DNA from: Pontiella desulfatans
GTDB taxonomy: Bacteria; Verrucomicrobiota; Kiritimatiellia; Kiritimatiellales; Pontiellaceae
DNA length: 64,000 nucleotides
Assembly: GCF_900890425.1 (NCBI RefSeq)
Contig: NZ_CAAHFG010000002.1
Span: 620,001 to 684,000 of the forward strand
Direction: 5' to 3'
Of this stretch, positions 1 through 64,000 are shown piece after piece. Below the pieces are notes generated by a model. It saw only the letters and a list, made by a program, of their open reading frames with translations. It was not told the origin of the DNA and ran no database searches. The translations under genes were made by a program, and so were the position numbers. Positions within the stretch are counted from its first letter, which is position 1; every line of letters starts with the position of its first letter.

Positions 1-1
1 C

Positions 2-2152
2 GAGGATGTCTGTTTGACCTCCCGGCTGGGTACTGCCTTTGTCCGGGGCATTCAGGGCAACGACGACCGGTATCTTAAGGCTGTGGCGACGCCGAAGCAT
101 TTTGCCGTGCACAGCGGTCCCGAGGGCGGCCGGTTCAGCTTCGATTCCGTGGTCTCTGATCGCGACATGTGGGAAGAGGAACTCAGCGTGTTTGAGTTTG
201 TTGTCCGGGATAGTAACCCTGCCGGAATGATGACGGCGTATAATGCGATTAACGGCACCGCCTGCTGTGCAAACCGCTGGCTGATGACCGATCTGCTTCG
301 CGACGAGTGGGGGTTTGACGGGGCCATTGTCGGCGATGTCGACAATGTGGCCAACCTGGCCGACCATATGAAGGTGGCTGCCGACCATGCCGAGGGCAGT
401 GCCCTGGCGATTCTCGCGGGGCAGGATCTGTGCAGCGGCTGGGCGTTTGAGCATCTTGGAGAAGCGGTGGAGCAGGGACTGATCAGCGAGAATGATCTGG
501 ACGAGGCCCTGGTTCGTAACCTGTCGGTGCGCTTCCGGCTCGGGCAGTTTGATCCGCCGGAAACGGTTGCCTATAGTTCGATTCCTGCCTCCGAGGTGGC
601 CACGCCGGCAAATGACCAACTGGCGCTCGAAGCCGCGCGGCAGTCGACTGTACTGATGAAAAACGACGGGGTGCTTCCGCTGGATCCCTCAACGCTTAAT
701 AAGGTGGTGGTGCTGGGGCCGACGGCGGACAGTCGGGCCGCTTTGCTGGGCAACTATTTTGGCGTTCCGGATCAGCCGGTGAATCTGCTGGAGGGACTGA
801 GGAAAAAGTTTGAACCTGCGGGTGTCGAGGTGTGCCATTACCGAGCCGTTCCGCTCGTTAAGGGGCTGGAAAAAAGCGGGCAGTCATTTGAGTCCGCCTC
901 GTGTGTTTTTGCTGATGAGGAGGGTGTGCAACCAGGATTGGTTGCTGAAGTTTTTGACAATCCGGATTTTGACGGGGAACCCGCCCAAACGCAATGCGGG
1001 TTGGAACTTTTCTGGAATATCTACCAGCCGATACCACCGATTCCGGCTGATGATGCATCGATCCGTTGGAAGGGTTGCATCACTCCCATCGCCTCCGGGG
1101 AATACACCTTTTCCATCGAACGTATCGGAGGTTTCCGCCTGACCGTGGGCGATGAGGTGTTGCTGGACGAACTGTATGTCAATGATGCCGGCGAGCGGCG
1201 GGCACGGACTGTTTCGACGGAACTGGTCGCCGGCCAGACGGTTCCGGTTTTGATTGAATACCGCCAGACCTGCGGGGAAGGGCTGGTCTCCATGTGGTGG
1301 CAGACGCCGCTCGACCCGGAAGACTCCCTGCCGGCGGCGCTGGATTCGGCGAAAGATGCCGACCACATTATACTTTGTCTTGGACTGACCCCCGAGGTGG
1401 AAGGCGAGGAAATGCCGGTTAATTTTGAGGGCTTTGCGGCGGGAGACCGTACCACCATTCAGCTGCCGGCTTCGCAGCGCGAACTGCTCGATGAAGTTTC
1501 CAAACTTGGGAAACCGTTTACCGTGGTGCTGACGACCGGCAGTGCGGTCGCCTTTGATACGGACAGTCCCGATGCGATTCTCTGCGCCTGGTATTATGGC
1601 CAGCGCGGCGGCGATGCGGTGGCCGAAATCCTGACGGGCAAGGTCAATCCCTCCGGTCGCCTGCCGGTCACCTTCTATCGTTCGGATGATGATCTGCCTT
1701 CGTTCGAGGACTATTCCATGGATGGCCGTACCTATAAATATTTCCAGGGCGATCCACTGTTCGCGTTCGGCCATGGGCTGAGTTATACGAACTTTGAATA
1801 CGGTGAGCCGCATCTTCTGACGGATAAACCGGTCGCCGGGGACGAGGTTATCCTGGTTGTTCCTGTAACCAATGCCGGTTCCCGCGATGGGGCCGAAGTG
1901 GTGCAGGTATATGCCGGCAATCCGCAGGCCGATTCAGGGCGGCCGCTCCGCCAATTGATCGGATTTTCACGGCAGGTAATTCCCGCCGGAAAAACGGTCG
2001 AAGTTAACGTGCCGCTCGATACGCGCATCCTGCGCCGCCGTGATGAGTCCTCCGAAGGGTTTGTGTTTGATGCCCCAACCTGGCTGCTTGAAGTCGGGGC
2101 GGCATCCGATGATCGCCGGGTTTCCTGCGAAGTCTCTCTTTCAACCGATTGA
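2..2152 (+). CDS. GH3 family beta-glycosidase with PA14 insert (5' end outside window)
   Basis: Partial gene. The frame is open from base 2 and reads EDVCLTSRLG before the first internal TTG, so the true start lies upstream. Residues are counted from that TTG. The family hydrolyses terminal beta-linked sugars such as glucose or xylose. KHF at 28-30 and the segment DGAIVGDVD (102-110) fit the GH3 (alpha/beta)8 domain, with Asp108 the likely nucleophile. The second alpha/beta domain is interrupted by a PA14-like domain at about 305-435 (EVFDNPDFDGEP to SMWWQTP), which usually binds carbohydrate. A fibronectin-III-like domain closes the protein (about 600-712). Substrate cannot be told from sequence. 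It is followed by a sulfatase gene 20 bases downstream, so it probably shares an operon with the sulfatases. The signal peptide, if any, is outside the window. Confidence 0.93.
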   Translation, partial: EDVCLTSRLGTAFVRGIQGNDDRYLKAVATPKHFAVHSGPEGGRFSFDSVVSDRDMWEEELSVFEFVVRDSNPAGMMTAYNAINGTACCANRWLMTDLLRDEWGFDGAIVGDVDNVANLADHMKVAADHAEGSALAILAGQDLCSGWAFEHLGEAVEQGLISENDLDEALVRNLSVRFRLGQFDPPETVAYSSIPASEVATPANDQLALEAARQSTVLMKNDGVLPLDPSTLNKVVVLGPTADSRAALLGNYFGVPDQPVNLLEGLRKKFEPAGVEVCHYRAVPLVKGLEKSGQSFESASCVFADEEGVQPGLVAEVFDNPDFDGEPAQTQCGLELFWNIYQPIPPIPADDASIRWKGCITPIASGEYTFSIERIGGFRLTVGDEVLLDELYVNDAGERRARTVSTELVAGQTVPVLIEYRQTCGEGLVSMWWQTPLDPEDSLPAALDSAKDADHIILCLGLTPEVEGEEMPVNFEGFAAGDRTTIQLPASQRELLDEVSKLGKPFTVVLTTGSAVAFDTDSPDAILCAWYYGQRGGDAVAEILTGKVNPSGRLPVTFYRSDDDLPSFEDYSMDGRTYKYFQGDPLFAFGHGLSYTNFEYGEPHLLTDKPVAGDEVILVVPVTNAGSRDGAEVVQVYAGNPQADSGRPLRQLIGFSRQVIPAGKTVEVNVPLDTRILRRRDESSEGFVFDAPTWLLEVGAASDDRRVSCEVSLSTD

Positions 2153-2172
2153 TTATATTAAGGAGTAGGATT

Positions 2173-3546
2173 ATGAAAGAACTAGGTAAAGCAGTTGCAG
2201 TCTGTTTGCTGCTTGCAGGTCTCTGCGGGGCACGGTCGGTTTCGGGGGAGTCAAACGGGAAGCGTCCGCCGAATGTGATTTTGGTGATGGCCGACGATCT
2301 GGGCTACGAATGCATCGGAGCCTACGGGGGAACCTCGTATAAAACCCCGCATATCGACCGCCTGGCCGAAACCGGCATTCGTTTTGACCATGCGCATGCC
2401 CAGCCGATCTGCACGCCGTCGCGAGTACAGATCATGACCGGGAAGTACAATGTGCGCAACTATGTGAAATTTGCGCATCTGGATCCGAAGGAAACCAGCT
2501 TCGGGAACCTGTTCAGGGATGCCGGATACAAAACCTGTATGGTGGGGAAGTGGCAACTGGGCGGGGGATATGATGCGCCGGGGAATTTTGGTTTCGACAA
2601 CTATTGCATGTGGCGACTGATTAATAATGGGAACATCAGCCGATATCCCAACCCCGGGATTGCAATGGACGGCAAGTTTGTCAGCCACGAAAACGGCGAA
2701 TACGGGCCGGATGTCCTGTTCGACTATGCATCCGGCTTTATCGAAAAGAACAGGGATGAACCCTTTTTTCTATACTACTCGATGCTGCTGGTACACAACC
2801 CGTTTGAACCCACGCCGCAATCCGATCAGTGGAACCCTGAGGCCCGTGGATTGGATAACATTAAAGGCTCGGATTTTAACGACATCACTCATTTCCCGGA
2901 CATGATGGAATACATGGACAAGGAAATCGGCAAGCTGATTGCCAAGCTTGAAGACCTGGGGGTACGGGAAAATACAGTTGTGATCTTTACCGGCGACAAC
3001 GGAACCACCCAAGGCGTTACATCCAAAGTGAACGGCAAGGCGGTTCGTGGCGGGAAGGGGTTGCCAACGGATGCCGGAACCCATGTCCCGCTGATCGCAA
3101 ACTGCCCCGGCCTTATTCCGGAAGGGCAGGCATCTGCCGATCTGGTTGATTTCAGCGACATCCTTCCAACGCTTTGTGATATAGGTGGGGTGCCGGTTCC
3201 GGCATCGTTGTCGTCCTCGATTGATGGGCGTAGCTTTTGGCCTCAAATGCAGGGGCTGGCGGGAAGTCCGCGCGACTGGACCTACGGTTGGTACCAACGC
3301 CGGACAGACCGGAATGAGATCTGGGAATTTGTACGCGATAAACGCTATAAACTATATCTGGACGGCAATTTTTATGATCTCGAAAACGATATTCTTGAGC
3401 TGGAGCCATTGGAGTCCACGTCGCTGACGGATGGGCAAAAAGCTGTTCGGGATCAGTTCCAGCAGGTGCTCGATCGCTATGCCTCGCTGCGTCCGGACGA
3501 GCTTCGCTCCCCGAATAAAAGACCCGGATTCCATCGGAAAAAATGA
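2173..3546 (+). CDS. Secreted S1 family sulfatase (CTPSR)
   Basis: Formylglycine-dependent arylsulfatase-type enzyme, 457 aa, predicted to remove sulfate esters from a polysaccharide outside the cytoplasm. The start is the ATG at 2173 because AGGAG lies at 2161-2165. An upstream TTG in frame lacks such a site. An N-terminal signal peptide is visible (VCLLLAGLCG core). Metal-binding Asp41-Asp42 sit in MADDLGY. Cys80 of C-T-P-S-R is the residue converted to formylglycine, followed by the expected MTGKY. The GDNGTT segment supplies further active-site residues. The stop overlaps the next sulfatase's start (ATGA), so the two are translationally coupled. The maturation enzyme (FGE or anSME) is not in the window. 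Confidence 0.95.
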   Translation: MKELGKAVAVCLLLAGLCGARSVSGESNGKRPPNVILVMADDLGYECIGAYGGTSYKTPHIDRLAETGIRFDHAHAQPICTPSRVQIMTGKYNVRNYVKFAHLDPKETSFGNLFRDAGYKTCMVGKWQLGGGYDAPGNFGFDNYCMWRLINNGNISRYPNPGIAMDGKFVSHENGEYGPDVLFDYASGFIEKNRDEPFFLYYSMLLVHNPFEPTPQSDQWNPEARGLDNIKGSDFNDITHFPDMMEYMDKEIGKLIAKLEDLGVRENTVVIFTGDNGTTQGVTSKVNGKAVRGGKGLPTDAGTHVPLIANCPGLIPEGQASADLVDFSDILPTLCDIGGVPVPASLSSSIDGRSFWPQMQGLAGSPRDWTYGWYQRRTDRNEIWEFVRDKRYKLYLDGNFYDLENDILELEPLESTSLTDGQKAVRDQFQQVLDRYASLRPDELRSPNKRPGFHRKK

Positions 3547-4997
3547 TGAATCGAACGGTCGTTAAACTTTTTTTTCTCATCGGAATTCTTTCCGGAACAG
3601 CCCTGGCCGAATGGGCTGCGGAAAAGCCGAACTTCGTTTTCTTCCTGGGCGACGACCAGTTGATTTATGACTATGGTTGCTATGGCCTGCCGCTGGATCT
3701 CACGCCCGTAACCGACGCACTGGCAAAAGAGGGGATGGTGTTCGATCAGATGTTTACGGCGCAGGCCATCTGCGCCCCGAGCCGTTCGGTTCTGTTTACG
3801 GGTCAGTATCCCATACGCAACGGGTGCTTTATGAACCATACCGCAGTGCGGGACGAAACCAAGACCGTCTACGATGCCCTGAAGCCGCTGGGCTACAGTG
3901 TGGCACTGGCGGGGAAAGTTCACGTGAAACCGTCATCGGTATTCCGGTGGGATACGTATATCGGCTCGAACAGGCATGAACCGTTGGCTCTTGATAAAAT
4001 CGACGACTATTTATCGACGGTGAAGGGGCAGCCTTTCTGCCTTTTCATTACCTCCAGTTTCCCGCACGGACCCTATCCGAAAAACCCGAAATTTCCGGGA
4101 GAAAAGACGGTGGCTCATCCATACATGAACTCCAGCCAGACCAAGCAGCTTCCTGGATATTACGACAATATCGAAATCAAGGAGAACGAGCTCGCCCGCG
4201 TGCTCGAAATGCTGGAAAAGCATGGCTTGGAAAAAGACACGGTATTCGTATATTCATCCGATCACGGCAACGGAAGCGATGCAAAGTTCACGGTATACGA
4301 CCGGGGGCTGAACGTGCCGTTCATTGTCCGGTGGCCCGGCAAGGTGAAGCCCGGTCGGACCGATGCGCTGACCAGCTATGTCGACATCCTGCCCACGTTT
4401 GTGGAACTTGCCGGCGGACAACCGCCGGAGGATGCCGATGGAAAAAGTTTTTGTTCGGTGTTGATGGGCGATGCCTCGGAGCACCATGAAACCGTTTTCG
4501 GACTGATGACGCAGCAAGGCGTTTGGGATGCTCACATTTTTCCGAGGCGGTCGGCGCGCGGGAAGCGCTATCACTACATTCACAACTTTAATGCGCTGGA
4601 GCGCATACGGCTTGATGAGCAAGCCGGGCTGACGATTGACCCGTTCCGTTTGTTGGGGGCTCAAAAGCATCCAGCTACGCCGGAAGAGGAGTTGTATGAT
4701 ACTCAGGCAGACCCCTTCGAATTGGTAAATTTGGCCGACGAGCCGGGATTCAAACAGGTTAAAGCCGAGTTGAAAAAAGAACTCTTCGCCTGGATGAAGG
4801 AGCAAAACGATTTTTTGACCGAAGGCGGCTCAATTCCCTATTTGAAATCCAGCCACCCGTTGGATCAGGACAGTGGTGATATTAAATCTTCTATGGCGCA
4901 TATCTATGACTGTCCAGAGGAATTGGAGGGTGCCATTGCGGAGTATCAGGATCCGCATGTGCTGACGGCTCCCGAAAAACTGAAGCAAATATATTGA
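3543..4997 (+). CDS. Secreted S1 family sulfatase (CAPSR)
   Basis: Second sulfatase of the GH3 cluster, 484 aa. Translation starts in the ATGA overlap with the preceding gene; a second ATG at 3546 is possible. Signal peptide at 1-22 (FFLIGILSGTALA). Cys77 in C-A-P-S-R is the formylglycine site, followed by FTGQYPIRNG. GDDQ at about 36-39 and SSDHGN in the middle supply metal ligands. It differs clearly from the first sulfatase, so the two probably attack different sulfate positions (inference). The gene ends about 240 bases before the next start, in a region with regulatory dyads, so it probably ends the upstream operon, though no terminator hairpin is obvious. Confidence 0.95.
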   Translation: MMNRTVVKLFFLIGILSGTALAEWAAEKPNFVFFLGDDQLIYDYGCYGLPLDLTPVTDALAKEGMVFDQMFTAQAICAPSRSVLFTGQYPIRNGCFMNHTAVRDETKTVYDALKPLGYSVALAGKVHVKPSSVFRWDTYIGSNRHEPLALDKIDDYLSTVKGQPFCLFITSSFPHGPYPKNPKFPGEKTVAHPYMNSSQTKQLPGYYDNIEIKENELARVLEMLEKHGLEKDTVFVYSSDHGNGSDAKFTVYDRGLNVPFIVRWPGKVKPGRTDALTSYVDILPTFVELAGGQPPEDADGKSFCSVLMGDASEHHETVFGLMTQQGVWDAHIFPRRSARGKRYHYIHNFNALERIRLDEQAGLTIDPFRLLGAQKHPATPEEELYDTQADPFELVNLADEPGFKQVKAELKKELFAWMKEQNDFLTEGGSIPYLKSSHPLDQDSGDIKSSMAHIYDCPEELEGAIAEYQDPHVLTAPEKLKQIY

Positions 4998-5081
4998 GGG
5001 AATATCGCGGGTTTTCCGTGTCCGAATTGCAGGATCATTAAAATAGTGAAATTCCCGGTTGACAGATCGGGTCAAGAGGCG

Positions 5082-5099
5082 TAGTAAAAATAGTTACTA
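5082..5099. promoter_or_regulatory. Putative LacI-type operator 1
   Basis: TAGTAA-AAATAG-TTACTA, a perfect 6-bp inverted repeat with a 6-bp spacer. It begins 17 bases after TTGACA (5059-5064), so it would cover the -10 region. It shares its last two bases with the next dyad. Repeated elsewhere in the locus, including directly before the lacI-type gene. Confidence 0.6.
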
Positions 5100-5115
5100 G
5101 TAAAAGATGTTACCA
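5098..5115. promoter_or_regulatory. Putative LacI-type operator 2
   Basis: TAGTAA-AAGATG-TTACCA, one mismatch between arms. It overlaps operator 1 by two bases, giving two dyads on one stretch, 16 bases centre to centre. Confidence 0.55.
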
Positions 5116-5178
5116 GGGTTTTGCCGGAGGGTGGGGCCGGGATTGGGAAATAGATGGTTTGACACGTAACCGTGGTTA

Positions 5179-5196
5179 TAGTAAATACTGTTACTC
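5179..5196. promoter_or_regulatory. Putative LacI-type operator 3
   Basis: TAGTAA-ATACTG-TTACTC, five of six arm positions paired. It follows TTGACA (5159-5164) by 14 bases and lies about 45 bases before the ATG at 5241, a standard repression position. Confidence 0.6.
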
Positions 5197-5240
5197 TGCA
5201 TTAAGTGGGGTGGCTTAATTCAACGCATAGGAGATGCATA

Positions 5241-8138
5241 ATGAAGAAGAGGCGATTCATAGCAACAGGTGTGATGCTCATATCGGGACTGGCCATGACG
5301 GCGAGTGCCGCTGTGATACTGGAGAACGACTTTGATACGGACACGACCGGCTTCACGCTGAGCGGAACCGATGCGACCCTTACCAATAACACGATAAGGC
5401 TCGACGATAATTCGATAACCGAGAACGCGCAAATGGTGTCCGACACCTTCAACCCGAATGCAGCGTCCAACGTGGTGGTGTCCTTCGATTACTATTCGAA
5501 CGCCCAGGGCGGTCAAAGCCATGCGTTTGAGCTGAGCGGTGATGGCAGCACCCAGGGCATCCTCCTGCACGTTGCCGGCGGTAGCAGTCAAATCCAAAAC
5601 CGGGAGTCGAGTGCATTTGTGAACCTTACACCGAACTTCACGATGCAGGCTGCCACCTGGTACAATTTTAAGTTCACCTTGCCGCCGGAAACTACGTCAG
5701 GCAAAACCTTCGACCTGCAGGTCACGCAGCAGGGGCAACCCGCCGGAAACATCCTGGATGTCACCGACCAGCCGTTCCGGAACGAGATCGGCACCTACGA
5801 TTTCACGAAATGGTTCTTCAATACAGCCGTTAGCGCGAGTGGTGGTGACTACATCATCGACAATGTGGTGATCTCGAATCAGTTTTTCGATGCGCCTCCT
5901 CCTCCCGATATCGATCCGGGCGATCTGGTGAAATACACCTTCAGTGCGTCCAACACGGTGGCGGATGCCACCGCGAGCAACGTTTCGGCAAGTGCTTTCA
6001 CTGCGGATTCGGGGTATGTCAATACGACGGTGGGAGGCGGAGCTTCCACCGGCGGCTTCCCGCTTTGGCAGACTTCTGCCGATCCCACAACGGCCAGCAT
6101 TACGCTTACGCCGGACGACGGCTATTCTCTGGGTTGCAGCGCCCTGCTGTTCGGGCTGAGGATGGACGGCACAGCGGGCGGCAGGCCTTACAAAGTCGAG
6201 TTGACCTCCAGCGCCACCGGCACCAACGTTCTATTCGAAGTGTACAACAAGGACTGGGCGACTGAAGATGGCATCACCAGTGGCGGGAATGTATGGGCTC
6301 TCGTCAACAACCAGTTCAAAGACATCACGGTTGACCTGACCCAGTGGCCCGAGCTGCTGACCAATTCAACGGTAACGTTTACCTGGGACTACTTTGAGAA
6401 GTATGCAGCGGCCAACGGCCAGTGGCGGATGGACGATATTTATGTGGAAGGATCGGCGTTCGAGTACACGGGCCCCGGCATTCTGGCTCCATACTCTACC
6501 AACATTACCTCCATCGTGGATGAGGATTTCAACGGCACGCCGGGAACCCTGCTCATCCTGGAGGAATTCGACACGCTTCCCACGAACAGCTGGACGTTTA
6601 ACGATAACGGCGCGGTCGCAACCAATACCGGACCCAATGCGGTCGACCCGTTCGGTACGCCGGGCGCCAGCCTGAACCTGGATATGACGGCCGCAGGCGT
6701 GCCAGACGCCAACGTTGATATCCAGCTTTCCGGCGACGACGCGGATCAGCCGCTGAAGATTGAATTCAGCTTCAATCCGGCGGACTTTTCGGCGGCGCAT
6801 GAATTTGCCCTGCGCAACAGCGGCGGAACTCCGGGCATCCAGATGGATCTGGCCAACTCAAGTGGTCAGGTTCGCTACCACAACGGAACCGCGATGACCC
6901 CCTTAGGCGTCACCCTTGACGAGGGCTCCTGGTACCAGTTCAAGATCGTGACTTCCCCCGAATCAAACGCGTCGGGCGACACCTTCGACCTGACCATCCT
7001 GAATACGAACAACGTCACGGTATTCAGCACCAACGGGCTGTCGTTCCGCAACGATCTTGCGGACTATGACCATGCGCGCTTCTATTTTAATACGGGTTCG
7101 CCGACGGATGACGGGCAGTTCTACATCGACAATGTCTATATCCGTGCCGTACCCGATGCCGAGACCGACAGTGGCGCGGTTTTTTCCTATGGTTCTGAGG
7201 TGACCGGTCCGGAATCTGCTTTCTTCCCGACCGTTGGTGGGGGTCTGAGTGCTGAACTCAAGAACAGTGAAATCAACTCCAACCCCGAGGTGGATGTCTT
7301 CTTCACGGTGGACGATCCCAATCGGCCGCTGCACATCGTGTTCGACTACCGTCCCGAAACCGCGGGAACCAAGAATTTCGGCTTCCGCCTGGTGGATAAT
7401 AACCAGCTCGATGACACGTCTTCCTTCGATACACAGGGCATGGATGGTATGCGCATGATGCAGGGAGCGACCGTGGGGCTTCAAAACAAGCCCACGCCTA
7501 CTGATTCATGGGTTCAGTTGGGCATTACGCCGGTTGAGGGCCAATGGCATACGGTTGAAATCATTGCCTCGCCGGAGAGTGCGGCCACCAAGACCTTTGA
7601 CATTACGGTATGGGATACGTCCGGTGCGGTGATCGGCAGCGCGACAAACCAGCCGTTCCGTTCGGACATCACCAACTACACGTCGTTCGGATTCTTCTTC
7701 AATCGCACGAAGGAGTCGTCTGACGATAAGGCGTTCTACATCGACAACCTGAAAATCGGAAATGGGATTTCTCAGCTCACGGCGTATGAGCAGTGGGCTG
7801 AAGACAATGGGTTGACCAGCGGAAACGATGATGAAACCGACAATCCTGATGGCGACGTGCTCAACAACAAGGGTGAGTATGTGTTCGGCGGAAGCCCGAC
7901 CAATGGTGCGGATGTAGGTGTTGGGCAGGAATTCGATGCTGGAGGCGCATATGTTTACACGGTGCGTAACGATACTGATCTAACGGTTCAGATCCTCACT
8001 CGCGCCAATCTGATGTTCGGCGAATGGGCCACCAATTCGGCCGCGGTGATCTCCGTGGATGACGGAGAGTTGGGCACCTACACCAATGCGGTAGGCATCG
8101 GAGGAAATCAGCTGTTCTACAAACTGCTTGTGGAATAG
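5241..8138 (+). CDS. Secreted multi-module putative carbohydrate-binding protein
   Basis: 965 aa, no catalytic domain recognised. The start is the ATG at 5241 behind AGGAGA; an in-frame upstream start at 5205 is in the operator region and unlikely. Signal peptide at 1-23 (LISGLAMTASA). The body is built from jelly-roll/LamG-like modules of about 190 residues. Module A begins near 25 (LENDFDTDTTGF to DYIIDNVVIS). A different module B spans about 225-415 (VKYTFSASN to RMDDIYVEG). Two more A-like modules follow, each ending in FYIDNv. The last 110 residues carry NPDGDVLNNKGEYVFGGSPTNG, a probable calcium-binding segment also found at the ends of the next two proteins. It is first in its operon and followed by a hairpin, so it may be the most abundant product. 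Role inferred: binding of the glycan substrate at the surface or outside the cell. Confidence 0.8.
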   Translation: MKKRRFIATGVMLISGLAMTASAAVILENDFDTDTTGFTLSGTDATLTNNTIRLDDNSITENAQMVSDTFNPNAASNVVVSFDYYSNAQGGQSHAFELSGDGSTQGILLHVAGGSSQIQNRESSAFVNLTPNFTMQAATWYNFKFTLPPETTSGKTFDLQVTQQGQPAGNILDVTDQPFRNEIGTYDFTKWFFNTAVSASGGDYIIDNVVISNQFFDAPPPPDIDPGDLVKYTFSASNTVADATASNVSASAFTADSGYVNTTVGGGASTGGFPLWQTSADPTTASITLTPDDGYSLGCSALLFGLRMDGTAGGRPYKVELTSSATGTNVLFEVYNKDWATEDGITSGGNVWALVNNQFKDITVDLTQWPELLTNSTVTFTWDYFEKYAAANGQWRMDDIYVEGSAFEYTGPGILAPYSTNITSIVDEDFNGTPGTLLILEEFDTLPTNSWTFNDNGAVATNTGPNAVDPFGTPGASLNLDMTAAGVPDANVDIQLSGDDADQPLKIEFSFNPADFSAAHEFALRNSGGTPGIQMDLANSSGQVRYHNGTAMTPLGVTLDEGSWYQFKIVTSPESNASGDTFDLTILNTNNVTVFSTNGLSFRNDLADYDHARFYFNTGSPTDDGQFYIDNVYIRAVPDAETDSGAVFSYGSEVTGPESAFFPTVGGGLSAELKNSEINSNPEVDVFFTVDDPNRPLHIVFDYRPETAGTKNFGFRLVDNNQLDDTSSFDTQGMDGMRMMQGATVGLQNKPTPTDSWVQLGITPVEGQWHTVEIIASPESAATKTFDITVWDTSGAVIGSATNQPFRSDITNYTSFGFFFNRTKESSDDKAFYIDNLKIGNGISQLTAYEQWAEDNGLTSGNDDETDNPDGDVLNNKGEYVFGGSPTNGADVGVGQEFDAGGAYVYTVRNDTDLTVQILTRANLMFGEWATNSAAVISVDDGELGTYTNAVGIGGNQLFYKLLVE

Positions 8139-8181
8139 AACGAGTGGCTGGGTTCACACACTAACAATATGAATGATGCGG

Positions 8182-8205
8182 CTGCCCCGGAGTTTTTCGG
8201 GGCAG
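8182..8205 (+). terminator. Intra-operon hairpin without T-tract
   Basis: CTGCCCCG and CGGGGCAG form an 8-bp perfect stem around an 8-base loop, 44 bases after the stop of the binding-module gene and 41 before the next start. The following bases are TCCCATTTG, so it is a poor intrinsic terminator. It more likely stabilises the upstream mRNA end or attenuates read-through. Confidence 0.5.
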
Positions 8206-8245
8206 TCCCATTTGTTGAAAACCTGCAAACTCATTAGGAAGCTTT

Positions 8246-11200
8246 ATGATGAAAGCCCGGCGTTCAGGAATAAGTGCAGCATTCATTCTGGCCGTTGCCT
8301 GCCTACCCGTTTTCGGAGCCGTGTATTATGTATCGCCGACGGGCGACGACAACAATTTCGGAACGATAACGGAGCCATGGCGCACGATTCAGAATGCGGC
8401 GGATTGGATGGTGGCCGGGGACACCTGCATGATCCGTGGCGGTACGTACCGCGAAACCGTGATTCCGGCGAGCTCTGGAACGGCAGGCAACCCGATCACA
8501 TACGCAGCTTACAATGGCGAGACCGTCATCATTCATGGATGCGAACCGGTGTTGGGGCCATGGACGCTCGGCGTAGCGGGGGATCAACCGCTGGACATTG
8601 ATGAAAATTTTGATGGAGCCCTGCCGACGGCCGGCTGGAACTATGCCGCCGGCACCGGTGTCGTGGTGGCCAACAACGGGCCGGAATCGGCCTTTACCGC
8701 CCATCCGGGCGGCGGCAGCCTGGCACTGGACCTGACGGCAACACAGATGCCCAAGGTTTATAAGACGATTAATGTTAACGGCACGGCTTCGACGCAGCCC
8801 CTGCACATGGAGTTTGATATGAATTCCACGGTGGGCGGGCCCGAGCAGACCTTCCAGCTTTATGGGGCCGATGGTCAGGGGATCCTGTTTACCGTCAAGA
8901 GCGGAACGGTAAAATACGATGACGGATCAGGGCGAGTGACCATCGGGAGCGTCAGCCTGAACCAGTGGTATCACTATCACTTTGTCGTTTCTCCTGAAAC
9001 GAACGGCGTGAACGACACCATGGATGTAACGATCACAGACACCAATGGAACGGCGGTGGTTACGGCGACGAATCTTCCGTTCCGCAACGATATCAGCTCC
9101 TACGACGAGCTGAGATGGCTCCACAATGTCGCTGCGCCCCAGAACGGCGGAAATTTCTATGTGGACAATGTGCGGGTGTGGACCCCCGACGTTGTCGTGC
9201 CCCAGATCCTGGCGGACTACGGGTTTGATTCAGGCACCGGCGCGGCGGATGCCGCCGATCCCAACCTGACGGCAGGCGATGTTACCAAGAGTACCGGTTC
9301 GTTTGTCACGACAGACAACACCAACAAGCTAAGCTCGGACGGGCTGCCCCAGTGGAAAAAATACGGTGCGGCTGCGACGCTTGACTTTACGCTGACCCCG
9401 GATGCGGATTTCCGTGCGAGCTGCCGCGCCCTGTCCTTCGAAATTCAGATGGATGCCGGTGCGGCGGACGGATCGAAAAACCGGAAGATGGAACTGACAT
9501 CGAGTGCGACCGGAACCAATATTCTATATGCGGTGTACAATACGCACTATGCCGCGGATCTCGGGGTCACGGGGGAGCAGGCCCTGGGTTCAGGCTTCGA
9601 GACCAAAACGGTGGATCTAAGCGGCTGGAGCGAACTGAAGAGCGCGACGAACCCGGTAACCTTTACCTTCACGTTCAGTGGGCCGGGAGCCGACGACCTC
9701 AATATGCGGCTGGATGCGATTAAGCTGGAGGGGCCCGTCGACCAGGTGAATGTCTATGCGGCCGAAGTTGAAATGGCCCTGGGACATGAAAACCAGATTT
9801 TTGTGAATGGAAGCCACATGGCCTGGGAGGCGCGCTGGCCCAACGTCGGTACGGATTCGCTGGACGGGCTGCTGGAGTTTCAGATGGCCACCATGGAATC
9901 CGGCACCACCAGCAACAGCATTGTGGACAGCTCCATTCCGGACTATGACTGGACGGGCGGACAGGCCTGGGTGTCGAGCTATAAGCGCTGGTCCGCCTGG
10001 TCCGGGGAGATCACTGGTTTTGGTTCGGGCGAAATATCCCTGGTCAACAATGCCGATTCAAAAGGCAATATGATCTGTAAGGAAGACGGCAAGTTTTATC
10101 TTTTCGGTGTCCGGGATGCGCTGGACAGCGCCAACGAGTGGTACTACGACGGAACATACCTGCACCTGTGGGCACCGGGCGGCGGGGTGCCGACCGGTGT
10201 TGAGGTGAAAAAGCGCCTGTACGGATTCGATCTGTCCGGCCGGGATTTCATTCGTCTGGAGGGCTTGGATTTTTTTGCGACGGGGATCAATACCTCCGGG
10301 GAATCGGACGCGCTGGAGTTTGATCGCCTGACCCTCAAGCACATCTACCACTCGAACAATGCGGAGAAAGGGGCGAATTCCCAGAGTTCCACCGGCCTGC
10401 TGCTTTACGGCACCAACCACCGGCTGGAAAACAGCGAGATCGCCTACAGCTCTGGAACCGGCGTCTATCTGGGCGGGTCGGGACATTGGATCGTCAACAA
10501 CTACATCCATGACCACGACTATATCGGGAGCTATGCCTCGCCTCTCGTGTTAAAGGGATCCGATTTTGTCATCAGCCACAACACCATCAGCCGGGCGGGG
10601 CGTCAGTGCATCAATCTCGGGGAAATGTATGGCAGCCTGATTCAGTACAACGATGTTTCCTATGCGGGCTACCTGACCTGGGATCTGGGGCTGGTTTACG
10701 GCAACAGTATCGCCGGGGGAGATGCCGAAGTCCGCTACAACTGGTTCCATCACAATCTGGCAACGGGCCATGGAAACGGTATTTATTACGACCATAACTG
10801 CAAGAACATCCTGACCCATCACAACGCGGTGTGGGGGGTCAGCAAAAAGGCCATTGCGCATAACCAGTATGCGAACTACCTGCTGTATTTTAACAACACG
10901 GGATCAACCAGTGGTGACACCGCGATCGGTTCAGCATGGAACGCCGGTCAGCAGCGGGATCTGCATGGATGCCGCTACATCAATAATGTCTTTAACGCAG
11001 GCACGGATTTTGACGGGAACGGGTACACCTTCGAGAACAATTTCATAAACTATTCCCAGATCATATCGAATCGATATCTGACGCCGGCTACCGCTCCCGT
11101 TGATGCGGCTGTTCCGCTGGAAGGCATCACGGATAGCTGGGAAGGAGCGGGACCCGATGCGGGTGCCTATGAAATCGGCGGCACGGATTGGACGCCGGGG

Positions 11201-12733
11201 CATGATTTCGCCTCCCCGCCGCTGATGATCGACACGACCCGCTCGCTGGTGAAGCACCGCAACATGCTGATAAACGGATCGTTCGAGGCCGGGACGCTCA
11301 CCCCGTGGCAATCCATGGGCGGAGCGGCATCCCTGCTGAATGAAAACAACAAAAGTCAGTGGGTCGCGGATGGCAATACGCTGGGCGGGGCGTACAGCGT
11401 GGAACTGGGCGAGGGGGCCTGCGGCGTTTCGCAGGTAATCACCAACCTCGAGCCGTATACCGAATATGAATTCATGGGTAAGTTCCGGGTGGAGCCCGGC
11501 GAGTCGGCTTATCTGGGCGTTCGCAATCACGGCAATGCGGAAACCAACGGAACTGTCATCACGGATACCGTTACCGGTGCCGTTCCCATCCGTGCCGATG
11601 CCACGCCCTACGAATGGGAACAGACAACACTCACATTTACCACCGGCCCCACGAACACCAGTGCTGAAGTGTATGCCTGGAAAAACTCGACCGGCTCCGG
11701 CGGCGTCTATTTCGAAGATGCCGGGGTGCAATTCGTTCAAACATTGGAAACGATCATTGTGGACGAGGACTTTGCAGGCGGCCTGGGCGATTGGGCCGTC
11801 ACCGACGATGTGGCCACGAATAGCTCGGCACAATCGCCGTTCTCGAACGGCGGGGCCGACACCGTTGGAGCGCTCTTCATGGACGACACCAACACTTTAA
11901 GCCGTATTGAGCGGAACTTTTCCGTTGCGGACAGCGCGCCCCTGTATATCCAGTTCGACTATCGCTACACGGGGGCCGTGGCCAATCCGGGCTTCCAGCT
12001 TAAACAGGGGAGCACCGTGGGGATCAATGTTCATCTGACGTCCGGAATCGGAAAGGTTCAGTATAAGGACGGCGCAACATGGATGACGCTCGGTACGGCA
12101 CCCCATCCGGATACGTGGTATCGCTTTACGCTGAGCATCCTGCCCGCCGAAACAGCGGACGACCGATTCGATATGAGGATCCAGGGCCTGGATTATGGAT
12201 CGATTGATATCACTCACACCAACCTCGGCTTCCAGAATGATCTGACGGATTTCGGCACGCTGCGTTTCCACTACAACACGGGTGACGCTAACGTTGGTGG
12301 AACCTACCACATCGACAACGTGCTGGTCACCCGATCGCCGGTGAATTTAAATTTCGATGTGCTGCCGGAGGAGGTACCCTTTGAGACGTTCATATCGGAT
12401 CATGGTCTGTCCGGCGACCCCATCGCGGACTTCGACAGCGACGGCCTGCTCGACTACGGTGAGTATGTGTTCGGCGGCAATCCGACCAACGGCTGGGTGG
12501 ATGCGCAGAACCCGGAGTTTGATGCCGCTGACGGAGACTACATATTCTCCCTGATCGGCGACAGCAACGTGGTTGCCTATGTCGTCTCCAGTACGAACCT
12601 GCTGGATGGGGCGTGGGAAACCAACGAAACCGTCAGCGTGACGGCGAACGACGGAATGATGAAGAGCTACACGAACCACAACGGCACATCCGAACCACAA
12701 CGGTTCATTAAGCTGGAACTGGAGATGCCCTGA
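8246..12733 (+). CDS. Giant secreted parallel beta-helix protein with inserted binding modules
   Basis: 1495 aa. Probable glycan lyase or hydrolase of a right-handed beta-helix type; family not assigned. AGGAAG at 8236-8241 precedes ATG 8246 (a second ATG follows at 8249). Signal peptide, then VYYVSPTGDDNN, the usual first turn of DUF1565/PL6-like helices. The helix is interrupted at about 116-500 by an A-type and a B-type jelly-roll module like those of the preceding gene. It resumes at MALGHENQIFVNG with clear coils (IYDHN and HHN turns) to about 930. A CBM4/9-like domain (MLINGSFEAG), another A module and the GEYVFGGNPTNG tail follow. The protein at 18085 has the same helix without the insert. 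Its last 325 residues closely match those of the next gene. Confidence 0.8.
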   Translation: MMKARRSGISAAFILAVACLPVFGAVYYVSPTGDDNNFGTITEPWRTIQNAADWMVAGDTCMIRGGTYRETVIPASSGTAGNPITYAAYNGETVIIHGCEPVLGPWTLGVAGDQPLDIDENFDGALPTAGWNYAAGTGVVVANNGPESAFTAHPGGGSLALDLTATQMPKVYKTINVNGTASTQPLHMEFDMNSTVGGPEQTFQLYGADGQGILFTVKSGTVKYDDGSGRVTIGSVSLNQWYHYHFVVSPETNGVNDTMDVTITDTNGTAVVTATNLPFRNDISSYDELRWLHNVAAPQNGGNFYVDNVRVWTPDVVVPQILADYGFDSGTGAADAADPNLTAGDVTKSTGSFVTTDNTNKLSSDGLPQWKKYGAAATLDFTLTPDADFRASCRALSFEIQMDAGAADGSKNRKMELTSSATGTNILYAVYNTHYAADLGVTGEQALGSGFETKTVDLSGWSELKSATNPVTFTFTFSGPGADDLNMRLDAIKLEGPVDQVNVYAAEVEMALGHENQIFVNGSHMAWEARWPNVGTDSLDGLLEFQMATMESGTTSNSIVDSSIPDYDWTGGQAWVSSYKRWSAWSGEITGFGSGEISLVNNADSKGNMICKEDGKFYLFGVRDALDSANEWYYDGTYLHLWAPGGGVPTGVEVKKRLYGFDLSGRDFIRLEGLDFFATGINTSGESDALEFDRLTLKHIYHSNNAEKGANSQSSTGLLLYGTNHRLENSEIAYSSGTGVYLGGSGHWIVNNYIHDHDYIGSYASPLVLKGSDFVISHNTISRAGRQCINLGEMYGSLIQYNDVSYAGYLTWDLGLVYGNSIAGGDAEVRYNWFHHNLATGHGNGIYYDHNCKNILTHHNAVWGVSKKAIAHNQYANYLLYFNNTGSTSGDTAIGSAWNAGQQRDLHGCRYINNVFNAGTDFDGNGYTFENNFINYSQIISNRYLTPATAPVDAAVPLEGITDSWEGAGPDAGAYEIGGTDWTPGHDFASPPLMIDTTRSLVKHRNMLINGSFEAGTLTPWQSMGGAASLLNENNKSQWVADGNTLGGAYSVELGEGACGVSQVITNLEPYTEYEFMGKFRVEPGESAYLGVRNHGNAETNGTVITDTVTGAVPIRADATPYEWEQTTLTFTTGPTNTSAEVYAWKNSTGSGGVYFEDAGVQFVQTLETIIVDEDFAGGLGDWAVTDDVATNSSAQSPFSNGGADTVGALFMDDTNTLSRIERNFSVADSAPLYIQFDYRYTGAVANPGFQLKQGSTVGINVHLTSGIGKVQYKDGATWMTLGTAPHPDTWYRFTLSILPAETADDRFDMRIQGLDYGSIDITHTNLGFQNDLTDFGTLRFHYNTGDANVGGTYHIDNVLVTRSPVNLNFDVLPEEVPFETFISDHGLSGDPIADFDSDGLLDYGEYVFGGNPTNGWVDAQNPEFDAADGDYIFSLIGDSNVVAYVVSSTNLLDGAWETNETVSVTANDGMMKSYTNHNGTSEPQRFIKLELEMP

Positions 12734-12746
12734 TCCCGGGGTATTC

Positions 12747-15275
12747 ATGAAGGCAATCAAAATCATATCTTCAGCGATTATCACATGGACGATGGTTAAT
12801 GCTACAGTCCTTGCTAATCCTGTGGTGGATGTGGAGCTTCTGTTTGGCCATCACCACCGCTTGAACAGGAATGTGTACGGAGCGAATGCCTATAACATTT
12901 CGCGACCGTACTACAAGGATAACGGCGGGTTTGTCGACAAGTACAACGCCCTTGGCAAGCCGGCGATCCGTTATCCCGGGGGGACGGCTGCAAACTATCT
13001 GGATCAGGCCACAGGCTGGCATGAAACGTGGCCGGGGGCCACCACCAAAGATACCGACCGGGCCAACAGCTTCAACAACGGTTTAATCAACAACGGTAAA
13101 TCCTCGGGACATGATTACATGCCTTTTGCGAACTTCCTTGTGCAGACTGATGCCGCCGCGACCTACGTCTATAACATCACCACCATGACCGATGCGCAAA
13201 ACCGCACTGTGCTGGAAAATATCGCGGCCACGGGGGCGGAAATCGACTGTTTTGAAATCGGCAACGAACTGTATTACGGCCAGTACGCCGCCGCTGTTCC
13301 GGATGTCCACGATTATATCAGCAAGGCCCAGTCGGCGTCCGTGGTAATCCGGGATATATTTCCAAACGCCAAAATCGGCGTCATCATTCCAAGCCATCTT
13401 TTCACGAATGAAAGCTTCCTGCCCGATGGGGCTGTGAATGACGGTGACCGGCAGGAGCTGTGGTATTCGGAGCTTCAGGATGAAAACTTTTTCGATGCCG
13501 TTGTCATCCATACCTATGCCTCCGTTGGGATGGATGGCAGTGTGACGGCCGATAACTTCCTGAGCTATGAGGACGCGTATGATTACAGCATCTCGCACAT
13601 CGACGCCAAATTCAACGAAGCCTTTGATCGCATCAAGACAGACTTCCCCGGCAAAGAGGTTTTTGTTACCGAGTACCATGTGGGCGGATTCTCCGGGGAT
13701 GTGCGGCAATTCCGTCTCCGGTATTCCTATCTGGGGGCGTTTGTCACCGGCCAGTTCATGATGAAGATGTTTGGGCAGGATCACATCACACTCAGTTCCT
13801 GGCACTCCATGGCGCAATGGTTTACCTACTCGGCGCCGGGAAGCAACCTGCTGCCCGATCCGTATGCCTTTGGCACGACGCTTAACTATGATTTTTTTGG
13901 TCTGTTTAAGGAGCCGGTGCAGAACTCGGATTATTTCACACCTGTCCGGATTTCCGGTGCCAGCACCTACAACGGCGTGGGAGGTCTGGGTTCCGGCAGC
14001 CATGCCGAAGTGGAAGGCGGAAATTTCGTCAACGCGGAAGCCGGCGAGGGTTATCTCGTTCTTTTCAACAAGCAGACGACCCCGTACGATGTCGATCTCT
14101 CTCTGTTCGAGTTGGCCAATGGCGTTGTGATTCAGGAAATAAATTCCGTAATGCCCGATGATTCGCTTCCACTGGTGCAGGCCGTGGAGTCGGAAGCCAC
14201 ATTTACTCAGAATACGGTTTTATCCCCGATGCCGGCCACCCTCACCCTCATGCCCTATTCGATGCATATCATCCGGTATAACGGGGGAGGGCTTACCCAT
14301 GTTCTGGTCAGCGAGGACTTCGAGGGCGGGCTTGGCGATTGGATGGTGACCGACGACGTGACAATCGACAGCTCCGCGCAGTCTCCGGTTGATAACGCCG
14401 GAGCGGATACGCAAGGAGTCCTTTTCTATGACGATGCCAACACCGCAAGCCAGATGACGCGGGATCTTCTGGTGGATGGTGCCTTGCCCCTGACGATTCA
14501 GTTCGATTATCTCTACACGGGATCCGTCACCAATCCGGGGGTGCAGCTCAGGCAGGGAGGTGCCACTGGTATTAATGTGCACATGACTTCGGGGGACGGG
14601 AAGGTTGCTTACAAGGATGGATCAAGTTGGATCAAGCCCGGCACGGAGCTGAATCCGAATACCTGGTACCGCTTCACGTTGAATGTCCAGCCTGCCGATA
14701 CGGCGGACGACCGGTTTGACCTGCGTATCCAAAGTCTGGAAAGTGCAGATCTCGATGCCACCTATGACAACCTTGGATTCCAGAACGATCTGGCCGATTT
14801 TGACACCCTGCGCTTCCACTACAACACCGGTGTATCTACGGTAGGCGGCGAATACCGGATTGACAATATACAGGTCTTTACATCGGAAAATCTGGGGTTG
14901 AACATCTATCCGGGCGGGGCTAGGTACAACTCCTTTGTATTTGATCATGGGCTGTCCGGCGACCCCGCCGCGGACTTCGATAACGATGGTCTTCTCGATT
15001 ACGGCGAATATGTGTTCGGCGGCAACCCGACCAATGGCTGGAACGATGGGGCCAGGGCGTCGTTCCATGGCGGCAACTACATCTTCTCCCTGATCGGCGA
15101 CAGCAATGTGACCGCGCATGTGGCCTCCAGTACGAACCTGCTGGATGGGGCGTGGGAAACCAACGAAACCGTCCATGTGGCGGCGAACGATGGATTGATG
15201 AAGGCCTACACCAACGACATCGGCACATCCGAATCCCAACGGTTCATCCAATTGGAGCTGGCAGCGCCTGAGTGA
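12747..15275 (+). CDS. Secreted clan GH-A glycoside hydrolase with binding module and C-terminal tail
   Basis: 842 aa with a signal peptide (about 1-23). The N-terminal 500 residues look like a (beta/alpha)8 glycosidase. RYPGGTAANYLD at 75-86 resembles the substrate loop of GH51-like arabinofuranosidases. Glu174 in EIGNELYY is the expected acid/base and Glu309 in VFVTEYHVGG the expected nucleophile. A beta-sandwich follows (about 400-510), then an A-type jelly-roll module and the GEYVFGGNPTNG tail. Exact GH family and substrate are not clear; GH51, GH39 or GH30-like families are all possible. It lies 13 bases after the beta-helix gene and is co-transcribed with it. Its 3' third is nearly a copy of that gene's 3' end. 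Confidence 0.8.
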   Translation: MKAIKIISSAIITWTMVNATVLANPVVDVELLFGHHHRLNRNVYGANAYNISRPYYKDNGGFVDKYNALGKPAIRYPGGTAANYLDQATGWHETWPGATTKDTDRANSFNNGLINNGKSSGHDYMPFANFLVQTDAAATYVYNITTMTDAQNRTVLENIAATGAEIDCFEIGNELYYGQYAAAVPDVHDYISKAQSASVVIRDIFPNAKIGVIIPSHLFTNESFLPDGAVNDGDRQELWYSELQDENFFDAVVIHTYASVGMDGSVTADNFLSYEDAYDYSISHIDAKFNEAFDRIKTDFPGKEVFVTEYHVGGFSGDVRQFRLRYSYLGAFVTGQFMMKMFGQDHITLSSWHSMAQWFTYSAPGSNLLPDPYAFGTTLNYDFFGLFKEPVQNSDYFTPVRISGASTYNGVGGLGSGSHAEVEGGNFVNAEAGEGYLVLFNKQTTPYDVDLSLFELANGVVIQEINSVMPDDSLPLVQAVESEATFTQNTVLSPMPATLTLMPYSMHIIRYNGGGLTHVLVSEDFEGGLGDWMVTDDVTIDSSAQSPVDNAGADTQGVLFYDDANTASQMTRDLLVDGALPLTIQFDYLYTGSVTNPGVQLRQGGATGINVHMTSGDGKVAYKDGSSWIKPGTELNPNTWYRFTLNVQPADTADDRFDLRIQSLESADLDATYDNLGFQNDLADFDTLRFHYNTGVSTVGGEYRIDNIQVFTSENLGLNIYPGGARYNSFVFDHGLSGDPAADFDNDGLLDYGEYVFGGNPTNGWNDGARASFHGGNYIFSLIGDSNVTAHVASSTNLLDGAWETNETVHVAANDGLMKAYTNDIGTSESQRFIQLELAAPE

Positions 15276-15454
15276 GATAGGGATGCCGCTGCTTTGTCTG
15301 CGACATTTGGCTTATAGAGCCAACGCTACAACGTTGTCGTGCGGGCTTAGTGAGATGAAACGCTTTGTCCAATGGTTTAATGCTACGGCACAGGGGGCGC
15401 AGGATGAACTTTTTTTATGCAACCATTCCTGCGCTTGTATTTCAATGTGCGGGA
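15276..15454. other. Spacer before the lacI-type gene
   Basis: About 180 bases without a convincing gene. A short open frame crosses it but has no recognisable content. I see no strong terminator hairpin, so read-through from the operon into the regulator gene is possible. Confidence 0.4.
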
Positions 15455-15471
15455 TAGTAAAACATTTACTA
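15455..15471. promoter_or_regulatory. Putative autoregulatory operator at the lacI start codon
   Basis: TAGTAAA-ACA-TTTACTA, a perfect 7-bp inverted repeat ending two bases before the ATG at 15473. It is one base shorter in the centre than the other copies. No Shine-Dalgarno is visible in front of this ATG because the dyad occupies that place. Binding here would block the gene's own expression. Confidence 0.6.
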
Positions 15472-15472
15472 T

Positions 15473-16498
15473 ATGAAAAAACCTACTGTAGTTGAGATTG
15501 CTAAACAGGCCGGCGTGTCTCCGACGCTCGTCAGTTTTGTGGTGAATAATAATGAAAAGCATCTGGCGCGCATGAACGACGGAACGATTGAGCGCGTCAG
15601 GAAGGTAGCCGCCGAACTGGGCTATCACCGGAACGAACTTTTTGCGGCTGCGCGGCGGGGTCGGAGCCGGTTTGTTGCGCTGCTGGCCCGCAATGTGACC
15701 GTGGAATACTATGCCCGTGTGCTTGATCATATCATGGTCGCGACCGACCGGTTTGACTATGCGCAGAAACTGGTGACGCTGCGGGAAAGCGATCAGATTC
15801 CCCGTGCGGTTACCCGCATTCAGGAATATCGGATCTGCGGCGGGATTTTCCTCGGGGTGCGCAACGATATTCTGAAGCAGTTCTGGAAACAGTTCGGGGA
15901 CGCCTCGTTCCCATCCCTGCTGGTGAACTGCGACCCGACCCAGGTTAAGCAGGGCGTTTTGGTTTCGGTCGACGACAAGGCGGCCATGCGCCAGGCGATC
16001 GACTACCTGAAGGGGCTGGGGCATCGGCGTATCGCCTATGCCGGCCCAACGAAAAACGAATATTCACACATTGCCCGGCGGAAGGCATTTGATGCGGCCT
16101 GTGCCGATGGCGGTATTTCAGCCAGCAGTTCCATTGCCCTTCCATGGGACATGGATGATCCGCAAGAGGAGTTGGTGGCGGCGTTGAAGGCTAAACGGCG
16201 TCCAACCGCCATCGTGGCCTATTCTGATCCGGCAGCGTTGACCGTTCAGCGGGTGTCGACCGCGCTTGGGCTGCATATTCCCGCCGATCTATCCGTGGTC
16301 GGCTTCGACGATGTATCTTTTGCGGAGCGCCTGACCCCGGCTTTGACCACATTCCGTCAGGAGCTGGCGGTCATCCGGGATAAGTATGTTCCTGAATACC
16401 TCGAAAGTATTGAAAGCGACCAACCGCTGAACCGTCGTAAAAAACGTACGATTCCAACGCATTTGATCGAACGCGAATCCACGGGGCCGGTGCGGTAA
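15473..16498 (+). CDS. LacI/GalR family transcriptional regulator
   Basis: 341 aa DNA-binding repressor or activator expected to respond to a sugar from the locus substrate. The N-terminal helix-turn-helix reads PTVVEIAKQAGVSPTLVSFV, with a hinge following to about residue 60. The rest is a periplasmic-binding-protein-like sugar-sensing domain with GLGHRRIAYAG and VVGFDDVSFAERLTP, typical of the family. The start is fixed by the helix-turn-helix. It sits between the two halves of the carbohydrate locus. Dyads before this gene and three nearby transcription units suggest local control including its own. The ligand cannot be read from the sequence. Confidence 0.95.
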   Translation: MKKPTVVEIAKQAGVSPTLVSFVVNNNEKHLARMNDGTIERVRKVAAELGYHRNELFAAARRGRSRFVALLARNVTVEYYARVLDHIMVATDRFDYAQKLVTLRESDQIPRAVTRIQEYRICGGIFLGVRNDILKQFWKQFGDASFPSLLVNCDPTQVKQGVLVSVDDKAAMRQAIDYLKGLGHRRIAYAGPTKNEYSHIARRKAFDAACADGGISASSSIALPWDMDDPQEELVAALKAKRRPTAIVAYSDPAALTVQRVSTALGLHIPADLSVVGFDDVSFAERLTPALTTFRQELAVIRDKYVPEYLESIESDQPLNRRKKRTIPTHLIERESTGPVR

Positions 16499-16556
16499 AC
16501 AAAACAGGACGATCTCCTTGAACTTATAACGCATAAAGCGCTTGCTTTGGTGTTGC

Positions 16557-16574
16557 TGGTAACATATGTTACTA
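16557..16574. promoter_or_regulatory. Putative LacI-type operator before sulfatase gene
   Basis: TGGTAA-CATATG-TTACTA, five of six arm positions paired and a palindromic centre. A candidate promoter TTGCTT (16542-16547), 17-base spacer, TATGTT (16565-16570) overlaps it, so binding would block RNA polymerase. Confidence 0.6.
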
Positions 16575-16664
16575 AAAGCTGTGAGGCGATATGTTAAGGG
16601 TGTTGTTCTGGATTGATGACCCCCGTGCTGGAAGAAAACCGCGTAAGAAGATATGAGGAATAGA

Positions 16665-18050
16665 ATGAGAAATTGCGTACTCTACATGGCTTGGGCCTTT
16701 CTGGTTGGAACGGCTTTGGGGACGGCACCGAATATAATCCTGATTATGGCGGATGATGTTTCGGCAAAGGATTTCAGTCTGTATGGAAGCAAGGAGATCC
16801 AGACGCCGAGCCTGGAGAAAATGGCGGCCGAGGGGGTGTATTTCCAGACGGCCTGGTCCACCCCAATCTGCAGCCCTTCGCGGGCGATGATCATGACGGG
16901 TAAATATGCCAACAAGACCAAGGCCTATCATAATAACATCAAGCTCAGCTGGAATCTCGCCCGGGATCACCTGACCATCGGCGAGATGATGAAGCAGGCC
17001 GGCTACAAAACCGCCTTTGCCGGCAAAGTGCAGATGGAGGGGAATTTTCGCGCGGATTACGGATTCGATGAGGCGTTCGAGTGGGCGGACTGGGATGGTT
17101 TTGACGGGCCGGTGGAGCGCTGGGACAAAGGAAAGCTTCCCAAGGGCGGGTGGTATGACCGTTCGGCGCGTTATTGGCACCCCTCCTTAACCATCAACGG
17201 GGCCGGGTTGAAAACCAAGACCAATGACTACGGGCCGGATGTTCTGGTGGGCCATATCAACCGGTTTATTGAGGCGAATAAATCAGAGCCGTTCTTTATC
17301 TATTATCCGATGCTGCTGCCCCATAAGAGTTGGGATTTCGAGCGCAATAAGGGGGGGTATCTTCCGACGCCTGCGCTCGATGGGAAAGGTCGGCGGATCG
17401 ATGAAAAATCGGAGCCGACGCTGAAAGCCAATGTGGAGTATATGGATTATCTGGTCGGGGAGATTCGAAAACAGGTCGAACGTTCCGACATTGCGGACAA
17501 CACAATCATCATCTACACCTCCGATAATGGAACCGCCGGATATGGCAAAGGGATTTTTACGAAAGAGCGTGGCACACGAGTTCCGTTTGTGGTCTGGGGC
17601 CCAGGTCATGTAAAACCGATCGGCGCATCGCCGGAGCTGATTGATTTCAGTGATGTGCTGCCGACGCTTGCGGAGTGGGCCGGATACACGATCGACCCGG
17701 AAGAGGGCGTTGACGGAGTCAGCTTTGCTCCGATTCTTCAAGGCGACACCAGTACGGCCCGTGAGTGGATCGGAGCCTATTTCGGGCCGTTCCGGCAAAT
17801 GCGTACGAAAGAGTGGTTGCTGGACGGTCAGGACAGGTTATTCGATTGCAGGGCCGGGCGGGATGATGCTTCCCTGAAAAACGTTAGTGGCAGTAACGAT
17901 CCCGATGTGATGGCCGCAAAGGAAAAACTGCAGGCATTGAGAGCGCTGCATCTTCCGCTGGATGACTTCCGTGAAAATGCGGAGATTATCGAGCTTTGGA
18001 AGGCATATCAGAAGAACGGCGGACCGTTCATAAAAAGCTTTGTGCCCTGA
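16665..18050 (+). CDS. Secreted S1 family sulfatase (CSPSR)
   Basis: 461 aa from the ATG at 16665, chosen because GAGGA at 16655-16659 has good spacing; an ATG at 16653 in the same frame would add four residues. Signal peptide MRNCVLYMAWAFLVGTALG. Asp34-Asp35 in MADDV and Cys69 in C-S-P-S-R followed by MIMTGKY mark the formylglycine active site. YTSDNGTAG is the second metal-binding segment. It is first gene of a unit with its own operator and probably co-transcribed with the beta-helix gene 34 bases downstream. The end reads FIKSFVP with no extra domain. Confidence 0.94.
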   Translation: MRNCVLYMAWAFLVGTALGTAPNIILIMADDVSAKDFSLYGSKEIQTPSLEKMAAEGVYFQTAWSTPICSPSRAMIMTGKYANKTKAYHNNIKLSWNLARDHLTIGEMMKQAGYKTAFAGKVQMEGNFRADYGFDEAFEWADWDGFDGPVERWDKGKLPKGGWYDRSARYWHPSLTINGAGLKTKTNDYGPDVLVGHINRFIEANKSEPFFIYYPMLLPHKSWDFERNKGGYLPTPALDGKGRRIDEKSEPTLKANVEYMDYLVGEIRKQVERSDIADNTIIIYTSDNGTAGYGKGIFTKERGTRVPFVVWGPGHVKPIGASPELIDFSDVLPTLAEWAGYTIDPEEGVDGVSFAPILQGDTSTAREWIGAYFGPFRQMRTKEWLLDGQDRLFDCRAGRDDASLKNVSGSNDPDVMAAKEKLQALRALHLPLDDFRENAEIIELWKAYQKNGGPFIKSFVP

Positions 18051-18084
18051 TGTTCAGATAAAGCTTCATTAAGGAGTGAGAAAA

Positions 18085-20370
18085 TTGAAAAGAAGATTTT
18101 TGCTGATTATTCTATTTATCTATCCGGCTATCCATAGTTTCGGGGCTTCCTATTATGTTTCAACCAGCGGAAGTGATGCAAACGACGGGACATCCGGCCG
18201 ACCATTCCGGAGTATCGGTAAGGCTGCCGCGGTTTTGAAGCCGGGCGACATCTGCCATATCGATGACGGTCTTTATGCTGAAACGGTCCAGCCTGCGCGC
18301 TCAGGGCGGCCGGATGCACCCATCGTCTTCAAAAAAATGAATGGAAACGGTCGGGTGGTGATTACCGGTCTGGATTCTGTATCGGCGAATCGCTGGCAAA
18401 AAGGCCCCGCCGGCCTATATGCCGCGCGGTGTGAAATGAATCTTGGGCACGAGAATCAAGTGTTCCTGGGCGGAAGGATGCTGCTTGAGGCCCGTTGGCC
18501 CAATTCCGGCGACGTGCTGCTGGAGCCGGTGTTGGCTACAATGAAAAAGGGAACCACGAAAACCCTCATCGTAGATTCCAGTCTTCCCGGTTTTGACCTC
18601 GCCGGTGCGAAGGCCTGGATCCATGCCCCGAAATACTGGTCCGACTGGACGACTTCCATCACCGGAAACCCCGAGAAAGGGCGGCTGGAAATCGTTGATT
18701 CCGCACCCTTTCATGAGCCCAGTCGGCATGTTGCGGTCGAGGGCGCAACGTATTTTATCTTTGGCTTTCTGGATGCACTCGATTCGGACGGGGAGTGGTT
18801 TTATGATGAAAAGAAAAAAACACTTTATGTGTACAGAGAAAACGGGAAGCTGCCGAAGCAGAATTATTACATTAAAACCCGTATGACGGCTTTTGATCTG
18901 CGAGCCAGATCTCATGTAAAACTTGAGGGCATCGAGATTCTGGGGGCGACGATCGAAACAAGCGCCAAGTCCTCGCACCTTATTTTTGATAGCATGAGGA
19001 TACAATATCCGTATTTTTCCTCCTTGGCGGCAGGCAGCGGTGCCCAGGCTGACAAGGGGGTTCGCCTGCTCGGAAGCAACTGCATCCTGAAAAACAGCGA
19101 GGTGGCCTACAGTTCGGGAACCGGAGTGGCCCTCTATGGTGAAAATAACCAGGTGCTCAACTGTTACATCCATGACCATGACTTTATCGGAACCTATGCC
19201 AGTTGTGTTCAGTTGGGCGGGAAGGGGAATGTCATCAGCCACTCTACCCTTACGCGCAGTGGTCGCAGCGTCATTGATTACGGCGCAATGTATCAGTCGC
19301 TCGTCCAGAACTGCGAGTTGAGTTATGCAGGAATGTTGACCGGCGATCTCGGACTGACCTACGGCAATGTGATTGAGGGCGGGAATTCCGAGATCCGATA
19401 CAACGTGCTTCGGCACAACGTGGCTCATCACCACAGCACCGGCCTGTATTATGACCATGGAACCCAGAATATTATTTCGCACCACAATATCGTTTACGGT
19501 GTAGAACTGTCCGCGTTCCATCTAAACCACTATGCTTCCTTTCATCTCATATATAACAATACGTTCATTGCCGAGAAGTTCGGGTTCCGGAATATCTGGG
19601 GAAACAAATATGCCCCGGAGCTTAACGGGGTTCGGATCGTCAACAACGTGTTCAGCCAAACCGCCGAAACAGCGGCCCCCGACTATTTCTGGAGCAACAA
19701 TATTACCGATTATGAGGGTTTCGATCCGAAGGAGCCCTTCAGGATCGACCCGGATCTGATGGAGCGGGGGCTTTATCTTGAGGGGATCTCGCGGGGCGGT
19801 CCGCAGAAACGACCGGGCATCGGCGCGATTGAATCGGAAAACGGGGTCTTCCGCGTCGGGCATGATTTCAGGAATCCGCCCGAGATGGACACAACCCGCA
19901 GTCGGCCCAGGCACCGGAACCTTATTATCAATTCCGCATTTGAGCACGAAGACCATTTGGATCCATGGACATCGGTTGGTGATGTTCGGAAAAACAAGCA
20001 TAAGCCCAAGCTCCAGATCGACGAAGATATCGGCACCGGGCGGATGGGAGCCCATTCGGTTGAGCTGGCTGGAAATCGGAGCGAAATCCGGCAGGTCGTG
20101 ACGGATCTTGAGCCGGACTGCACCTATCAATTCAGCGGTTTCCTCCGTGTGGATAAAGGGGAGCGGGCTGTTCTCGGGGTTCGTTTTCCGGACGGGCAGG
20201 AGTTTACCTCTCCCGATGTTACGTTTGGCGCACCCGCCTGGCGTCGTGTGAACCTTTCCTTTTCCTCTCAGGAAGGTGCCGGGGATGTCGTTGTATTTGT
20301 AAGGCGCCTAAGCCAGGGTTCCGGCAACGTCTATTTCGATGATGCCGGACTCGTGCTGACCGGCCGGTAA
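18085..20370 (+). CDS. Secreted parallel beta-helix protein (short paralogue of 8246 product)
   Basis: 761 aa from the TTG at 18085, preferred over a GTG at 18076 because the GTG lies inside the ribosome binding site AAGGAG (18071-18076). Signal peptide KRRFLLIILFIYPAIHSFG, then ASYYVSTSGSDANDG. The helix matches the 8246 product throughout (GHENQVFLGG, EARWPN, IHDHDFIGTYAS, YYDHG, HHNIVYGV), but the A and B modules are missing and the first coils join directly. A CBM4/9-like domain (NLIINSAFEHEDHLDPW) ends the protein. There is no GEYVFGG tail. Likely a polysaccharide lyase or hydrolase of unassigned family acting with the sulfatase encoded just upstream. Confidence 0.82.
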   Translation: MKRRFLLIILFIYPAIHSFGASYYVSTSGSDANDGTSGRPFRSIGKAAAVLKPGDICHIDDGLYAETVQPARSGRPDAPIVFKKMNGNGRVVITGLDSVSANRWQKGPAGLYAARCEMNLGHENQVFLGGRMLLEARWPNSGDVLLEPVLATMKKGTTKTLIVDSSLPGFDLAGAKAWIHAPKYWSDWTTSITGNPEKGRLEIVDSAPFHEPSRHVAVEGATYFIFGFLDALDSDGEWFYDEKKKTLYVYRENGKLPKQNYYIKTRMTAFDLRARSHVKLEGIEILGATIETSAKSSHLIFDSMRIQYPYFSSLAAGSGAQADKGVRLLGSNCILKNSEVAYSSGTGVALYGENNQVLNCYIHDHDFIGTYASCVQLGGKGNVISHSTLTRSGRSVIDYGAMYQSLVQNCELSYAGMLTGDLGLTYGNVIEGGNSEIRYNVLRHNVAHHHSTGLYYDHGTQNIISHHNIVYGVELSAFHLNHYASFHLIYNNTFIAEKFGFRNIWGNKYAPELNGVRIVNNVFSQTAETAAPDYFWSNNITDYEGFDPKEPFRIDPDLMERGLYLEGISRGGPQKRPGIGAIESENGVFRVGHDFRNPPEMDTTRSRPRHRNLIINSAFEHEDHLDPWTSVGDVRKNKHKPKLQIDEDIGTGRMGAHSVELAGNRSEIRQVVTDLEPDCTYQFSGFLRVDKGERAVLGVRFPDGQEFTSPDVTFGAPAWRRVNLSFSSQEGAGDVVVFVRRLSQGSGNVYFDDAGLVLTGR

Positions 20371-20620
20371 TGGTGCTGAACGTGGGCGTTTTCATCAAGG
20401 CGGCCTGCTGAACATGGATGAATCCGCATGAAATAGATTGACAAAGCACGGGGGTAGTAACATTGTTTACCAATATTTGTCAGAGGAAGGCGTTGGAGCT
20501 GCGGGAAAGCCGTGGTGCCTTGGTTGGGCAGTAGTTGCCGAGTAATGTTAACGTTTTGTGCCAGCATGTGGCTGAGCGATCGTAAGGGAAGAAATTAAAA
20601 ACAGGAATTCCGCTGATTTT
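20371..20620. promoter_or_regulatory. Control region before the MFS/GH141-like/fucosidase operon
   Basis: 250 bases without a gene. TTGACA at 20438-20443 with a weak -10 (CATTGT, 20461-20466, 17-base spacer) lies over the dyad at 20455-20472. About 145 bases of leader follow before the ATG at 20621. No clear terminator for the upstream gene is visible. Confidence 0.5.
20455..20472. promoter_or_regulatory. Putative LacI-type operator before the transporter operon
   Basis: TAGTAA-CATTGT-TTACCA, same architecture as the copies at 5098 and 16557. It starts 11 bases after TTGACA, overlapping the putative -10 element. Confidence 0.6.
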
Positions 20621-21922
20621 ATGAATGAGAAAAAACGACACCCGCTTTTCTGGATGCCGACGCTCTATTTTGCGATGGGCGTTCCGCTGAACATCGTCGT
20701 GGTCGTGGCGGCGATCATGTATAAGAACCTCGGTCTTTCCAATACGGAGATCGGGCTCTACACGGGGGCGATGTATCTGCCGTGGGTGCTGAAACCGCTG
20801 TGGTCTCCGTTTATCGACATGTATAGAACGAAGAAGTTTTTCGTACTGCTTACGGAAATCATCATGGCAGTCGGCCTGGGCTGCATGGCGCTGGCTCTTC
20901 CGCTCGAAGGCTGGCTACCGGCAACCATCGCCCTGTTCTGGGTGATCGGCTTTCTTTCGGCAACACAGGATATTGCCGCGGACGGGGTCTACATCAATTC
21001 CATGACGGCAAAGATGCAGGCCAAATATATCGGGGCGCAGGGCATCTGCTGGTATGGGGGAAAAATCCTGGCGACGGGGCTGCTGGTGTCGGTGACCGGC
21101 TATCTGCATTCCGAGGAAAAAGGGCTGGGCCTCAGTTGGGCGCATGCCTGGATGATTGTGATGGGGGTGCTGGGTGCAACGATGCTGATCCTCAGCATCT
21201 GGCACCGCTTTATGCTGCCGACCGGTGGCGAGGCCGTTCAGCTGGAGGATTCCAAAAGCGGTCTGAAGCATGTGGTTCATGAATTCGGCGATGTATTTTC
21301 CAGCTATTTCAAAAAGAAAAATATCTGGGTCATGCTGCTCTTCGTTCTGTTCTACCGCCTTGCGGAAGGACTGCTCGAAAAGATGGGGCCGCTTTTCCTG
21401 ATCGATACCGTGGAGGCGGGTGGTCTCGGGCTGGACAATGTGGCGGTCGGGAACATTATGGGATCCTTCGGTTCGGTGGCCTTTATGCTCGGCGCGCTGC
21501 TGGGCGGGCTCATTGCATCCAGATTCGGGCTGAAGCGTTCGCTGATGTTTCTATGTGTCATGCTGAATGTGCCGGATCTGGCCTTTGTTTATCTCGGTTA
21601 TGCGCTGCCCACCAGTGTACCGTGGATCACAACGGTCATTACGCTTGAAATGTTCGGCTACGGCATCGGCTCGGTTTCGCTGATGCTCTACATGATGCAG
21701 CAGATCGCACCTGGAAAATACAAAACTGCACACTACGCGATCTCTACGGGATTCATGATGCTGTGTATGATGCTGACCGGCATGATCAGCGGCAAGCTGC
21801 AGGAAGCGGTCGGGTACCAGTGGTTTTTTGTCATCGTCTGCATTGCCACCATTCCGTCGTTTATTATCACCTGGTTTGCACCGTTCCATGTGGATCACAG
21901 TAAAGAAGAAAGCGAACAGTAG
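20621..21922 (+). CDS. MFS transporter, PAT/AmpG-like
   Basis: 433 aa inner-membrane protein with about 12 hydrophobic segments. The motif SATQDIAADGVYI resembles the conserved Asp-containing segment of AmpG/PAT transporters. In this locus it probably imports mono- or oligosaccharides released by the secreted enzymes (inference from context), as no SusC/D or ABC system is nearby. It is first gene of the operon controlled by the 20455 dyad. GGA at 20604-20606 is a distant ribosome binding site, so the start is only moderately supported. The next gene begins 10 bases after the stop. Confidence 0.88.
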   Translation: MNEKKRHPLFWMPTLYFAMGVPLNIVVVVAAIMYKNLGLSNTEIGLYTGAMYLPWVLKPLWSPFIDMYRTKKFFVLLTEIIMAVGLGCMALALPLEGWLPATIALFWVIGFLSATQDIAADGVYINSMTAKMQAKYIGAQGICWYGGKILATGLLVSVTGYLHSEEKGLGLSWAHAWMIVMGVLGATMLILSIWHRFMLPTGGEAVQLEDSKSGLKHVVHEFGDVFSSYFKKKNIWVMLLFVLFYRLAEGLLEKMGPLFLIDTVEAGGLGLDNVAVGNIMGSFGSVAFMLGALLGGLIASRFGLKRSLMFLCVMLNVPDLAFVYLGYALPTSVPWITTVITLEMFGYGIGSVSLMLYMMQQIAPGKYKTAHYAISTGFMMLCMMLTGMISGKLQEAVGYQWFFVIVCIATIPSFIITWFAPFHVDHSKEESEQ

Positions 21923-21932
21923 AGAAATTATT

Positions 21933-24149
21933 ATGTTCTATCGTCACCCTATTTTACTAACGGCGGGTTGCCTTGCGCTATTCGCCATCGGTCAGAACGC
22001 AGGGGCGCAGCTCCAGTTGCAGGTCGGCCGTTCAGCACCTTTCCAGACATTGGAACAGGCACGCGACGCCATACGGAAAATGAAAGCTGATGGAAAATAT
22101 CCCGCCGAAGGTGTAGTGGTCGAAATCGGCGAAGGGGTCTATCCGGTTCGCGATACGTTCGAACTCGGCCCCTCGGATGCCGGGCTTCCTGGAGCCCCGG
22201 TGGTCTATCGTGCCCGGCCGGGGGCAAACGTCGTGCTTTCCGGTGGAACCTCTATCCCGTTTTCGAAATTTGAAAAGGTTTCCGATCCGGCAACGTTATC
22301 CCGACTCATTTCGGAAGCGCGCAATAAAGTGCTCGTCGCGGACCTTGCCGCATTGGGTATCCGTGATTACGGGGACATTAAGCAGCAGGGTTTTTCGACC
22401 CCGTTTCTGCCGGCCCACATGGAGGTGTACGGGAACGATCGGCTTTTTGAGCTGGCAAAATGGCCTAACGAAGGTTCATTGAAAATCGGCAAGGTGCTGG
22501 ATTCCGGCGCGATTCCGATGAACGAACTGCATGGCGGAAAGTTTCAGGATCCTGCCCTGTTGAATCCTGACTATGTCCCGCGCGGCGGAACATTCGAGTT
22601 TGATTACGACCGCGCCGACCGCTGGAAGCTGGCCTCGGATATTTGGCTGAAAGGGGTGTTTTCACGCGGGTTCGCCCACGACAATCTGCAGGTAGAGAAG
22701 ATTGATTTTGAAAAGCGTACTCTCACGACCGTTCAGCCCCACCTCTACGGCATCAGCGCCTGGGCGGATACGAACCCGATGACCAAAAGCCGTCACTATG
22801 TCGTCTACAATCTGTTGGAAGAGCTGGACCGCCCAGGCGAATGTTTTGTGGATAAGGAATCCGGCAAACTCTATCTCATGCCCCGCGAAGAAAAGCCGCT
22901 CGATAGGGTGGAGATCACCGTTTTCGAAAAGCCTTTCATCGCCATCGAAAACACAGCACATATCCGGATCGAGGGGGTCACACTCGAAAACGGGCGCGGC
23001 ATGGGTATCTATATGGAGAATGCCGAGCAGGTGGTGCTGGACAACCTGACCGTTCGCGGATTCGGAATACTCGGCATTATGATGGGGCAGGGTGTGGAGG
23101 GCGGTCACGAAGGACCCGTTCATGAATTTACCGGTACCCCGGTGTCGCGCTATGTTGGCAACATCAAGGCGCACCACTATGAAAACTCCACCTGGGATCG
23201 TAGGGCCGGAAAAAACTGCACCATCCAAAATTGCAGAATCTATAACACCGGCCAGGGCGGGGTAATCATCGATGGTGGCTCCAAGGTCGATCTGTCAGCG
23301 GGTAACAACCGCATCGTTAATTGCGAGCTCTACCGCAACTCCAACCTGCGCGCCTCGTATAGTCCGGCGGTCAGCATATACGGCGTCGGCAACGCGGTGC
23401 GCAACTGCCGCATCCACCATCAGCCCCACAACGCGGTCACGCTCTTCGGTAACGACCACGCCGTTGAGTTCAACGAAATTGACCATATACTTCAGGAAGG
23501 GTATGAGGATATGGGCGCGTTCTACATCGGCCGCAATCCGTCCGATATGGGGAACCGGGTGGTCGGTAACTATTTTCATGATATCTGCGCTGATGAGCAC
23601 CGGCGCATCACCGGCGTTTATCTCGACGACGGAACCGGCGGCACGCTGGTAGCTTCAAACATTTTCTACAAAGTCGGCAGTCCACGCTTCGGTGCAGCGT
23701 ATGTGCACTTTGGCCATCGCAACACGATTCAGCAGAATGTGTTTATCGATTGCCCGGCCCCCGTAAAATTTATACTGAGTACTCCCCGCTGGGAAACCCG
23801 CCGGAAAAGCGCGCTTTGGGAAAAGCGTTTGTTTGAGGATATCGACATAAACGCTCCGCCATATTCCGAGCGCTACCCCCTGTTGGACGGGTTCCTGGAT
23901 GTGGCGTCGCGCACCAATACCGTGAGCGGAAATATCTTCGTAAACTGTGAAGAGGGGTGTGGAACCTCCGGCGGGAAGGTTGGGCTGGATCAGGATGGCG
24001 ACCTGCTGCTTGAGGGCAACCGGGCCGTAAAGCTGGAGCTTCCGTTAACGCCTTTCCGTTTGGAGATGCTGCGTAAAGCACCACTTAAAGGTGTGACGGA
24101 ATGCGCCTCCATTCCGTTGGACAAGATAGGACTTCAATCAGGGAATTAA
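21933..24149 (+). CDS. Secreted beta-helix glycosidase, GH141-like
   Basis: 738 aa. The ATG at 21933 gives a clean signal peptide (ILLTAGCLALFAIGQNAGA); longer in-frame readings overlap the transporter gene. The N-terminus FQTLEQARDAIRKMKADGKY with VVEIGEGVYPVRDTFEL and VVLSGG is the hallmark of right-handed beta-helix proteins grouped with GH141, a family that includes alpha-L-fucosidase and xylanase activities. Repeated coils with Asn ladders run through the middle (NCRIYNTG, NCELYRNS, NCRIHHQ). A GH29 fucosidase and three sulfatases in the same operon make a fucose-containing sulfated glycan a reasonable substrate (inference). Other beta-helix families remain possible. Confidence 0.8.
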   Translation: MFYRHPILLTAGCLALFAIGQNAGAQLQLQVGRSAPFQTLEQARDAIRKMKADGKYPAEGVVVEIGEGVYPVRDTFELGPSDAGLPGAPVVYRARPGANVVLSGGTSIPFSKFEKVSDPATLSRLISEARNKVLVADLAALGIRDYGDIKQQGFSTPFLPAHMEVYGNDRLFELAKWPNEGSLKIGKVLDSGAIPMNELHGGKFQDPALLNPDYVPRGGTFEFDYDRADRWKLASDIWLKGVFSRGFAHDNLQVEKIDFEKRTLTTVQPHLYGISAWADTNPMTKSRHYVVYNLLEELDRPGECFVDKESGKLYLMPREEKPLDRVEITVFEKPFIAIENTAHIRIEGVTLENGRGMGIYMENAEQVVLDNLTVRGFGILGIMMGQGVEGGHEGPVHEFTGTPVSRYVGNIKAHHYENSTWDRRAGKNCTIQNCRIYNTGQGGVIIDGGSKVDLSAGNNRIVNCELYRNSNLRASYSPAVSIYGVGNAVRNCRIHHQPHNAVTLFGNDHAVEFNEIDHILQEGYEDMGAFYIGRNPSDMGNRVVGNYFHDICADEHRRITGVYLDDGTGGTLVASNIFYKVGSPRFGAAYVHFGHRNTIQQNVFIDCPAPVKFILSTPRWETRRKSALWEKRLFEDIDINAPPYSERYPLLDGFLDVASRTNTVSGNIFVNCEEGCGTSGGKVGLDQDGDLLLEGNRAVKLELPLTPFRLEMLRKAPLKGVTECASIPLDKIGLQSGN

Positions 24150-24152
24150 CGC

Positions 24153-25700
24153 ATGAAAAAACTCATCTGTATTTTAGGTTTTGCTTTGGCCGCAGGCTTC
24201 GCTGTTGCCAAGTCATCGCTTCCGAATATTCTTTTCATTCCGATTGATGACCTGAAGCCCGTGCTGGGTTGCTTTGGTGACGAGATCATTCAAACACCGA
24301 ACATCGATCGTTTGGCCGAGCGGGGAACTGTATTTCTAAACACCGCCTGTCAGCAGGCGCTTTGCGGTCCGTCGAGGGCCAGCATCATGACGGGGCTTTA
24401 TCCTGATCAGACGGGGGTCTGGGATCTGGAAACTAAAATGCGCGATGTGGACCCGGATGTATTGACCCTGCCGCAATATTTCCGTCAACAGGGCTACGCG
24501 ACAACCGGATTGGGAAAAACCTTTGACCCTCGCTGCGTGGATAATCGCACGGATCTCGATGCGCCTTCATGGTCGATTCCGTACGGCAGTGTTTCGGCGG
24601 AGCGTTCGATGGATCACTATCAGGACTATGTGAATCCGATGACGATTGAGGCTGGTCAGAAAGCCGAAGCACAGCTTGCGGGAAAGGTGTTCAATCCCGG
24701 CTATTTGAAGAATCGGGCCATGGCCGAGATCGGCGGGCCACTGGCCCGGCCGGCAACGGAGTGCATGGATGTTCCGGATGACGCCTATCCGGATGGGGCG
24801 CTGGCGAATGCCGCCGTGCAAATGCTCGACCGGTTGGCTGCCGGGGATAAGCCCTTTTTCCTATCGGTTGGTTTTCACAAGCCGCACCTGCCTTTTGTCG
24901 CGCCGAAGAAGTATTGGGATCTCTACGACCGGGATGAGATCGATCTGGCGGCCTTCCGGAATCCTCCCAAGGGCGCACCAATGATTGCGATGAAGGGGAC
25001 TGGAGGTAACGGTGAGTTGGGTCAATACAGTGATATTCCCCGTGAAGACGATCTTCCGGTCGAACTGCAAAAGCGGCTGATTCATGGCTACATGGCGACG
25101 GTGAGCTATATGGATGCCCAGCTCGGCAAGGTGCTGGATCATCTCGAAAAGGCCGGTCTGGCTGAAAACACGGTTATCTGCTTTTGGGGCGATCACGGGT
25201 TCCATCTCGGCGACCATAAGCTGTGGACCAAACATACCAACTTTGAGCAGGCCGTCCGGTCGCCGCTGATCATCGCAGGCCCGAAAGGATTGTCGGGGAA
25301 CACCTCCCAATCACCCGCGGAGTTTGTCGATGTTTTCCCAACCCTGTGCGAACTGGCCGGTCTTGACATCCCGGAGCATCTTCCCGGCAAAAGCCTGGTT
25401 CCTATCATGAAGGATCCCACGGCCTTGGTTCGCCCGGATGCCATGGCCCAATATACCCGGGGATCCACTATGGGATATACCCTGCGGGACGAACGGCATC
25501 GATATGTTAAGTGGTTGAAGATGGACTACAGGAAGGGCGAACGAACCGGAGTGCTGGTGGCCAAAGAACTTTATGATTATAAAACCGATCCCCTTGAAAC
25601 CAAAAACCTCGTCGATGATCCTGAATATCATGAGGTTGTTAAGGCGTTCGAAAAATCCTTTAAAATCCGCGGTGTGGCCCAGGAAAATAAGGTCAAATGA
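24153..25700 (+). CDS. Secreted sulfatase, iduronate-2-sulfatase-like (CGPSR)
   Basis: 515 aa. Signal peptide ILGFALAAGFAVA. Asp32-Asp33 in IDDLKPVLGCFGD and Cys71 in C-G-P-S-R followed by IMTGLYPDQTGVWD are typical of the iduronate-2-sulfatase-type S1 subfamily. FWGDHGFHLGDHKLWTKHTNFE is the conserved metal and substrate segment of that subgroup. The name reflects family resemblance; the real substrate is probably a marine sulfated glycan rather than iduronate. It lies 3 bases after the GH141-like gene and overlaps the next sulfatase by 4 bases. Confidence 0.94.
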   Translation: MKKLICILGFALAAGFAVAKSSLPNILFIPIDDLKPVLGCFGDEIIQTPNIDRLAERGTVFLNTACQQALCGPSRASIMTGLYPDQTGVWDLETKMRDVDPDVLTLPQYFRQQGYATTGLGKTFDPRCVDNRTDLDAPSWSIPYGSVSAERSMDHYQDYVNPMTIEAGQKAEAQLAGKVFNPGYLKNRAMAEIGGPLARPATECMDVPDDAYPDGALANAAVQMLDRLAAGDKPFFLSVGFHKPHLPFVAPKKYWDLYDRDEIDLAAFRNPPKGAPMIAMKGTGGNGELGQYSDIPREDDLPVELQKRLIHGYMATVSYMDAQLGKVLDHLEKAGLAENTVICFWGDHGFHLGDHKLWTKHTNFEQAVRSPLIIAGPKGLSGNTSQSPAEFVDVFPTLCELAGLDIPEHLPGKSLVPIMKDPTALVRPDAMAQYTRGSTMGYTLRDERHRYVKWLKMDYRKGERTGVLVAKELYDYKTDPLETKNLVDDPEYHEVVKAFEKSFKIRGVAQENKVK

Positions 25701-27115
25701 AGATGAATAGAGGTATGAAGATTATCTTGCTGGGGCTACTGCTCCAATTTATGGGGGCTGGAGCCATGGCGGCTCAGCCGAATATCCTGTTCATCCTGAC
25801 GGATGATCAGGGCTGGGCTGATTTTTCGGAAACGGTGGATCCGAACTATCCGGAGGCGCACTGCGCTTATCTGGAAACCCCCAATATGAACCGGTTTGCT
25901 CACGAAGGCATACGTTTTACCGATGCGTATTCGCCGGCGCCCAACTGCACGCCGACGCGCCGCAGTATTCAGTATGGCATGACGCCTGCCCGTCAGCGCG
26001 GAACGGAATTTATCGGGGAGTTTGACGGAGTGGGGCATTTGTCTATCGCTCAATATATTAAGCAGGCTAACTCGGCTTATCGCTGTGCGTTATTTGGAAA
26101 ATGGGGCGAGGTGATGGATGGTTCGTGGGCGCAACAGAACACGAAGATTAATCCAACGGCTTTGGGGTATGACGAAAGTGACGGGCCGACGACCGGGAAC
26201 CATACCGGAACCTATTATCATCAAAGTAAAGGGAAAGAGCACTTTGCCCGCAACTTCCGGTGCGAGGCGGATGAAAATCCGAAACTGACATTTTCCGTTA
26301 CCCGCCGCGCCATCGATTTTATGGCGCGGCAGGCGGATGAAGAAAACCCGTTCTACCTTCAGGTCAACTATTATGCCATTCATACCGCGCATCAGGCCCG
26401 GCAGGAAACCATGGACACGTATGCAAAGAAGGCTGATCCCGATAGGCAGCTTCTTCCCGGAGTCGGCCCCATGCTCGAAGACCTCGATACGGCCATCGGG
26501 CAATTGCTGCAGGCGCTTGATGATTTGGGGCTGGCCGACAATACCTATGTGATCCTGTCGTCCGACAACGGCGGGGAGCAGGCCTATGCTTCCCTTCCGC
26601 CCGGTAGCGAAAACCTTCCCGGACGAAATGCGCCGCTGCGCAGTACGAAGGCTTATCTCTACGAAGGCGGCATCCGCGTTCCGCTTATGGTGCGCGGCCC
26701 CGGTCTGCAAAAGAATGTGGTTTGCCGCGAACCGGTCGCCCTCTATGATCTGCTGCCCACCTTCCACGAGCTGGCCGGTGGTAAGGATGTGCTGTCTGCG
26801 GAAATCGATGGTGCAAGCCTCGGTCCTGTGCTGGCCGATCCTGAAAGCGGGCAGGTTAAACGGGCATCCAAAGCGCTCTTCTTCCACCGTCCCCGTTTCA
26901 AAAAGCAGTCCCACTCGGCGATCCGTATGGGCGACTACAAACTGGTCCTGAGCTGGACCGGTCCCTGGGAAGTGGGGAAGCAGGAACTGTTTAATTTGGC
27001 TGAAGATATTGGCGAAACAAAAAACCTCGCTCAAAAAATGCCGGAAAAAACCAAAGAAATGACGGATACCTTGATAAGCTATCTCAGAAGTATTGATGCA
27101 GAGGTGGCCGAGTAA
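25697..27115 (+). CDS. Secreted S1 family sulfatase with variant CTPTR motif
   Basis: 472 aa, starting in an ATGA overlap with the preceding gene. A second Met at residue 7 is an alternative start. Signal peptide core IILLGLLLQFMGAGAMA. TDDQGW at 35-40 supplies metal ligands. The formylglycine motif reads C84-T-P-T-R rather than the usual C-x-P-S-R, and the following segment is SIQYGMTPARQRG instead of xMTGxY. SSDNGGEQ and YEGGIRVPL are intact, so the fold and active site otherwise look complete. Whether Cys84 is matured by the standard enzyme with Thr in place of Ser is unclear. Confidence 0.9.
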   Translation: MKMNRGMKIILLGLLLQFMGAGAMAAQPNILFILTDDQGWADFSETVDPNYPEAHCAYLETPNMNRFAHEGIRFTDAYSPAPNCTPTRRSIQYGMTPARQRGTEFIGEFDGVGHLSIAQYIKQANSAYRCALFGKWGEVMDGSWAQQNTKINPTALGYDESDGPTTGNHTGTYYHQSKGKEHFARNFRCEADENPKLTFSVTRRAIDFMARQADEENPFYLQVNYYAIHTAHQARQETMDTYAKKADPDRQLLPGVGPMLEDLDTAIGQLLQALDDLGLADNTYVILSSDNGGEQAYASLPPGSENLPGRNAPLRSTKAYLYEGGIRVPLMVRGPGLQKNVVCREPVALYDLLPTFHELAGGKDVLSAEIDGASLGPVLADPESGQVKRASKALFFHRPRFKKQSHSAIRMGDYKLVLSWTGPWEVGKQELFNLAEDIGETKNLAQKMPEKTKEMTDTLISYLRSIDAEVAE

Positions 27116-27116
27116 A

Positions 27117-28940
27117 ATGGTAATTATGAAAAATAGATTAATAAAGCGAAAGATCGGTCGATGGATTGTGGCTGTTTTTCTGTCCATCACATCATGTGTT
27201 TCAAGTTTTGCATCCTCTTCCGTCGATCCCTATGCGGGCGAAACGAAAGAGCAACGGGATGAGCGCATGGCGTGGTGGCGCGAGGCGCGCTTCGGCATGT
27301 TCATTCATTGGGGGGTCTATGCGGTTCCAGCCGGGACGTATAACGGGGAACAGATTAAGGGCATCGGCGAGTGGATCATGCTTCGCGGGAAGATTCCGGT
27401 TGCTGAATACAAAGCCTATGCCAAGGAGTTCAATCCCGTAAACTATGATCCCGTTGCCTGGGCGCAGTTAGCCAAGGCCGCCGGGATGCGCTACGTTGTG
27501 ATCACCTCCAAGCATCACGATGGCTTTGCTCTGTTTCCTTCGGCGGTATCCGACTGGGATATCGCTGATGCCTCGCCCTATGGCAAGGATCTGATTGGGC
27601 CACTAGCGGACGCCGCCCGCGCCGAGGGCCTTAAGTTCGGTCTGTACTACTCTCAGGCGCAGGACTGGACCCATCCGGGCGGTTCCTTTTGGCCGAACAG
27701 GGAAAAGGAAGGAGAGGGGCATTGGGACGAAGGCCAGAAAGGCGACTTCGACTCCTACCTCGATGCGATCGCTGTCCCGCAGGTGGATGAAATACTTTCC
27801 CGCTATCAGCCGGACATTCTATGGTGGGACACGCCTGCATGGATGGACAACACACGTGCCGAACGCCTTCTGCCTTTGCTTGAAACCGTTCCGGATATCA
27901 TCCACAACAACCGCCTCGGCGGTGATTACAAGGGCGATACCGAAACCCCGGAACAACACATCCCTGCCACCGGCTTTAAAGATCGCGACTGGGAAGTCTG
28001 CATGACCATGAATGACACCTGGGGCTATAAGAGCTATGACCAGAACTGGAAGTCGACCAAGGATTTAATTCAGAAGCTCTGCGATATCGTCAGCAAAGGC
28101 GGCAACTTCCTGCTCAATGTCGGCCCGACCGCTAAAGGTGAAATCCCACTGCCCAGCATTGAGCGGCTGCAGGCGGTGGGCCGGTGGATGGACGTCAACG
28201 GGGAATCAATCTATGGAACTACGGCCAGCCCTTTCTACCGGCTACACTGGGGGCGCTGTACCAAAAAACTGCATGGTGATGGTGCAACGCTTTATTTGCA
28301 TGTATTCGATTGGCCTGAAGATGGGAGGCTTTTGGTTCCGGGGCTGAAGAACCTGCCCGTAAACGCCATTTTGCTTCACAGCGGAGAAGCGCTCAAAGCG
28401 GACAGTGCAACCGATGGTGAAAAAAGCGGCGTTGTTCTTACGCTTCCTAAAACTGCTCCTGATCCCTACTCATCGGTTATCAAACTTGAGGTTGAAGGTA
28501 AACTGGAAGTCGACTCACTGATTCCCTCACAGGATCAGGATGGTGCCGTTAAGTTGATGCCGGTGGATGCCGACCTCCATAACCGGCCTTATGGAGTGCA
28601 TGTCAAACTTCAAACCGCAGGTGGATCGACTACCATAGGGAACTGGACAGATGCGCAGGCCTGGGTGGGATGGATGTTTGAGGTCAAACAACCCGGAACA
28701 TTCCGGGTAGAGGCAGAACTTGCTTCCTCGCAGCCTTCCAGGTTGCAATGGGGGCTGGCCGGTGAGTCCATGAATAAGGTCTTTATCGAGCCAACGGAAG
28801 GTGCTTCCCATTTTGAAACACGTACGATAGGTGAAGTTACGGTTAATGAACCGGGCATCTATCAACTGGAATTTAAACCTGTTAACAAAAGCTGGAAGCC
28901 AATCAGCGTGCGTAATCTGGTTCTGCACCCAGCACATTAA
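27117..28940 (+). CDS. GH29 alpha-L-fucosidase, secreted
   Basis: 607 aa from the ATG at 27117, one base after the sulfatase stop; ATG 27126 is an equally possible start and a longer TTG frame is unlikely. Signal peptide RKIGRWIVAVFLSITSCVSSFA. The GH29 barrel is clear: WWREARFGMFIHWGVYAVPAG (53-73), SKHHDGFALF (131-140), and Asp238 in DILWWDTPAW as the nucleophile. A beta-sandwich and a C-terminal jelly-roll-like domain (about 490-607) follow. It removes terminal alpha-L-fucose and is the best substrate clue in the locus. The next gene follows after 55 bases. Confidence 0.95.
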   Translation: MVIMKNRLIKRKIGRWIVAVFLSITSCVSSFASSSVDPYAGETKEQRDERMAWWREARFGMFIHWGVYAVPAGTYNGEQIKGIGEWIMLRGKIPVAEYKAYAKEFNPVNYDPVAWAQLAKAAGMRYVVITSKHHDGFALFPSAVSDWDIADASPYGKDLIGPLADAARAEGLKFGLYYSQAQDWTHPGGSFWPNREKEGEGHWDEGQKGDFDSYLDAIAVPQVDEILSRYQPDILWWDTPAWMDNTRAERLLPLLETVPDIIHNNRLGGDYKGDTETPEQHIPATGFKDRDWEVCMTMNDTWGYKSYDQNWKSTKDLIQKLCDIVSKGGNFLLNVGPTAKGEIPLPSIERLQAVGRWMDVNGESIYGTTASPFYRLHWGRCTKKLHGDGATLYLHVFDWPEDGRLLVPGLKNLPVNAILLHSGEALKADSATDGEKSGVVLTLPKTAPDPYSSVIKLEVEGKLEVDSLIPSQDQDGAVKLMPVDADLHNRPYGVHVKLQTAGGSTTIGNWTDAQAWVGWMFEVKQPGTFRVEAELASSQPSRLQWGLAGESMNKVFIEPTEGASHFETRTIGEVTVNEPGIYQLEFKPVNKSWKPISVRNLVLHPAH

Positions 28941-28995
28941 ATGGTGCCCGTGACGATCCAATTAAAGGAAAGCAATATTAGCCTGGAGGAAATCT

Positions 28996-30603
28996 ATGAA
29001 TAAACAATTAACGATGAAGAGAAGAAGTTTTCTTACGACAACATGTGCAACGGCTTCGGTGCTGGCGGTGTCCTCCGCGCGTGGTAAGAAGGCAAAGCCA
29101 TTGATGAAGAACGGCAAGCCCATGAACATTGTGGTCATGATGGTCGACGAATGGCGGTACGACCAGTTCGGGTACCGCGGGGAGCGCATGATCAAGACGC
29201 CAAACATTGATAAGCTGGCCGAAAGCGGAAACAGTTTTGATAACACCTACTGTGTATCCCCGATCTGCACGCCCAGCCGGGGCAGCCTCTGGACGGGTCA
29301 ATATACCATGAAGCACGGATGCAATTTCGTGACCATGGACAAGCACATGCCGCCGGACCAATGGTCCTACATCGACACCCTCAAAAAGAGCGGCTATGTC
29401 ATCGGCCTCTCAGGAAAAAACCACATCTTCAACGATGAGTTTATGGATAAGTATTTCGACTTCCGGGAGGAATACACCCACTTCGGTAAGAACCACGGCA
29501 CCATGACAAAAGCCGACCAGGCGGTTTACGACTACCGCCATGATGAGAAGCGGCCGGAGTTTAAATCGGATACGCCGGACCAAGGCTCCGTATTGTTTGA
29601 AGGCCTGATCGAGGGGCCCCTGCCTTTCAAGAAAGAAGAGTGCATGACGCATCGGATTGCCGAGGACGGTATTCGCTTCCTGCGGGACCATGCGGACGAC
29701 GACAAGCCGTTCATGCTGCACTATTCATTCCCGGATCCCCATTGGCCCAATGTGGTGCCGGAGCCGTACTATTCGATGTATGACCCTTCAAAGATCGAAT
29801 TCGAAGGAATGGATATCGATTGGGCAACGCATCCCGCCGCGCATTATATTCAGTCGACGGCTAATGGCTTCGGCGATTATACCATGGCCGAACGTCAGCG
29901 CATCGCCGCCACCATGTATGGGCAGATGACCTTTATCGATGACTCGGTCGGCCTGTTCATGGATGAATTGAAGCGATTGGGGCTGGATGAAAATACGATT
30001 GTGGTCTTCACGGCGGACCACGGAAACTTCGGGGGGCATTACGGCATGATCGGAAAGACCAAGGCCTTCTACGACTCGTTGGTTCGTATCCCGCTGATCG
30101 TCCAGTTCCCCGGCATCGAGAATGGGCGCGAATTTTCCGCAAACATAGAAAACGTAGACATCATGCCGACGGTAATGGAGTATCTGGGCGCTCCCGCTCA
30201 AAAGGGCATACACGGAAAATCCTTTCTGGAGATTCTCAGGCAGGGGCATGGAACGCACCGCAACGAAATCTTTGCGGAAATCGGACTCAACCAGGCGCCG
30301 CCACCCGTCATGCCGCTGAAGGAACTCGATGCGTATGCCAAAATGCGCAAGGCCAAAGACGGAAACAGCTGGTTCCTCGACTACACCGTCAAAGGCCGCT
30401 CCAGCATGCTGATCAAAGACGACTGGAAATATTGCCACTACGTCGGTGACCGGGAAGAGCTCTATAACCTCAAAGACGACCCGCTTGAACTGCGCAACCA
30501 TGCTGCCCTGGGCGGACATGAAACCAAACTTGCCGAAATGCGCGCAGCTCTCCTCGACAAAATCCTTAAGGCTTCTATGGAGCCCGATGCATGGAGTGCT
30601 TGA
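28996..30603 (+). CDS. S1 family sulfatase with Tat-type signal (CTPSR)
   Basis: 535 aa. GGAGGA at 28985-28990 sets the start. The N-terminus MNKQLTMKRRSFLTTTCATASVLAVSSA (shown here as the features KRRSFL plus hydrophobic stretch) fits a twin-arginine signal, unlike the Sec-type signals of the other sulfatases here. MVDEWR at 49-54 places Glu where most sulfatases have the second Asp. Cys91 in C-T-P-S-R followed by LWTGQY is the formylglycine site. TADHGNFGGHYGM and the C-terminal WKYCHYVGDREELYNL segment are typical of the subgroup with aspartate-glutamate or aspartate-glutamine metal sites. It is the last gene of the carbohydrate operon, followed by a spacer and the tRNA-Ala terminator on the other strand. 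Confidence 0.93.
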   Translation: MNKQLTMKRRSFLTTTCATASVLAVSSARGKKAKPLMKNGKPMNIVVMMVDEWRYDQFGYRGERMIKTPNIDKLAESGNSFDNTYCVSPICTPSRGSLWTGQYTMKHGCNFVTMDKHMPPDQWSYIDTLKKSGYVIGLSGKNHIFNDEFMDKYFDFREEYTHFGKNHGTMTKADQAVYDYRHDEKRPEFKSDTPDQGSVLFEGLIEGPLPFKKEECMTHRIAEDGIRFLRDHADDDKPFMLHYSFPDPHWPNVVPEPYYSMYDPSKIEFEGMDIDWATHPAAHYIQSTANGFGDYTMAERQRIAATMYGQMTFIDDSVGLFMDELKRLGLDENTIVVFTADHGNFGGHYGMIGKTKAFYDSLVRIPLIVQFPGIENGREFSANIENVDIMPTVMEYLGAPAQKGIHGKSFLEILRQGHGTHRNEIFAEIGLNQAPPPVMPLKELDAYAKMRKAKDGNSWFLDYTVKGRSSMLIKDDWKYCHYVGDREELYNLKDDPLELRNHAALGGHETKLAEMRAALLDKILKASMEPDAWSA

Positions 30604-30721
30604 TGGCTCTCCATCAGGCTCTCCATCAAATCCGGGGATCGCGGATAATTGGGGGAGGACGGGGTGTACCACTGGATGTGTACCACCAAAATCACTCAAT
30701 TAGTTCGTTTTTACTAAGAAA
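30604..30721. other. Spacer between the sulfatase operon and attL
   Basis: About 115 bases without a gene. It contains a tandem GGCTCTCCATCA (two copies in 30605-30630) and a pair of GTGTACCAC nonamers at 30664-30672 and 30678-30686. The same pair with the same 14-base spacing recurs inside the element at 30857-30879. Confidence 0.5.
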
Positions 30722-30747
30722 AAAGCCCGATCGGATGATCGGGCTTT
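30716..30747 (-). terminator. Intrinsic terminator, probably the original tRNA-Ala terminator
   Basis: AAAGCCCGATC / GATCGGGCTTT, an 11-bp perfect stem with a 4-base loop (30722-30747). Read on the minus strand it is followed by a T-tract, so it fits a leftward transcript. It lies 4 bases from the 18-bp tRNA 3'-end repeat at 30752. That is where the tRNA-Ala terminator would sit before the element integrated. Confidence 0.75.
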
Positions 30748-30751
30748 AAAT

Positions 30752-30769
30752 TGGTGGAGGATAACGGGA
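30752..30769. repeat. attL: 18-bp fragment of tRNA-Ala 3' end
   Basis: TGGTGGAGGATAACGGGA, identical to the tRNA-Ala 3' end at 34273-34290. Flanking bases differ on both sides, so identity stops at exactly 18 bp. It contains the complement of CCA plus part of the acceptor and T arms. Confidence 0.8.
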
Positions 30770-31281
30770 AAGCGATTTCCTCGGCCTTGTAACACGCCAA
30801 ACAGCAGTGGGTTATAGTTGTTGTATCAGCCCGTTTTTTAGCTGTTTCTGACTAATGTGTACCACCCAATGTGTACCAGTTGGAAGCCTGAAAACACAAT
30901 AATTCAACAGCATTGTGCTGATCTTGTGGAGAACCACCCCAAACCCCCACATATGACTGATTGATTGAGTTGGTTGCACCATATGTTGTAGTTTTTTAAT
31001 TATTGTCTTCACATCACCCTTAGTCGTCTGTATTCATTAGGAAGATCAAGCGCAATGCTGTGATCTCAGAGCTGCTTCGGTGGCTCCTACCCCGCTTAAC
31101 AACCGGGGCTAATAAAGGTGGTTCGTTAGATGCCGTGATCTGCGAGCCCGGGACATGTAACTCAATCTCTAATACGGCGAACTTCCACTCGGTTGTGGGA
31201 GTTCTACAGTCCATGTGGACGCGTGTCCGGTCGGTTTGCTACTAACTCGGCTTAATTTCATTCTTCCGGCGCTTCAACCTC
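30770..31281. other. Non-coding left part of the integrated element
   Basis: About 510 bases without a supported gene. It holds two GTGTACCAC/G nonamers (30857-30865, 30871-30879) that match a pair outside attL and could be recombinase arm sites. The rest (31020-31260) has an open minus-strand frame of 64 codons without recognisable content. No promoter could be assigned confidently. Confidence 0.4.
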
Positions 31282-32934
31282 ATGCTCCTGATTTGGAGTA
31301 GGAAGGTATGGTGCGTTGTGAACCTAAATCACAAGAAAAAGTTGGGGGCGACAGAGTTGCCCGTCGTTGATATTCCCGGTCAGATGGACCTGTTTGGTCC
31401 GGGCGTAGAAAATAAAACTGAAAGTGCATCACCAGCCCGACTGATCAATGGTGCAGAGCTGCAGGGCGGTGTGTCGGCCGTAGTGCCAGCAGAGTCGTTG
31501 CTAAATCAAATACAGCATTCATCGGTATATGAGGTGTTCGGGGTTGAAGAGCCTTCGGATAAACTGTACTTCCGGTTCGACAGTATACCGGGGGCGCTGG
31601 CGGATAATGACTCTTGGCTGTCCATGTTAATTAACCCCAAAGTGGATAAATGTGGATTTGATAAGAAGCCGATCTGTGAAGATGGGATGCCTGCAAGGTG
31701 GTCTCAAGGTGAATATCGCAAAACTCTGCCCGAAGTCCGCGTGTGGGTAGAGCGAGGGCGAGTAGATGGTTTCGCTTATGCTATGGAGGCGCAGGATGGT
31801 CTGGTTTGCATTGACCTTGACGACTGTATAGTTGATGGCCAGTTGACGCCGTTTGCAGCCGAAGTAATCAGGTTGTGCAACCCAACCTACATTGAACTAA
31901 GTTTATCGCGCAGAGGACTACATATTTTCTGTAACGGTAAGTTGCCCTTCCTTGGAAGTCAGAAGGTAATTACGCTGAACGGTGTTGAAGGCGAAGTCGA
32001 GATGTATGCCGGAAAGCGCCTAATTACGATGACCGGGTTGACTGCTAAGGGCTGGGACAGTTTACAGCTCAACCAGGACGCCGTAGACGCGTTGGCTGCG
32101 TTGATGAAGCCGCCGCGCGATGCCGTTGAACACGCTGCGCCCGGAAAGAGCTACGATCCGCCGAAGGAGCTGAAGCGGTTGAAGTCAGCTTTGGAGCGCG
32201 TGTCACCCAAGTCGTATTGGGTTTGGATGCTTGTGGGGATGGCGCTCAGTCGCTACGCAGAAGAGCATGGTTGCTGGAATGAGGTGTGGGAGTTATTCGA
32301 CTGGTGGAGTCAGCGCGAAGGCAACTACAACGCCAAGGAGAACCGCTGGCACTGGGATAACTTTGATACGGGCGCATCCGATGACCCGGTCACCATCGGC
32401 AGCATATATTACATGGCGAAGGAAAACGGCTGGGTTTTTGACAACCGGAAACTGTCGAGTACCGAAAACGGCAAGAAAGGCGGCAGGCCTGAGGCCGCGG
32501 CGCATGCCGATGCCGCCGAACGCTTCTTTAACGAAGAGGTTGTGGATCCGGAAAGTGGCCAGCCCACATTACGGTATCACCGTGAATGCTGGAGGGTGTA
32601 CAGCAAGGTGGACGGCTGGAAGAGCATCGGTCGAGATGAGGTGGTCACAAGGCTCACAACCTTTATGCAGAATAACGAGGACCTCCGTCCGCTTTCGTCC
32701 AACCACTACAACAACTCGGTGATAACTAATCTTCAGTCCCACAATTATTGTGGCACCGAAACAGGTATGCCGTCGTGGACCGATACAAGTACGCGGCAGC
32801 TTAAACAGAAGATCGACACCTTCGTACGCAACCACAACAAAAACGCTCAGCCGTTCGAGTGGACGGCAACGGCGGACTCAATTTTAAACAAGCTCGGGCG
32901 CTTATGCGGCAATATTAATGGGACAGCACACTAG
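31282..32934 (+). CDS. AEP-type primase with PriCT-2 domain, C-terminus fused to IS630 remnant
   Basis: 550 aa as drawn. The N-terminal domain is a plasmid/phage archaeo-eukaryotic primase. Asp178 and Asp180 in VCIDLDD are the likely catalytic acids, and His214 sits in SRRGLHIF, followed by GEVEMYAGKRLITMTG. Residues 295-385 match the PriCT-2 linker (LVGMALSRYAEEHGCW, ENRWHWDNFD). A D5-like amino part may follow (410-490), but the expected helicase ATPase with Walker motifs is missing. The last 48 residues (503-550, from STRQLKQKI) instead resemble the end of IS630-family transposases. Start uncertain: ATG 31282 is drawn, while GGAGTAGGAAGG (31294-31305) favours a later GTG at 31318. Probably a decayed replication protein of the element. 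Confidence 0.72.
   Translation: MLLIWSRKVWCVVNLNHKKKLGATELPVVDIPGQMDLFGPGVENKTESASPARLINGAELQGGVSAVVPAESLLNQIQHSSVYEVFGVEEPSDKLYFRFDSIPGALADNDSWLSMLINPKVDKCGFDKKPICEDGMPARWSQGEYRKTLPEVRVWVERGRVDGFAYAMEAQDGLVCIDLDDCIVDGQLTPFAAEVIRLCNPTYIELSLSRRGLHIFCNGKLPFLGSQKVITLNGVEGEVEMYAGKRLITMTGLTAKGWDSLQLNQDAVDALAALMKPPRDAVEHAAPGKSYDPPKELKRLKSALERVSPKSYWVWMLVGMALSRYAEEHGCWNEVWELFDWWSQREGNYNAKENRWHWDNFDTGASDDPVTIGSIYYMAKENGWVFDNRKLSSTENGKKGGRPEAAAHADAAERFFNEEVVDPESGQPTLRYHRECWRVYSKVDGWKSIGRDEVVTRLTTFMQNNEDLRPLSSNHYNNSVITNLQSHNYCGTETGMPSWTDTSTRQLKQKIDTFVRNHNKNAQPFEWTATADSILNKLGRLCGNINGTAH
32788..32934 (+). mobile_element. IS630-family transposase 3' remnant, fused in frame
   Basis: Encodes STRQLKQKI, then TFVRNHNKNAQPFEWT and DSILNKLGRLC. 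The pattern HNxNxxPFxWT..DxIL is the conserved extreme C-terminus of many IS630/Tc1-mariner transposases. The DDE catalytic core is absent. The upstream junction lies near 32760-32788 by content only. Confidence 0.65.
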
Positions 32935-32944
32935 GTCGGGGCTT

Positions 32945-34069
32945 TCAGGGCACGATCTTGAAATAGCGCTCCGCTTTCGCCTTGGTGGCGTTTCCCCGGT
33001 AGTGGTCGTAGAGTGTAGAAACGCTTCCCCGGTGGGTCAGCAGGTTGGCGGTGCGATCGGCGGATCCGAAGAGCGCCACATGGTAGGTGCAGAACGAATG
33101 CCGCCCGGCATTATGCGGGAAGACCACCTTCGCCTTCTTGTAGATGTTCTCCCTCCATTTGATGGCGGTGGAACTCGGCCAATTCGGTAGCTCGGTCAGC
33201 TTGCGCCAAGGTTCAAGCCATGCCCACAGGTTGTCCTCGAAGTCTTGGACGAAAAAACGCCGTTTCGTTTTGTGCTGGGCTCCCCGGTGCCGGATCCCGC
33301 GTTGCTCGAAATCGATGTCGGCGCGCTCTAGCCGCCGGATGGCCGAAGAGCGCATCCCCGCAAAGAAAGAGAGCGCCAACACAGGGGCATAGTCCGGATG
33401 GATTTCCAGCGCCGCTTTGAAAAATGCCTTCACGTCAGGCACCGGCATGAACTCCGGTTCCGTCTCGGGAATATCGATACGATCCATGCCGGCTAGCGGT
33501 GACATGGCGCAATATTGTTGCTTCACGCACCAGTTGAAAAAGGTGCCCCAGTTCTTTTGGTGGCCATCCACCGTGGTCGGCTGGAACGGGAGCCCGAGCA
33601 GTAGATCGGAAATCATATCCTGCCCAACGCCCGAAACCGGGGTTTCGCGTCCAGCGCCGTCTACTAGTCGGTTCAGGTGCAGTTCGATATGGTTGTAGTG
33701 CTCCTGTGAGATGTGCGCCAGTTGCTGCTTCTTCAGGAATCCCCGCATGGCCTCGTTAAGCGAAACCGTTGAGTCCGGGCACCGATGCGCTACATAGAAG
33801 CGGCACGCCTCGCGTGGGTCGATGTCCGCCGGCAGGATGCTCCTTATATCCTTCAGCAGGGCCACATCCGCCGCCGTCACATCGGAAAGCACACCGTGCC
33901 CCTCGTCCCGTGTAAGCCGCTTGAGTTTGTTGAACTCGAAATCCCGTGCCCGCGCCGTTTTAAAAAACACGCGCCTAGGCCGTTTCCCAGTTTGCGGGAT
34001 TGAGATACCCCACTTCGATGCGCGTCTGTCGTCGCGCTCGATTTTCCGCAATTCAGCTTGTTTTGGCAT
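32945..34069 (-). CDS. int: Tyrosine recombinase / integrase
   Basis: 374 aa, catalyses site-specific integration into the tRNA-Ala gene. The start is the ATG at 34067-34069 with GGAAGGAGAG upstream; the longer open frame runs backwards through the tRNA and is not coding. The N-terminal half is an arm/core-binding SAM-like domain (AHISQEHYNHIELHLNRLV). The catalytic domain shows Arg in FFAGMRSSAIRRLE, the pair in AGRHSFCTYH, a His in LTHRGS and a nucleophile Tyr in TLYDHY (which of its two tyrosines acts is uncertain). It converges with the primase gene, 10 bases apart. Promoter and tRNA lie upstream, so expression may depend on the integration junction. Confidence 0.92.
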   Translation of the reverse strand: MPKQAELRKIERDDRRASKWGISIPQTGKRPRRVFFKTARARDFEFNKLKRLTRDEGHGVLSDVTAADVALLKDIRSILPADIDPREACRFYVAHRCPDSTVSLNEAMRGFLKKQQLAHISQEHYNHIELHLNRLVDGAGRETPVSGVGQDMISDLLLGLPFQPTTVDGHQKNWGTFFNWCVKQQYCAMSPLAGMDRIDIPETEPEFMPVPDVKAFFKAALEIHPDYAPVLALSFFAGMRSSAIRRLERADIDFEQRGIRHRGAQHKTKRRFFVQDFEDNLWAWLEPWRKLTELPNWPSSTAIKWRENIYKKAKVVFPHNAGRHSFCTYHVALFGSADRTANLLTHRGSVSTLYDHYRGNATKAKAERYFKIVP

Positions 34070-34234
34070 TGGCGGGCTCTCCTTCCTTTGGTGGCGTCTG
34101 GTGGTGATATAGCCCCTTTGGTGGTCGAAAAACAAGCACAATGCGACACAATGGCACACGATGGGCCACGACGCACCACAATGAGTGGGAATGCTGATCT
34201 CCCTGTAAACATTGGGAAATAGTTGTGTAGGCAA

Positions 34235-34267
34235 TAAAAAAGGGGCTGATTCGAAAATCAGCCCCTT
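34235..34267 (-). terminator. Terminator directly downstream of tRNA-Ala, supplied by the element
   Basis: AAGGGGCTGATT / AATCAGCCCCTT, a 12-bp perfect stem (34240-34267) with loop CGAA. On the minus strand it is followed by a T-tract. It starts 5 bases past the tRNA 3' end. Its stem sequence differs from the terminator at 30722, although position and orientation are the same. Confidence 0.8.
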
Positions 34268-34272
34268 GAGGG

Positions 34273-34290
34273 TGGTGGAGGATAACGGGA
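34273..34290. repeat. attR: 18-bp tRNA-Ala 3' end
   Basis: TGGTGGAGGATAACGGGA within the intact tRNA gene, identical to 30752-30769. Marks the right boundary of the integrated element. Confidence 0.8.
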
Positions 34291-34348
34291 TCGAACCGAT
34301 GACCTGTTGCATGCCATGCAACCGCTCTCCCAGCTGAGCTAATCCCCC
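34273..34348 (-). tRNA. tRNA-Ala (anticodon GGC)
   Basis: 76 bases with encoded CCA. The acceptor stem GGGGGAU pairs with AUCCUCC and includes the G3-U70 wobble that identifies alanine tRNAs. The anticodon stem GUUGC/GCAAC encloses loop AUGGCAU, giving anticodon GGC. The T loop UUCGAUC is standard. It remains functional because the element restores the 3' end. Confidence 0.97.
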
Positions 34349-34423
34349 GGAAAAGACGAGCTTTATACGCAGGGTGGCGGGGCGAGTCAACCCGCTTTGT
34401 TTAATTTTTTTTATTTAGGTGGA

Positions 34424-35182
34424 TTATTCCGGTTTCAGGCGGTAGCGGTTGCCTTCGAATGAAATCTCGACGTAGGTGCCGGTGATGTTCTCGACGACCA
34501 CGCCGGTGTCGAGCTCGGCCCCTTGCTGGGTGACCTTTCCGTTGATGAAGGCCATGTTCCCGGCGGCTCCAGAGCCAAAGCCGTCGATCTTGTAGAGCCG
34601 CTTGAATTTTTCGGGGGTGGCCAGCGGGGCTCCGGTGGCTTTGGATAGGCCGGCGGGGTCGCGCTCCCGTTCGTCAAGAAGCTTGGCGAGTTCCTCGAGC
34701 ACGTGGTTTGGGCCGAGGTAGGTTTTGCCCTTGAAACTATCGGCAACGATTTCCCCTGCGCTATCGAGGAGCACCAGGCGGGGGATGCCTTGTCCACTAT
34801 AGTGGTTATTGAGGATCTTGCGGGCTTCGGAGTGGTAGACCACGGCCGGCCACGGCATTTTTGCGCCGCGGACGTAGGCTTGCATCTCTTGGTCGGTGTG
34901 GTCGTTGCTGATGAGCAAGACCTGGAAGAGCTGGCCGCCGTTGTTTTGGTTGTAGAATTTGACGAGTTCCGGGGTGAAGGCGCGGCAGGGCGGGCACCAA
35001 TGGGCGGAAAAATAGAGCAGCAGGTGGTTGGTGTTGAGGGCATAGCTGGCGTTGACCGCGTTGCCGTTATGGTCGATAACCGCGCCTTCGAGCGTTTTTT
35101 CGAGCGACCCCATCCGGTTGGAGGAGCCGCAGCCGCCCATAAGCAGCGCGGTGGTGCAAAAGATTGCAAAACTGGGTTTCAT
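34424..35182 (-). CDS. Lipoprotein with thioredoxin-like domain and GspB-like C-terminus
   Basis: 252 aa. The N-terminus ends in LLMGGC, a lipobox with Cys18, so the protein is probably anchored in a membrane facing the periplasm. Residues 28-170 form a nucleoredoxin/TlpA-like thioredoxin fold with Cys63-Pro-Pro-Cys66 in HWCPPCRAFTPEL and cis-Pro region GIPRLVLLD, suggesting disulfide reduction or formation. The last 40 residues (AFINGKVTQQGAELDTGVVV onward, ending SFEGNRYRLKPE) resemble the C-terminal domain of type II secretion GspB or the GspC/PilP HR-type domain. Divergent from rplU, with about 235 bases between. Confidence 0.8.
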   Translation of the reverse strand: MKPSFAIFCTTALLMGGCGSSNRMGSLEKTLEGAVIDHNGNAVNASYALNTNHLLLYFSAHWCPPCRAFTPELVKFYNQNNGGQLFQVLLISNDHTDQEMQAYVRGAKMPWPAVVYHSEARKILNNHYSGQGIPRLVLLDSAGEIVADSFKGKTYLGPNHVLEELAKLLDERERDPAGLSKATGAPLATPEKFKRLYKIDGFGSGAAGNMAFINGKVTQQGAELDTGVVVENITGTYVEISFEGNRYRLKPE

Positions 35183-35418
35183 ATAGGATTGTCCTCGCTG
35201 GTTTAGATGAATGCAAGTAGCAGGGCTTGTACCAGTCGGGGATCATTTTTCGTGCGCGGTTGCCGCCGGAACCGGTGTTTTGCTCCGGTCCGCGGGAATC
35301 CGGGCTTATTTCGCTGTTTTTTGGCTTTGTTTGGGGTTGACAGTGGCGGGGCGATTCCGTAGTTTCCGCCCCTTGATTTTTTGGGAAGAAAGCCCCGTTC
35401 GGGGTATTGAGGTTATTT
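35183..35418 (+). promoter_or_regulatory. rplU promoter and leader
   Basis: TTGACA at 35337-35342, 17-base spacer and TAGTTT at 35360-35365 form a good sigma70-type promoter for rplU-rpmA. A short GC hairpin (CCCC/GGGG, 35393-35404) stands directly before the ribosome binding site GAGG (35409-35412), so leader regulation is possible. No promoter was assigned for the divergent lipoprotein. Confidence 0.6.
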
Positions 35419-35733
35419 ATGGAAGCATATGCAGTAATTGAAACCGGCGGAAAACAGTACCGCGTTCAGCAGGGCGATGTTCTTGACATCGAACTGCTTG
35501 CAACCGACGAAGGCGCAAGTGTCGAGTTCGACGCTCTGGCCGTTTCCAACGGTTCCGAGCTCTCGATCGGCACCCCGGTTGTTGAGGGGGCCAAGGTTAA
35601 GGCTTCGGTTGTTGAAAACCTGCGCGGCAAAAAGATTTATTCTTTCAAGAAGAAACGCCGTAAGGGATATCGTCGTAAAATTGGTCATCGCCAGGAGCTG
35701 ACCAAAATTAAAGTGGAAGAAATCAGCGCATAA
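35419..35733 (+). CDS. rplU: 50S ribosomal protein L21
   Basis: 104 aa. Starts at the ATG 35419 with GAGG six bases upstream; a longer TTG frame is not needed. AVIETGGKQYRVQQGDVLDIE at the N-terminus and KIYSFKKKRRKGYRRKIGHRQ near the C-terminus are signature L21 sequences that contact 23S rRNA. Followed 18 bases later by rpmA, the conserved rplU-rpmA-obg order of bacteria. Confidence 0.98.
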   Translation: MEAYAVIETGGKQYRVQQGDVLDIELLATDEGASVEFDALAVSNGSELSIGTPVVEGAKVKASVVENLRGKKIYSFKKKRRKGYRRKIGHRQELTKIKVEEISA

Positions 35734-35751
35734 ATTTGCGGGAGGTTCGTC

Positions 35752-36006
35752 ATGGCTCATAAAAAAGGACAAGGTTCATCCAGCAACGGTCGCGACAGTA
35801 ATGCACAACGTCGTGGTGTAAAGCGCTTCGGTGGCCAGAAAGTAACTGCGGGCAGCATTTTGGTCCGTCAGGTTGGAACGAAATTCCACGCTGGCGACAA
35901 TGTGGGCTGCGGACGCGATTACACGCTTTTCGCGCTGAAGGACGGTGTTGTTGAATTCAACAAGCGTCAGCGCAAGGTGCATATTCGCGAAGAAGCGGTT
36001 GCTTAG
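35752..36006 (+). CDS. rpmA: 50S ribosomal protein L27
   Basis: 84 aa. Begins [16 protein letters not shown], the flexible basic tail that reaches the peptidyl-transferase centre. RGVKRFGGQ and [15 protein letters not shown] are conserved. There is no extra N-terminal cleavage peptide as seen in Firmicutes. GGGAGG precedes the start. A terminator follows 24 bases after the stop. Confidence 0.98.
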
Positions 36007-36029
36007 TTCCAAGCTACGCCAAGCTTGCG

Positions 36030-36062
36030 AAGGTGGGTTTTTAAAGCCCACCTTTTCTTTTG
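36030..36062 (+). terminator. Intrinsic terminator after rpmA
   Basis: AAGGTGGG (36030-36037) pairs with CCCACCTT (36047-36054), followed by TTCTTTT. A second small hairpin GCGGAAC-GGT-GTTCCGC lies at 36064-36080. Separates the ribosomal pair from obg. Confidence 0.75.
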
Positions 36063-36178
36063 GGCGGAACGGTGTTCCGCAGGTTTAAGATTCAAGTTTT
36101 AAATGGCTGAAGGCCGGGCCTCTTGTCTTCCTAACTTAGGGCTTAACACTTCACCACTTAAAACCCTACACTCCCCCT

Positions 36179-37240
36179 ATGAAACACGTCGTATTCAAAG
36201 ATCGCGTCAAAATCTATGCCCGCGCCGGCAACGGTGGCAACGGGTGTGTTTCGTTCCGCCGTGAAAAGTACATTCCCCGGGGCGGTCCCGACGGCGGCGA
36301 CGGCGGCCATGGGGGTTCCGTGATCCTGCGCTGCGACGTCAATGAAGATTCCCTGTTGCCGCTCTATTACCAGCCGCACCAAAAGGCGAAGAATGCCCAG
36401 CATGGGTTGGGGTCGGACTGCCACGGCAAGAACTCGGCCGACTGCATCGTCAAAGTGGCGCCCGGCACGGTGGTTATCGATGCCGAAACCGATGAGTTTG
36501 TGGGCGAATTGCTGAAGGACGGCGAGGAGTTGCTCATCTGCAAGGGCGGGCACGGCGGCCTTGGCAATACACGGTTCAAAAGCTCCACCAACCAAGCCCC
36601 GCGCCAATCCACGGATGGCACCAAGGGCGAGGAGAAGGTTTTCTGGCTCGAACTCAAGTTGATGGCCGATGTCGGCCTCGTGGGTTATCCCAACGCCGGC
36701 AAGTCGACCCTGCTGAGCCAGCTGACGCATGCGCATCCGAAAATTGCGCCGTATCCCTTCACGACCATCAATCCGATTGTCGGAACGCTGGAATATCAAA
36801 ATTTCAGCCGGCTGAAGATTGCCGACATTCCCGGCCTGATCGAAGGCGCGCATGAAGGGGTTGGCCTCGGCCACCAGTTCCTGCGCCACATCGAACGTTC
36901 CCGCTTCATCATTTTCGTGCTCGATATGGCCGGCACGGATGAGCGGAATCCCACCGACGATTTCATGCACCTGAAGGAAGAACTCCGCCTCCATATGGAA
37001 GAGCTTTCCTATACGCCGTATATGGTCGTGGCGAATAAAATGGATAGTCCCGGAGCGGAAGAAAAGCTCAAGGAATTCAAGCAGCGCACCGACGAGCCTA
37101 TTCTCGAAATCTCCGCCGAGCTCGGCGAAGGGCTCGAGCCGGTGAAGGAATATCTCTACAAGCATTTTTTCGAAACCCGAAAAGTGCTCCAGGAAACCGC
37201 GGAACTCGAAGCGGCGGAGTCGGAGAATGAGGACGATTGA
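36179..37240 (+). CDS. obg: GTPase Obg
   Basis: 353 aa essential GTPase linked to 50S maturation and stress control. The glycine-rich Obg fold fills residues 1-158 (AGNGGNGCVSFRREK, GGPDGGDGGHGGSV). The G domain has Walker A GYPNAGKSTLL, switch I PFTTINPIVG, DIPGLIEGAHEG and NKMD. It lacks the optional C-terminal OCT domain and ends in an acidic tail. No Shine-Dalgarno is seen before the ATG at 36179 (preceding bases CTCCCCCT). The last 14 bases overlap the next gene. Confidence 0.97.
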   Translation: MKHVVFKDRVKIYARAGNGGNGCVSFRREKYIPRGGPDGGDGGHGGSVILRCDVNEDSLLPLYYQPHQKAKNAQHGLGSDCHGKNSADCIVKVAPGTVVIDAETDEFVGELLKDGEELLICKGGHGGLGNTRFKSSTNQAPRQSTDGTKGEEKVFWLELKLMADVGLVGYPNAGKSTLLSQLTHAHPKIAPYPFTTINPIVGTLEYQNFSRLKIADIPGLIEGAHEGVGLGHQFLRHIERSRFIIFVLDMAGTDERNPTDDFMHLKEELRLHMEELSYTPYMVVANKMDSPGAEEKLKEFKQRTDEPILEISAELGEGLEPVKEYLYKHFFETRKVLQETAELEAAESENEDD

Positions 37241-38630
37241 CCTGAATGCGGATTTGGGGGAGCTGGACGACGGCTCGCTCGATGCCGCGGTCATGCCGTT
37301 CATCTCCTCTGCCAACATCGCCTGCGGTGCCCATGCGGGAACCCCCGAAACCATGCGGCGCACCGTGCGCCTCGCCAGGCAACACGGGGTTGCCATCGGT
37401 GCGCATCCCGGATATCCCGATCCCGGCAACTTTGGCCGCACCTCGATGGCTCTTTCCATCGATGAACTATGCGCCGTTGTTTGTGGGCAGGTTGCTTTGC
37501 TCAAAAGCATCGCCGCCGGGGAGGGGGCAACGGTTCGCCACGTCAAGCTCCACGGCGCGCTCTACAACGACCTTGCCAGCGACTACGGGCGTTCACTGGC
37601 CCTCTGCCGTTCCATTCAGCGGCTCGATCCCGCTCTGCGTCTCATTGCGTTTTCCAACTCGGCCACGGCGCGCGCCGCCGAAGATGCAGGGCTCGTGGCC
37701 GTCCATGAAGTATTCGCCGACCGCGCCTACACCTCCGAAGGCCGGCTGGTTCCCCGTTCGCAGCCCGGCGCGGTGATCCACGACGAATCGGCCAGCCTTG
37801 CGCAGGTTGAAATGATGGTGCTCCGGCAAAAGGTGCCCACCGTTGGAAGCACGCTGCTCCCGATCCAGGCCGACTCGGTCTGCGTCCACGGCGACAATCC
37901 CTCCGCCATCGCATTCGTCGCCAGCCTCCGGAAGTTTTTCGAGAAGCAGGGGATTGCGGTGCAACAGGCGGGCGAGCACCGGTTCAGCTTTTCCCCTCTC
38001 GGCGAACGTTCGCTGCTCGCGCGGCTCCCGTCGCGCATCGCAAAATCAACCCATCGCCGGATCCGGGGGTTGCAGCTGGCGCTGGAGGGGACTGCCGGGA
38101 TCCGGGAGCTGGTGCCGTGCTATTCCGAACTCAAGATTGATTTCGATCCGTCGCGGGTGTCGTTCGATGAACTTCGCCACCGAATCGAGGAGCTGCCAGA
38201 GGGCGCGGCCGGTTTGCCGAAGCCCCGGTTGGTCGAGGTTCCCGTATGCTACGACGGTCCCGACCTATCGTTGGTGGCGCAACACAACGGGCTGTCGGTT
38301 GTGGATGTGGTGCGGTTGCATGGCGAGTCGGTCTATTGGGTTTACATGCTCGGCTTTGCCCCGGGCTTCGCCTACCTGGGCGGCCTCGATGCCCGGTTGG
38401 CCACACCGCGGCTGGAGTCGCCGCGGCTATCCGTGCCGGCGGGTTCCGTTGGCATTGCCGGAAACCAAACCGGGATTTACCCGCTCGCAAGCCCCGGCGG
38501 CTGGAACATCATTGGGCGCACCCCGTTGACGCTGTTTAATCCTGCGGCGGAAAAGCCCTTCCTTTTCGACCCCGGCGACGAGGTCCGCTTTGTGCCGGTT
38601 TCCGCGGAGGCGTTCGATGCGCACGGTTGA
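37227..38630 (+). CDS. pxpAB: Fused 5-oxoprolinase subunits A and B (PxpA-PxpB)
   Basis: 467 aa. The ATP-dependent 5-oxoprolinase PxpABC opens 5-oxoproline to glutamate in the cytoplasm. Residues 1-245 are PxpA/LamB-YcsF (DLNADLGE at the start, SANIACGAHAG, GAHPGYPD, VKLHGALYN). Residues about 255-467 are PxpB/KipI (GIRELVPCYSELKIDFDP, YMLGFAPGFAYLGGL, GSVGIAGNQTGIYP). In most bacteria these are separate genes; here they form one reading frame. The start overlaps obg by 14 bases and the end overlaps pxpC by 14 bases, so all are translationally coupled. Confidence 0.93.
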   Translation: MRTIDLNADLGELDDGSLDAAVMPFISSANIACGAHAGTPETMRRTVRLARQHGVAIGAHPGYPDPGNFGRTSMALSIDELCAVVCGQVALLKSIAAGEGATVRHVKLHGALYNDLASDYGRSLALCRSIQRLDPALRLIAFSNSATARAAEDAGLVAVHEVFADRAYTSEGRLVPRSQPGAVIHDESASLAQVEMMVLRQKVPTVGSTLLPIQADSVCVHGDNPSAIAFVASLRKFFEKQGIAVQQAGEHRFSFSPLGERSLLARLPSRIAKSTHRRIRGLQLALEGTAGIRELVPCYSELKIDFDPSRVSFDELRHRIEELPEGAAGLPKPRLVEVPVCYDGPDLSLVAQHNGLSVVDVVRLHGESVYWVYMLGFAPGFAYLGGLDARLATPRLESPRLSVPAGSVGIAGNQTGIYPLASPGGWNIIGRTPLTLFNPAAEKPFLFDPGDEVRFVPVSAEAFDAHG

Positions 38631-39441
38631 AATCATCGAACCCGGCATGTATGCCACGGTGCAGGATGCCGGCCGGCCGGGCTGGCTCCGCTACGGGCTT
38701 CCGCCCAGCGGCGCGATGGATCGCCACGCGTTCGGCGCGGCCAATGCTTTGTTGGGCAACGATCCGGACGCCGCCGTGCTCGAAGCCACCGGCACGATGC
38801 CGGTTCTCGAATTCAGCCAATCAACCCGGCTGGCCGTTGCTTATGCCGATCATTTCCAGGCCTTGGATGTTAAGGCGGGGGAGCGCATCGGGTTCGAGCC
38901 CATGCAGAGTGGCTACCGCGCCTACATTGCCATTGAGGGAGGGATCGATGTGCCCGTTGTGATGGGGAGTCGCTCGACCTATGTGCCGGGGAAGTTGGGC
39001 GAAGTGTTGAAGACGGGCGATGTGTTGCCTCTTGGCATCGGAGCAGGCGAGCCGCCTTCGATACGAAAGCATGTACCGCAGGCGGCTCGCCTGCCCCGTC
39101 GCACAGTACGCGTCATCCCCGGCCCCGAGGCGGACTGGTTCGACTGCGGGGGATTGAACACCTTCCTGACCGAAGCCTTCACGGTGTCCGCCAAGTCCGA
39201 CCGCACCGGCATTCGGTTGGAGGGAACGCCGCTCTCGTTCCGTTCCGATGCGCAGATGGTGTCGGCGGGCATCGCCTTCGGCACCATCCAGGTTCCGCCT
39301 TCCGGCCAGCCCATCGTCATGATGGCCGACCACCCGACCACCGGCGGCTATCCCCGCATCGGCAACGTGGTGGAGGAAGATCTGCCGATCCTCGCCCAGG
39401 CCCGGCCGGGCGACGCCATCCGGTTTGCCGAGGTGCGGTAG
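38617..39441 (+). CDS. pxpC: 5-oxoprolinase subunit C (PxpC / KipA family)
   Basis: 274 aa. The start is ATG 38617 after GGAGG (38606-38610), inside the end of pxpAB. MRTVEIIEPGMYATVQDAGRPG and YGLPPSGAMDRHAF are the classic PxpC/urea-amidolyase-related start. PPSGQPIVMMADHPTTGGYPRIG near the end is the family signature. It forms the catalytic complex with PxpA and PxpB. The next gene is convergent. Confidence 0.95.
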   Translation: MRTVEIIEPGMYATVQDAGRPGWLRYGLPPSGAMDRHAFGAANALLGNDPDAAVLEATGTMPVLEFSQSTRLAVAYADHFQALDVKAGERIGFEPMQSGYRAYIAIEGGIDVPVVMGSRSTYVPGKLGEVLKTGDVLPLGIGAGEPPSIRKHVPQAARLPRRTVRVIPGPEADWFDCGGLNTFLTEAFTVSAKSDRTGIRLEGTPLSFRSDAQMVSAGIAFGTIQVPPSGQPIVMMADHPTTGGYPRIGNVVEEDLPILAQARPGDAIRFAEVR

Positions 39442-39450
39442 GGCGGCTGC

Positions 39451-40905
39451 CTACGGCGCTGTTTTGCGGATTGGCAGGCGCAGGCGAAAGGTGGTTTCGT
39501 CCGTTTGGCCATCGATCAGTTCGAGCGTCCCGCCGTGGGCGTGGGCGATTTCTAGGGCGAGGCAGAGCCCCAGCCCGGTGCCGTCGATCTTGCGGTTTCG
39601 GCCTTTGTCGACCCGGTAGAAGCGTTCAAACACGCGGTGGCGTTCGCTGTCGGGGATGGGGATTCCCCGGTTGGAGATCGTCAGGCTCGCCCATCCTTCC
39701 GTGTGCGAGAGCTCCAGGATGATGGGCGGTTCGCCCTGGCTATACTTCACCGCGTTGCCGGCCAGGTTGCGGAGCAGGAGTTCCAGCAACCCCCGGTCGG
39801 CCTCGACCTCGATGCCGGGTTCGATCCGGGCCTGCGTCTCCTGCCGGGGATCGAGGCTGCACACATCGTCGCAAAGCTCGCCGACCAGTTCCGAAAGATC
39901 CACCGTTTCCCTGTTGAGCGCAATCCGTCCGGCGTCGGCCTGCGACAGGATCAGCAGTTTGCGGAGAATGCCATCGAGACGTTGCACCTCGTCGAGCAGG
40001 TCCATGTAGGTGCGTTGGTCGTCCGAGCCATCGGCGGAATGGCCCAGGGCCGCTTCGATGTCCGCCTGAAGGATGGTGAGCGGGGTCTTGAGTTCGTGCG
40101 CGGCATCGGCGCTGAAGCGCGCCGCCTGCTTGAAGCTGCGCTCCAGGCGCTGCAGCATGTCGTTGATGGTGTCGATGAGCTCCCGGAACTCGATGTCGGC
40201 CTTGGCCACGGAGATGCGCTCGTCCAGGTTGAGGACGGTGACTCTGCGCGCCGTATGCACAATGGTGTTTACCGGGCGCATCGCCAGCTGCGCCAGCACC
40301 CAGCCGCCGCCAACCAGCAGCAAAAACGCCAGCGGCACCGACAGCAGCAGGTTGTTGCGGAATTCGCCGAGTTCGGCCTCCAGCGGTTCCAGGCTGATGC
40401 CGAAGAGCAAGCGGGCCGAGGGGTTGCAAATGGCCATCATCCGGTAGGAGCCGACGGTTTCGAAAACCGGGAGCGACGTGGGAATTCCCGAGGGCGGCCC
40501 CCGTCTGAAAAAGGGGGGGCGGTTCGTGGTGGCAGGTTCGCTCCGGGGAAGGGTTGGGTCCAGCGTCGAGCCGGCCGCCTGGAGAATGCGTTGGCCGTCG
40601 AAGCCCGGCGGCCATGTGGCCGACGAAAAATCAATGTTTCCGTCGTAGTCCTCCATGCGGAAGACGAGGCCCTTGCCGGGGTCTTCGCGCTCCAGTTCCA
40701 GCAAGCGGTCTTCGAGGTGTTTCCAGGAGGAGCTCGCCCGGTAGCGTTCCATGTGTTTGCCCAGGATGGCCTGCAGCTCGTTGTCGGTGCGCTCGACGCC
40801 AACGCGGTAGGACATGCGCAGGAAATAGACGCAATAGCCCGTCAGCAAAATCCCGAACAGCGCAACGCTGTACAACGCCTGCTTTAGCTTGAAGGAGCGT
40901 GGCAC
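39451..40905 (-). CDS. Sensor histidine kinase with HAMP domain
   Basis: 484 aa inner-membrane kinase. A first membrane segment (LYSVALFGILLTGYCVYFL), a periplasmic domain to about 185 and a second segment (LLSVPLAFLLLVGGGWVLA) are followed by HAMP (210-262). His270 in FSADAAHELKTPLTIL is the phosphoacceptor. N, G1 and G2 boxes of the ATPase follow (LAGNAVKYS, GTGLGLCLA). It overlaps the response regulator gene by 22 bases, so the pair is coupled. The signal sensed is unknown. Downstream it converges with pxpC. Confidence 0.94.
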   Translation of the reverse strand: MPRSFKLKQALYSVALFGILLTGYCVYFLRMSYRVGVERTDNELQAILGKHMERYRASSSWKHLEDRLLELEREDPGKGLVFRMEDYDGNIDFSSATWPPGFDGQRILQAAGSTLDPTLPRSEPATTNRPPFFRRGPPSGIPTSLPVFETVGSYRMMAICNPSARLLFGISLEPLEAELGEFRNNLLLSVPLAFLLLVGGGWVLAQLAMRPVNTIVHTARRVTVLNLDERISVAKADIEFRELIDTINDMLQRLERSFKQAARFSADAAHELKTPLTILQADIEAALGHSADGSDDQRTYMDLLDEVQRLDGILRKLLILSQADAGRIALNRETVDLSELVGELCDDVCSLDPRQETQARIEPGIEVEADRGLLELLLRNLAGNAVKYSQGEPPIILELSHTEGWASLTISNRGIPIPDSERHRVFERFYRVDKGRNRKIDGTGLGLCLALEIAHAHGGTLELIDGQTDETTFRLRLPIRKTAP

Positions 40906-41564
40906 CGGCTGGCCTCCGCATTGAAGCGGTAACCCGCGTTGCGAACCGTTTCGATGAAGCTATGGCCGTCGCGGTCGATTTTTTCGCGGATGCGCCGAAC
41001 GCAAACCTTGATCAGGCTGGTCTGGGGATCGAAGCCATAGCCCCACACATATTTCAATAGCTGGCTGCGGGTGAACACCTTGCCCGGCGACCGCATCAAA
41101 TATTCCAGCAGGCTGAATTCGCGCGGGGCGAAAAAGATTTCCTCGTCGCCATAGCGCGCCTCGCGGGTCACCAGGTTGAGCATCAGCGGCCCGGCATGCA
41201 GGACGCTGTTGCGCCGCGTCACGGCATTGATGCGCGCCACGAGCTCATTCTGGAAAAAGGGTTTGGTCACATAGTCGTCCGCGCCGAGTTCGAGCCCTTC
41301 GACGCGCTCCTGGTTTTCCGCCAGCGCCGTCAGCAGGATGATTGGAATGGCGTTCCCGTCTTCGCGGAGCGCCCTGAGCACCGAAAGCCCGTCGCGCCCC
41401 GGTAGCAAGATGTCCAGCAGGACAATGTCGTAGCTCCCGCTCGAGGCCATGGCAAAGCCGTCGTCGCCATTGTCGGCGACCTCCGCGACATGCCCCAGCT
41501 CCTCCAGCCCGTTGCGGACGTGGTTCGCAATCTTTTCTTCATCTTCAACAACCAAAATCCGCAT
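40884..41564 (-). CDS. OmpR/PhoB family response regulator
   Basis: 226 aa. The start is the ATG at 41564, preceded by GGGGAGG; a longer open frame extends upstream but reads through the divergent promoter region. Receiver domain with Asp51 in YDIVLLDILLPGRDG as phosphoacceptor and LTA/KPF switch residues, then a winged-helix domain ending NAGYRFNAEA. Partner of the kinase encoded immediately downstream. The divergent EF-hand gene 214 bases away is a natural target (inference). Confidence 0.95.
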   Translation of the reverse strand: MRILVVEDEEKIANHVRNGLEELGHVAEVADNGDDGFAMASSGSYDIVLLDILLPGRDGLSVLRALREDGNAIPIILLTALAENQERVEGLELGADDYVTKPFFQNELVARINAVTRRNSVLHAGPLMLNLVTREARYGDEEIFFAPREFSLLEYLMRSPGKVFTRSQLLKYVWGYGFDPQTSLIKVCVRRIREKIDRDGHSFIETVRNAGYRFNAEASRCHAPSS

Positions 41565-41778
41565 CGGTTCCTCCCCTGAGAGACGTGATGGAGAACCAAA
41601 CGGATGGCGTTGGCGGTTTATTGTGTTTCCCTCGTTACGGAATCGTAACCCTTCGCCATCCAATATTCCCGCGCCCCCCTTCGTTATCAGGACATGCGAA
41701 GCAATGCAGGCTCCAGAGGAAGGCGGTCTTCCAGGGGATGCGGCGTTTCCTGAACACATCCAACCACAGGAGAACCCA
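41565..41778. promoter_or_regulatory. Divergent promoter region between response regulator and EF-hand genes
   Basis: 214 bases without a gene. The ribosome binding sites of both neighbours are visible at its ends (CCTCCCC at 41570-41576 on the minus strand, AGGAGA at 41768-41773 on the plus). I could not assign -35/-10 elements or a direct repeat for the regulator with confidence. Confidence 0.4.
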
Positions 41779-42300
41779 ATGAAATCGAAAACATGGCAAA
41801 CGGCAGGACTCGCAATGGCTCTCATGGGCGCGGCATCCATCGCCCAGGCCCAGGGCCCCGGCGGCCGGGGCGGCAGCCGCGAGGAAATGATCAAGAAATA
41901 CGATAAGGACGGCGATGGCCAGCTCAACGAAGAAGAGCGCAACACCATGCGTGAAGAGATGCAGCAGCAGGGCGGCGGGAAGCAGGGCGAAGGGCAGCAG
42001 CGCGGCGGCGAACGCCTGAGCGCCGCCGATCTCATTGCGAAATTCGACGCGGATGCCGACGGCAAGCTCGATGCCACCGAAGTCGAAGCCATGATGAAGG
42101 AACAGCAGAGCCGCATGCAGAGCCAGCAGGGCCGGCGCGGCGGACCCAACACCCAGGGTGGGCAGCGCAGCGGCCCGCAGGGCGGCGCCAGCCGTGAGGA
42201 AATGCTTAAGAAATACGACAAGGACGGCGACGGCCAGCTCAGCGAAGAAGAACGCGCCGAGATGCGCAAGGATATGCAGAGCCGGCGCGGCGGCAACTAG
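41779..42300 (+). CDS. Secreted EF-hand protein
   Basis: 173 aa small exported protein. The start at 41779 follows AGGAGA; the frame is open further upstream but without a start signal. Signal peptide GLAMALMGAASIAQAQ. Three EF-hand loops follow: DKDGDGQLNEEE, DADADGKLDATE and DKDGDGQLSEEE, joined by Gln/Gly-rich linkers (QQGGGKQGEGQQRGG). It should bind calcium outside the cytoplasm. The first and third hands are near copies. Divergent from the two-component system. Confidence 0.85.
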   Translation: MKSKTWQTAGLAMALMGAASIAQAQGPGGRGGSREEMIKKYDKDGDGQLNEEERNTMREEMQQQGGGKQGEGQQRGGERLSAADLIAKFDADADGKLDATEVEAMMKEQQSRMQSQQGRRGGPNTQGGQRSGPQGGASREEMLKKYDKDGDGQLSEEERAEMRKDMQSRRGGN

Positions 42301-42326
42301 AATTCCAAGACCGCCCAGGCGGTCGG

Positions 42327-42371
42327 CGGCGTCCGGGATCCCTCCATTCTTTCCCGGGCGCCGTTTTTTTT
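42327..42371 (+). terminator. Intrinsic terminator of the EF-hand gene
   Basis: CGGCGTCCGGGA (42327-42338) pairs with TCCCGGGCGCCG (42352-42363), 12 pairs with one G-T, followed by eight T. Confidence 0.85.
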
Positions 42372-42394
42372 GCGCGTATCCTAGAAACGGAAAT

Positions 42395-42425
42395 GAACCA
42401 CAGATGCACGCGGATAATCACAGAT
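42395..42425 (+). repeat. Dispersed repeat, degenerate inverted copy
   Basis: GAACCACAGATGCACGCGGAT and following bases resemble the reverse complement of the ATCCGTGTTCATCCGTGG repeat found at 42685 and 46662. Together with 42681-42706 it brackets the gap like terminal inverted repeats. Confidence 0.5.
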
Positions 42426-42680
42426 ACCCAAGCCGGATATACATAACCGATAACCAACCCGCAGGGAGGGGGCATGGCCGATTTGTACAGCAAGAGAACA
42501 CGCGTTGTGTGAATGAATAATGACGAAGCACCCAGGCACCAAAAGAAAAACCAAAAACGAAACCCGAAATGCCGCCCTTCCGCGCCAAACCCTTCGGCCA
42601 TTCGGACTTCGGCATTCGTTCGGGCTTGGGTCGTTCGTCCTTTCGCGTGCAACAACTTTCGGATCTTCCTGGATATCAGC

Positions 42681-42706
42681 GTCCATCCGTGTTCATCCGT
42701 GGTTCC
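42681..42706. repeat. Dispersed repeat ATCCGTGTTCATCCGTGG
   Basis: The 18-bp core at 42685-42702 is identical to 46662-46679, which overlaps the start of gspK on the other strand. The core itself contains two ATCCGTG words. Confidence 0.65.
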
Positions 42707-42779
42707 ATTCCCGAGTTAAGGTTAACGCCTTTTGATTCGTGCGGGGAGTGGTTCGGCCAAACTCAAACTCAAGCTGGCA

Positions 42780-43652
42780 TTACCGGCTCCGGCCGCCGGA
42801 CGAGCCGCCGCCGGACGAGCCGCCGCCGGACGAACCGCCGCCGGACGAACCGCTGGTTCTTGTCGAGCTGCCGCCGCTGGTTCGGGTGTTGTTGCCCTGC
42901 TGGCGATCCCCCTGTTGCGGCGGCTCGTCTTGTTGCCCCTGCTGGCCGCCCATGCGCTGGGCAAAGGCCGCGCGCTGCTCGGGCGACATCGAGCGCATCA
43001 TGTTGCGCATTTGGTCGATCATGAGGCCTTGGGCGGATTGCGCCTGGGGGGTGGACTGCCGGGCAACGGTCTTGGTGCCGGATGTCGCCTCGGCCAGCAT
43101 CCCTTGGCCATAGCCGCCAACGGCGCTATCGGCCACATGCTTGGTGGGCGTATAGTCGACCGCGTAGGTTTCTCGCTCCCCGGTCACAAAATGCTCAACC
43201 GTCATGCCTTTCATCGTGATTTCCAGGATGTCCCATTCGTTGAGGAAATCGACGATGGTCTGCCGCGGGTCGCGCGGATCGCTGATCTGCTTGATGACCT
43301 GGCTGACATTGTCCTGCCAGATCCGCAGGTTGACGGTCGGGCGCGATTTGAGCGAAAGCACCACGCTGCCTTTTTCGCCGACATAGACGCCCTTCACGAG
43401 CAGGTCGGAAAAGCTGTTCGCCCCCGAGGCCTTGCGCGTTTTCGAAAAGAGATGCTTCTCCAAAATTTCGTCCATGGTCGGCACGTCGCTTTTGAGTCGG
43501 GGCCGTTGCGGTTCGCGTGCCGTGTAGGCGGTCGTGTTGCTGTCGATGTCCACGTTGACGGGCCGGGTGATGGCCACCCCGACCGCGACGGTGCCGAGCA
43601 CGCAGAGCGCGCCGATTCCCGGCAGCGCATACTTGGAAATGTTCGGAATCAT
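42780..43652 (-). CDS. Type II secretion GspC/PilP-like protein with Gly-Ser tail
   Basis: 290 aa, last gene of the secretion operon, overlapping gspM by 4 bases. An N-terminal membrane segment (GALCVLGTVAVGVAI), then a conserved domain (LLVKGVYVGEKGSVVLSLK to DILEITMKGMTVEHFV) compatible with the HR/PilP fold that links the inner-membrane platform to the secretin. The C-terminal third is Gln-rich and ends in repeated SGGGS from four 15-bp tandem units. Assignment as the GspC counterpart rests on position and fold-like features, not on a strong motif. The tail is unusual for GspC. Confidence 0.62.
   Translation of the reverse strand: MIPNISKYALPGIGALCVLGTVAVGVAITRPVNVDIDSNTTAYTAREPQRPRLKSDVPTMDEILEKHLFSKTRKASGANSFSDLLVKGVYVGEKGSVVLSLKSRPTVNLRIWQDNVSQVIKQISDPRDPRQTIVDFLNEWDILEITMKGMTVEHFVTGERETYAVDYTPTKHVADSAVGGYGQGMLAEATSGTKTVARQSTPQAQSAQGLMIDQMRNMMRSMSPEQRAAFAQRMGGQQGQQDEPPQQGDRQQGNNTRTSGGSSTRTSGSSGGGSSGGGSSGGGSSGGRSR
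42790..42849. repeat. 15-bp tandem repeat encoding SGGGS
   Basis: Four consecutive units of CCGCCGCCGGACGAG or one-base variants (42790, 42805, 42820, 42835). In the minus-strand gene they encode Ser-Ser-Gly-Gly-Gly. Copy number probably varies between strains. Confidence 0.85.
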
Positions 43653-44266
43653 TTTTCGCCTCCTTCCTGGCAGATGATCTGGATCGCCAACTCCAGGGAG
43701 AGCGTTGGCTCTTCGGATTGGCTACCCGTGCTGCGCATCGGGAACCGGCTGCGCCGGCTACTGCGCGAGCGCCGTTCCGAAATGGAAAAGCCCTCGATCA
43801 GGATCAACGGCCGGTAGGTCTCGATGCGGTGCATGAATTTGAGGATTTCCGCATAGCGCCCCTGGCCCTTGACGGAAAGGTTCATCTGGTTCGCGGCATC
43901 GCCCACCGACGATCTCCCGGAGGTCGTCTGCAGGTTGAGGTCGGGGCCCAGCTCGTTGAACAGTTTGATCATGGCGGTTTGCGTCAGGATCGGGTTTTCG
44001 ATCGGCGGGAACAGCAGGTCGTCGGCTTCGCGCAGCGCGCCGCGCAGCTGCTGGTGCTCGGTGGTGATCGCCCCTTCGTCGTAGTACAGGCCATAGAGGC
44101 TTTCAAGCATCTGCATTTCGCCCTCGAGCAGCCCGCGCTGCTCCTCGCGGTAAGCGGAGGCCTTCTTCGCCCCAGGATAAACCACCATGCCGAAAAACAG
44201 CACCGCCGCACCGGCCATCACGTAGAGCCGCTCCTTCCGCGACAATCGTTGAAACAACTTTTTCAT
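43649..44266 (-). CDS. gspM: Type II secretion protein GspM / PilO-like
   Basis: 205 aa. The short cytoplasmic start MKKLFQRLSRKERLYVM and one membrane segment (AGAAVLFFGMVVYPG) are followed by a coiled coil and a ferredoxin-like periplasmic domain (about 90-200). This is the GspM/PilO layout. It should dimerise with the upstream GspL. AGGAGA precedes the start. Confidence 0.8.
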   Translation of the reverse strand: MKKLFQRLSRKERLYVMAGAAVLFFGMVVYPGAKKASAYREEQRGLLEGEMQMLESLYGLYYDEGAITTEHQQLRGALREADDLLFPPIENPILTQTAMIKLFNELGPDLNLQTTSGRSSVGDAANQMNLSVKGQGRYAEILKFMHRIETYRPLILIEGFSISERRSRSSRRSRFPMRSTGSQSEEPTLSLELAIQIICQEGGEK

Positions 44267-44270
44267 ACCT

Positions 44271-45620
44271 CTATCTCCTTAGCCGGGCCGTTAGCGAAAA
44301 CTCATAGTAGCCATCGCGCTCCGTTCCAATTTCGGACGCGCTGATCGTATCGATGAAGGCCAGTTTCATCACCAGCTCCGGCAGCTTGTCGGGTTCCTTG
44401 GAGCTGCCCTTCAGGACCAGCTCTTCCCGGCCACAGTCGATCTGCTTGAGGTAGGTGTCTTCGGGGAGGGAATCGGATAGTGTTTTGAGGATTTCCATGG
44501 AACCCGCATCGGCGTTGCACACCTTGGCCAGCTGCGCCAATTGCCGGTGGTAGGTTTTGTTCTTTTCCTTCATCGTTTGGATCGAGGCCGTCTCGTGCCG
44601 CAGTTCCCGGAGTTCTTGGGCGGTCTTGCGGCGCTGCAGCGCCGGCGCCCCGGTGCGGAAGGCATAGGTTGCGAACATCTCGAACACGAAGAGCAGGCAG
44701 AGGCCATACAGCGCGACCGTGCGCTTGTTGACCGGAACCTTCCGCTGGCGCTCTTCGAGCAGGTTCAGCGTTGGCGGTGGTTCGGCCATGGCCGCAATCA
44801 GGGCGTCCGCGAACGATATGGCGGCCTCCTCCTCCAGCGGCGCAATCGGCTCGGGCAGTTCGAGCGGGCGCGCATGCAGACCGAATGCCGTGCCCAGGTC
44901 CGCACCCAGTTCCGCCGCCTCCGCCGGGCCGCCCATCAGGATCCGGCAAATCCCTTCGTCGCCCAGCCACGCCTTGTTGCGCGCCACCATCTGGCGGACG
45001 GCGCCCAGCACGCGGTGGCGCACGGTGCCGTCGTCCTTGCGCGGAAGGGTCTGCGCCCCCTGCAGCAGGCCCTCGCCATAGAGGCACAGCTGCACATGCC
45101 GCTCATCAACCAGCACCAGCAGGCTGGAGATGCCGGCGAGTTGCGGGGCGGCCAGCGAAGCAAACGAAACCGCTTCGTCGATCGGAACCCCGGCGTCCTC
45201 GAAACGTTCCACCAGCCCGCGCACCTCCGGCGAACGCGCGGCCACCAGGTCGAGCACCGCCTGCTTGCCGTCGGGCGATTCCGCCACCGACCAGCCCAGC
45301 AACCGTTCATCTTCGGAAAACGGCACATGGCGCGTGGCTTCGTTGCGCACCATGCCCGCCATTTCCTCCAGCACCACCGCCGGATAGCGCAGGGTGCGCT
45401 GCATGGCCATTTCGCGCGGCACAACCAGCGTTACCCGCCCCGGCGTCTTCCCGGTCGAGGCCATCAATCCGGCCACTGCGCCGAACAGCTCTTCGTCGCG
45501 CGGCAACCGCTCCATCAACTTGATCTGCGCCCCCAGCATCGTCCGGTCCACGAACACCACATCGACCGCGGTGTCGTGGAACAAGATGCACATGTTTGCT
45601 TTTTTGTTCATGCTACCCAT
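44271..45620 (-). CDS. gspL: Type II secretion protein GspL / PilM-PilN-like
   Basis: 449 aa. Residues 1-290 form an actin-like cytoplasmic domain of the PilM/GspL type (VTLVVPREMAMQRTLRYPAV, SLLVLVDERHVQLCLYG). A single membrane segment (VALYGLCLLFVFEMFATYAF) follows at about 310, then a coiled coil and a PilN-like periplasmic domain. It recruits the GspE ATPase to the membrane platform. AAGGGA lies before the ATG at 45620; an ATG at 45611 is a close alternative. Confidence 0.85.
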   Translation of the reverse strand: MGSMNKKANMCILFHDTAVDVVFVDRTMLGAQIKLMERLPRDEELFGAVAGLMASTGKTPGRVTLVVPREMAMQRTLRYPAVVLEEMAGMVRNEATRHVPFSEDERLLGWSVAESPDGKQAVLDLVAARSPEVRGLVERFEDAGVPIDEAVSFASLAAPQLAGISSLLVLVDERHVQLCLYGEGLLQGAQTLPRKDDGTVRHRVLGAVRQMVARNKAWLGDEGICRILMGGPAEAAELGADLGTAFGLHARPLELPEPIAPLEEEAAISFADALIAAMAEPPPTLNLLEERQRKVPVNKRTVALYGLCLLFVFEMFATYAFRTGAPALQRRKTAQELRELRHETASIQTMKEKNKTYHRQLAQLAKVCNADAGSMEILKTLSDSLPEDTYLKQIDCGREELVLKGSSKEPDKLPELVMKLAFIDTISASEIGTERDGYYEFSLTARLRR

Positions 45621-45638
45621 CCGTTCCCTTCATTGTTC

Positions 45639-46673
45639 TCAATCGTCCTCCGGCACGCCGTAGGCCAGCACCCGCTCCACGGTTTCGCGCGGCGCGTTGC
45701 CCATCATGTCGTCGATTTCATATGCGGCATCCTGCCCTTCACCCAACCGGAGGCGAACCAAAACGATGCGTTCGGAAACCACCTCCCGGTCTGCCTCTTC
45801 GGTGTCGTCTTCGGCTTCAATGCGGCCGCTGGCGAGCAGGTACAGCTGCTCCGGAAGCGTTTCGACCTTGCTGTATTCAAGTTCCTCGTCCTCGTCGTAA
45901 TCGTCGTCCGCCGGAACGGCCCCCGACAAGACATACTGCGCGGAGGCGCGTCCCTCCGGCGAGTGGTCGCCGATCAGATACCGCAGGATGCCGCCGCCCC
46001 AAAGCATGCCGTCCTCGACCCGCGCCGGGTTGCCGGTTCCAAAAAAAAGTTCGCGCGTCATGCCATGCACCATCAGCAGCTCCTCGAAGGAATCCAACAC
46101 GCCGTTCTTCACGTGGCGCGGCGTGTCGAGTTCCTGATAGTCGTCCTCCTCCATGCCGCTGGCGCGGGCAATGTCGTCCTCGTCGGTCCAGTCGATGATG
46201 CAGTCGACCAGCGCGCTTCGCTCGTCGCCCTCTTCCATGTCGCAGGCGACTTCCAGCAGGCGGTGCCAATCGTTTTGCCCCAGCTCGTTCGGATCGAGGG
46301 CCGATGGCGAATGGATGAGCCGGTAGGAGAGCAAGCCCCGGCCGAGGGCGATGCCTTCGCGGTAAAGTAGCAGCTCCTCGATCTCCGTTTCATAGTCCTC
46401 CGTGCCCGCAATCAGAAAGGCGTCGCCATGGCCGTTGGCGTAGAGCGATCCGCCGCGCGCCAGCTCCAGCCGCGCCAGCTCGAACGCACTGCGCGCCAGC
46501 TGCGTATTGATCGCCTCTTCATAGTGCGCGCCCGCGGCCTTCAGCTCGTTCTTGATCTCGGCGGAGAAGTTCGCCACCAGGAACGCCAGCACCACCGTCA
46601 CCGCCAGCACCAGGATGAGGGCGGAGCCGCTCCTGGAGCCCGGGCGGACTAAGCTGTGTTGATCCGTGTTCAT
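45639..46673 (-). CDS. gspK: Type II secretion minor pseudopilin GspK
   Basis: 344 aa, far longer than the other pseudopilins as expected of GspK, the tip subunit. The prepilin site is SRSG/SALILVLAVTVVLAF, without the Glu at +5, which is also typical of GspK. A large alpha-helical domain follows, with acidic stretches (ADDDYDEDEELEY). The only plausible start, ATG 46673, lies in the dispersed repeat ATCCGTGTTCATCCGTGG, six bases after the gspJ stop. Confidence 0.88.
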   Translation of the reverse strand: MNTDQHSLVRPGSRSGSALILVLAVTVVLAFLVANFSAEIKNELKAAGAHYEEAINTQLARSAFELARLELARGGSLYANGHGDAFLIAGTEDYETEIEELLLYREGIALGRGLLSYRLIHSPSALDPNELGQNDWHRLLEVACDMEEGDERSALVDCIIDWTDEDDIARASGMEEDDYQELDTPRHVKNGVLDSFEELLMVHGMTRELFFGTGNPARVEDGMLWGGGILRYLIGDHSPEGRASAQYVLSGAVPADDDYDEDEELEYSKVETLPEQLYLLASGRIEAEDDTEEADREVVSERIVLVRLRLGEGQDAAYEIDDMMGNAPRETVERVLAYGVPEDD

Positions 46674-46679
46674 CCGTGG
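46662..46679. repeat. Dispersed repeat overlapping the gspK start codon
   Basis: ATCCGTGTTCATCCGTGG, identical to 42685-42702. Read on the minus strand it contains the gspK ATG (46671-46673) and its first codons. Confidence 0.7.
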
Positions 46680-47480
46680 CTAAATTCCATTCCTTCGTAC
46701 ACTGTAATCAAAGACCAGCGTTTCCGCGTCCATCTTCGGGAGCTTGATTTCCATTTCGATATAGTCGGGCAGTTCGAGCGCATAGTCGCCTTCGACCTCC
46801 TCGGCTTCGAGTTCGAGCGGTTCGGGCTCGCCGGTCATGTCGGTCTCGTCGAGCTGCCAATGGGTGAAGCGGATCGATTCCGCCTCCTTGAGCAGGCACA
46901 CTTCGCGGGTCGGCAGTTCCGCCTCCTCGGCAAACAACGCGTTGTCGCCCCAATCGTCGCCGACCGGATTGTCGATGCCGTTCAGGAACGAGACATCGAC
47001 CAGCCACAGGCTCGGCGCATCGGTCTCCTCGCCGGTGCGCACCTCCAGCACCACCCAGTGCATGCAGCCGTCGCGCTCCGCCGAAAGGAACGGGCGGTCC
47101 AGGCAAAAGCCCAGCGCCTCCTCTTCGCCGCGGTAGCGGTAGTCGCCCTCCGCCGAATCGTAGAAGCCGTCCTCTTCCAGGTAGCGCTTTTCATCCTGCG
47201 AGAGCTGCAGGGCGCGGGCATCGCGCAGCGCCTCGCCCAGCACCAGCTCCAGCGACCGCATGCGCGTCAGGTTGTCGAGCGCATCCGTGGCCTGGTTGAT
47301 CGAACCGGTCGCGTTGCGCAGCACCCCGCCGACCGCCGCGCACAGAATGCCCACCACCACCAGCGTCACCAAAAGCTCCATCAGGGTGAAGCCTTGCCTT
47401 GTACCGTGGAGCGGGATTTGGAATGCGCCTTCCTTCGGCATCCCCTGTTCCGTGTTCGAAATTGGATCTTTCCTACGCAT
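46680..47480 (-). CDS. gspJ: Type II secretion minor pseudopilin GspJ
   Basis: About 266 aa. The prepilin motif TRQG/FTLMELLVTLVVVGILCA has the conserved Glu at +5. The globular domain includes SLELVLGEALRDARALQLS and is rich in acidic residues. Start unclear: ATG 47480 overlaps the end of gspI, ATG 47501 lies further up, and ATG 47441 (MPKEGAF) matches the gspH start MPKDGQA. The long pre-cleavage leader of the drawn start argues for 47441. Confidence 0.87.
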   Translation of the reverse strand: MRRKDPISNTEQGMPKEGAFQIPLHGTRQGFTLMELLVTLVVVGILCAAVGGVLRNATGSINQATDALDNLTRMRSLELVLGEALRDARALQLSQDEKRYLEEDGFYDSAEGDYRYRGEEEALGFCLDRPFLSAERDGCMHWVVLEVRTGEETDAPSLWLVDVSFLNGIDNPVGDDWGDNALFAEEAELPTREVCLLKEAESIRFTHWQLDETDMTGEPEPLELEAEEVEGDYALELPDYIEMEIKLPKMDAETLVFDYSVRRNGI

Positions 47481-47892
47481 CTTCAAAAAGCCCGATCCCA
47501 TGCAGCTTCACATGGTTCTTCCGTTCGCCACCGGTGTCGTTGCTCCACGAAACCGTAACCTCCAGCTGGTACGGGAAGGTTCCGTCCGATGCGCTTTCAT
47601 CGTCGGAATCCATGCCCGGCAGATCGTCGAGTTCCATCGCCCAGGCTTCGGCCAGCCATTCGTAGCGGCCCGCTTCGCCGGAGGTCTCCGCGTCGGGCGC
47701 GTAGGTGGATCGCCGCAGGCCATCCATTTCGCGCATGGCGATGCGCACCGCCAAGGCGTGGTCCTTCGTTTGGTTGATGTCGCGCAAATGATGGCCGAGC
47801 GCCGACAGCAGCCCCGTCACGCCGATCGTGAAAACCACCAGCGCCGCGAGGACTTCAAGCAACGAAAAGCCGTCCCGCCTAGTCATTGTCAT
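47473..47892 (-). CDS. gspI: Type II secretion minor pseudopilin GspI
   Basis: 139 aa. Short leader MTMTRRDG, then FSLLEVLAALVVFTIGVTGLL, the GspI hallmark with Glu at +5. The C-terminal half has YEWLAEAWAMELDD and VTVSWSND. It overlaps gspH by 14 bases. Forms the pseudopilus tip with GspJ and GspK. Confidence 0.88.
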   Translation of the reverse strand: MTMTRRDGFSLLEVLAALVVFTIGVTGLLSALGHHLRDINQTKDHALAVRIAMREMDGLRRSTYAPDAETSGEAGRYEWLAEAWAMELDDLPGMDSDDESASDGTFPYQLEVTVSWSNDTGGERKNHVKLHGIGLFEDA

Positions 47893-48379
47893 CCTCCTTT
47901 TGGGCGCGTTCCGCGGTGGCCCGTCCCGTCAGGACATCGGTGGTGAATTCGTAGCGGACGTTTTCCTTCGATAGCGCAAGGCCGCCGCCGTCGCTGCCGC
48001 CGAAGTGGGCGAAGACAACGGCCAGCACGTTGGTGCTCCCTTCCTCCGTTTCCTCCTCGGCGAGGATCTCGATCCCGATGGTATCGTCGAGCGCAACCGT
48101 TTTTCCGGGAATGGAGATTTCATTCGTTTCCGGATTCACGCGCAGTTCCGTGCGCTGTTTTCGCGCCAGGGCGACCAGACGCGCCTCGGCCATCAGTTGC
48201 ATGACGCGCCGCCCCTCCTTGCGAAGGGTATATTTCGGGGAGGTCATCGATTCAATCGTCGGAATGCCGATGCCCGCGATGATCGCGATGATCACGACGA
48301 CGACCAGCAGCTCAACCAGCGTAAACGCTTGTTTCGCAGCTCGCTTCCTGATGCTTGATGCTTGGCCGTCCTTCGGCAT
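47879..48379 (-). CDS. gspH: Type II secretion minor pseudopilin GspH
   Basis: 166 aa. Start MPKDGQASSIRKRAAKQA, then FTLVELLVVVVIIAIIAGIGIPTIESM. The residue before the cleavage site is Ala, not the usual Gly, which may slow processing. LRKEGRRVMQLMAEARLVALAR is the conserved helix of GspH/FimT proteins. The start region is related to a stretch before gspJ. Lies 24 bases after gspG. Confidence 0.86.
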   Translation of the reverse strand: MPKDGQASSIRKRAAKQAFTLVELLVVVVIIAIIAGIGIPTIESMTSPKYTLRKEGRRVMQLMAEARLVALARKQRTELRVNPETNEISIPGKTVALDDTIGIEILAEEETEEGSTNVLAVVFAHFGGSDGGGLALSKENVRYEFTTDVLTGRATAERAQKEDDND

Positions 48380-48403
48380 TCCGGAGTCCTTGTTCGATAT
48401 TCC

Positions 48404-48844
48404 TTATTCGTCGATCGACGAGAGATCCGCCATGAAACCTTCTCCGCCTTCCGCGCCGTCGGCGCCGAGGCAGACGATTTCATAGTCGGTGCCGTCGGAG
48501 GCCGGAACCTTGAGGAGATAGTCGTTGCCCCACGGGTCGCGGATATCCTTGGCCTTGCGCATGTAGGGGCCTCCCCATGCGCCGTCGTTCTCTTCCGGTG
48601 CGGAGACGAGCGCATTCAGCCCGGCCTCTTCGGTGGGATAGGTGCCCACGTCGAGCTTGTAGCGCTCGAGGGCGGTTTCGAGCTGGCTGAACGAGGTGCG
48701 CGCCGCCTGCACCCGCGCCTTGTCGGGCTCCTTGCGGAAGGTCTGCATCGAGATGGTGCCGATCACCATCAGGATCACGATCACCACCAACAGCTCCACC
48801 AGGGTGAAACCGGACTTGCTCTTTTTTCTTTTCTTCTCGTTCAT
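48404..48844 (-). CDS. gspG: Type II secretion major pseudopilin GspG
   Basis: 146 aa. The start is ATG 48844 behind AGGAGA; the frame is open much further upstream inside gspF but that is noncoding. Basic leader MNEKKRKKSKSG, then FTLVELLVVIVILMVIGTI. ALERYKLDVGTYPTEEAGLNAL and the DPWGNDYLLKVP calcium-loop region are diagnostic of GspG. It polymerises into the pseudopilus that pushes substrates through the secretin. Confidence 0.95.
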   Translation of the reverse strand: MNEKKRKKSKSGFTLVELLVVIVILMVIGTISMQTFRKEPDKARVQAARTSFSQLETALERYKLDVGTYPTEEAGLNALVSAPEENDGAWGGPYMRKAKDIRDPWGNDYLLKVPASDGTDYEIVCLGADGAEGGEGFMADLSSIDE

Positions 48845-48870
48845 GTCTTTCTCCTGTTCAATGGAATGCC

Positions 48871-50085
48871 CTAGCTTGCGGATGTGCTCATGGCCATGAT
48901 GCCCTGCATCATGGCAACGACGATGAAACCGACGATGACCGCGAGCACGACGATGAATGCGGGTTCGAGCACGCTGACGAAACGGTCGGTGCTGGCGGAG
49001 ACCTTTTCCTCGTAGCGGTCGGCCACCTTGTTGAGCATGGTTCCGAGTTCGCCGGAATCCTCGCCCATGGAAACCATCCGCGCCGCGAGCTCGGGGAAGA
49101 GGGGATCGTTTTGCAGGATGGCGCCCATGGGCTTGCCGCCCTGCACCTGTTCGTAGACGCGGCGCATCAGCTTTTGCAGCGCGGCGTTGCCGAGCGTTCC
49201 ACCGGTGATGGAGATGGCCTGGAGGATCGGCACCTGCCCTTCGAGCAGCGCACTGAGCATGCGGCAGAAGCGGCTGGTTTCGGCCTCGGCCAACAACCCG
49301 CCGAGGATGGGGATCCGCAGCACCTTCGTGCCCCAGGCCACGCGGCCCTCTTCGCTGCGCGTCCAGAATTTGAACAGCCCGGCAATCAGCACGACCAGCA
49401 ACGGGCCGAGCCACCAGTATTCGCGGCAGAAGCCGCTCAGGCCGATCAGCGCCCGCGTCGAGGCGGGCAGCATTTCGCCGGAATCCTCGAACATTTCGAT
49501 CAGCTTCGGAATTACGAACACCATCATGATGGCCACCACCGCGATGCCCATGATGAGCAGCAGCGAGGGGTAGATCATGGCGGTCACGACCTTGGAGCGC
49601 ACCTTCTGGCGCCGCTCCAGCAGCGTCGCGATGCGCCGCATGATGAGGTCGAGCGAGCCGGAGGCCTCGCCGCCGCGCACCATGTTGGAATAGAACCGCT
49701 CGAACACCTTCGGGTGGCGCGAGAGGGCGTCGGCGAACGAGGCGCCGCCCGTTACATCCTTCCACACCTCGGTGAGCACCTCCTTGAAGCGCGGATGCGG
49801 GCAGAGGTCGGCCTGGGTCTTGAGCGCCTGCTCCAGCGGAATCCGGGCATCGAGCAGGGCGGAGGTTTCGGACGAAAACTCCATCAGCTGCTGCACGGTG
49901 ATGCGCTTGCCGAACGCGGTCGCCGCGTTGCCGTTGCCTTCGAGGGCATCGGCGCGCACCACCTTGAGCACCACCAGTCGCTGCCGCTGGAGCTGCTGGA
50001 TGGCGCGCGTCTCGGTCGGCGCTTCGATGAACCCCGTGCGGCTTTCGCCCTCGGCGGTCACGGCTTTGTAGGAAAACTTTGTCAT
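48871..50085 (-). CDS. gspF: Type II secretion inner-membrane protein GspF
   Basis: 404 aa, normal length. Two GspF repeats, each ending in membrane segments (SLLLIMGIAVVAIMMVFVIP, PAFIVVLAVIVGFIVVAMM). FSYKAVTAEGESRTGFIEAPT at the start and MVSMGEDSGELGTMLNKVA are signature sequences. Platform protein that couples GspE to pseudopilin assembly. Four bases after gspE. Confidence 0.95.
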   Translation of the reverse strand: MTKFSYKAVTAEGESRTGFIEAPTETRAIQQLQRQRLVVLKVVRADALEGNGNAATAFGKRITVQQLMEFSSETSALLDARIPLEQALKTQADLCPHPRFKEVLTEVWKDVTGGASFADALSRHPKVFERFYSNMVRGGEASGSLDLIMRRIATLLERRQKVRSKVVTAMIYPSLLLIMGIAVVAIMMVFVIPKLIEMFEDSGEMLPASTRALIGLSGFCREYWWLGPLLVVLIAGLFKFWTRSEEGRVAWGTKVLRIPILGGLLAEAETSRFCRMLSALLEGQVPILQAISITGGTLGNAALQKLMRRVYEQVQGGKPMGAILQNDPLFPELAARMVSMGEDSGELGTMLNKVADRYEEKVSASTDRFVSVLEPAFIVVLAVIVGFIVVAMMQGIMAMSTSAS

Positions 50086-50089
50086 GACG

Positions 50090-51766
50090 CTATGACCATT
50101 GGGTTACCCGGCGGACTTCCTCGACGGTGCTGGTTCCCTCGACCATCGCCTGCCAGCCGCACTCGCGCAGCAGCTTGGTTCCGTTGCGCTTGGCCAGCGC
50201 GCGGATCGGCCCGGCCTCGGGCGAATGCTGGATCAGCTCGCGCATCTCGTCGTTGGTGCCCATCAGTTCGTAGAGGCCGACGCGGCCATGGAACCCGGTA
50301 CCGTCGCAATACTCGCAGCCGTGGCCGCGCCTGAAGGTGTATTCCGGTTCGACGGCTTCGGGGAAGTCGGCCAGGTGCGAACGGGTGAGCGTGTAGGTTT
50401 CGGCGCACTTCGGGCAAACCCGGCGGCAGAGCCGCTGCGCCAGCGCGCCCGTGAGCGCGGAGGCGATGAGGTACGACTCGACCCCCATGTCGGCCAGACG
50501 GGCGATGCTGCCGGCCGCATCGTTGGTGTGCAGCGTGGAGAGCACCATGTGCCCGGTGAGCGAGGCCTGGATGGCGATGTCGGCGGTTTCGGCATCGCGG
50601 ATCTCGCCGACCATGACGATGTCCGGATCCTGGCGGACGATGGAGCGCAGGCCGTTGGCGAAGGTCATGCCGATTTTGGGGTTCATCTGGATCTGGTTGA
50701 TGCCCTGCAAGCGGATTTCGACCGGGTCCTCGATGGTGATGATCTTGACCTTTTCGGAGTTGAGGTGCGTGAGCGCGGTGTGGAGCGTGGTGGTTTTGCC
50801 GCTGCCCGTCGGACCCGTGACGAGGATGAAGCCTTGCGGCTGCTCGACCATGCGGGTGAACTGACCGCGTTCGAGATCCGGCATGCCGAGGCTGGAAAAG
50901 TCCAGCTCGACCTGCTGCTGGTTGAGCAGGCGGATGACGATGTTTTCGCCGTAGATGGTCGGTGTAACGGCGACGCGCATATCGAGGTCGAAGCCCTGGA
51001 TCTGCATCTTGATGCGGCCGTCCTGGGGGATGCGGCGCTCGGCGATGTCGAGCTTGGCCAGCAGCTTGATGCGCGAGGTGACGGCGGCATGGTGCTTCTT
51101 GTCGATCGATTCGGTTTCGTGCAGCACGCCATCGACGCGGTAGCGGACCCGCAGGTTGTATTCGCCGATCTCGATGTGGATGTCGGAGGCGCGTTTTTCG
51201 ACGGCCGCCGTGATGATGAGGTTGACCATGCGCACCACGGGCGCTTCGAGCGCGAGGTCGCGCAGGTGCTCCTCCTCGTCGCCCCAGTCGCCCGCCTCGA
51301 AGACCTCGGCATCCTGCATCATGGTGCCGAGGTTGTTGGCGGCGTAATCCTCGGCGCGGGCGAGTGCGTCGTCCATGGCCGGGGTCGGCACGAGCTGGAT
51401 TTCCAGCTCTTCGCCGCGTTGCATGCGGATGGCCTCGAGGCTGGCCCAGTCGGTTGGGTCGTCGGTGATGGCGGTGATGGTTTCGCCGTCGATGAGGAAG
51501 AGCACGCGGTGCTCGACCAGGAAGGGATAGGGCAGGTTTTCGTCGAGCCACAGATGCTTTGCCGGATCCTCGACCGGGCAAACCGCAAGCTCGAACTGTT
51601 CGGCCAGCGCGGCGGCCAGGTCGGCGGGCTGGATGGCGCCCTCGCCGACGAGGGTTTCGCCGAGCCGGTCGCCGTTGCCCGCCTGCTTGCGCAGTGCGGC
51701 CTGCACGGCATCGCGGTTGGCGGCGCCTTGCGCCACGAGAATGTCGCCGAGTTGACGGTAGGCCAT
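50090..51766 (-). CDS. gspE: Type II secretion ATPase GspE
   Basis: 558 aa cytoplasmic motor ATPase. An N-terminal MshEN-like domain (LGDILVAQGAANRDAVQAAL, 6-25, with LGETLVGEGAI) precedes the catalytic domain. SDIHIE at 194-199, Walker A GPTGSGKTT at 318-326, GEIRDAETADIAIQASLTGH in the Walker B/His-box region, and the zinc-binding CRRVCPKCAETY and CEYCDGTGFHGR motifs are intact. Start codon overlaps the gspD stop by one base. Confidence 0.96.
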   Translation of the reverse strand: MAYRQLGDILVAQGAANRDAVQAALRKQAGNGDRLGETLVGEGAIQPADLAAALAEQFELAVCPVEDPAKHLWLDENLPYPFLVEHRVLFLIDGETITAITDDPTDWASLEAIRMQRGEELEIQLVPTPAMDDALARAEDYAANNLGTMMQDAEVFEAGDWGDEEEHLRDLALEAPVVRMVNLIITAAVEKRASDIHIEIGEYNLRVRYRVDGVLHETESIDKKHHAAVTSRIKLLAKLDIAERRIPQDGRIKMQIQGFDLDMRVAVTPTIYGENIVIRLLNQQQVELDFSSLGMPDLERGQFTRMVEQPQGFILVTGPTGSGKTTTLHTALTHLNSEKVKIITIEDPVEIRLQGINQIQMNPKIGMTFANGLRSIVRQDPDIVMVGEIRDAETADIAIQASLTGHMVLSTLHTNDAAGSIARLADMGVESYLIASALTGALAQRLCRRVCPKCAETYTLTRSHLADFPEAVEPEYTFRRGHGCEYCDGTGFHGRVGLYELMGTNDEMRELIQHSPEAGPIRALAKRNGTKLLRECGWQAMVEGTSTVEEVRRVTQWS

Positions 51767-53967
51767 TATTCCTGCCCCTCTTCCGTTTCCGCATCCGCCT
51801 CGGTTGCATCCGTTGCGTCGTCGTCGCCGAGGTTGTAGAGGGAGCGGATGTTCTTTTCGCGGAGTGCGCCGAGGATCTTGTTTTCGAAGGTCCGGGTGAG
51901 CTTGTCGGTTTCATCGCGCGAGTCGACGACGTGCGGCGTCATGATCATCAGGATTTCGGAGCCGACCCGGACGGTCTTGGTGCGCCCGAACAACCAGCCG
52001 ATGTAGGGGATCTGGCTGAGGAAGGGGACGCCGGTGCGCACCTTCTGGTCGTTGCGTTGGATGAGGCCGCCGAGCACGAGGGTCTGGCCGTCTTCGACCT
52101 GGAGGTTGGAGCGCAGCTCGCGGGTGTAGAACTTGGGCGCTTCGTCGTCGATGGTTTCCGGATTGATGGAGCGGAGGGTTTGCTCCAGGTCCAGGGTGAC
52201 CATGCGGTGGTCGTCGATCTTGGGCGTGACCTTCAGGGTGATCTTGGCATCGCGGTAGTCGTAGGAAAAGTTTTCCTTGCCGGCGTCGGTCACGCTGCTC
52301 TGCTGGATCGGCACCTCTTCGCCGAAGGAGATTTCGGCTTCCATGCCGTCGCGGGTGAGCACGGTTGGGGAGGAGAGCACCTGGAGCCGGTCGTCGTCCT
52401 GCGCGGCGTGGATGAGGGCAAGCGAATCGTCGCTCTTGTTGAAGAGGTAGGAGAGTCCGTCGGCGGCCGATTTGATGGAGGCTTCGGCGGTGGTGAGTTC
52501 GTCGAGATCGAGGCTCGCCATTTGGGCGCCGGAATGGCTCGGGTTGCCTTGGCCCAGGATGGCCCACTCGACGCCGAACTCGAGGCTTTCATCGAGCGTG
52601 ACCTCGACGAGCACGGTTTCGATCAGCACCTGGCGGCGCGAGCGGTCGAGCTCTTCGATGGTTTCGGCGATCTGCCGCTGCATGTCGGCGGGGGCGTTGA
52701 CGATGAGGGTGTTGGTGTCTTCGTCGGACAGGACGATGACCTCCTCGTTGACGGTGGTTCCGGCGGCATCGCCGGTTGCGGGGGCCGCAGGCGTTGCGGT
52801 GGCGGTTTGCGTCTTGGCGGCGTTGCCCGCTTTATTCTTGCTGTTCGCGGCGGTGGTCTGCGCGGCGGACTCCTTCGTTGCACTCTTGCCGAGTTCCTTC
52901 TGCAGATCGAGGGTTTGCTGGTAGAGGCTGGAATAGAGGTTGTCGAGGGTCTTGGCGATGGTTTCGGCCTCGATCACCTTCAGTCGGTATATTTTGGTGA
53001 CGCGCTCGTTCTGGCCGTCGGAGCGGTCGAGCATCTTGATCCAGCGTTCGATCTCGGGGGCCATCGCCGTGGTGGCGTTGTGGGCGACCACCATGTTGAG
53101 GCGGGCGACCGCGAAAAACTGGACGGCGGAGCCGTCGTGGCCCGTTCGGCGGTAGAAGACGCTGGAGAGCTCCTCGGCCACATCCGAGGCATCGGCCACT
53201 TCCAAGACGTGCTGCACCATCACCGAGGCCGGGACATCGACGATCTTGAGCAAGTCGTTCATCTGGTCCAGGTAGGCGCGGGTGCCCATCACGATCAGGA
53301 CGCCGGAATCCTCCATCCCGAAAATGTTCTTGGTCTTTCCGCTGAAGTTGTTGAGGAAGGTTTGCGCGGTGGTGGCATCGATGTTCTTCAAGCGGATCAC
53401 GCCGATGACCGGCTTGCCGTCGGGGTATTCGGACTCCCGGTCCGCCTCGACGATCGGCCGGAGGTCGGACGGGGAGAAGACCCACACCCGGCCGCGTTCG
53501 ATGCGCTGCACGCCTGCGGTTTCAAGAAGGGCGTCGAACATTTCGAGCTTGTCTTCGCGCTCCCACTTCGTGACGTCGCCGGCGCGGATGCTGACCTCCT
53601 GCGAGACGTTGACGGAGGGGGAAATGATGAATTCCATCTGCAGGTCGCGGCAGAGCACCTCGATGCAATCCTTGAGGGTGATGTTTTCCCAGTTGACGGC
53701 GACATCCGAACCCGTTCCGGTTCCTGCGGTGCGCCCGCTCATGATGGCCGCATCGAGCGTGGCCTGGTCGGTGGCCTTCGCGCCGTCCTCCTGCGAGTTC
53801 ATCACACCGCCGGGCCGCATGCCCATCAAGCCGCCGGGCCGCATGCCGCCGGTGTTGCCGCCGCCCCGGCGTCCCGAGTTCTGTTGTTCATCCTGCGCCG
53901 GGACCACGGAGGCGCATCCGAGCACCGCCAACACTAAAACCGACTTCCATCCTGTTTTCCACTCCAT
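51766..53967 (-). CDS. gspD: Type II secretion secretin GspD
   Basis: 733 aa outer-membrane channel. ATG 53967 follows GAGGT; a TTG further up is unlikely. The signal VLAVLGCASVVPAQ could also be a lipoprotein signal (Cys in VLGC). A Gly/Met-rich stretch follows, then N-domains (VIRLKNIDATTAQTFLNNFS). An Ala/Thr-rich insert lies at about 365-415. The secretin core has VEVTLDESLEFGVEW, LSSPTVLTRDGMEAEISFGE, VPFLSQIPYIGWLFG and a conserved end. A charged C-terminal extension (EATDATEADAETEEGQE) might bind a pilotin. First gene of the operon. Confidence 0.95.
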   Translation of the reverse strand: MEWKTGWKSVLVLAVLGCASVVPAQDEQQNSGRRGGGNTGGMRPGGLMGMRPGGVMNSQEDGAKATDQATLDAAIMSGRTAGTGTGSDVAVNWENITLKDCIEVLCRDLQMEFIISPSVNVSQEVSIRAGDVTKWEREDKLEMFDALLETAGVQRIERGRVWVFSPSDLRPIVEADRESEYPDGKPVIGVIRLKNIDATTAQTFLNNFSGKTKNIFGMEDSGVLIVMGTRAYLDQMNDLLKIVDVPASVMVQHVLEVADASDVAEELSSVFYRRTGHDGSAVQFFAVARLNMVVAHNATTAMAPEIERWIKMLDRSDGQNERVTKIYRLKVIEAETIAKTLDNLYSSLYQQTLDLQKELGKSATKESAAQTTAANSKNKAGNAAKTQTATATPAAPATGDAAGTTVNEEVIVLSDEDTNTLIVNAPADMQRQIAETIEELDRSRRQVLIETVLVEVTLDESLEFGVEWAILGQGNPSHSGAQMASLDLDELTTAEASIKSAADGLSYLFNKSDDSLALIHAAQDDDRLQVLSSPTVLTRDGMEAEISFGEEVPIQQSSVTDAGKENFSYDYRDAKITLKVTPKIDDHRMVTLDLEQTLRSINPETIDDEAPKFYTRELRSNLQVEDGQTLVLGGLIQRNDQKVRTGVPFLSQIPYIGWLFGRTKTVRVGSEILMIMTPHVVDSRDETDKLTRTFENKILGALREKNIRSLYNLGDDDATDATEADAETEEGQE

Positions 53968-54072
53968 CCTGACTACCTCGCTGTTTTGGTGAAACAAATA
54001 TTTGTTCCATGCAAAACGGTCGGTCGGAATGGATATTGGAATGATTGTGGTTACTGTTCCGTAACCGCGGGC
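53968..54072 (-). promoter_or_regulatory. Leader of the type II secretion operon with two palindromes
   Basis: Holds a 14-bp perfect palindrome AACAAATATTTGTT (53993-54006) about 30 bases before the gspD ATG, and a perfect dyad GGTTAC-TGTTCC-GTAACC (54049-54066) beyond it. Neither has a T-tract. They could be protein-binding sites or, for the second, a weak hairpin after the upstream gene. No clear -35/-10 pair. Confidence 0.45.
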
Positions 54073-55341
54073 TTATTGATTGGCGATGCAGTAGAGCGCT
54101 TCGTTCGAGCGCAGGAAGATCTTGCCCCCGCTGATGGCGGCGCTGGCGTTGAAATCGCTCTCGTCCGAGTCGAAGCGGTTTTGCGCAAGGAGTTCGAAGC
54201 TTGGCTTGGCCGCCAGCACAAAGGTTCCGCTTTTACGGCTGGGGACATAAAGCTTGCCGTCGGCGAGGGTGGCCGATGCATAGAAGGCATTGCCGCTGCC
54301 GGCCTCGAGCTTTTCCTTGTAGACCAGCTCGCCGGTGTCGGCCTTCATGCAAAACGCCTCGCCCTTGTTGCCGATCCAGTAAAGGTGCCCCTCGTGTTCG
54401 ACCGCGGAAGGGACATAGGAGGAATCCCTGCTGCTCCAGAGCGTGTGTGTGCCGGTGGCATCGCCCTCGCCACCGGCGCGAAGGGCGACGGTGGTGATGC
54501 GCGGGTAGCCGCCGAAGACGTAGACCTTGTCCTTGATGGCGAGCAGGCTGGGGGAAATGTTGCCCTTCAGTTCCGTATCGATCCACCAGGTGCGTTTACC
54601 GGTTTCCGGATCGATCCCCCACACTTCGTTCGGTACGGCCATGACCAGTTCTTTTTTTCCGCCGGCAAGCTCGGCGAGGGCGGGGGTGCCGTAGGTGAGT
54701 TCGGTTTTGCCGGATTCGTATTTCCAGACCTCCTTGCCGGTTTTTTTATCCAGCGCATAGATGGTGCGGCTCTCTTCGGAGGCATTGACGATCAGCAGGT
54801 CGCCGTGGAGGATGGGGCTGGCGGCCGATCCCCAGCGGCGGTTGGCGGACGAGGTGCCGACATTCTTGCGCCAGGCTTCCTGCCCCTCCATGTCGAAGGC
54901 AATGACGCCGGTCTTTCCGCAGAAAACGAACACCCGCTCGCCGTCGCAGACCGGTGTGTGGCTGGCATAGCCGTGCTCCCTGAGCCAACCGCTCCAGGAA
55001 TCTTCCGCGGCGGTGGAGGGAATCTCTTTGCTCCAGCGTATTTCGCCGGTGTCGGGATGGATGCAAAGCAGGTGGCGCTTCAGGTTGTTCACATCGGCCG
55101 CGTTGTCCGCGCCGTAGCCGCTGTAGGAGGTGATGAAGAGCCGGTCGCCCACGACAATCGGGCTGGACGAACCCTGGCCGGGCAGGCGGAGCTTCCACTT
55201 GAGGTTTTGCGTTGCGCTCCATTGGGCCGGTAGTCCGGTTTCGTTGCTGACGCCCAGACCGCCGGGGCCGCGGAACCGGGGCCAGTCGCCCGCGAAGGTT
55301 GAGCCGGTTGCGAGCAATGCAAGAATCAGTAGCTTTTTCAT
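54073..55341 (-). CDS. Secreted PQQ-like beta-propeller protein
   Basis: 422 aa. Signal peptide LLILALLATGSTFA, then DWPRFRGPGGLGVS, the common start of planctomycete/verrucomicrobial PQQ-like repeat proteins. Repeated blades have forms like YALDKKTGKEVWKYESGK and GIDPETGKRTWW. No catalytic residues of quinoprotein dehydrogenases were identified, so it is more likely a structural or binding propeller than an enzyme. Three bases after the DUF1566/EF-hand gene and co-transcribed with it. Confidence 0.85.
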   Translation of the reverse strand: MKKLLILALLATGSTFAGDWPRFRGPGGLGVSNETGLPAQWSATQNLKWKLRLPGQGSSSPIVVGDRLFITSYSGYGADNAADVNNLKRHLLCIHPDTGEIRWSKEIPSTAAEDSWSGWLREHGYASHTPVCDGERVFVFCGKTGVIAFDMEGQEAWRKNVGTSSANRRWGSAASPILHGDLLIVNASEESRTIYALDKKTGKEVWKYESGKTELTYGTPALAELAGGKKELVMAVPNEVWGIDPETGKRTWWIDTELKGNISPSLLAIKDKVYVFGGYPRITTVALRAGGEGDATGTHTLWSSRDSSYVPSAVEHEGHLYWIGNKGEAFCMKADTGELVYKEKLEAGSGNAFYASATLADGKLYVPSRKSGTFVLAAKPSFELLAQNRFDSDESDFNASAAISGGKIFLRSNEALYCIANQ

Positions 55342-55344
55342 GGC

Positions 55345-56736
55345 TTATCTCCGTCGTTCGGGTGGCGGGCCGGTGGGGGCTTCGTTTTCGGAAAGGTATC
55401 CGTCGTTGTTCTTATCGAGCAGGATAAAATGCTCCATCGGCCCCCGAAATTCATCCTCGGAGACTTTGCCGTCGCCATTGCGGTCTTCGCGTTCCATGAA
55501 AGAGCCTCCGCTTCTCTGGCCGGTTTGCCGGGACTGCGACAGTTGTCCGCCGCGCCGCCCGCGTTTGGGTTCCTTGGCAACGGGGGGATCGATCTTTTCC
55601 ACGCCGCCGCGAACCAGGCGCACCATGTTGTCGATCCGGATCACATCGCCCTGCGGGCCGCGGCCTTCCGGGAATTGGGAGGCATCCCCGGTTTTCGGGT
55701 CGGAGCGTTGCGAGCCTGCGCCGTGGACATCCATCAGTTTCTTGTTGCCGTCGGGGCCCATCCAGCCGAGGGAGCGGCCGAACGCGAAATAGGTGGCGGT
55801 GTCGGAGCTACGGGTGCTGGCGTGCGTGCTGCTGCTCCAGTAGTGGGCGAAATCCTTCTTGCCGCCTTCGTTCTTGATTGCCGTTGACTCAAAGATTGGA
55901 TCAATGGCAGGGGAATCCGTGGTGTCGGGCGAGCGGGTGTAGTCGACAATGCTCTGCAGCTCTTTCGCATTCGGCAGGCGCCAGTCGGAATGCCCGGCGA
56001 ATTCCATGCCCTCGGCATATTCGAGAGCTGATGGCCAGTCCATGCCCTTGCCGCTGTCGGCCTGCATCCAGGTCAGGCCGGTGGCCGCGTCGGTAATGGT
56101 TCCGTCGCCGTTGTCCTTGAATTGGTTGACGCCGTAGTCGGGGTTGCCGCGGACGTAGAGGACGTAGAACAGCTTGTCGCCCCGGCGGCTCTTTATGGGA
56201 TAGCCCTTGATCCGCCCGTCGGCAAAGTTGACGCCGAACATCGTTTCATTTTTGCCCATGGTGGTGCTGACATACTTGGTGCCGGAGGCAAACTGGGAGT
56301 CGATGATGCGCTCGCCGTCCTCCTCTTTCCCGTAGGTGAAGTTGAAGATGGAATCATCGATGAAGGGTTTGAGGCCGGATTCGTCGCGGCTCATCGGGTC
56401 GGGGTCGAGACCATCGAGTTTGATCAGCGAATAGAGTTCCTTGATGGTGGGCAGGCGCCAGTCGCCATGGCCGCCGACCTTGCATTTGGGAGCGTTTTTC
56501 AGCGCGTCGGTATAGGTCATCTTGTCACCGGGATCCTTTGTCCACATCAGGCCGGTAACAAGGTCGGTAACGGTGCCGTCGCCGTTGTCTTTGTAGGACG
56601 GCGCGTTGGCGAGGTAGTGGGCGTCCTGCCCGGCATCTTCCCCGTAGGCCTGGGTTTGCCCGGTATCGACAATCGGGTAGGTGAGTGCAAAAGCACTGGA
56701 GGCGAAGGCGCTTGCTATCAACAGTAGACGTTTCAT
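55345..56736 (-). CDS. Secreted DUF1566 (Lcl-like) protein with EF-hands
   Basis: 463 aa. Signal peptide LLLIASAFASSAFA. Two DUF1566/Lcl C-type-lectin-like domains: KDNGDGTVTDLVTGLMWTKD with GDWRLPTIKELYSL, and KDNGDGTITDAATGLTWMQA with SDWRLPNAKELQSI. After a linker rich in Gln, Arg and Ser, two EF-hand loops close the protein (DRNGDGKVSEDE and DKNNDGYLSENE). DUF1566 domains occur in adhesins and glycan-binding proteins. Function of this pair with the propeller protein is unknown. Well separated (80 bases) from the small membrane protein upstream. Confidence 0.85.
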   Translation of the reverse strand: MKRLLLIASAFASSAFALTYPIVDTGQTQAYGEDAGQDAHYLANAPSYKDNGDGTVTDLVTGLMWTKDPGDKMTYTDALKNAPKCKVGGHGDWRLPTIKELYSLIKLDGLDPDPMSRDESGLKPFIDDSIFNFTYGKEEDGERIIDSQFASGTKYVSTTMGKNETMFGVNFADGRIKGYPIKSRRGDKLFYVLYVRGNPDYGVNQFKDNGDGTITDAATGLTWMQADSGKGMDWPSALEYAEGMEFAGHSDWRLPNAKELQSIVDYTRSPDTTDSPAIDPIFESTAIKNEGGKKDFAHYWSSSTHASTRSSDTATYFAFGRSLGWMGPDGNKKLMDVHGAGSQRSDPKTGDASQFPEGRGPQGDVIRIDNMVRLVRGGVEKIDPPVAKEPKRGRRGGQLSQSRQTGQRSGGSFMEREDRNGDGKVSEDEFRGPMEHFILLDKNNDGYLSENEAPTGPPPERRR

Positions 56737-56817
56737 GGGATGATCCTTTCTCGTTCGTTATAGCGAGCAAACGGTCGGACATCCACGCAAATTGCCCCGA
56801 ATTGGATTACAATGCTG

Positions 56818-57015
56818 TCATGTGCGAGGTGCGTTGTTCTTATGCGGTAGGAGAGCCAGGATGATGGCAAAGCATGCAAAGAGTGCGAGTCCGATGAGCA
56901 GGCCGATGAATCCGCCGCCGAGGGCTCCGACGATTCCGTCCCATTCGAGATGGCCGAGCCAGCCGCCGATCCCGATGCAGGCGGTCAGATAACAATAGAA
57001 CAGCCGCTTCTTCAT
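56818..57015 (-). CDS. Small membrane protein, unknown function
   Basis: 65 aa with two hydrophobic segments (YLTACIGIGGWLG and GFIGLLIGLALFACFAIILALL) and a positively charged end. The start overlaps the end of the DUF3592 gene (ATGA), which supports it as real and co-expressed. Not recognised beyond that. Confidence 0.6.
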   Translation of the reverse strand: MKKRLFYCYLTACIGIGGWLGHLEWDGIVGALGGGFIGLLIGLALFACFAIILALLPHKNNAPRT

Positions 57016-57476
57016 TCCGGGATTCCGGTTGTTGATGGTTCTTTTTTAGGGGCGCGCAATACGCTCAGACCCATCAGGATAAAAAACGCACCGGGGAGAA
57101 TGCCCACTAGCCAGGGGCCGAGGGCGCGCTGGGGGAAACGGTATTCGGCGGGATCGTCCGGGTTGATGAAAACGGCAATCGTTGCTCCGGGCGCATAGGT
57201 GGTTTCGGCCAGCTTATCCATCTGGCCCTTCGGCCCCGAGCTGCGGAAGCAGGTATAGGAATGAATGCTGTCGTCGATGTCCGCCCGGAATTGAATGCCG
57301 AGATTATAGTCGCTTCGGTTGCCGGCCAGTGTGACGTTGCAGGATTGCACAGTCGCTTCGATCTTCCGCCACCCGGCGGTTTCGCGCTGGTCGGCCAGCT
57401 GGTCCCAGCCGAGGAATTTGATCAGCGCAAAGCCGATCAAGAACCAGATGGCGGCATACTTGACGTTTTGTTTCAT
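57012..57476 (-). CDS. DUF3592-like membrane protein
   Basis: 154 aa. A membrane segment near each end (YAAIWFLIGFALIKFL, LGPWLVGILPGAFFILMGL) flanks an extracytoplasmic beta domain (WRKIEATVQSCNVTL, YAPGATIAVFINPDDPAEY), the layout of DUF3592 proteins. Function unknown. Located 24 bases after the giant lipoprotein gene. Confidence 0.75.
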   Translation of the reverse strand: MKQNVKYAAIWFLIGFALIKFLGWDQLADQRETAGWRKIEATVQSCNVTLAGNRSDYNLGIQFRADIDDSIHSYTCFRSSGPKGQMDKLAETTYAPGATIAVFINPDDPAEYRFPQRALGPWLVGILPGAFFILMGLSVLRAPKKEPSTTGIPE

Positions 57477-57499
57477 CGCGTTTAATTCAGCACACAGCG

Positions 57500-60400
57500 C
57501 TATTGGTAGAAACTCTTGTCTTTGAAAATTTTATTCTTCATGTCGCGTTCTCGTTGTTGCGCCTGCGCGGCTTTCCGTTGGGCTTCCGCGTTGTTTTTAT
57601 AATCGTTCCAGGAGGAGTTGCCCGACCCCCCGGCGGAGGCTGAACCCGACCAGCCGCCTTGCCAGCCGGCCCTAGTTGGTTCGCGATACTGCAGAGAGGC
57701 GTTCCACGCCTCATCCGCCCGGCGTCGTTCTTCAGCTTCGGCACGAGCGGCTGCGGCCGCCTGTGACGCTTTTCTTTCCGCCAACTCGGCGGCTTCTCCA
57801 ATCGATAAGGCGATCTGAGGATTTTTCCCGTTGCGAATGGCTTGTGCAAAGGCCTCAAAGCCTGCGCTTTTTGGATGTAACATTGCCAGACGCTTATATA
57901 TAGCGATTTTGTCCGTATCGTTATTCGATAACACTTCCGCTATCCGATAAGCACGGAATCGATTTTTTATCAACCATCCGTGCGGCATCTCTTCCAGGTG
58001 GCTCATGAGGTAGGAACTTGTAATTCGGTTTTCGGATGCATAGTAAAGATAAGGGGCCTCTTCCCGATTGGATTGGAACTTGGGAAGCAGCGCGTTCAGT
58101 AAATAGGGATCGACATCGGTATCCAAAAGATCTGATTTTTTGTGGGCCGCGAAGACGGCGTCGGAAAAGGTTTTCACCGCTGCGATTCGCTCATCCGTTG
58201 TTTTCGCGCGGCTCCACGAAGACTCGAGCGTTGAAGATGCAATCGCCCATGCCGCGTTCCTTTCTCGTTTCTTTTCAGCGGAATCACCTGCGCCGCCAAT
58301 GTATCGAACCAGTTTCTCGGGCCCGGCATACAGGGAACCTTTCCCGCTCACAACCACACGCTGATGGGGGGGGAATAAAGGATCAACTATGATCCGCCCT
58401 CCTCCTTCAAATGTAAAATGAGCTCCGTTATCCTTGGAGAGGTAGACCTCGCAACCGGGATCCGCGATTACCTTCCCATGGATCAAGTTGTTTTCGAGCA
58501 GCACCTTCCCGCCATTCTTAACGTGCAGGAAAACAAGATCCCCTTCCTGGGCGGCTTGCTTGTTTCCGTTTTCATTGATCTGCCGAATATTGCGCAGGAT
58601 GGCATAGGCGTCGTTGACCTCGATGGCCGCGGATACCTCTCGCCCCTTCCCGCGCGCCCACGTATGGGTATCTTCCTGTTTCAGGTTCAGGACGACATCG
58701 CTGATCATGGCCACTTTATAGGAGGGGCCAAAAACGCCGATACCTCCCCAATACCCCTTGTTGGGATCGGCGATGATATCAAACGTCGTTTTCGGCTCCG
58801 TCGCTTCCTTGTTCCCTTGGATGACAACGCCAGGGGTCACCTTGATGTTTTTGCTGGGATAGATCGAGTGGTGTTCACCTGCTGACAGCCGAACGAGTGT
58901 GCCGGCCGCATAGCGATATGCTACTTCCTTGACGGGCACCTCAACGGTTTTGGTCGTACGGGGTTCTTTGGGCGCGTGTGTGTTGAAGTATGGCCAGTCG
59001 ATGTCGGTGATGTCGTCCAACGTGGAATTAGTGCGCCGTGAACGCGCCAGCTCGTCAGGATCGGGTTTCGGTTCGACAAAGGCTACTTTGCCCGACGGGC
59101 CGAAATAGTTTGTGAAGGTTCCGATCACTTGGACCGGATCGTTCACCGGGTTCGCCGGATCAACGAACAGCCGCCCGCCGCCCTCGAATACGATCTGCGT
59201 TCCCGCCACGTTTGAAAGGAATACTTCGCAACCCGGCTCCGCAACGATCTTGCCATGGATCGTGCTGTTCTTGATGAGGACTTTGCCGCCATGCTTGACG
59301 TGCAGATATGCGAGCGCACCGGTGCTTCCCGCCTGCCGCACCTTTTCGTTGTCCGCTTGCTGGACGTGGTCCAAAATGAGCACAGCGTTTTCGACTTCGA
59401 TTGCCGCGGCCTGTTTCCCGGAGGGGATCGGAGACCCTGAAGCATCGATTTCCAAATTCCGGACGACAGTGGCCTGCCCGGAAGGGCCTTTGACGCGCAA
59501 AAGGTTTGGGAAGTCGCCGAAGTCGGTATGCGAGGTCAGTTTGGTGCCCGTGGTTTGACCTTCAATGATTTGTCCCGGCCGCAGGTTAACCCGGTCGGTC
59601 GCCGTTACGAATGAGCCATCTGAAAGGAGGAACCGTGTTCCCGCCTCCCCCTGGTAATAGAGCGTTGGGATCCTTTCGAGAGGCAGGCTTGCCGTTTTTG
59701 AAGAAACGGGTTCCCTTGGCGAGTTGGCATGGAAGGATGGGGGAGGGGCGTCGCCCTGCGTTGCGGTCTTGATGCCGGATCGCATGCTGAGAGGGATGAA
59801 GCCGCTACTTGAGATGGATGCCCCATTGATTGCAAATAAGGTGCTTTCTATATCATAGACAGCCACCTGCCTCGCGTTGACGCGGCAATCCGGTCCATCG
59901 AGTTGAATGCGATTCAGATGGATGTCCTCGAAAAAGGCCTGGCCGTTATCTTTTATGAAGAGACCGTTTTCTGCGGAAACACCCTTTCCGCGCATGACCA
60001 GTTTTCCCGAACCGCTTACCTGGATTCTATCATGAAGGCGTCCTTCGGAATGGTTCGCGATGAATAGCGTGTCCACATCAAGGGAATACCCGTTCACCTT
60101 GCAATCGTTTACCAGCCACACCTGCTCCGAATATTCCGAGGTTTTGTTTTTCTGTTGGAAAACGGTGAATTCGAAGTCGGTCAGTTCCAGCAGCCGGGGC
60201 CGCTGGGTGCCAGCATTCAGCGAAACCTTTCGTCCCTTAATGGTATTGACCAAACGTACACATGCGGATGAAGGGAGGGTTTGGGGGGCATACCTCCCGC
60301 TTTTCAGGGTTTCTCTCTGATCTTCGGGCATTCCCAAGGCAACCCGTTGCCCAGGCAGCGCCCTTGCATCGTAGTCCTTAAGATCCTGGATCAGGATCGG

Positions 60401-62110
60401 TGTCGTGGATCGCGCCGGAGGAAGTCCCCGGGGGGTGGCTTGGGTGGATATGGAGCGGTAGACAAACAGGCGCATCGGCAGGGAGGTCGAGGAATCTTCC
60501 AGCCCCCGGTGCAGAAGCTTCCGCTCCAGTTCCTTATCTTTTAAAATGTTCGCCTGCCCGGCAAGCAGGGCGGCTAACCCTTCTTCTCCTTCCGTTTCGA
60601 GCAGGTGCTTGAGAGAGGCCTCGTCATTATTAAACAGCCATTCCCGGTAGCGCTGGTAGAGTTCCCGTTTGGATCCATGCATTTTTTCGAAGATGGGTTT
60701 TAGGCAGAGCGAGATCTCTTTTTCGTTCCCCTTGGGGGTCTGGTAGGTAAGCACAAAAGAAAATCCAACCTCGCCTTCCGTGTTCTTTTTTTCGCGCCAC
60801 GCGTTTTCGTGCCAATACTCGAAGCGATTTTTGGCATGGTCCGATTTGATTGCGTTGGAATATCGCACGTTCCACCGCATGTTCCATAAATCAATGGATC
60901 GACTGAGTATTCCTTCCAGTGAAGAGTCAATCTGGGGGTGGGGTTCCGGCCACTTGACATAATGATCGAGACCCATCGCCCAGGCGGCCATGCACCGTTG
61001 GTCAAGCGCATCCGTGCGCAGGGGCGCGATGATCAGGGCTTGTTCGGCGAGGGAAAAGAGCAGGGGCCAGTCTCCCGCCGCGATGGCTTGGTCCGAGGCT
61101 TGGTCTTCGGGAATGTAAAGGTCCGTCGCGTCGGTACGCCAGAATTGCCTGAGCGCCTTGATCGATGAGGCAAGATCGCCCTGCCGAGATACGGCTTTCC
61201 ACTGAACCGCAAGCGCGGCCGGGAGTTCCGGCTGAATCGACAGCGCCTGGCGGGTTAGATCCGCCGCTGCTGGAAACCGTCCTTCCCTCCAGGCGAGGGA
61301 TGCCTTCCCGGCGAGTTCGTCAGCCCTCTTTAACGATTCCGTTGCCGCTTGTTGGGTCTGTGCGCGGATGGTGTTGTCCACACCTTCCGTCATGCTGAGC
61401 AGCATGGCTGCGGCATGTAGCGCAACCGCGTCCGCGCCGTGTTCTGTCGCAATGCGGATTCGTTCCGTCAGTTCCTCTGGCGTGAGGCCTTCCCCCTTTT
61501 TAACAATTTCATTGCTGGCAGTGAGTTCCGCTATGGCTGCAGCGTGATATTCGGCATGGGGGGCAAGGGTCAAGGCCAAGGTGCGCCATGCCTCCTGCTG
61601 CGAACTTGAATCAAGGTTGCCGCCGGATTTGAGGTTCATCGCGATCCAGTACGCGTGCCAGGCGGCGGGGTATTCCATAACGACCGTATGGGCCTCCGCC
61701 TTCAGCAGGAGCAGCTCTGCCCTTTTGTCGCTTTCGGGGAACAGCAATAATGCCTTCCGCGTTTCTTCCTGTACGGCAACATCTGCCCTCATGCGCGAAA
61801 GCAATTGGGCCTTCAAAAGACAAGTGTCTGCGGATGGGCCTTCTTCGGCCTCCCACTGTTCATGGAGAAGCCATGCTTGCTTCACATCATTGGTTTCGAG
61901 TGCCTTCTGAATCTTTAACAACAACAATCTGGTTCGGATCGGCTCCGAAGCCTGCCCGTGATCGGGCGTCGATGAGGTCGTGGAGGAGCAGCCTACCGCC
62001 AGCACGGCGCATAGCAGTGAAGCCGGGATGCAGAGCAAGGTGATAACCCGTATGGCTCTTGCCTGGATGGAGGGGAGCGTATTCGTGAAGGTTTTCACGA
62101 AAGCCGCCAT
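57500..62110 (-). CDS. Giant probable lipoprotein with TPR-like region and duplicated beta-helix
   Basis: 1536 aa from ATG 62110, chosen because it gives a compact signal ending LLCAVLAVGCSS with Cys41 as the likely lipidated residue; ATG 62191 is possible. Residues to about 450 are alpha-helical and Ala-rich with TPR-like pattern (AWLLHEQWEAEEGP, SLAWREGRFPAAADL). The middle has beta-helix coils. Two copies of a 200-residue unit follow (about 59,660-59,080 and 58,910-58,300), each with AAIEVENAV/AAIEVNDAY, FLHVKNGGKVLxxN, GCEVxLS and FEGGGRxxVDP. The C-terminus is a coiled coil plus a Gly/Ser stretch and a basic tail. I recognise no enzyme. It may be a surface scaffold. Confidence 0.75.
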   Translation of the reverse strand: MAAFVKTFTNTLPSIQARAIRVITLLCIPASLLCAVLAVGCSSTTSSTPDHGQASEPIRTRLLLLKIQKALETNDVKQAWLLHEQWEAEEGPSADTCLLKAQLLSRMRADVAVQEETRKALLLFPESDKRAELLLLKAEAHTVVMEYPAAWHAYWIAMNLKSGGNLDSSSQQEAWRTLALTLAPHAEYHAAAIAELTASNEIVKKGEGLTPEELTERIRIATEHGADAVALHAAAMLLSMTEGVDNTIRAQTQQAATESLKRADELAGKASLAWREGRFPAAADLTRQALSIQPELPAALAVQWKAVSRQGDLASSIKALRQFWRTDATDLYIPEDQASDQAIAAGDWPLLFSLAEQALIIAPLRTDALDQRCMAAWAMGLDHYVKWPEPHPQIDSSLEGILSRSIDLWNMRWNVRYSNAIKSDHAKNRFEYWHENAWREKKNTEGEVGFSFVLTYQTPKGNEKEISLCLKPIFEKMHGSKRELYQRYREWLFNNDEASLKHLLETEGEEGLAALLAGQANILKDKELERKLLHRGLEDSSTSLPMRLFVYRSISTQATPRGLPPARSTTPILIQDLKDYDARALPGQRVALGMPEDQRETLKSGRYAPQTLPSSACVRLVNTIKGRKVSLNAGTQRPRLLELTDFEFTVFQQKNKTSEYSEQVWLVNDCKVNGYSLDVDTLFIANHSEGRLHDRIQVSGSGKLVMRGKGVSAENGLFIKDNGQAFFEDIHLNRIQLDGPDCRVNARQVAVYDIESTLFAINGASISSSGFIPLSMRSGIKTATQGDAPPPSFHANSPREPVSSKTASLPLERIPTLYYQGEAGTRFLLSDGSFVTATDRVNLRPGQIIEGQTTGTKLTSHTDFGDFPNLLRVKGPSGQATVVRNLEIDASGSPIPSGKQAAAIEVENAVLILDHVQQADNEKVRQAGSTGALAYLHVKHGGKVLIKNSTIHGKIVAEPGCEVFLSNVAGTQIVFEGGGRLFVDPANPVNDPVQVIGTFTNYFGPSGKVAFVEPKPDPDELARSRRTNSTLDDITDIDWPYFNTHAPKEPRTTKTVEVPVKEVAYRYAAGTLVRLSAGEHHSIYPSKNIKVTPGVVIQGNKEATEPKTTFDIIADPNKGYWGGIGVFGPSYKVAMISDVVLNLKQEDTHTWARGKGREVSAAIEVNDAYAILRNIRQINENGNKQAAQEGDLVFLHVKNGGKVLLENNLIHGKVIADPGCEVYLSKDNGAHFTFEGGGRIIVDPLFPPHQRVVVSGKGSLYAGPEKLVRYIGGAGDSAEKKRERNAAWAIASSTLESSWSRAKTTDERIAAVKTFSDAVFAAHKKSDLLDTDVDPYLLNALLPKFQSNREEAPYLYYASENRITSSYLMSHLEEMPHGWLIKNRFRAYRIAEVLSNNDTDKIAIYKRLAMLHPKSAGFEAFAQAIRNGKNPQIALSIGEAAELAERKASQAAAAARAEAEERRRADEAWNASLQYREPTRAGWQGGWSGSASAGGSGNSSWNDYKNNAEAQRKAAQAQQRERDMKNKIFKDKSFYQ

Positions 62111-62363
62111 TGTCGCAGTGTTTAAGCGCGACCCTGACCAAAGGGAAAGAAATGCCAGCCAATCTTTATTCACAAGAGACCTCCCGTTCATATTTCCGGG
62201 GTGATCCTGATTTCGAACAGCAACCCGTCTATATGTTACAAAAACGATAATAATATCGGAGGTCTTTTTCAAGCAGGAAGTCGAAGACCGCAAGTGCGTA
62301 GCGGCGTGCAAGGCGGAGTGCTGTATCCTGTCGGGTGAAAGACAGGGAAAACTGATCTTGTTC
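62111..62363. other. Spacer between the giant lipoprotein gene and mltF-like gene
   Basis: About 250 bases. A hairpin CCTGTC-GGGTGAAA-GACAGG (62327-62346) follows the transglycosylase stop but lacks a T-tract. TATTAT on the minus strand near 62250 could be a -10 element for the lipoprotein gene; a matching -35 is not clear. Confidence 0.4.
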
Positions 62364-63770
62364 CTATGGTGCGATGGAGGTGTTGATGGCCGCGTCGTAG
62401 GCGATATAGCGGCTCATGATCTTGCGGACGTAGCCAATGATTTCCTCGCTGCGGCAGTAGCCATACTTTGCGCGTTTGGAATAGTAGGGCTCGGAGAGCA
62501 GCGCGTAGGCATGGTCGACGTTGTCCGTCCAGACGTTTGGATCCTTGCCAAGCTGCTTCGCGAGCTTGCGGGCATCGATCAGGTGGCCGTAGCCCCCGTT
62601 GTACGAGGCGAGGGCAAAGCAGGTGGTGTTGACGGTATCAACCTCGTCCGGAACGCGCCGGTACTGCTTTTTCAGATAGTAGGTTCCGCCGCGGATGTTG
62701 TCGTCTGGATCGAACGGATTCTTCACGCCGACCTCCTTGGCGGTGGCCGGCATCAGCTGCATCAGGCCCTGTGCACCCGACCATGAAACGGCGTCCTCCC
62801 GGAAGCTGCTTTCCTGGAACATTTGCGAGCAGATCAGTGTCCACGGGAATTCGTAGGTCGCCGCATGCTTTTTCACCAGGTCGTCGTAGGGCGAGATTTG
62901 TCCGGGCTCCATCGTGTTGAACTTGTCGTCGAGCGTGGTATTGCGCGATAGGTTGAAATAGCGGTTGTAGATGGTGTTGAAGGTTGACCCGCCCAGCTCT
63001 TTTTCGAAATACGCATCGACAGCGGCGCGCAGCTGGGGCTGGTTGTCGCGGACTACCCATCCATAGGTACGGGGACGGTTGAGCTTCAGAATGGGTTTGA
63101 GCCGTTCGCCCAGGCGGACGCTCTGGTTCAGTAGAGTGCGGTCCGCACAGGTCAGGTCGAATTCGCCGCTGGCGACCTTGTCGAGGATCTCGAAGGTCTC
63201 CATGCTTTCGGGGACGAGCTTTATCTTGAATCTTACCTTGCTCTGGTCCTGCAGGTTGACCAGCGATTCATAGTAGGAGCTCGATGCGCGAACATAGATC
63301 GAGCGCCCCTTTAGATCCTCGACGCTCTTGATGGAACGGTCGTCGGCGCGCCCGACAATGTCTTCGTAGAATTCGCCGTAGTAGTGGCAGAATTGAAGAT
63401 CGCTTTTTCTCTCAAAGCGTTCCTTGGTGATGGTGACGGTTGCGGCAATCATGTCGGCCCGTCCGTCGCGCAAATACTGGCCCATGTCGCTCCAGTTGTC
63501 TGGAACGATGACGAGCACTTCGAGCCCATGCTTTTTGGCGAAGTGCTGGGCCAGTTCGTATTCAAAGCCCATCAGTTGGCCGCGGTGCATGAAATAGCAC
63601 GCCGGGTTGTTGCGTGTCAGCACCCGGATGAACCCGCGCTCCTTAAGCGCTTCGAGGTCGAGTTGAACACCTTTCTTGTTCGCTTCCTCCAGTCCGCGGG
63701 GAAGGGCTTCGAGGTCGGCATGGGCAGATGCCCCGAGTAGAATAACTGCTGCCATCAGTAGTTTGGTCAT
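62364..63770 (-). CDS. MltF-like membrane-bound lytic murein transglycosylase
   Basis: 468 aa. ATG 63770; the longer open frame is antisense to no gene but overlaps trpD in another frame. Signal peptide LLMAAVILLGASAHA. Residues 45-275 form a periplasmic solute-binding domain (SBP_bac_3). Residues 295-450 are an SLT lysozyme-like domain with Glu320 in SQMFQESSF as the catalytic acid, GAQGLMQLMPATA and LASYNGGYGHL. This is the MltF architecture, cleaving peptidoglycan with release of anhydro-muropeptides. Five bases after trpD. Confidence 0.92.
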   Translation of the reverse strand: MTKLLMAAVILLGASAHADLEALPRGLEEANKKGVQLDLEALKERGFIRVLTRNNPACYFMHRGQLMGFEYELAQHFAKKHGLEVLVIVPDNWSDMGQYLRDGRADMIAATVTITKERFERKSDLQFCHYYGEFYEDIVGRADDRSIKSVEDLKGRSIYVRASSSYYESLVNLQDQSKVRFKIKLVPESMETFEILDKVASGEFDLTCADRTLLNQSVRLGERLKPILKLNRPRTYGWVVRDNQPQLRAAVDAYFEKELGGSTFNTIYNRYFNLSRNTTLDDKFNTMEPGQISPYDDLVKKHAATYEFPWTLICSQMFQESSFREDAVSWSGAQGLMQLMPATAKEVGVKNPFDPDDNIRGGTYYLKKQYRRVPDEVDTVNTTCFALASYNGGYGHLIDARKLAKQLGKDPNVWTDNVDHAYALLSEPYYSKRAKYGYCRSEEIIGYVRKIMSRYIAYDAAINTSIAP

Positions 63771-63774
63771 AATC

Positions 63775-64000
63775 TTATCCGTGGGACATTTTGGCCAGCG
63801 ATTCAAGTTTCTGCAAGGCAGCGCCGGAGTCGATCGATTCGGCGGCGAGGGCGAGGCCGTCCTTCGGATTGTCGGCCTTGCCGCCGGCCATGATGGCAAA
63901 GGCGGAGTTGAGCAGGACAATATCGCGCTTCGGCCCCTTTTCGCCTTTGAGCAGGGCATAGGTCAGTTCGGCGTTCTCGGCCGGCTCGCCGCCAGTCAGG
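63775..64000 (-). CDS. trpD: Anthranilate phosphoribosyltransferase, C-terminal end (gene runs off window)
   Basis: Partial gene, 75 codons including the stop TAA at 63775-63777; the 5' part is outside the window. The visible end reads LTGGEPAENAELTYALLKGE, then KRDIVLLNSAFAIMAGGKA and SIDSGAALQKLESL. ENA..LxGEKGPKRDIVLLNSA and AxESIDSGxALxKL are the conserved C-terminus of TrpD, the second step of tryptophan synthesis. No other trp genes are visible. Confidence 0.88.
   Translation of the reverse strand, partial: LTGGEPAENAELTYALLKGEKGPKRDIVLLNSAFAIMAGGKADNPKDGLALAAESIDSGAALQKLESLAKMSHG

What the first reader, a model, noticed from the sequence alone, without database searches (positions are those of the whole stretch)
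5082..20472. A six-site TAGTAA-N6-TTACYA operator family tying the locus to its LacI regulator
Dyads of one design occur at 5082, 5098, 5179, 15455, 16557 and 20455 and I found none elsewhere in the window. They lie before the binding-module operon, the lacI-type gene itself (touching its start codon), a sulfatase/beta-helix unit and the transporter/GH141-like/fucosidase operon. Most overlap a promoter-like TTGACA or TATGTT. This defines a coherent local regulon whose operator lacks the central CG typical of many LacI sites.
Basis: partly seen in the sequence, partly recalled or inferred. Interest (0 to 1): 0.75.

Follow-up and report, generated by a model that had tools for sequence, protein, structure and literature searches.

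The report
Self-contained LacI regulon on genomic island
Seven near-identical DNA switches sit at the promoters of a block of genes for digesting sulfated, probably fucose-containing seaweed sugars and just before their own LacI-type repressor gene; they occur nowhere else at this quality in the 8.66-million-base genome, and the block lies between two copies of a tRNA-gene end, as if it had been inserted together with its own control system.

Summary
Exact TRGTAA-N6-TTACYA occurs four times in the whole 8.66-Mb genome, all in this window (5082, 5098, 16557, 20455); 0.18 were expected. 5179 has one mismatch. 15455 has a 5-base spacer, not 6. All seven fall in the locus's 1.4 kb of intergenic DNA; four have a perfect TTGACA 15-23 bp upstream, with the predicted -10 inside the operator. 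Best reading: a local, autoregulated LacI-family repressor regulon of 15 genes in five transcription units. The regulator's sequence fits the operator: Phe22 (not Arg) goes with T at -6, and loss of the hinge Ala53/Leu56 pair (Phe/Ala) goes with the missing central CG. New: the regulon fills a 31.7-kb segment bracketed by tRNA-Ala(GGC) 3'-end repeats that occur only three times in the genome (the third is the tRNA itself, beside an integrase-like gene). This would explain why the sites are local and why no close orthologue was found. Binding, repression and inducer are untested. Ordinary kind, well supported.

The parts
1..4997 (+). Operon A: GH3 glycosidase (its start at C2:619582 and its operator O1 at C2:619446-619463 lie left of the window), sulfatase 2149-3546, sulfatase 3543-4997
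   Evidence: Pfam; operator O1 and TTGACA box; overlapping genes
5059..5064 (+). -35 box TTGACA of the first promoter of operon B
5082..5099 (.). Operator O2, TAGTAAAAATAGTTACTA, exact
5098..5115 (.). Operator O3, TAGTAAAAGATGTTACCA, exact, shares two bases with O2
5159..5164 (+). -35 box TTGACA of the second promoter of operon B
5179..5196 (.). Operator O4, TAGTAAATACTGTTACTC, one mismatch
5241..15275 (+). Operon B: 5241-8138 (weak SO2946-like C-terminal domain), 8246-12733 (right-handed beta-helix plus CBM_4_9), 12747-15275 (no family found)
15455..15471 (.). Operator O5, TAGTAAAACATTTACTA, N5 spacer, one base before the lacI ATG
15473..16498 (+). LacI-family regulator, 341 aa; P17, T18, F22 in the recognition helix; Phe and Ala at hinge positions 53 and 56 of LacI numbering (F57, A60 of this protein)
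16557..16574 (.). Operator O6, TGGTAACATATGTTACTA, exact on the minus strand reading
16653..20370 (+). Operon C: sulfatase 16653-18050, beta-helix protein 18076-20370
20438..20443 (+). -35 box TTGACA of operon D
20455..20472 (.). Operator O7, TAGTAACATTGTTTACCA, exact
20621..30603 (+). Operon D: MFS transporter, beta-helix protein, two sulfatases, alpha-L-fucosidase (GH29), sulfatase
30719..30892 (+). Right border repeat (partner at C2:619040-619212): terminator-like hairpin plus the tRNA-Ala 3'-end 17-mer TGGTGGAGGATAACGGG at 30752-30768
31282..34270 (.). Integration module: primase-like gene 31282-32934 (+) and integrase-like gene within 32945-34270 (-)
34273..34348 (-). Intact tRNA-Ala(GGC), the third genomic copy of the 17-mer

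Best explanation
A local, autoregulated LacI-family repressor regulon that makes up the whole cargo of an island at tRNA-Ala(GGC). Without inducer, a dimer of the 15473-16498 product binds seven 17-18 bp operators (half-sites TRGTAA / TTACYA, six or five bases apart) that overlap the core promoters of four enzyme operons and lie just before its own start codon, and so blocks RNA polymerase. When a breakdown product of a sulfated, probably fucose-containing polysaccharide enters the cell it binds the sensor domain, the dimer leaves, and 15 genes (GH3, GH29, six sulfatases, beta-helix proteins, transporter, regulator and others) are switched on together. Half-sites are read in the usual LacI-family register; the centre need not be CG because the hinge has lost its DNA-wedging leucine. 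Shown: site positions, uniqueness, promoter overlap, protein features, border repeats. Inferred: binding, repression, inducer, past mobility.
For: Genome-wide uniqueness; unbiased motif ranking; seventh site found out of sample at a TTGACA promoter of the adjoining operon; TTGACA plus operator three times in the window and in none of 100 shuffles; operator directly before lacI. The regulator has F22, and A56/F53 in the hinge where 43 other sequences have L/M/I/V/F and A/G/V/I; published rules link these changes to T at -6 and no central CG (PMC2329647). A homologue with a normal hinge (L064) has the same half-site and spacing with a central CG. Autoregulation is usual for local LacI regulons (PMC4052901). 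Border repeats.
Against: No binding or expression data. The lacI site has a different spacer, and its promoter boxes and those of O6 are weak. No orthologous regulon exists in the genomes searched to confirm conservation. G+C does not single out the island, and the empty site was not examined.
Confidence: 0.82

Rival explanations
1. The operators are real but are bound mainly by another regulator of the cell (a paralogous LacI protein or another dimeric factor), and the local LacI protein has other targets or only modulates.
For: The genome holds at least 14 further proteins with similarity to the regulator; one with a GntR-type DNA-binding domain has GTAAAAATATTTAC just before its start.
Against: A regulator used elsewhere should have sites elsewhere; apart from this locus the core motif is at chance level. 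One site sits directly before lacI, and its DNA-contact residues fit the motif.
Confidence: 0.1
2. The protein activates rather than represses, or does both, from these sites.
For: Some LacI-family members also activate (own knowledge, for example Cra).
Against: The predicted -10 hexamers lie inside or next to the operators, a repressing position.
Confidence: 0.06
3. The sites are chance matches or relics of one copied promoter segment.
For: The motif was chosen after seeing the sites; matches with three mismatches are only mildly more common than in shuffled sequence (28 against 19).
Confidence: 0.02

Closest known systems
Local, autoregulated LacI-family regulons of carbohydrate use (Ravcheev et al. 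2014, PMC4052901)
   Same: Regulator gene inside the locus with a site before itself; 18-bp even palindrome; sites close upstream of genes for one sugar pathway.
   Different: 1173 of 1303 regulators in that study have a central CG; here there is none. One site is odd (17 bp), which that study finds only for about 4% of regulators. The term Verrucomicrobia was not found in that paper.
EbgR-like LacI subfamily (LacR, GalR, RafR; Francke et al. 2008, PMC2329647)
   Same: Longer loop before helix 3, no hinge Ala/Leu pair, no central CG; the lacI site is odd-length with a single central C.
   Different: EbgR-like operators are compact, TTTAGTAAA or TTTACTAAA; six of seven sites here are an even 18-bp palindrome; overall similarity to EbgR is low (38.7 bits, against 135.6 for an RbsR model).
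RbsR and MalI operators (PMC2329647)
   Same: Half-site GTAA...TTAC in the same register, T at -6, regulators without Arg at the position of LacI R22.
   Different: Those operators keep the central CG (GTAAAACGTTTTAC).
Genomic islands inserted at tRNA genes
   Same: Direct repeats of a tRNA 3' end on both sides, integrase-like gene next to the intact tRNA.
   Different: The cargo segment contains only one regulon and nothing else; the repeats are old (72% identical).

Membership tests
LacI/GalR family of regulators | LacI-type HTH followed by a periplasmic-binding-protein-like sensor domain | tested here: met
   Pfam LacI 1.8e-9, Peripla_BP_3 1.6e-29, both above cut-off; model closest to PurR, RbsR, LacI
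LacI/GalR family of regulators | Binds its palindromic operator as a dimer and releases it, or binds it, with a ligand | not testable with these tools
   Needs purified protein
CcpA-like LacI regulators with CG-centred operators | Hydrophobic wedge at LacI position 56 and a central CG in the operator | tested here: not met
   Ala at 56, Phe at 53; no CG centre in any of the seven sites
EbgR-like subfamily | Insertion before helix 3 and no hinge Ala/Leu | tested here: met
   but insertions of two to four residues also occur in paralogues with an ordinary hinge
EbgR-like subfamily | Compact odd operator TTTASTAAA and closest similarity to EbgR | tested here: not met
   Even 18-bp palindrome in six of seven sites; EbgR model scores far below RbsR
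Local autoregulated LacI regulon | Sites before the regulator gene and neighbouring operons, none elsewhere | tested here: met
Local autoregulated LacI regulon | Conservation of the sites in orthologous loci | tested here: inconclusive
   No close orthologue found
tRNA-targeted genomic island | Direct repeats of the tRNA 3' end at both borders and an integrase | tested here: met
   17-mer three times in the genome; integrase-like gene, PHROG 2.1e-20, weak in Pfam
tRNA-targeted genomic island | Uninterrupted tRNA-Ala locus in relatives | not tested
   Cargo genes have no close match in the genus genomes searched, but the site itself was not aligned

The most novel reading that the evidence does not exclude
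The regulator shows a different way of reading DNA within the LacI family: the wedge residue has moved or been lost (Phe at position 53, Ala at 56), so the repressor reads two half-sites around an AT-rich centre without CG and tolerates both 17- and 18-bp spacing; because its operators differ from those of the host's paralogues, the island moves as an insulated unit of genes, switches and regulator.
Probability: 0.2. Interest if true: 0.55.

Novelty: new member of a known kind. Interest (0 to 1): 0.42.

Why it matters
The Pontiella papers consulted report over 500 sulfatases and over 400 glycosidase genes, but the word 'regulator' does not occur in the two texts searched. This locus gives a sequence-defined regulon with a testable operator and a list of 15 genes that should act on one substrate, which helps to assign enzymes of unknown specificity. 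It also offers a natural test of how the LacI hinge wedge and the operator centre change together, and a case in which an inserted polysaccharide locus appears to hold its regulator and all its operators within its borders.

Tried and rejected
No relative of the regulator was found in genome contigs and none above about 33% identity in 346 genomes of the class, so direct phylogenetic footprinting of the regulon was not possible. One-mismatch sites elsewhere: four are copies of one repeat (L006, L007, L009, L014; three identical, one variant), and others lie in long open frames or without a perfect TTGACA; treated as chance. Two GTAA-N6-TTAC sites near another sensor-domain gene (C1:1248468, C1:1248918) proved to lie beside a GntR-HTH hybrid regulator and inside a sugar-kinase-like gene of a fructose/levan-type locus; rejected as part of this regulon. 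Membership of the EbgR-like subfamily was rejected on operator form and overall similarity. A palindrome scan before the 42 other LacI homologues gave few clear sites; only L047, L061 and L064 look persuasive, and about 7% of shuffled regions give a hit. Searches failed on input errors and on report format.

Full report
WHAT WAS CHECKED. The window is C2:620001-684000 of an 8,658,305-base, 6-contig genome. Size, relatives and gene content fit Pontiella desulfatans F1 (8.6 Mbp; PMC7356697); this identification is an inference.

THE SITES. Exact TRGTAA-N6-TTACYA: 5082, 5098, 16557, 20455. One mismatch: 5179. The lacI site at 15455 is TAGTAAAACATTTACTA, with a five-base spacer. In the whole genome the four exact N6 sites and the one exact N5 site are the only exact ones; a first-order Markov model predicts 0.18 of each per genome. 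At three mismatches the motif is not distinguishable from chance. At one mismatch or fewer there are 17 places with N6 spacing, of which six (five in the window plus C2:619446) lie within 21 kb. The sixth is new: AAGTAAATAATGTTACTA, beginning 15 bp after the start of a perfect TTGACA, before a GH3-sulfatase-sulfatase operon whose start lies outside the window. With the N5 site at lacI the family has seven members, O1 (C2:619446) to O7 (20455).

NOT A SELECTION EFFECT. When all 256 four-base half-sites and spacers 0-12 are scored in the 1,375 bp of intergenic DNA of the locus, GTAA-N6-TTAC is first with six copies; the next has three and is the same sites in a wider register; 200 shuffles never exceed three. 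The core GTAA-N6-TTAC has 33 genomic copies; without these six, 27 remain against 26 expected by composition. So there is no sign of distant targets.

PROMOTERS. Perfect TTGACA boxes start 15, 17, 20 and 23 bp before O1, O7, O4 and O2, which places the -10 hexamer, at a spacer of 16-18 bp, inside the operator. TTGACA-N(8-25)-GTAA-N6-TTAC occurs three times in the window and in none of 100 shuffles. O6 has TTGCTT-17-TATGTT; O5 has only weak boxes and ends one base before the lacI ATG, so the lacI message may be nearly leaderless (inference). O3 adjoins O2 downstream. This geometry fits repression by blocking polymerase.

THE REGULATOR. The 341 residues carry the LacI HTH and a sugar-binding sensor domain. 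The model is confident (pLDDT 90.6), with helices at 6-13, 17-24, 28-31 and 36-48 and a hinge helix at 55-62; its nearest solved folds are PurR, RbsR and LacI on DNA. It lacks room for LacI's C-terminal tetramer tail (own knowledge), so looping between O2/O3 and O4 is not expected. Aligned with 42 other homologues and E. coli LacI, it has P17, T18 and F22 in the recognition helix; at hinge positions 53 and 56 it has F and A, where all the others have A/G/V/I and L/M/I/V/F. Francke et al. (PMC2329647) reported that loss of the Arg corresponding to LacI R22 goes with T at -6, and that loss of the hinge Ala/Leu goes with loss of the central CG. Numbered from the centre, the 18-bp sites read G-7, T-6, A-5, A-4 and have no central CG: both rules hold. 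As a contrast, homologue L064 (T18, L22, A53, V56) has GTAACGCGGGTTAC centred 25 bp before its assigned start, the same half-site and spacing but with a central CG; L061 (F22, M56) has TTGACAGGCCTTGATAACTCGTGTTATCAA, again T-A-A at -6 to -4 and a central CG. These two sites are predictions, and with a 7% background rate per region the comparison is suggestive, not proof.

THE ISLAND. Comparing the flanks showed a 174-bp direct repeat, 72% identical, at C2:619040-619212 and window 30719-30892, with no further copy in the genome. It contains a terminator-like hairpin and TGGTGGAGGATAACGGG, the 3' end of tRNA-Ala(GGC) read from the other strand. This 17-mer occurs three times in the genome: at the two borders and in the intact tRNA-Ala at window 34273-34348. 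Between the borders lie 31.7 kb that hold the regulon's 15 genes, 95% coding, all on one strand. The first operator is 356 bp inside the left core and the last gene ends 148 bp before the right one. Between the right border and the tRNA lies a 3.5-kb module with a primase-like gene and an integrase-like gene (PHROG 2.1e-20; the R, H and Y motifs of tyrosine recombinases were read by eye). The regulator and two cargo proteins have no close match in the genus genomes searched. The simplest reading is an integrative element at tRNA-Ala(GGC) with the regulon as cargo, which would explain why the operators occur nowhere else. G+C does not single out the segment (0.546, between flanks of 0.520 and 0.593), and the empty site was not examined.

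SUBSTRATE. GH3, GH29 alpha-L-fucosidase, six sulfatases and beta-helix proteins point to a sulfated, fucose-containing polysaccharide such as fucoidan, on which Pontiella desulfatans grows (PMC7356697). The inducer is unknown. The transporter resembles AmpG-type MFS proteins below the family cut-off, so import of an oligosaccharide is plausible.

VERDICT. The kind of system is known; the added points are the island borders and the match between regulator and operator.

Noticed in passing
C2:619040-619212 (left of window) and window 30719-30892; tRNA-Ala at 34273-34348: A tRNA-Ala(GGC) 3'-end repeat brackets the regulon; an integrase-like and a primase-like gene lie between the right repeat and the intact tRNA.
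   Followed up: yes
C2:619178, 619192; window 30665, 30679, 30858, 30872: Pairs of TGTACCA 14 bp apart stand near both borders of the island, possibly arm sites of the integrase.
   Followed up: no
C2:610628-613862 (L058 10628-13862, minus strand): Three tyrosine-integrase genes in tandem, a trio of the kind seen in some mobile elements.
   Followed up: no
C2:615313-616881 (L058 15313-16881): A protein joining a caspase-like domain to a sulfatase-modifying-factor (FGE) domain, just left of the island.
   Followed up: no
C1:1247349-1248461 (L094): A regulator with a GntR-type HTH and a LacI-type sensor domain beside a fructose/levan-type locus, with GTAAAAATATTTAC just before its start.
   Followed up: partly
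window 8246-12733 and 18076-20370: The beta-helix proteins of operons B and C are paralogues (42% identity over about 660 residues), one of them embedded in a 1495-aa protein with a CBM_4_9 domain.
   Followed up: no
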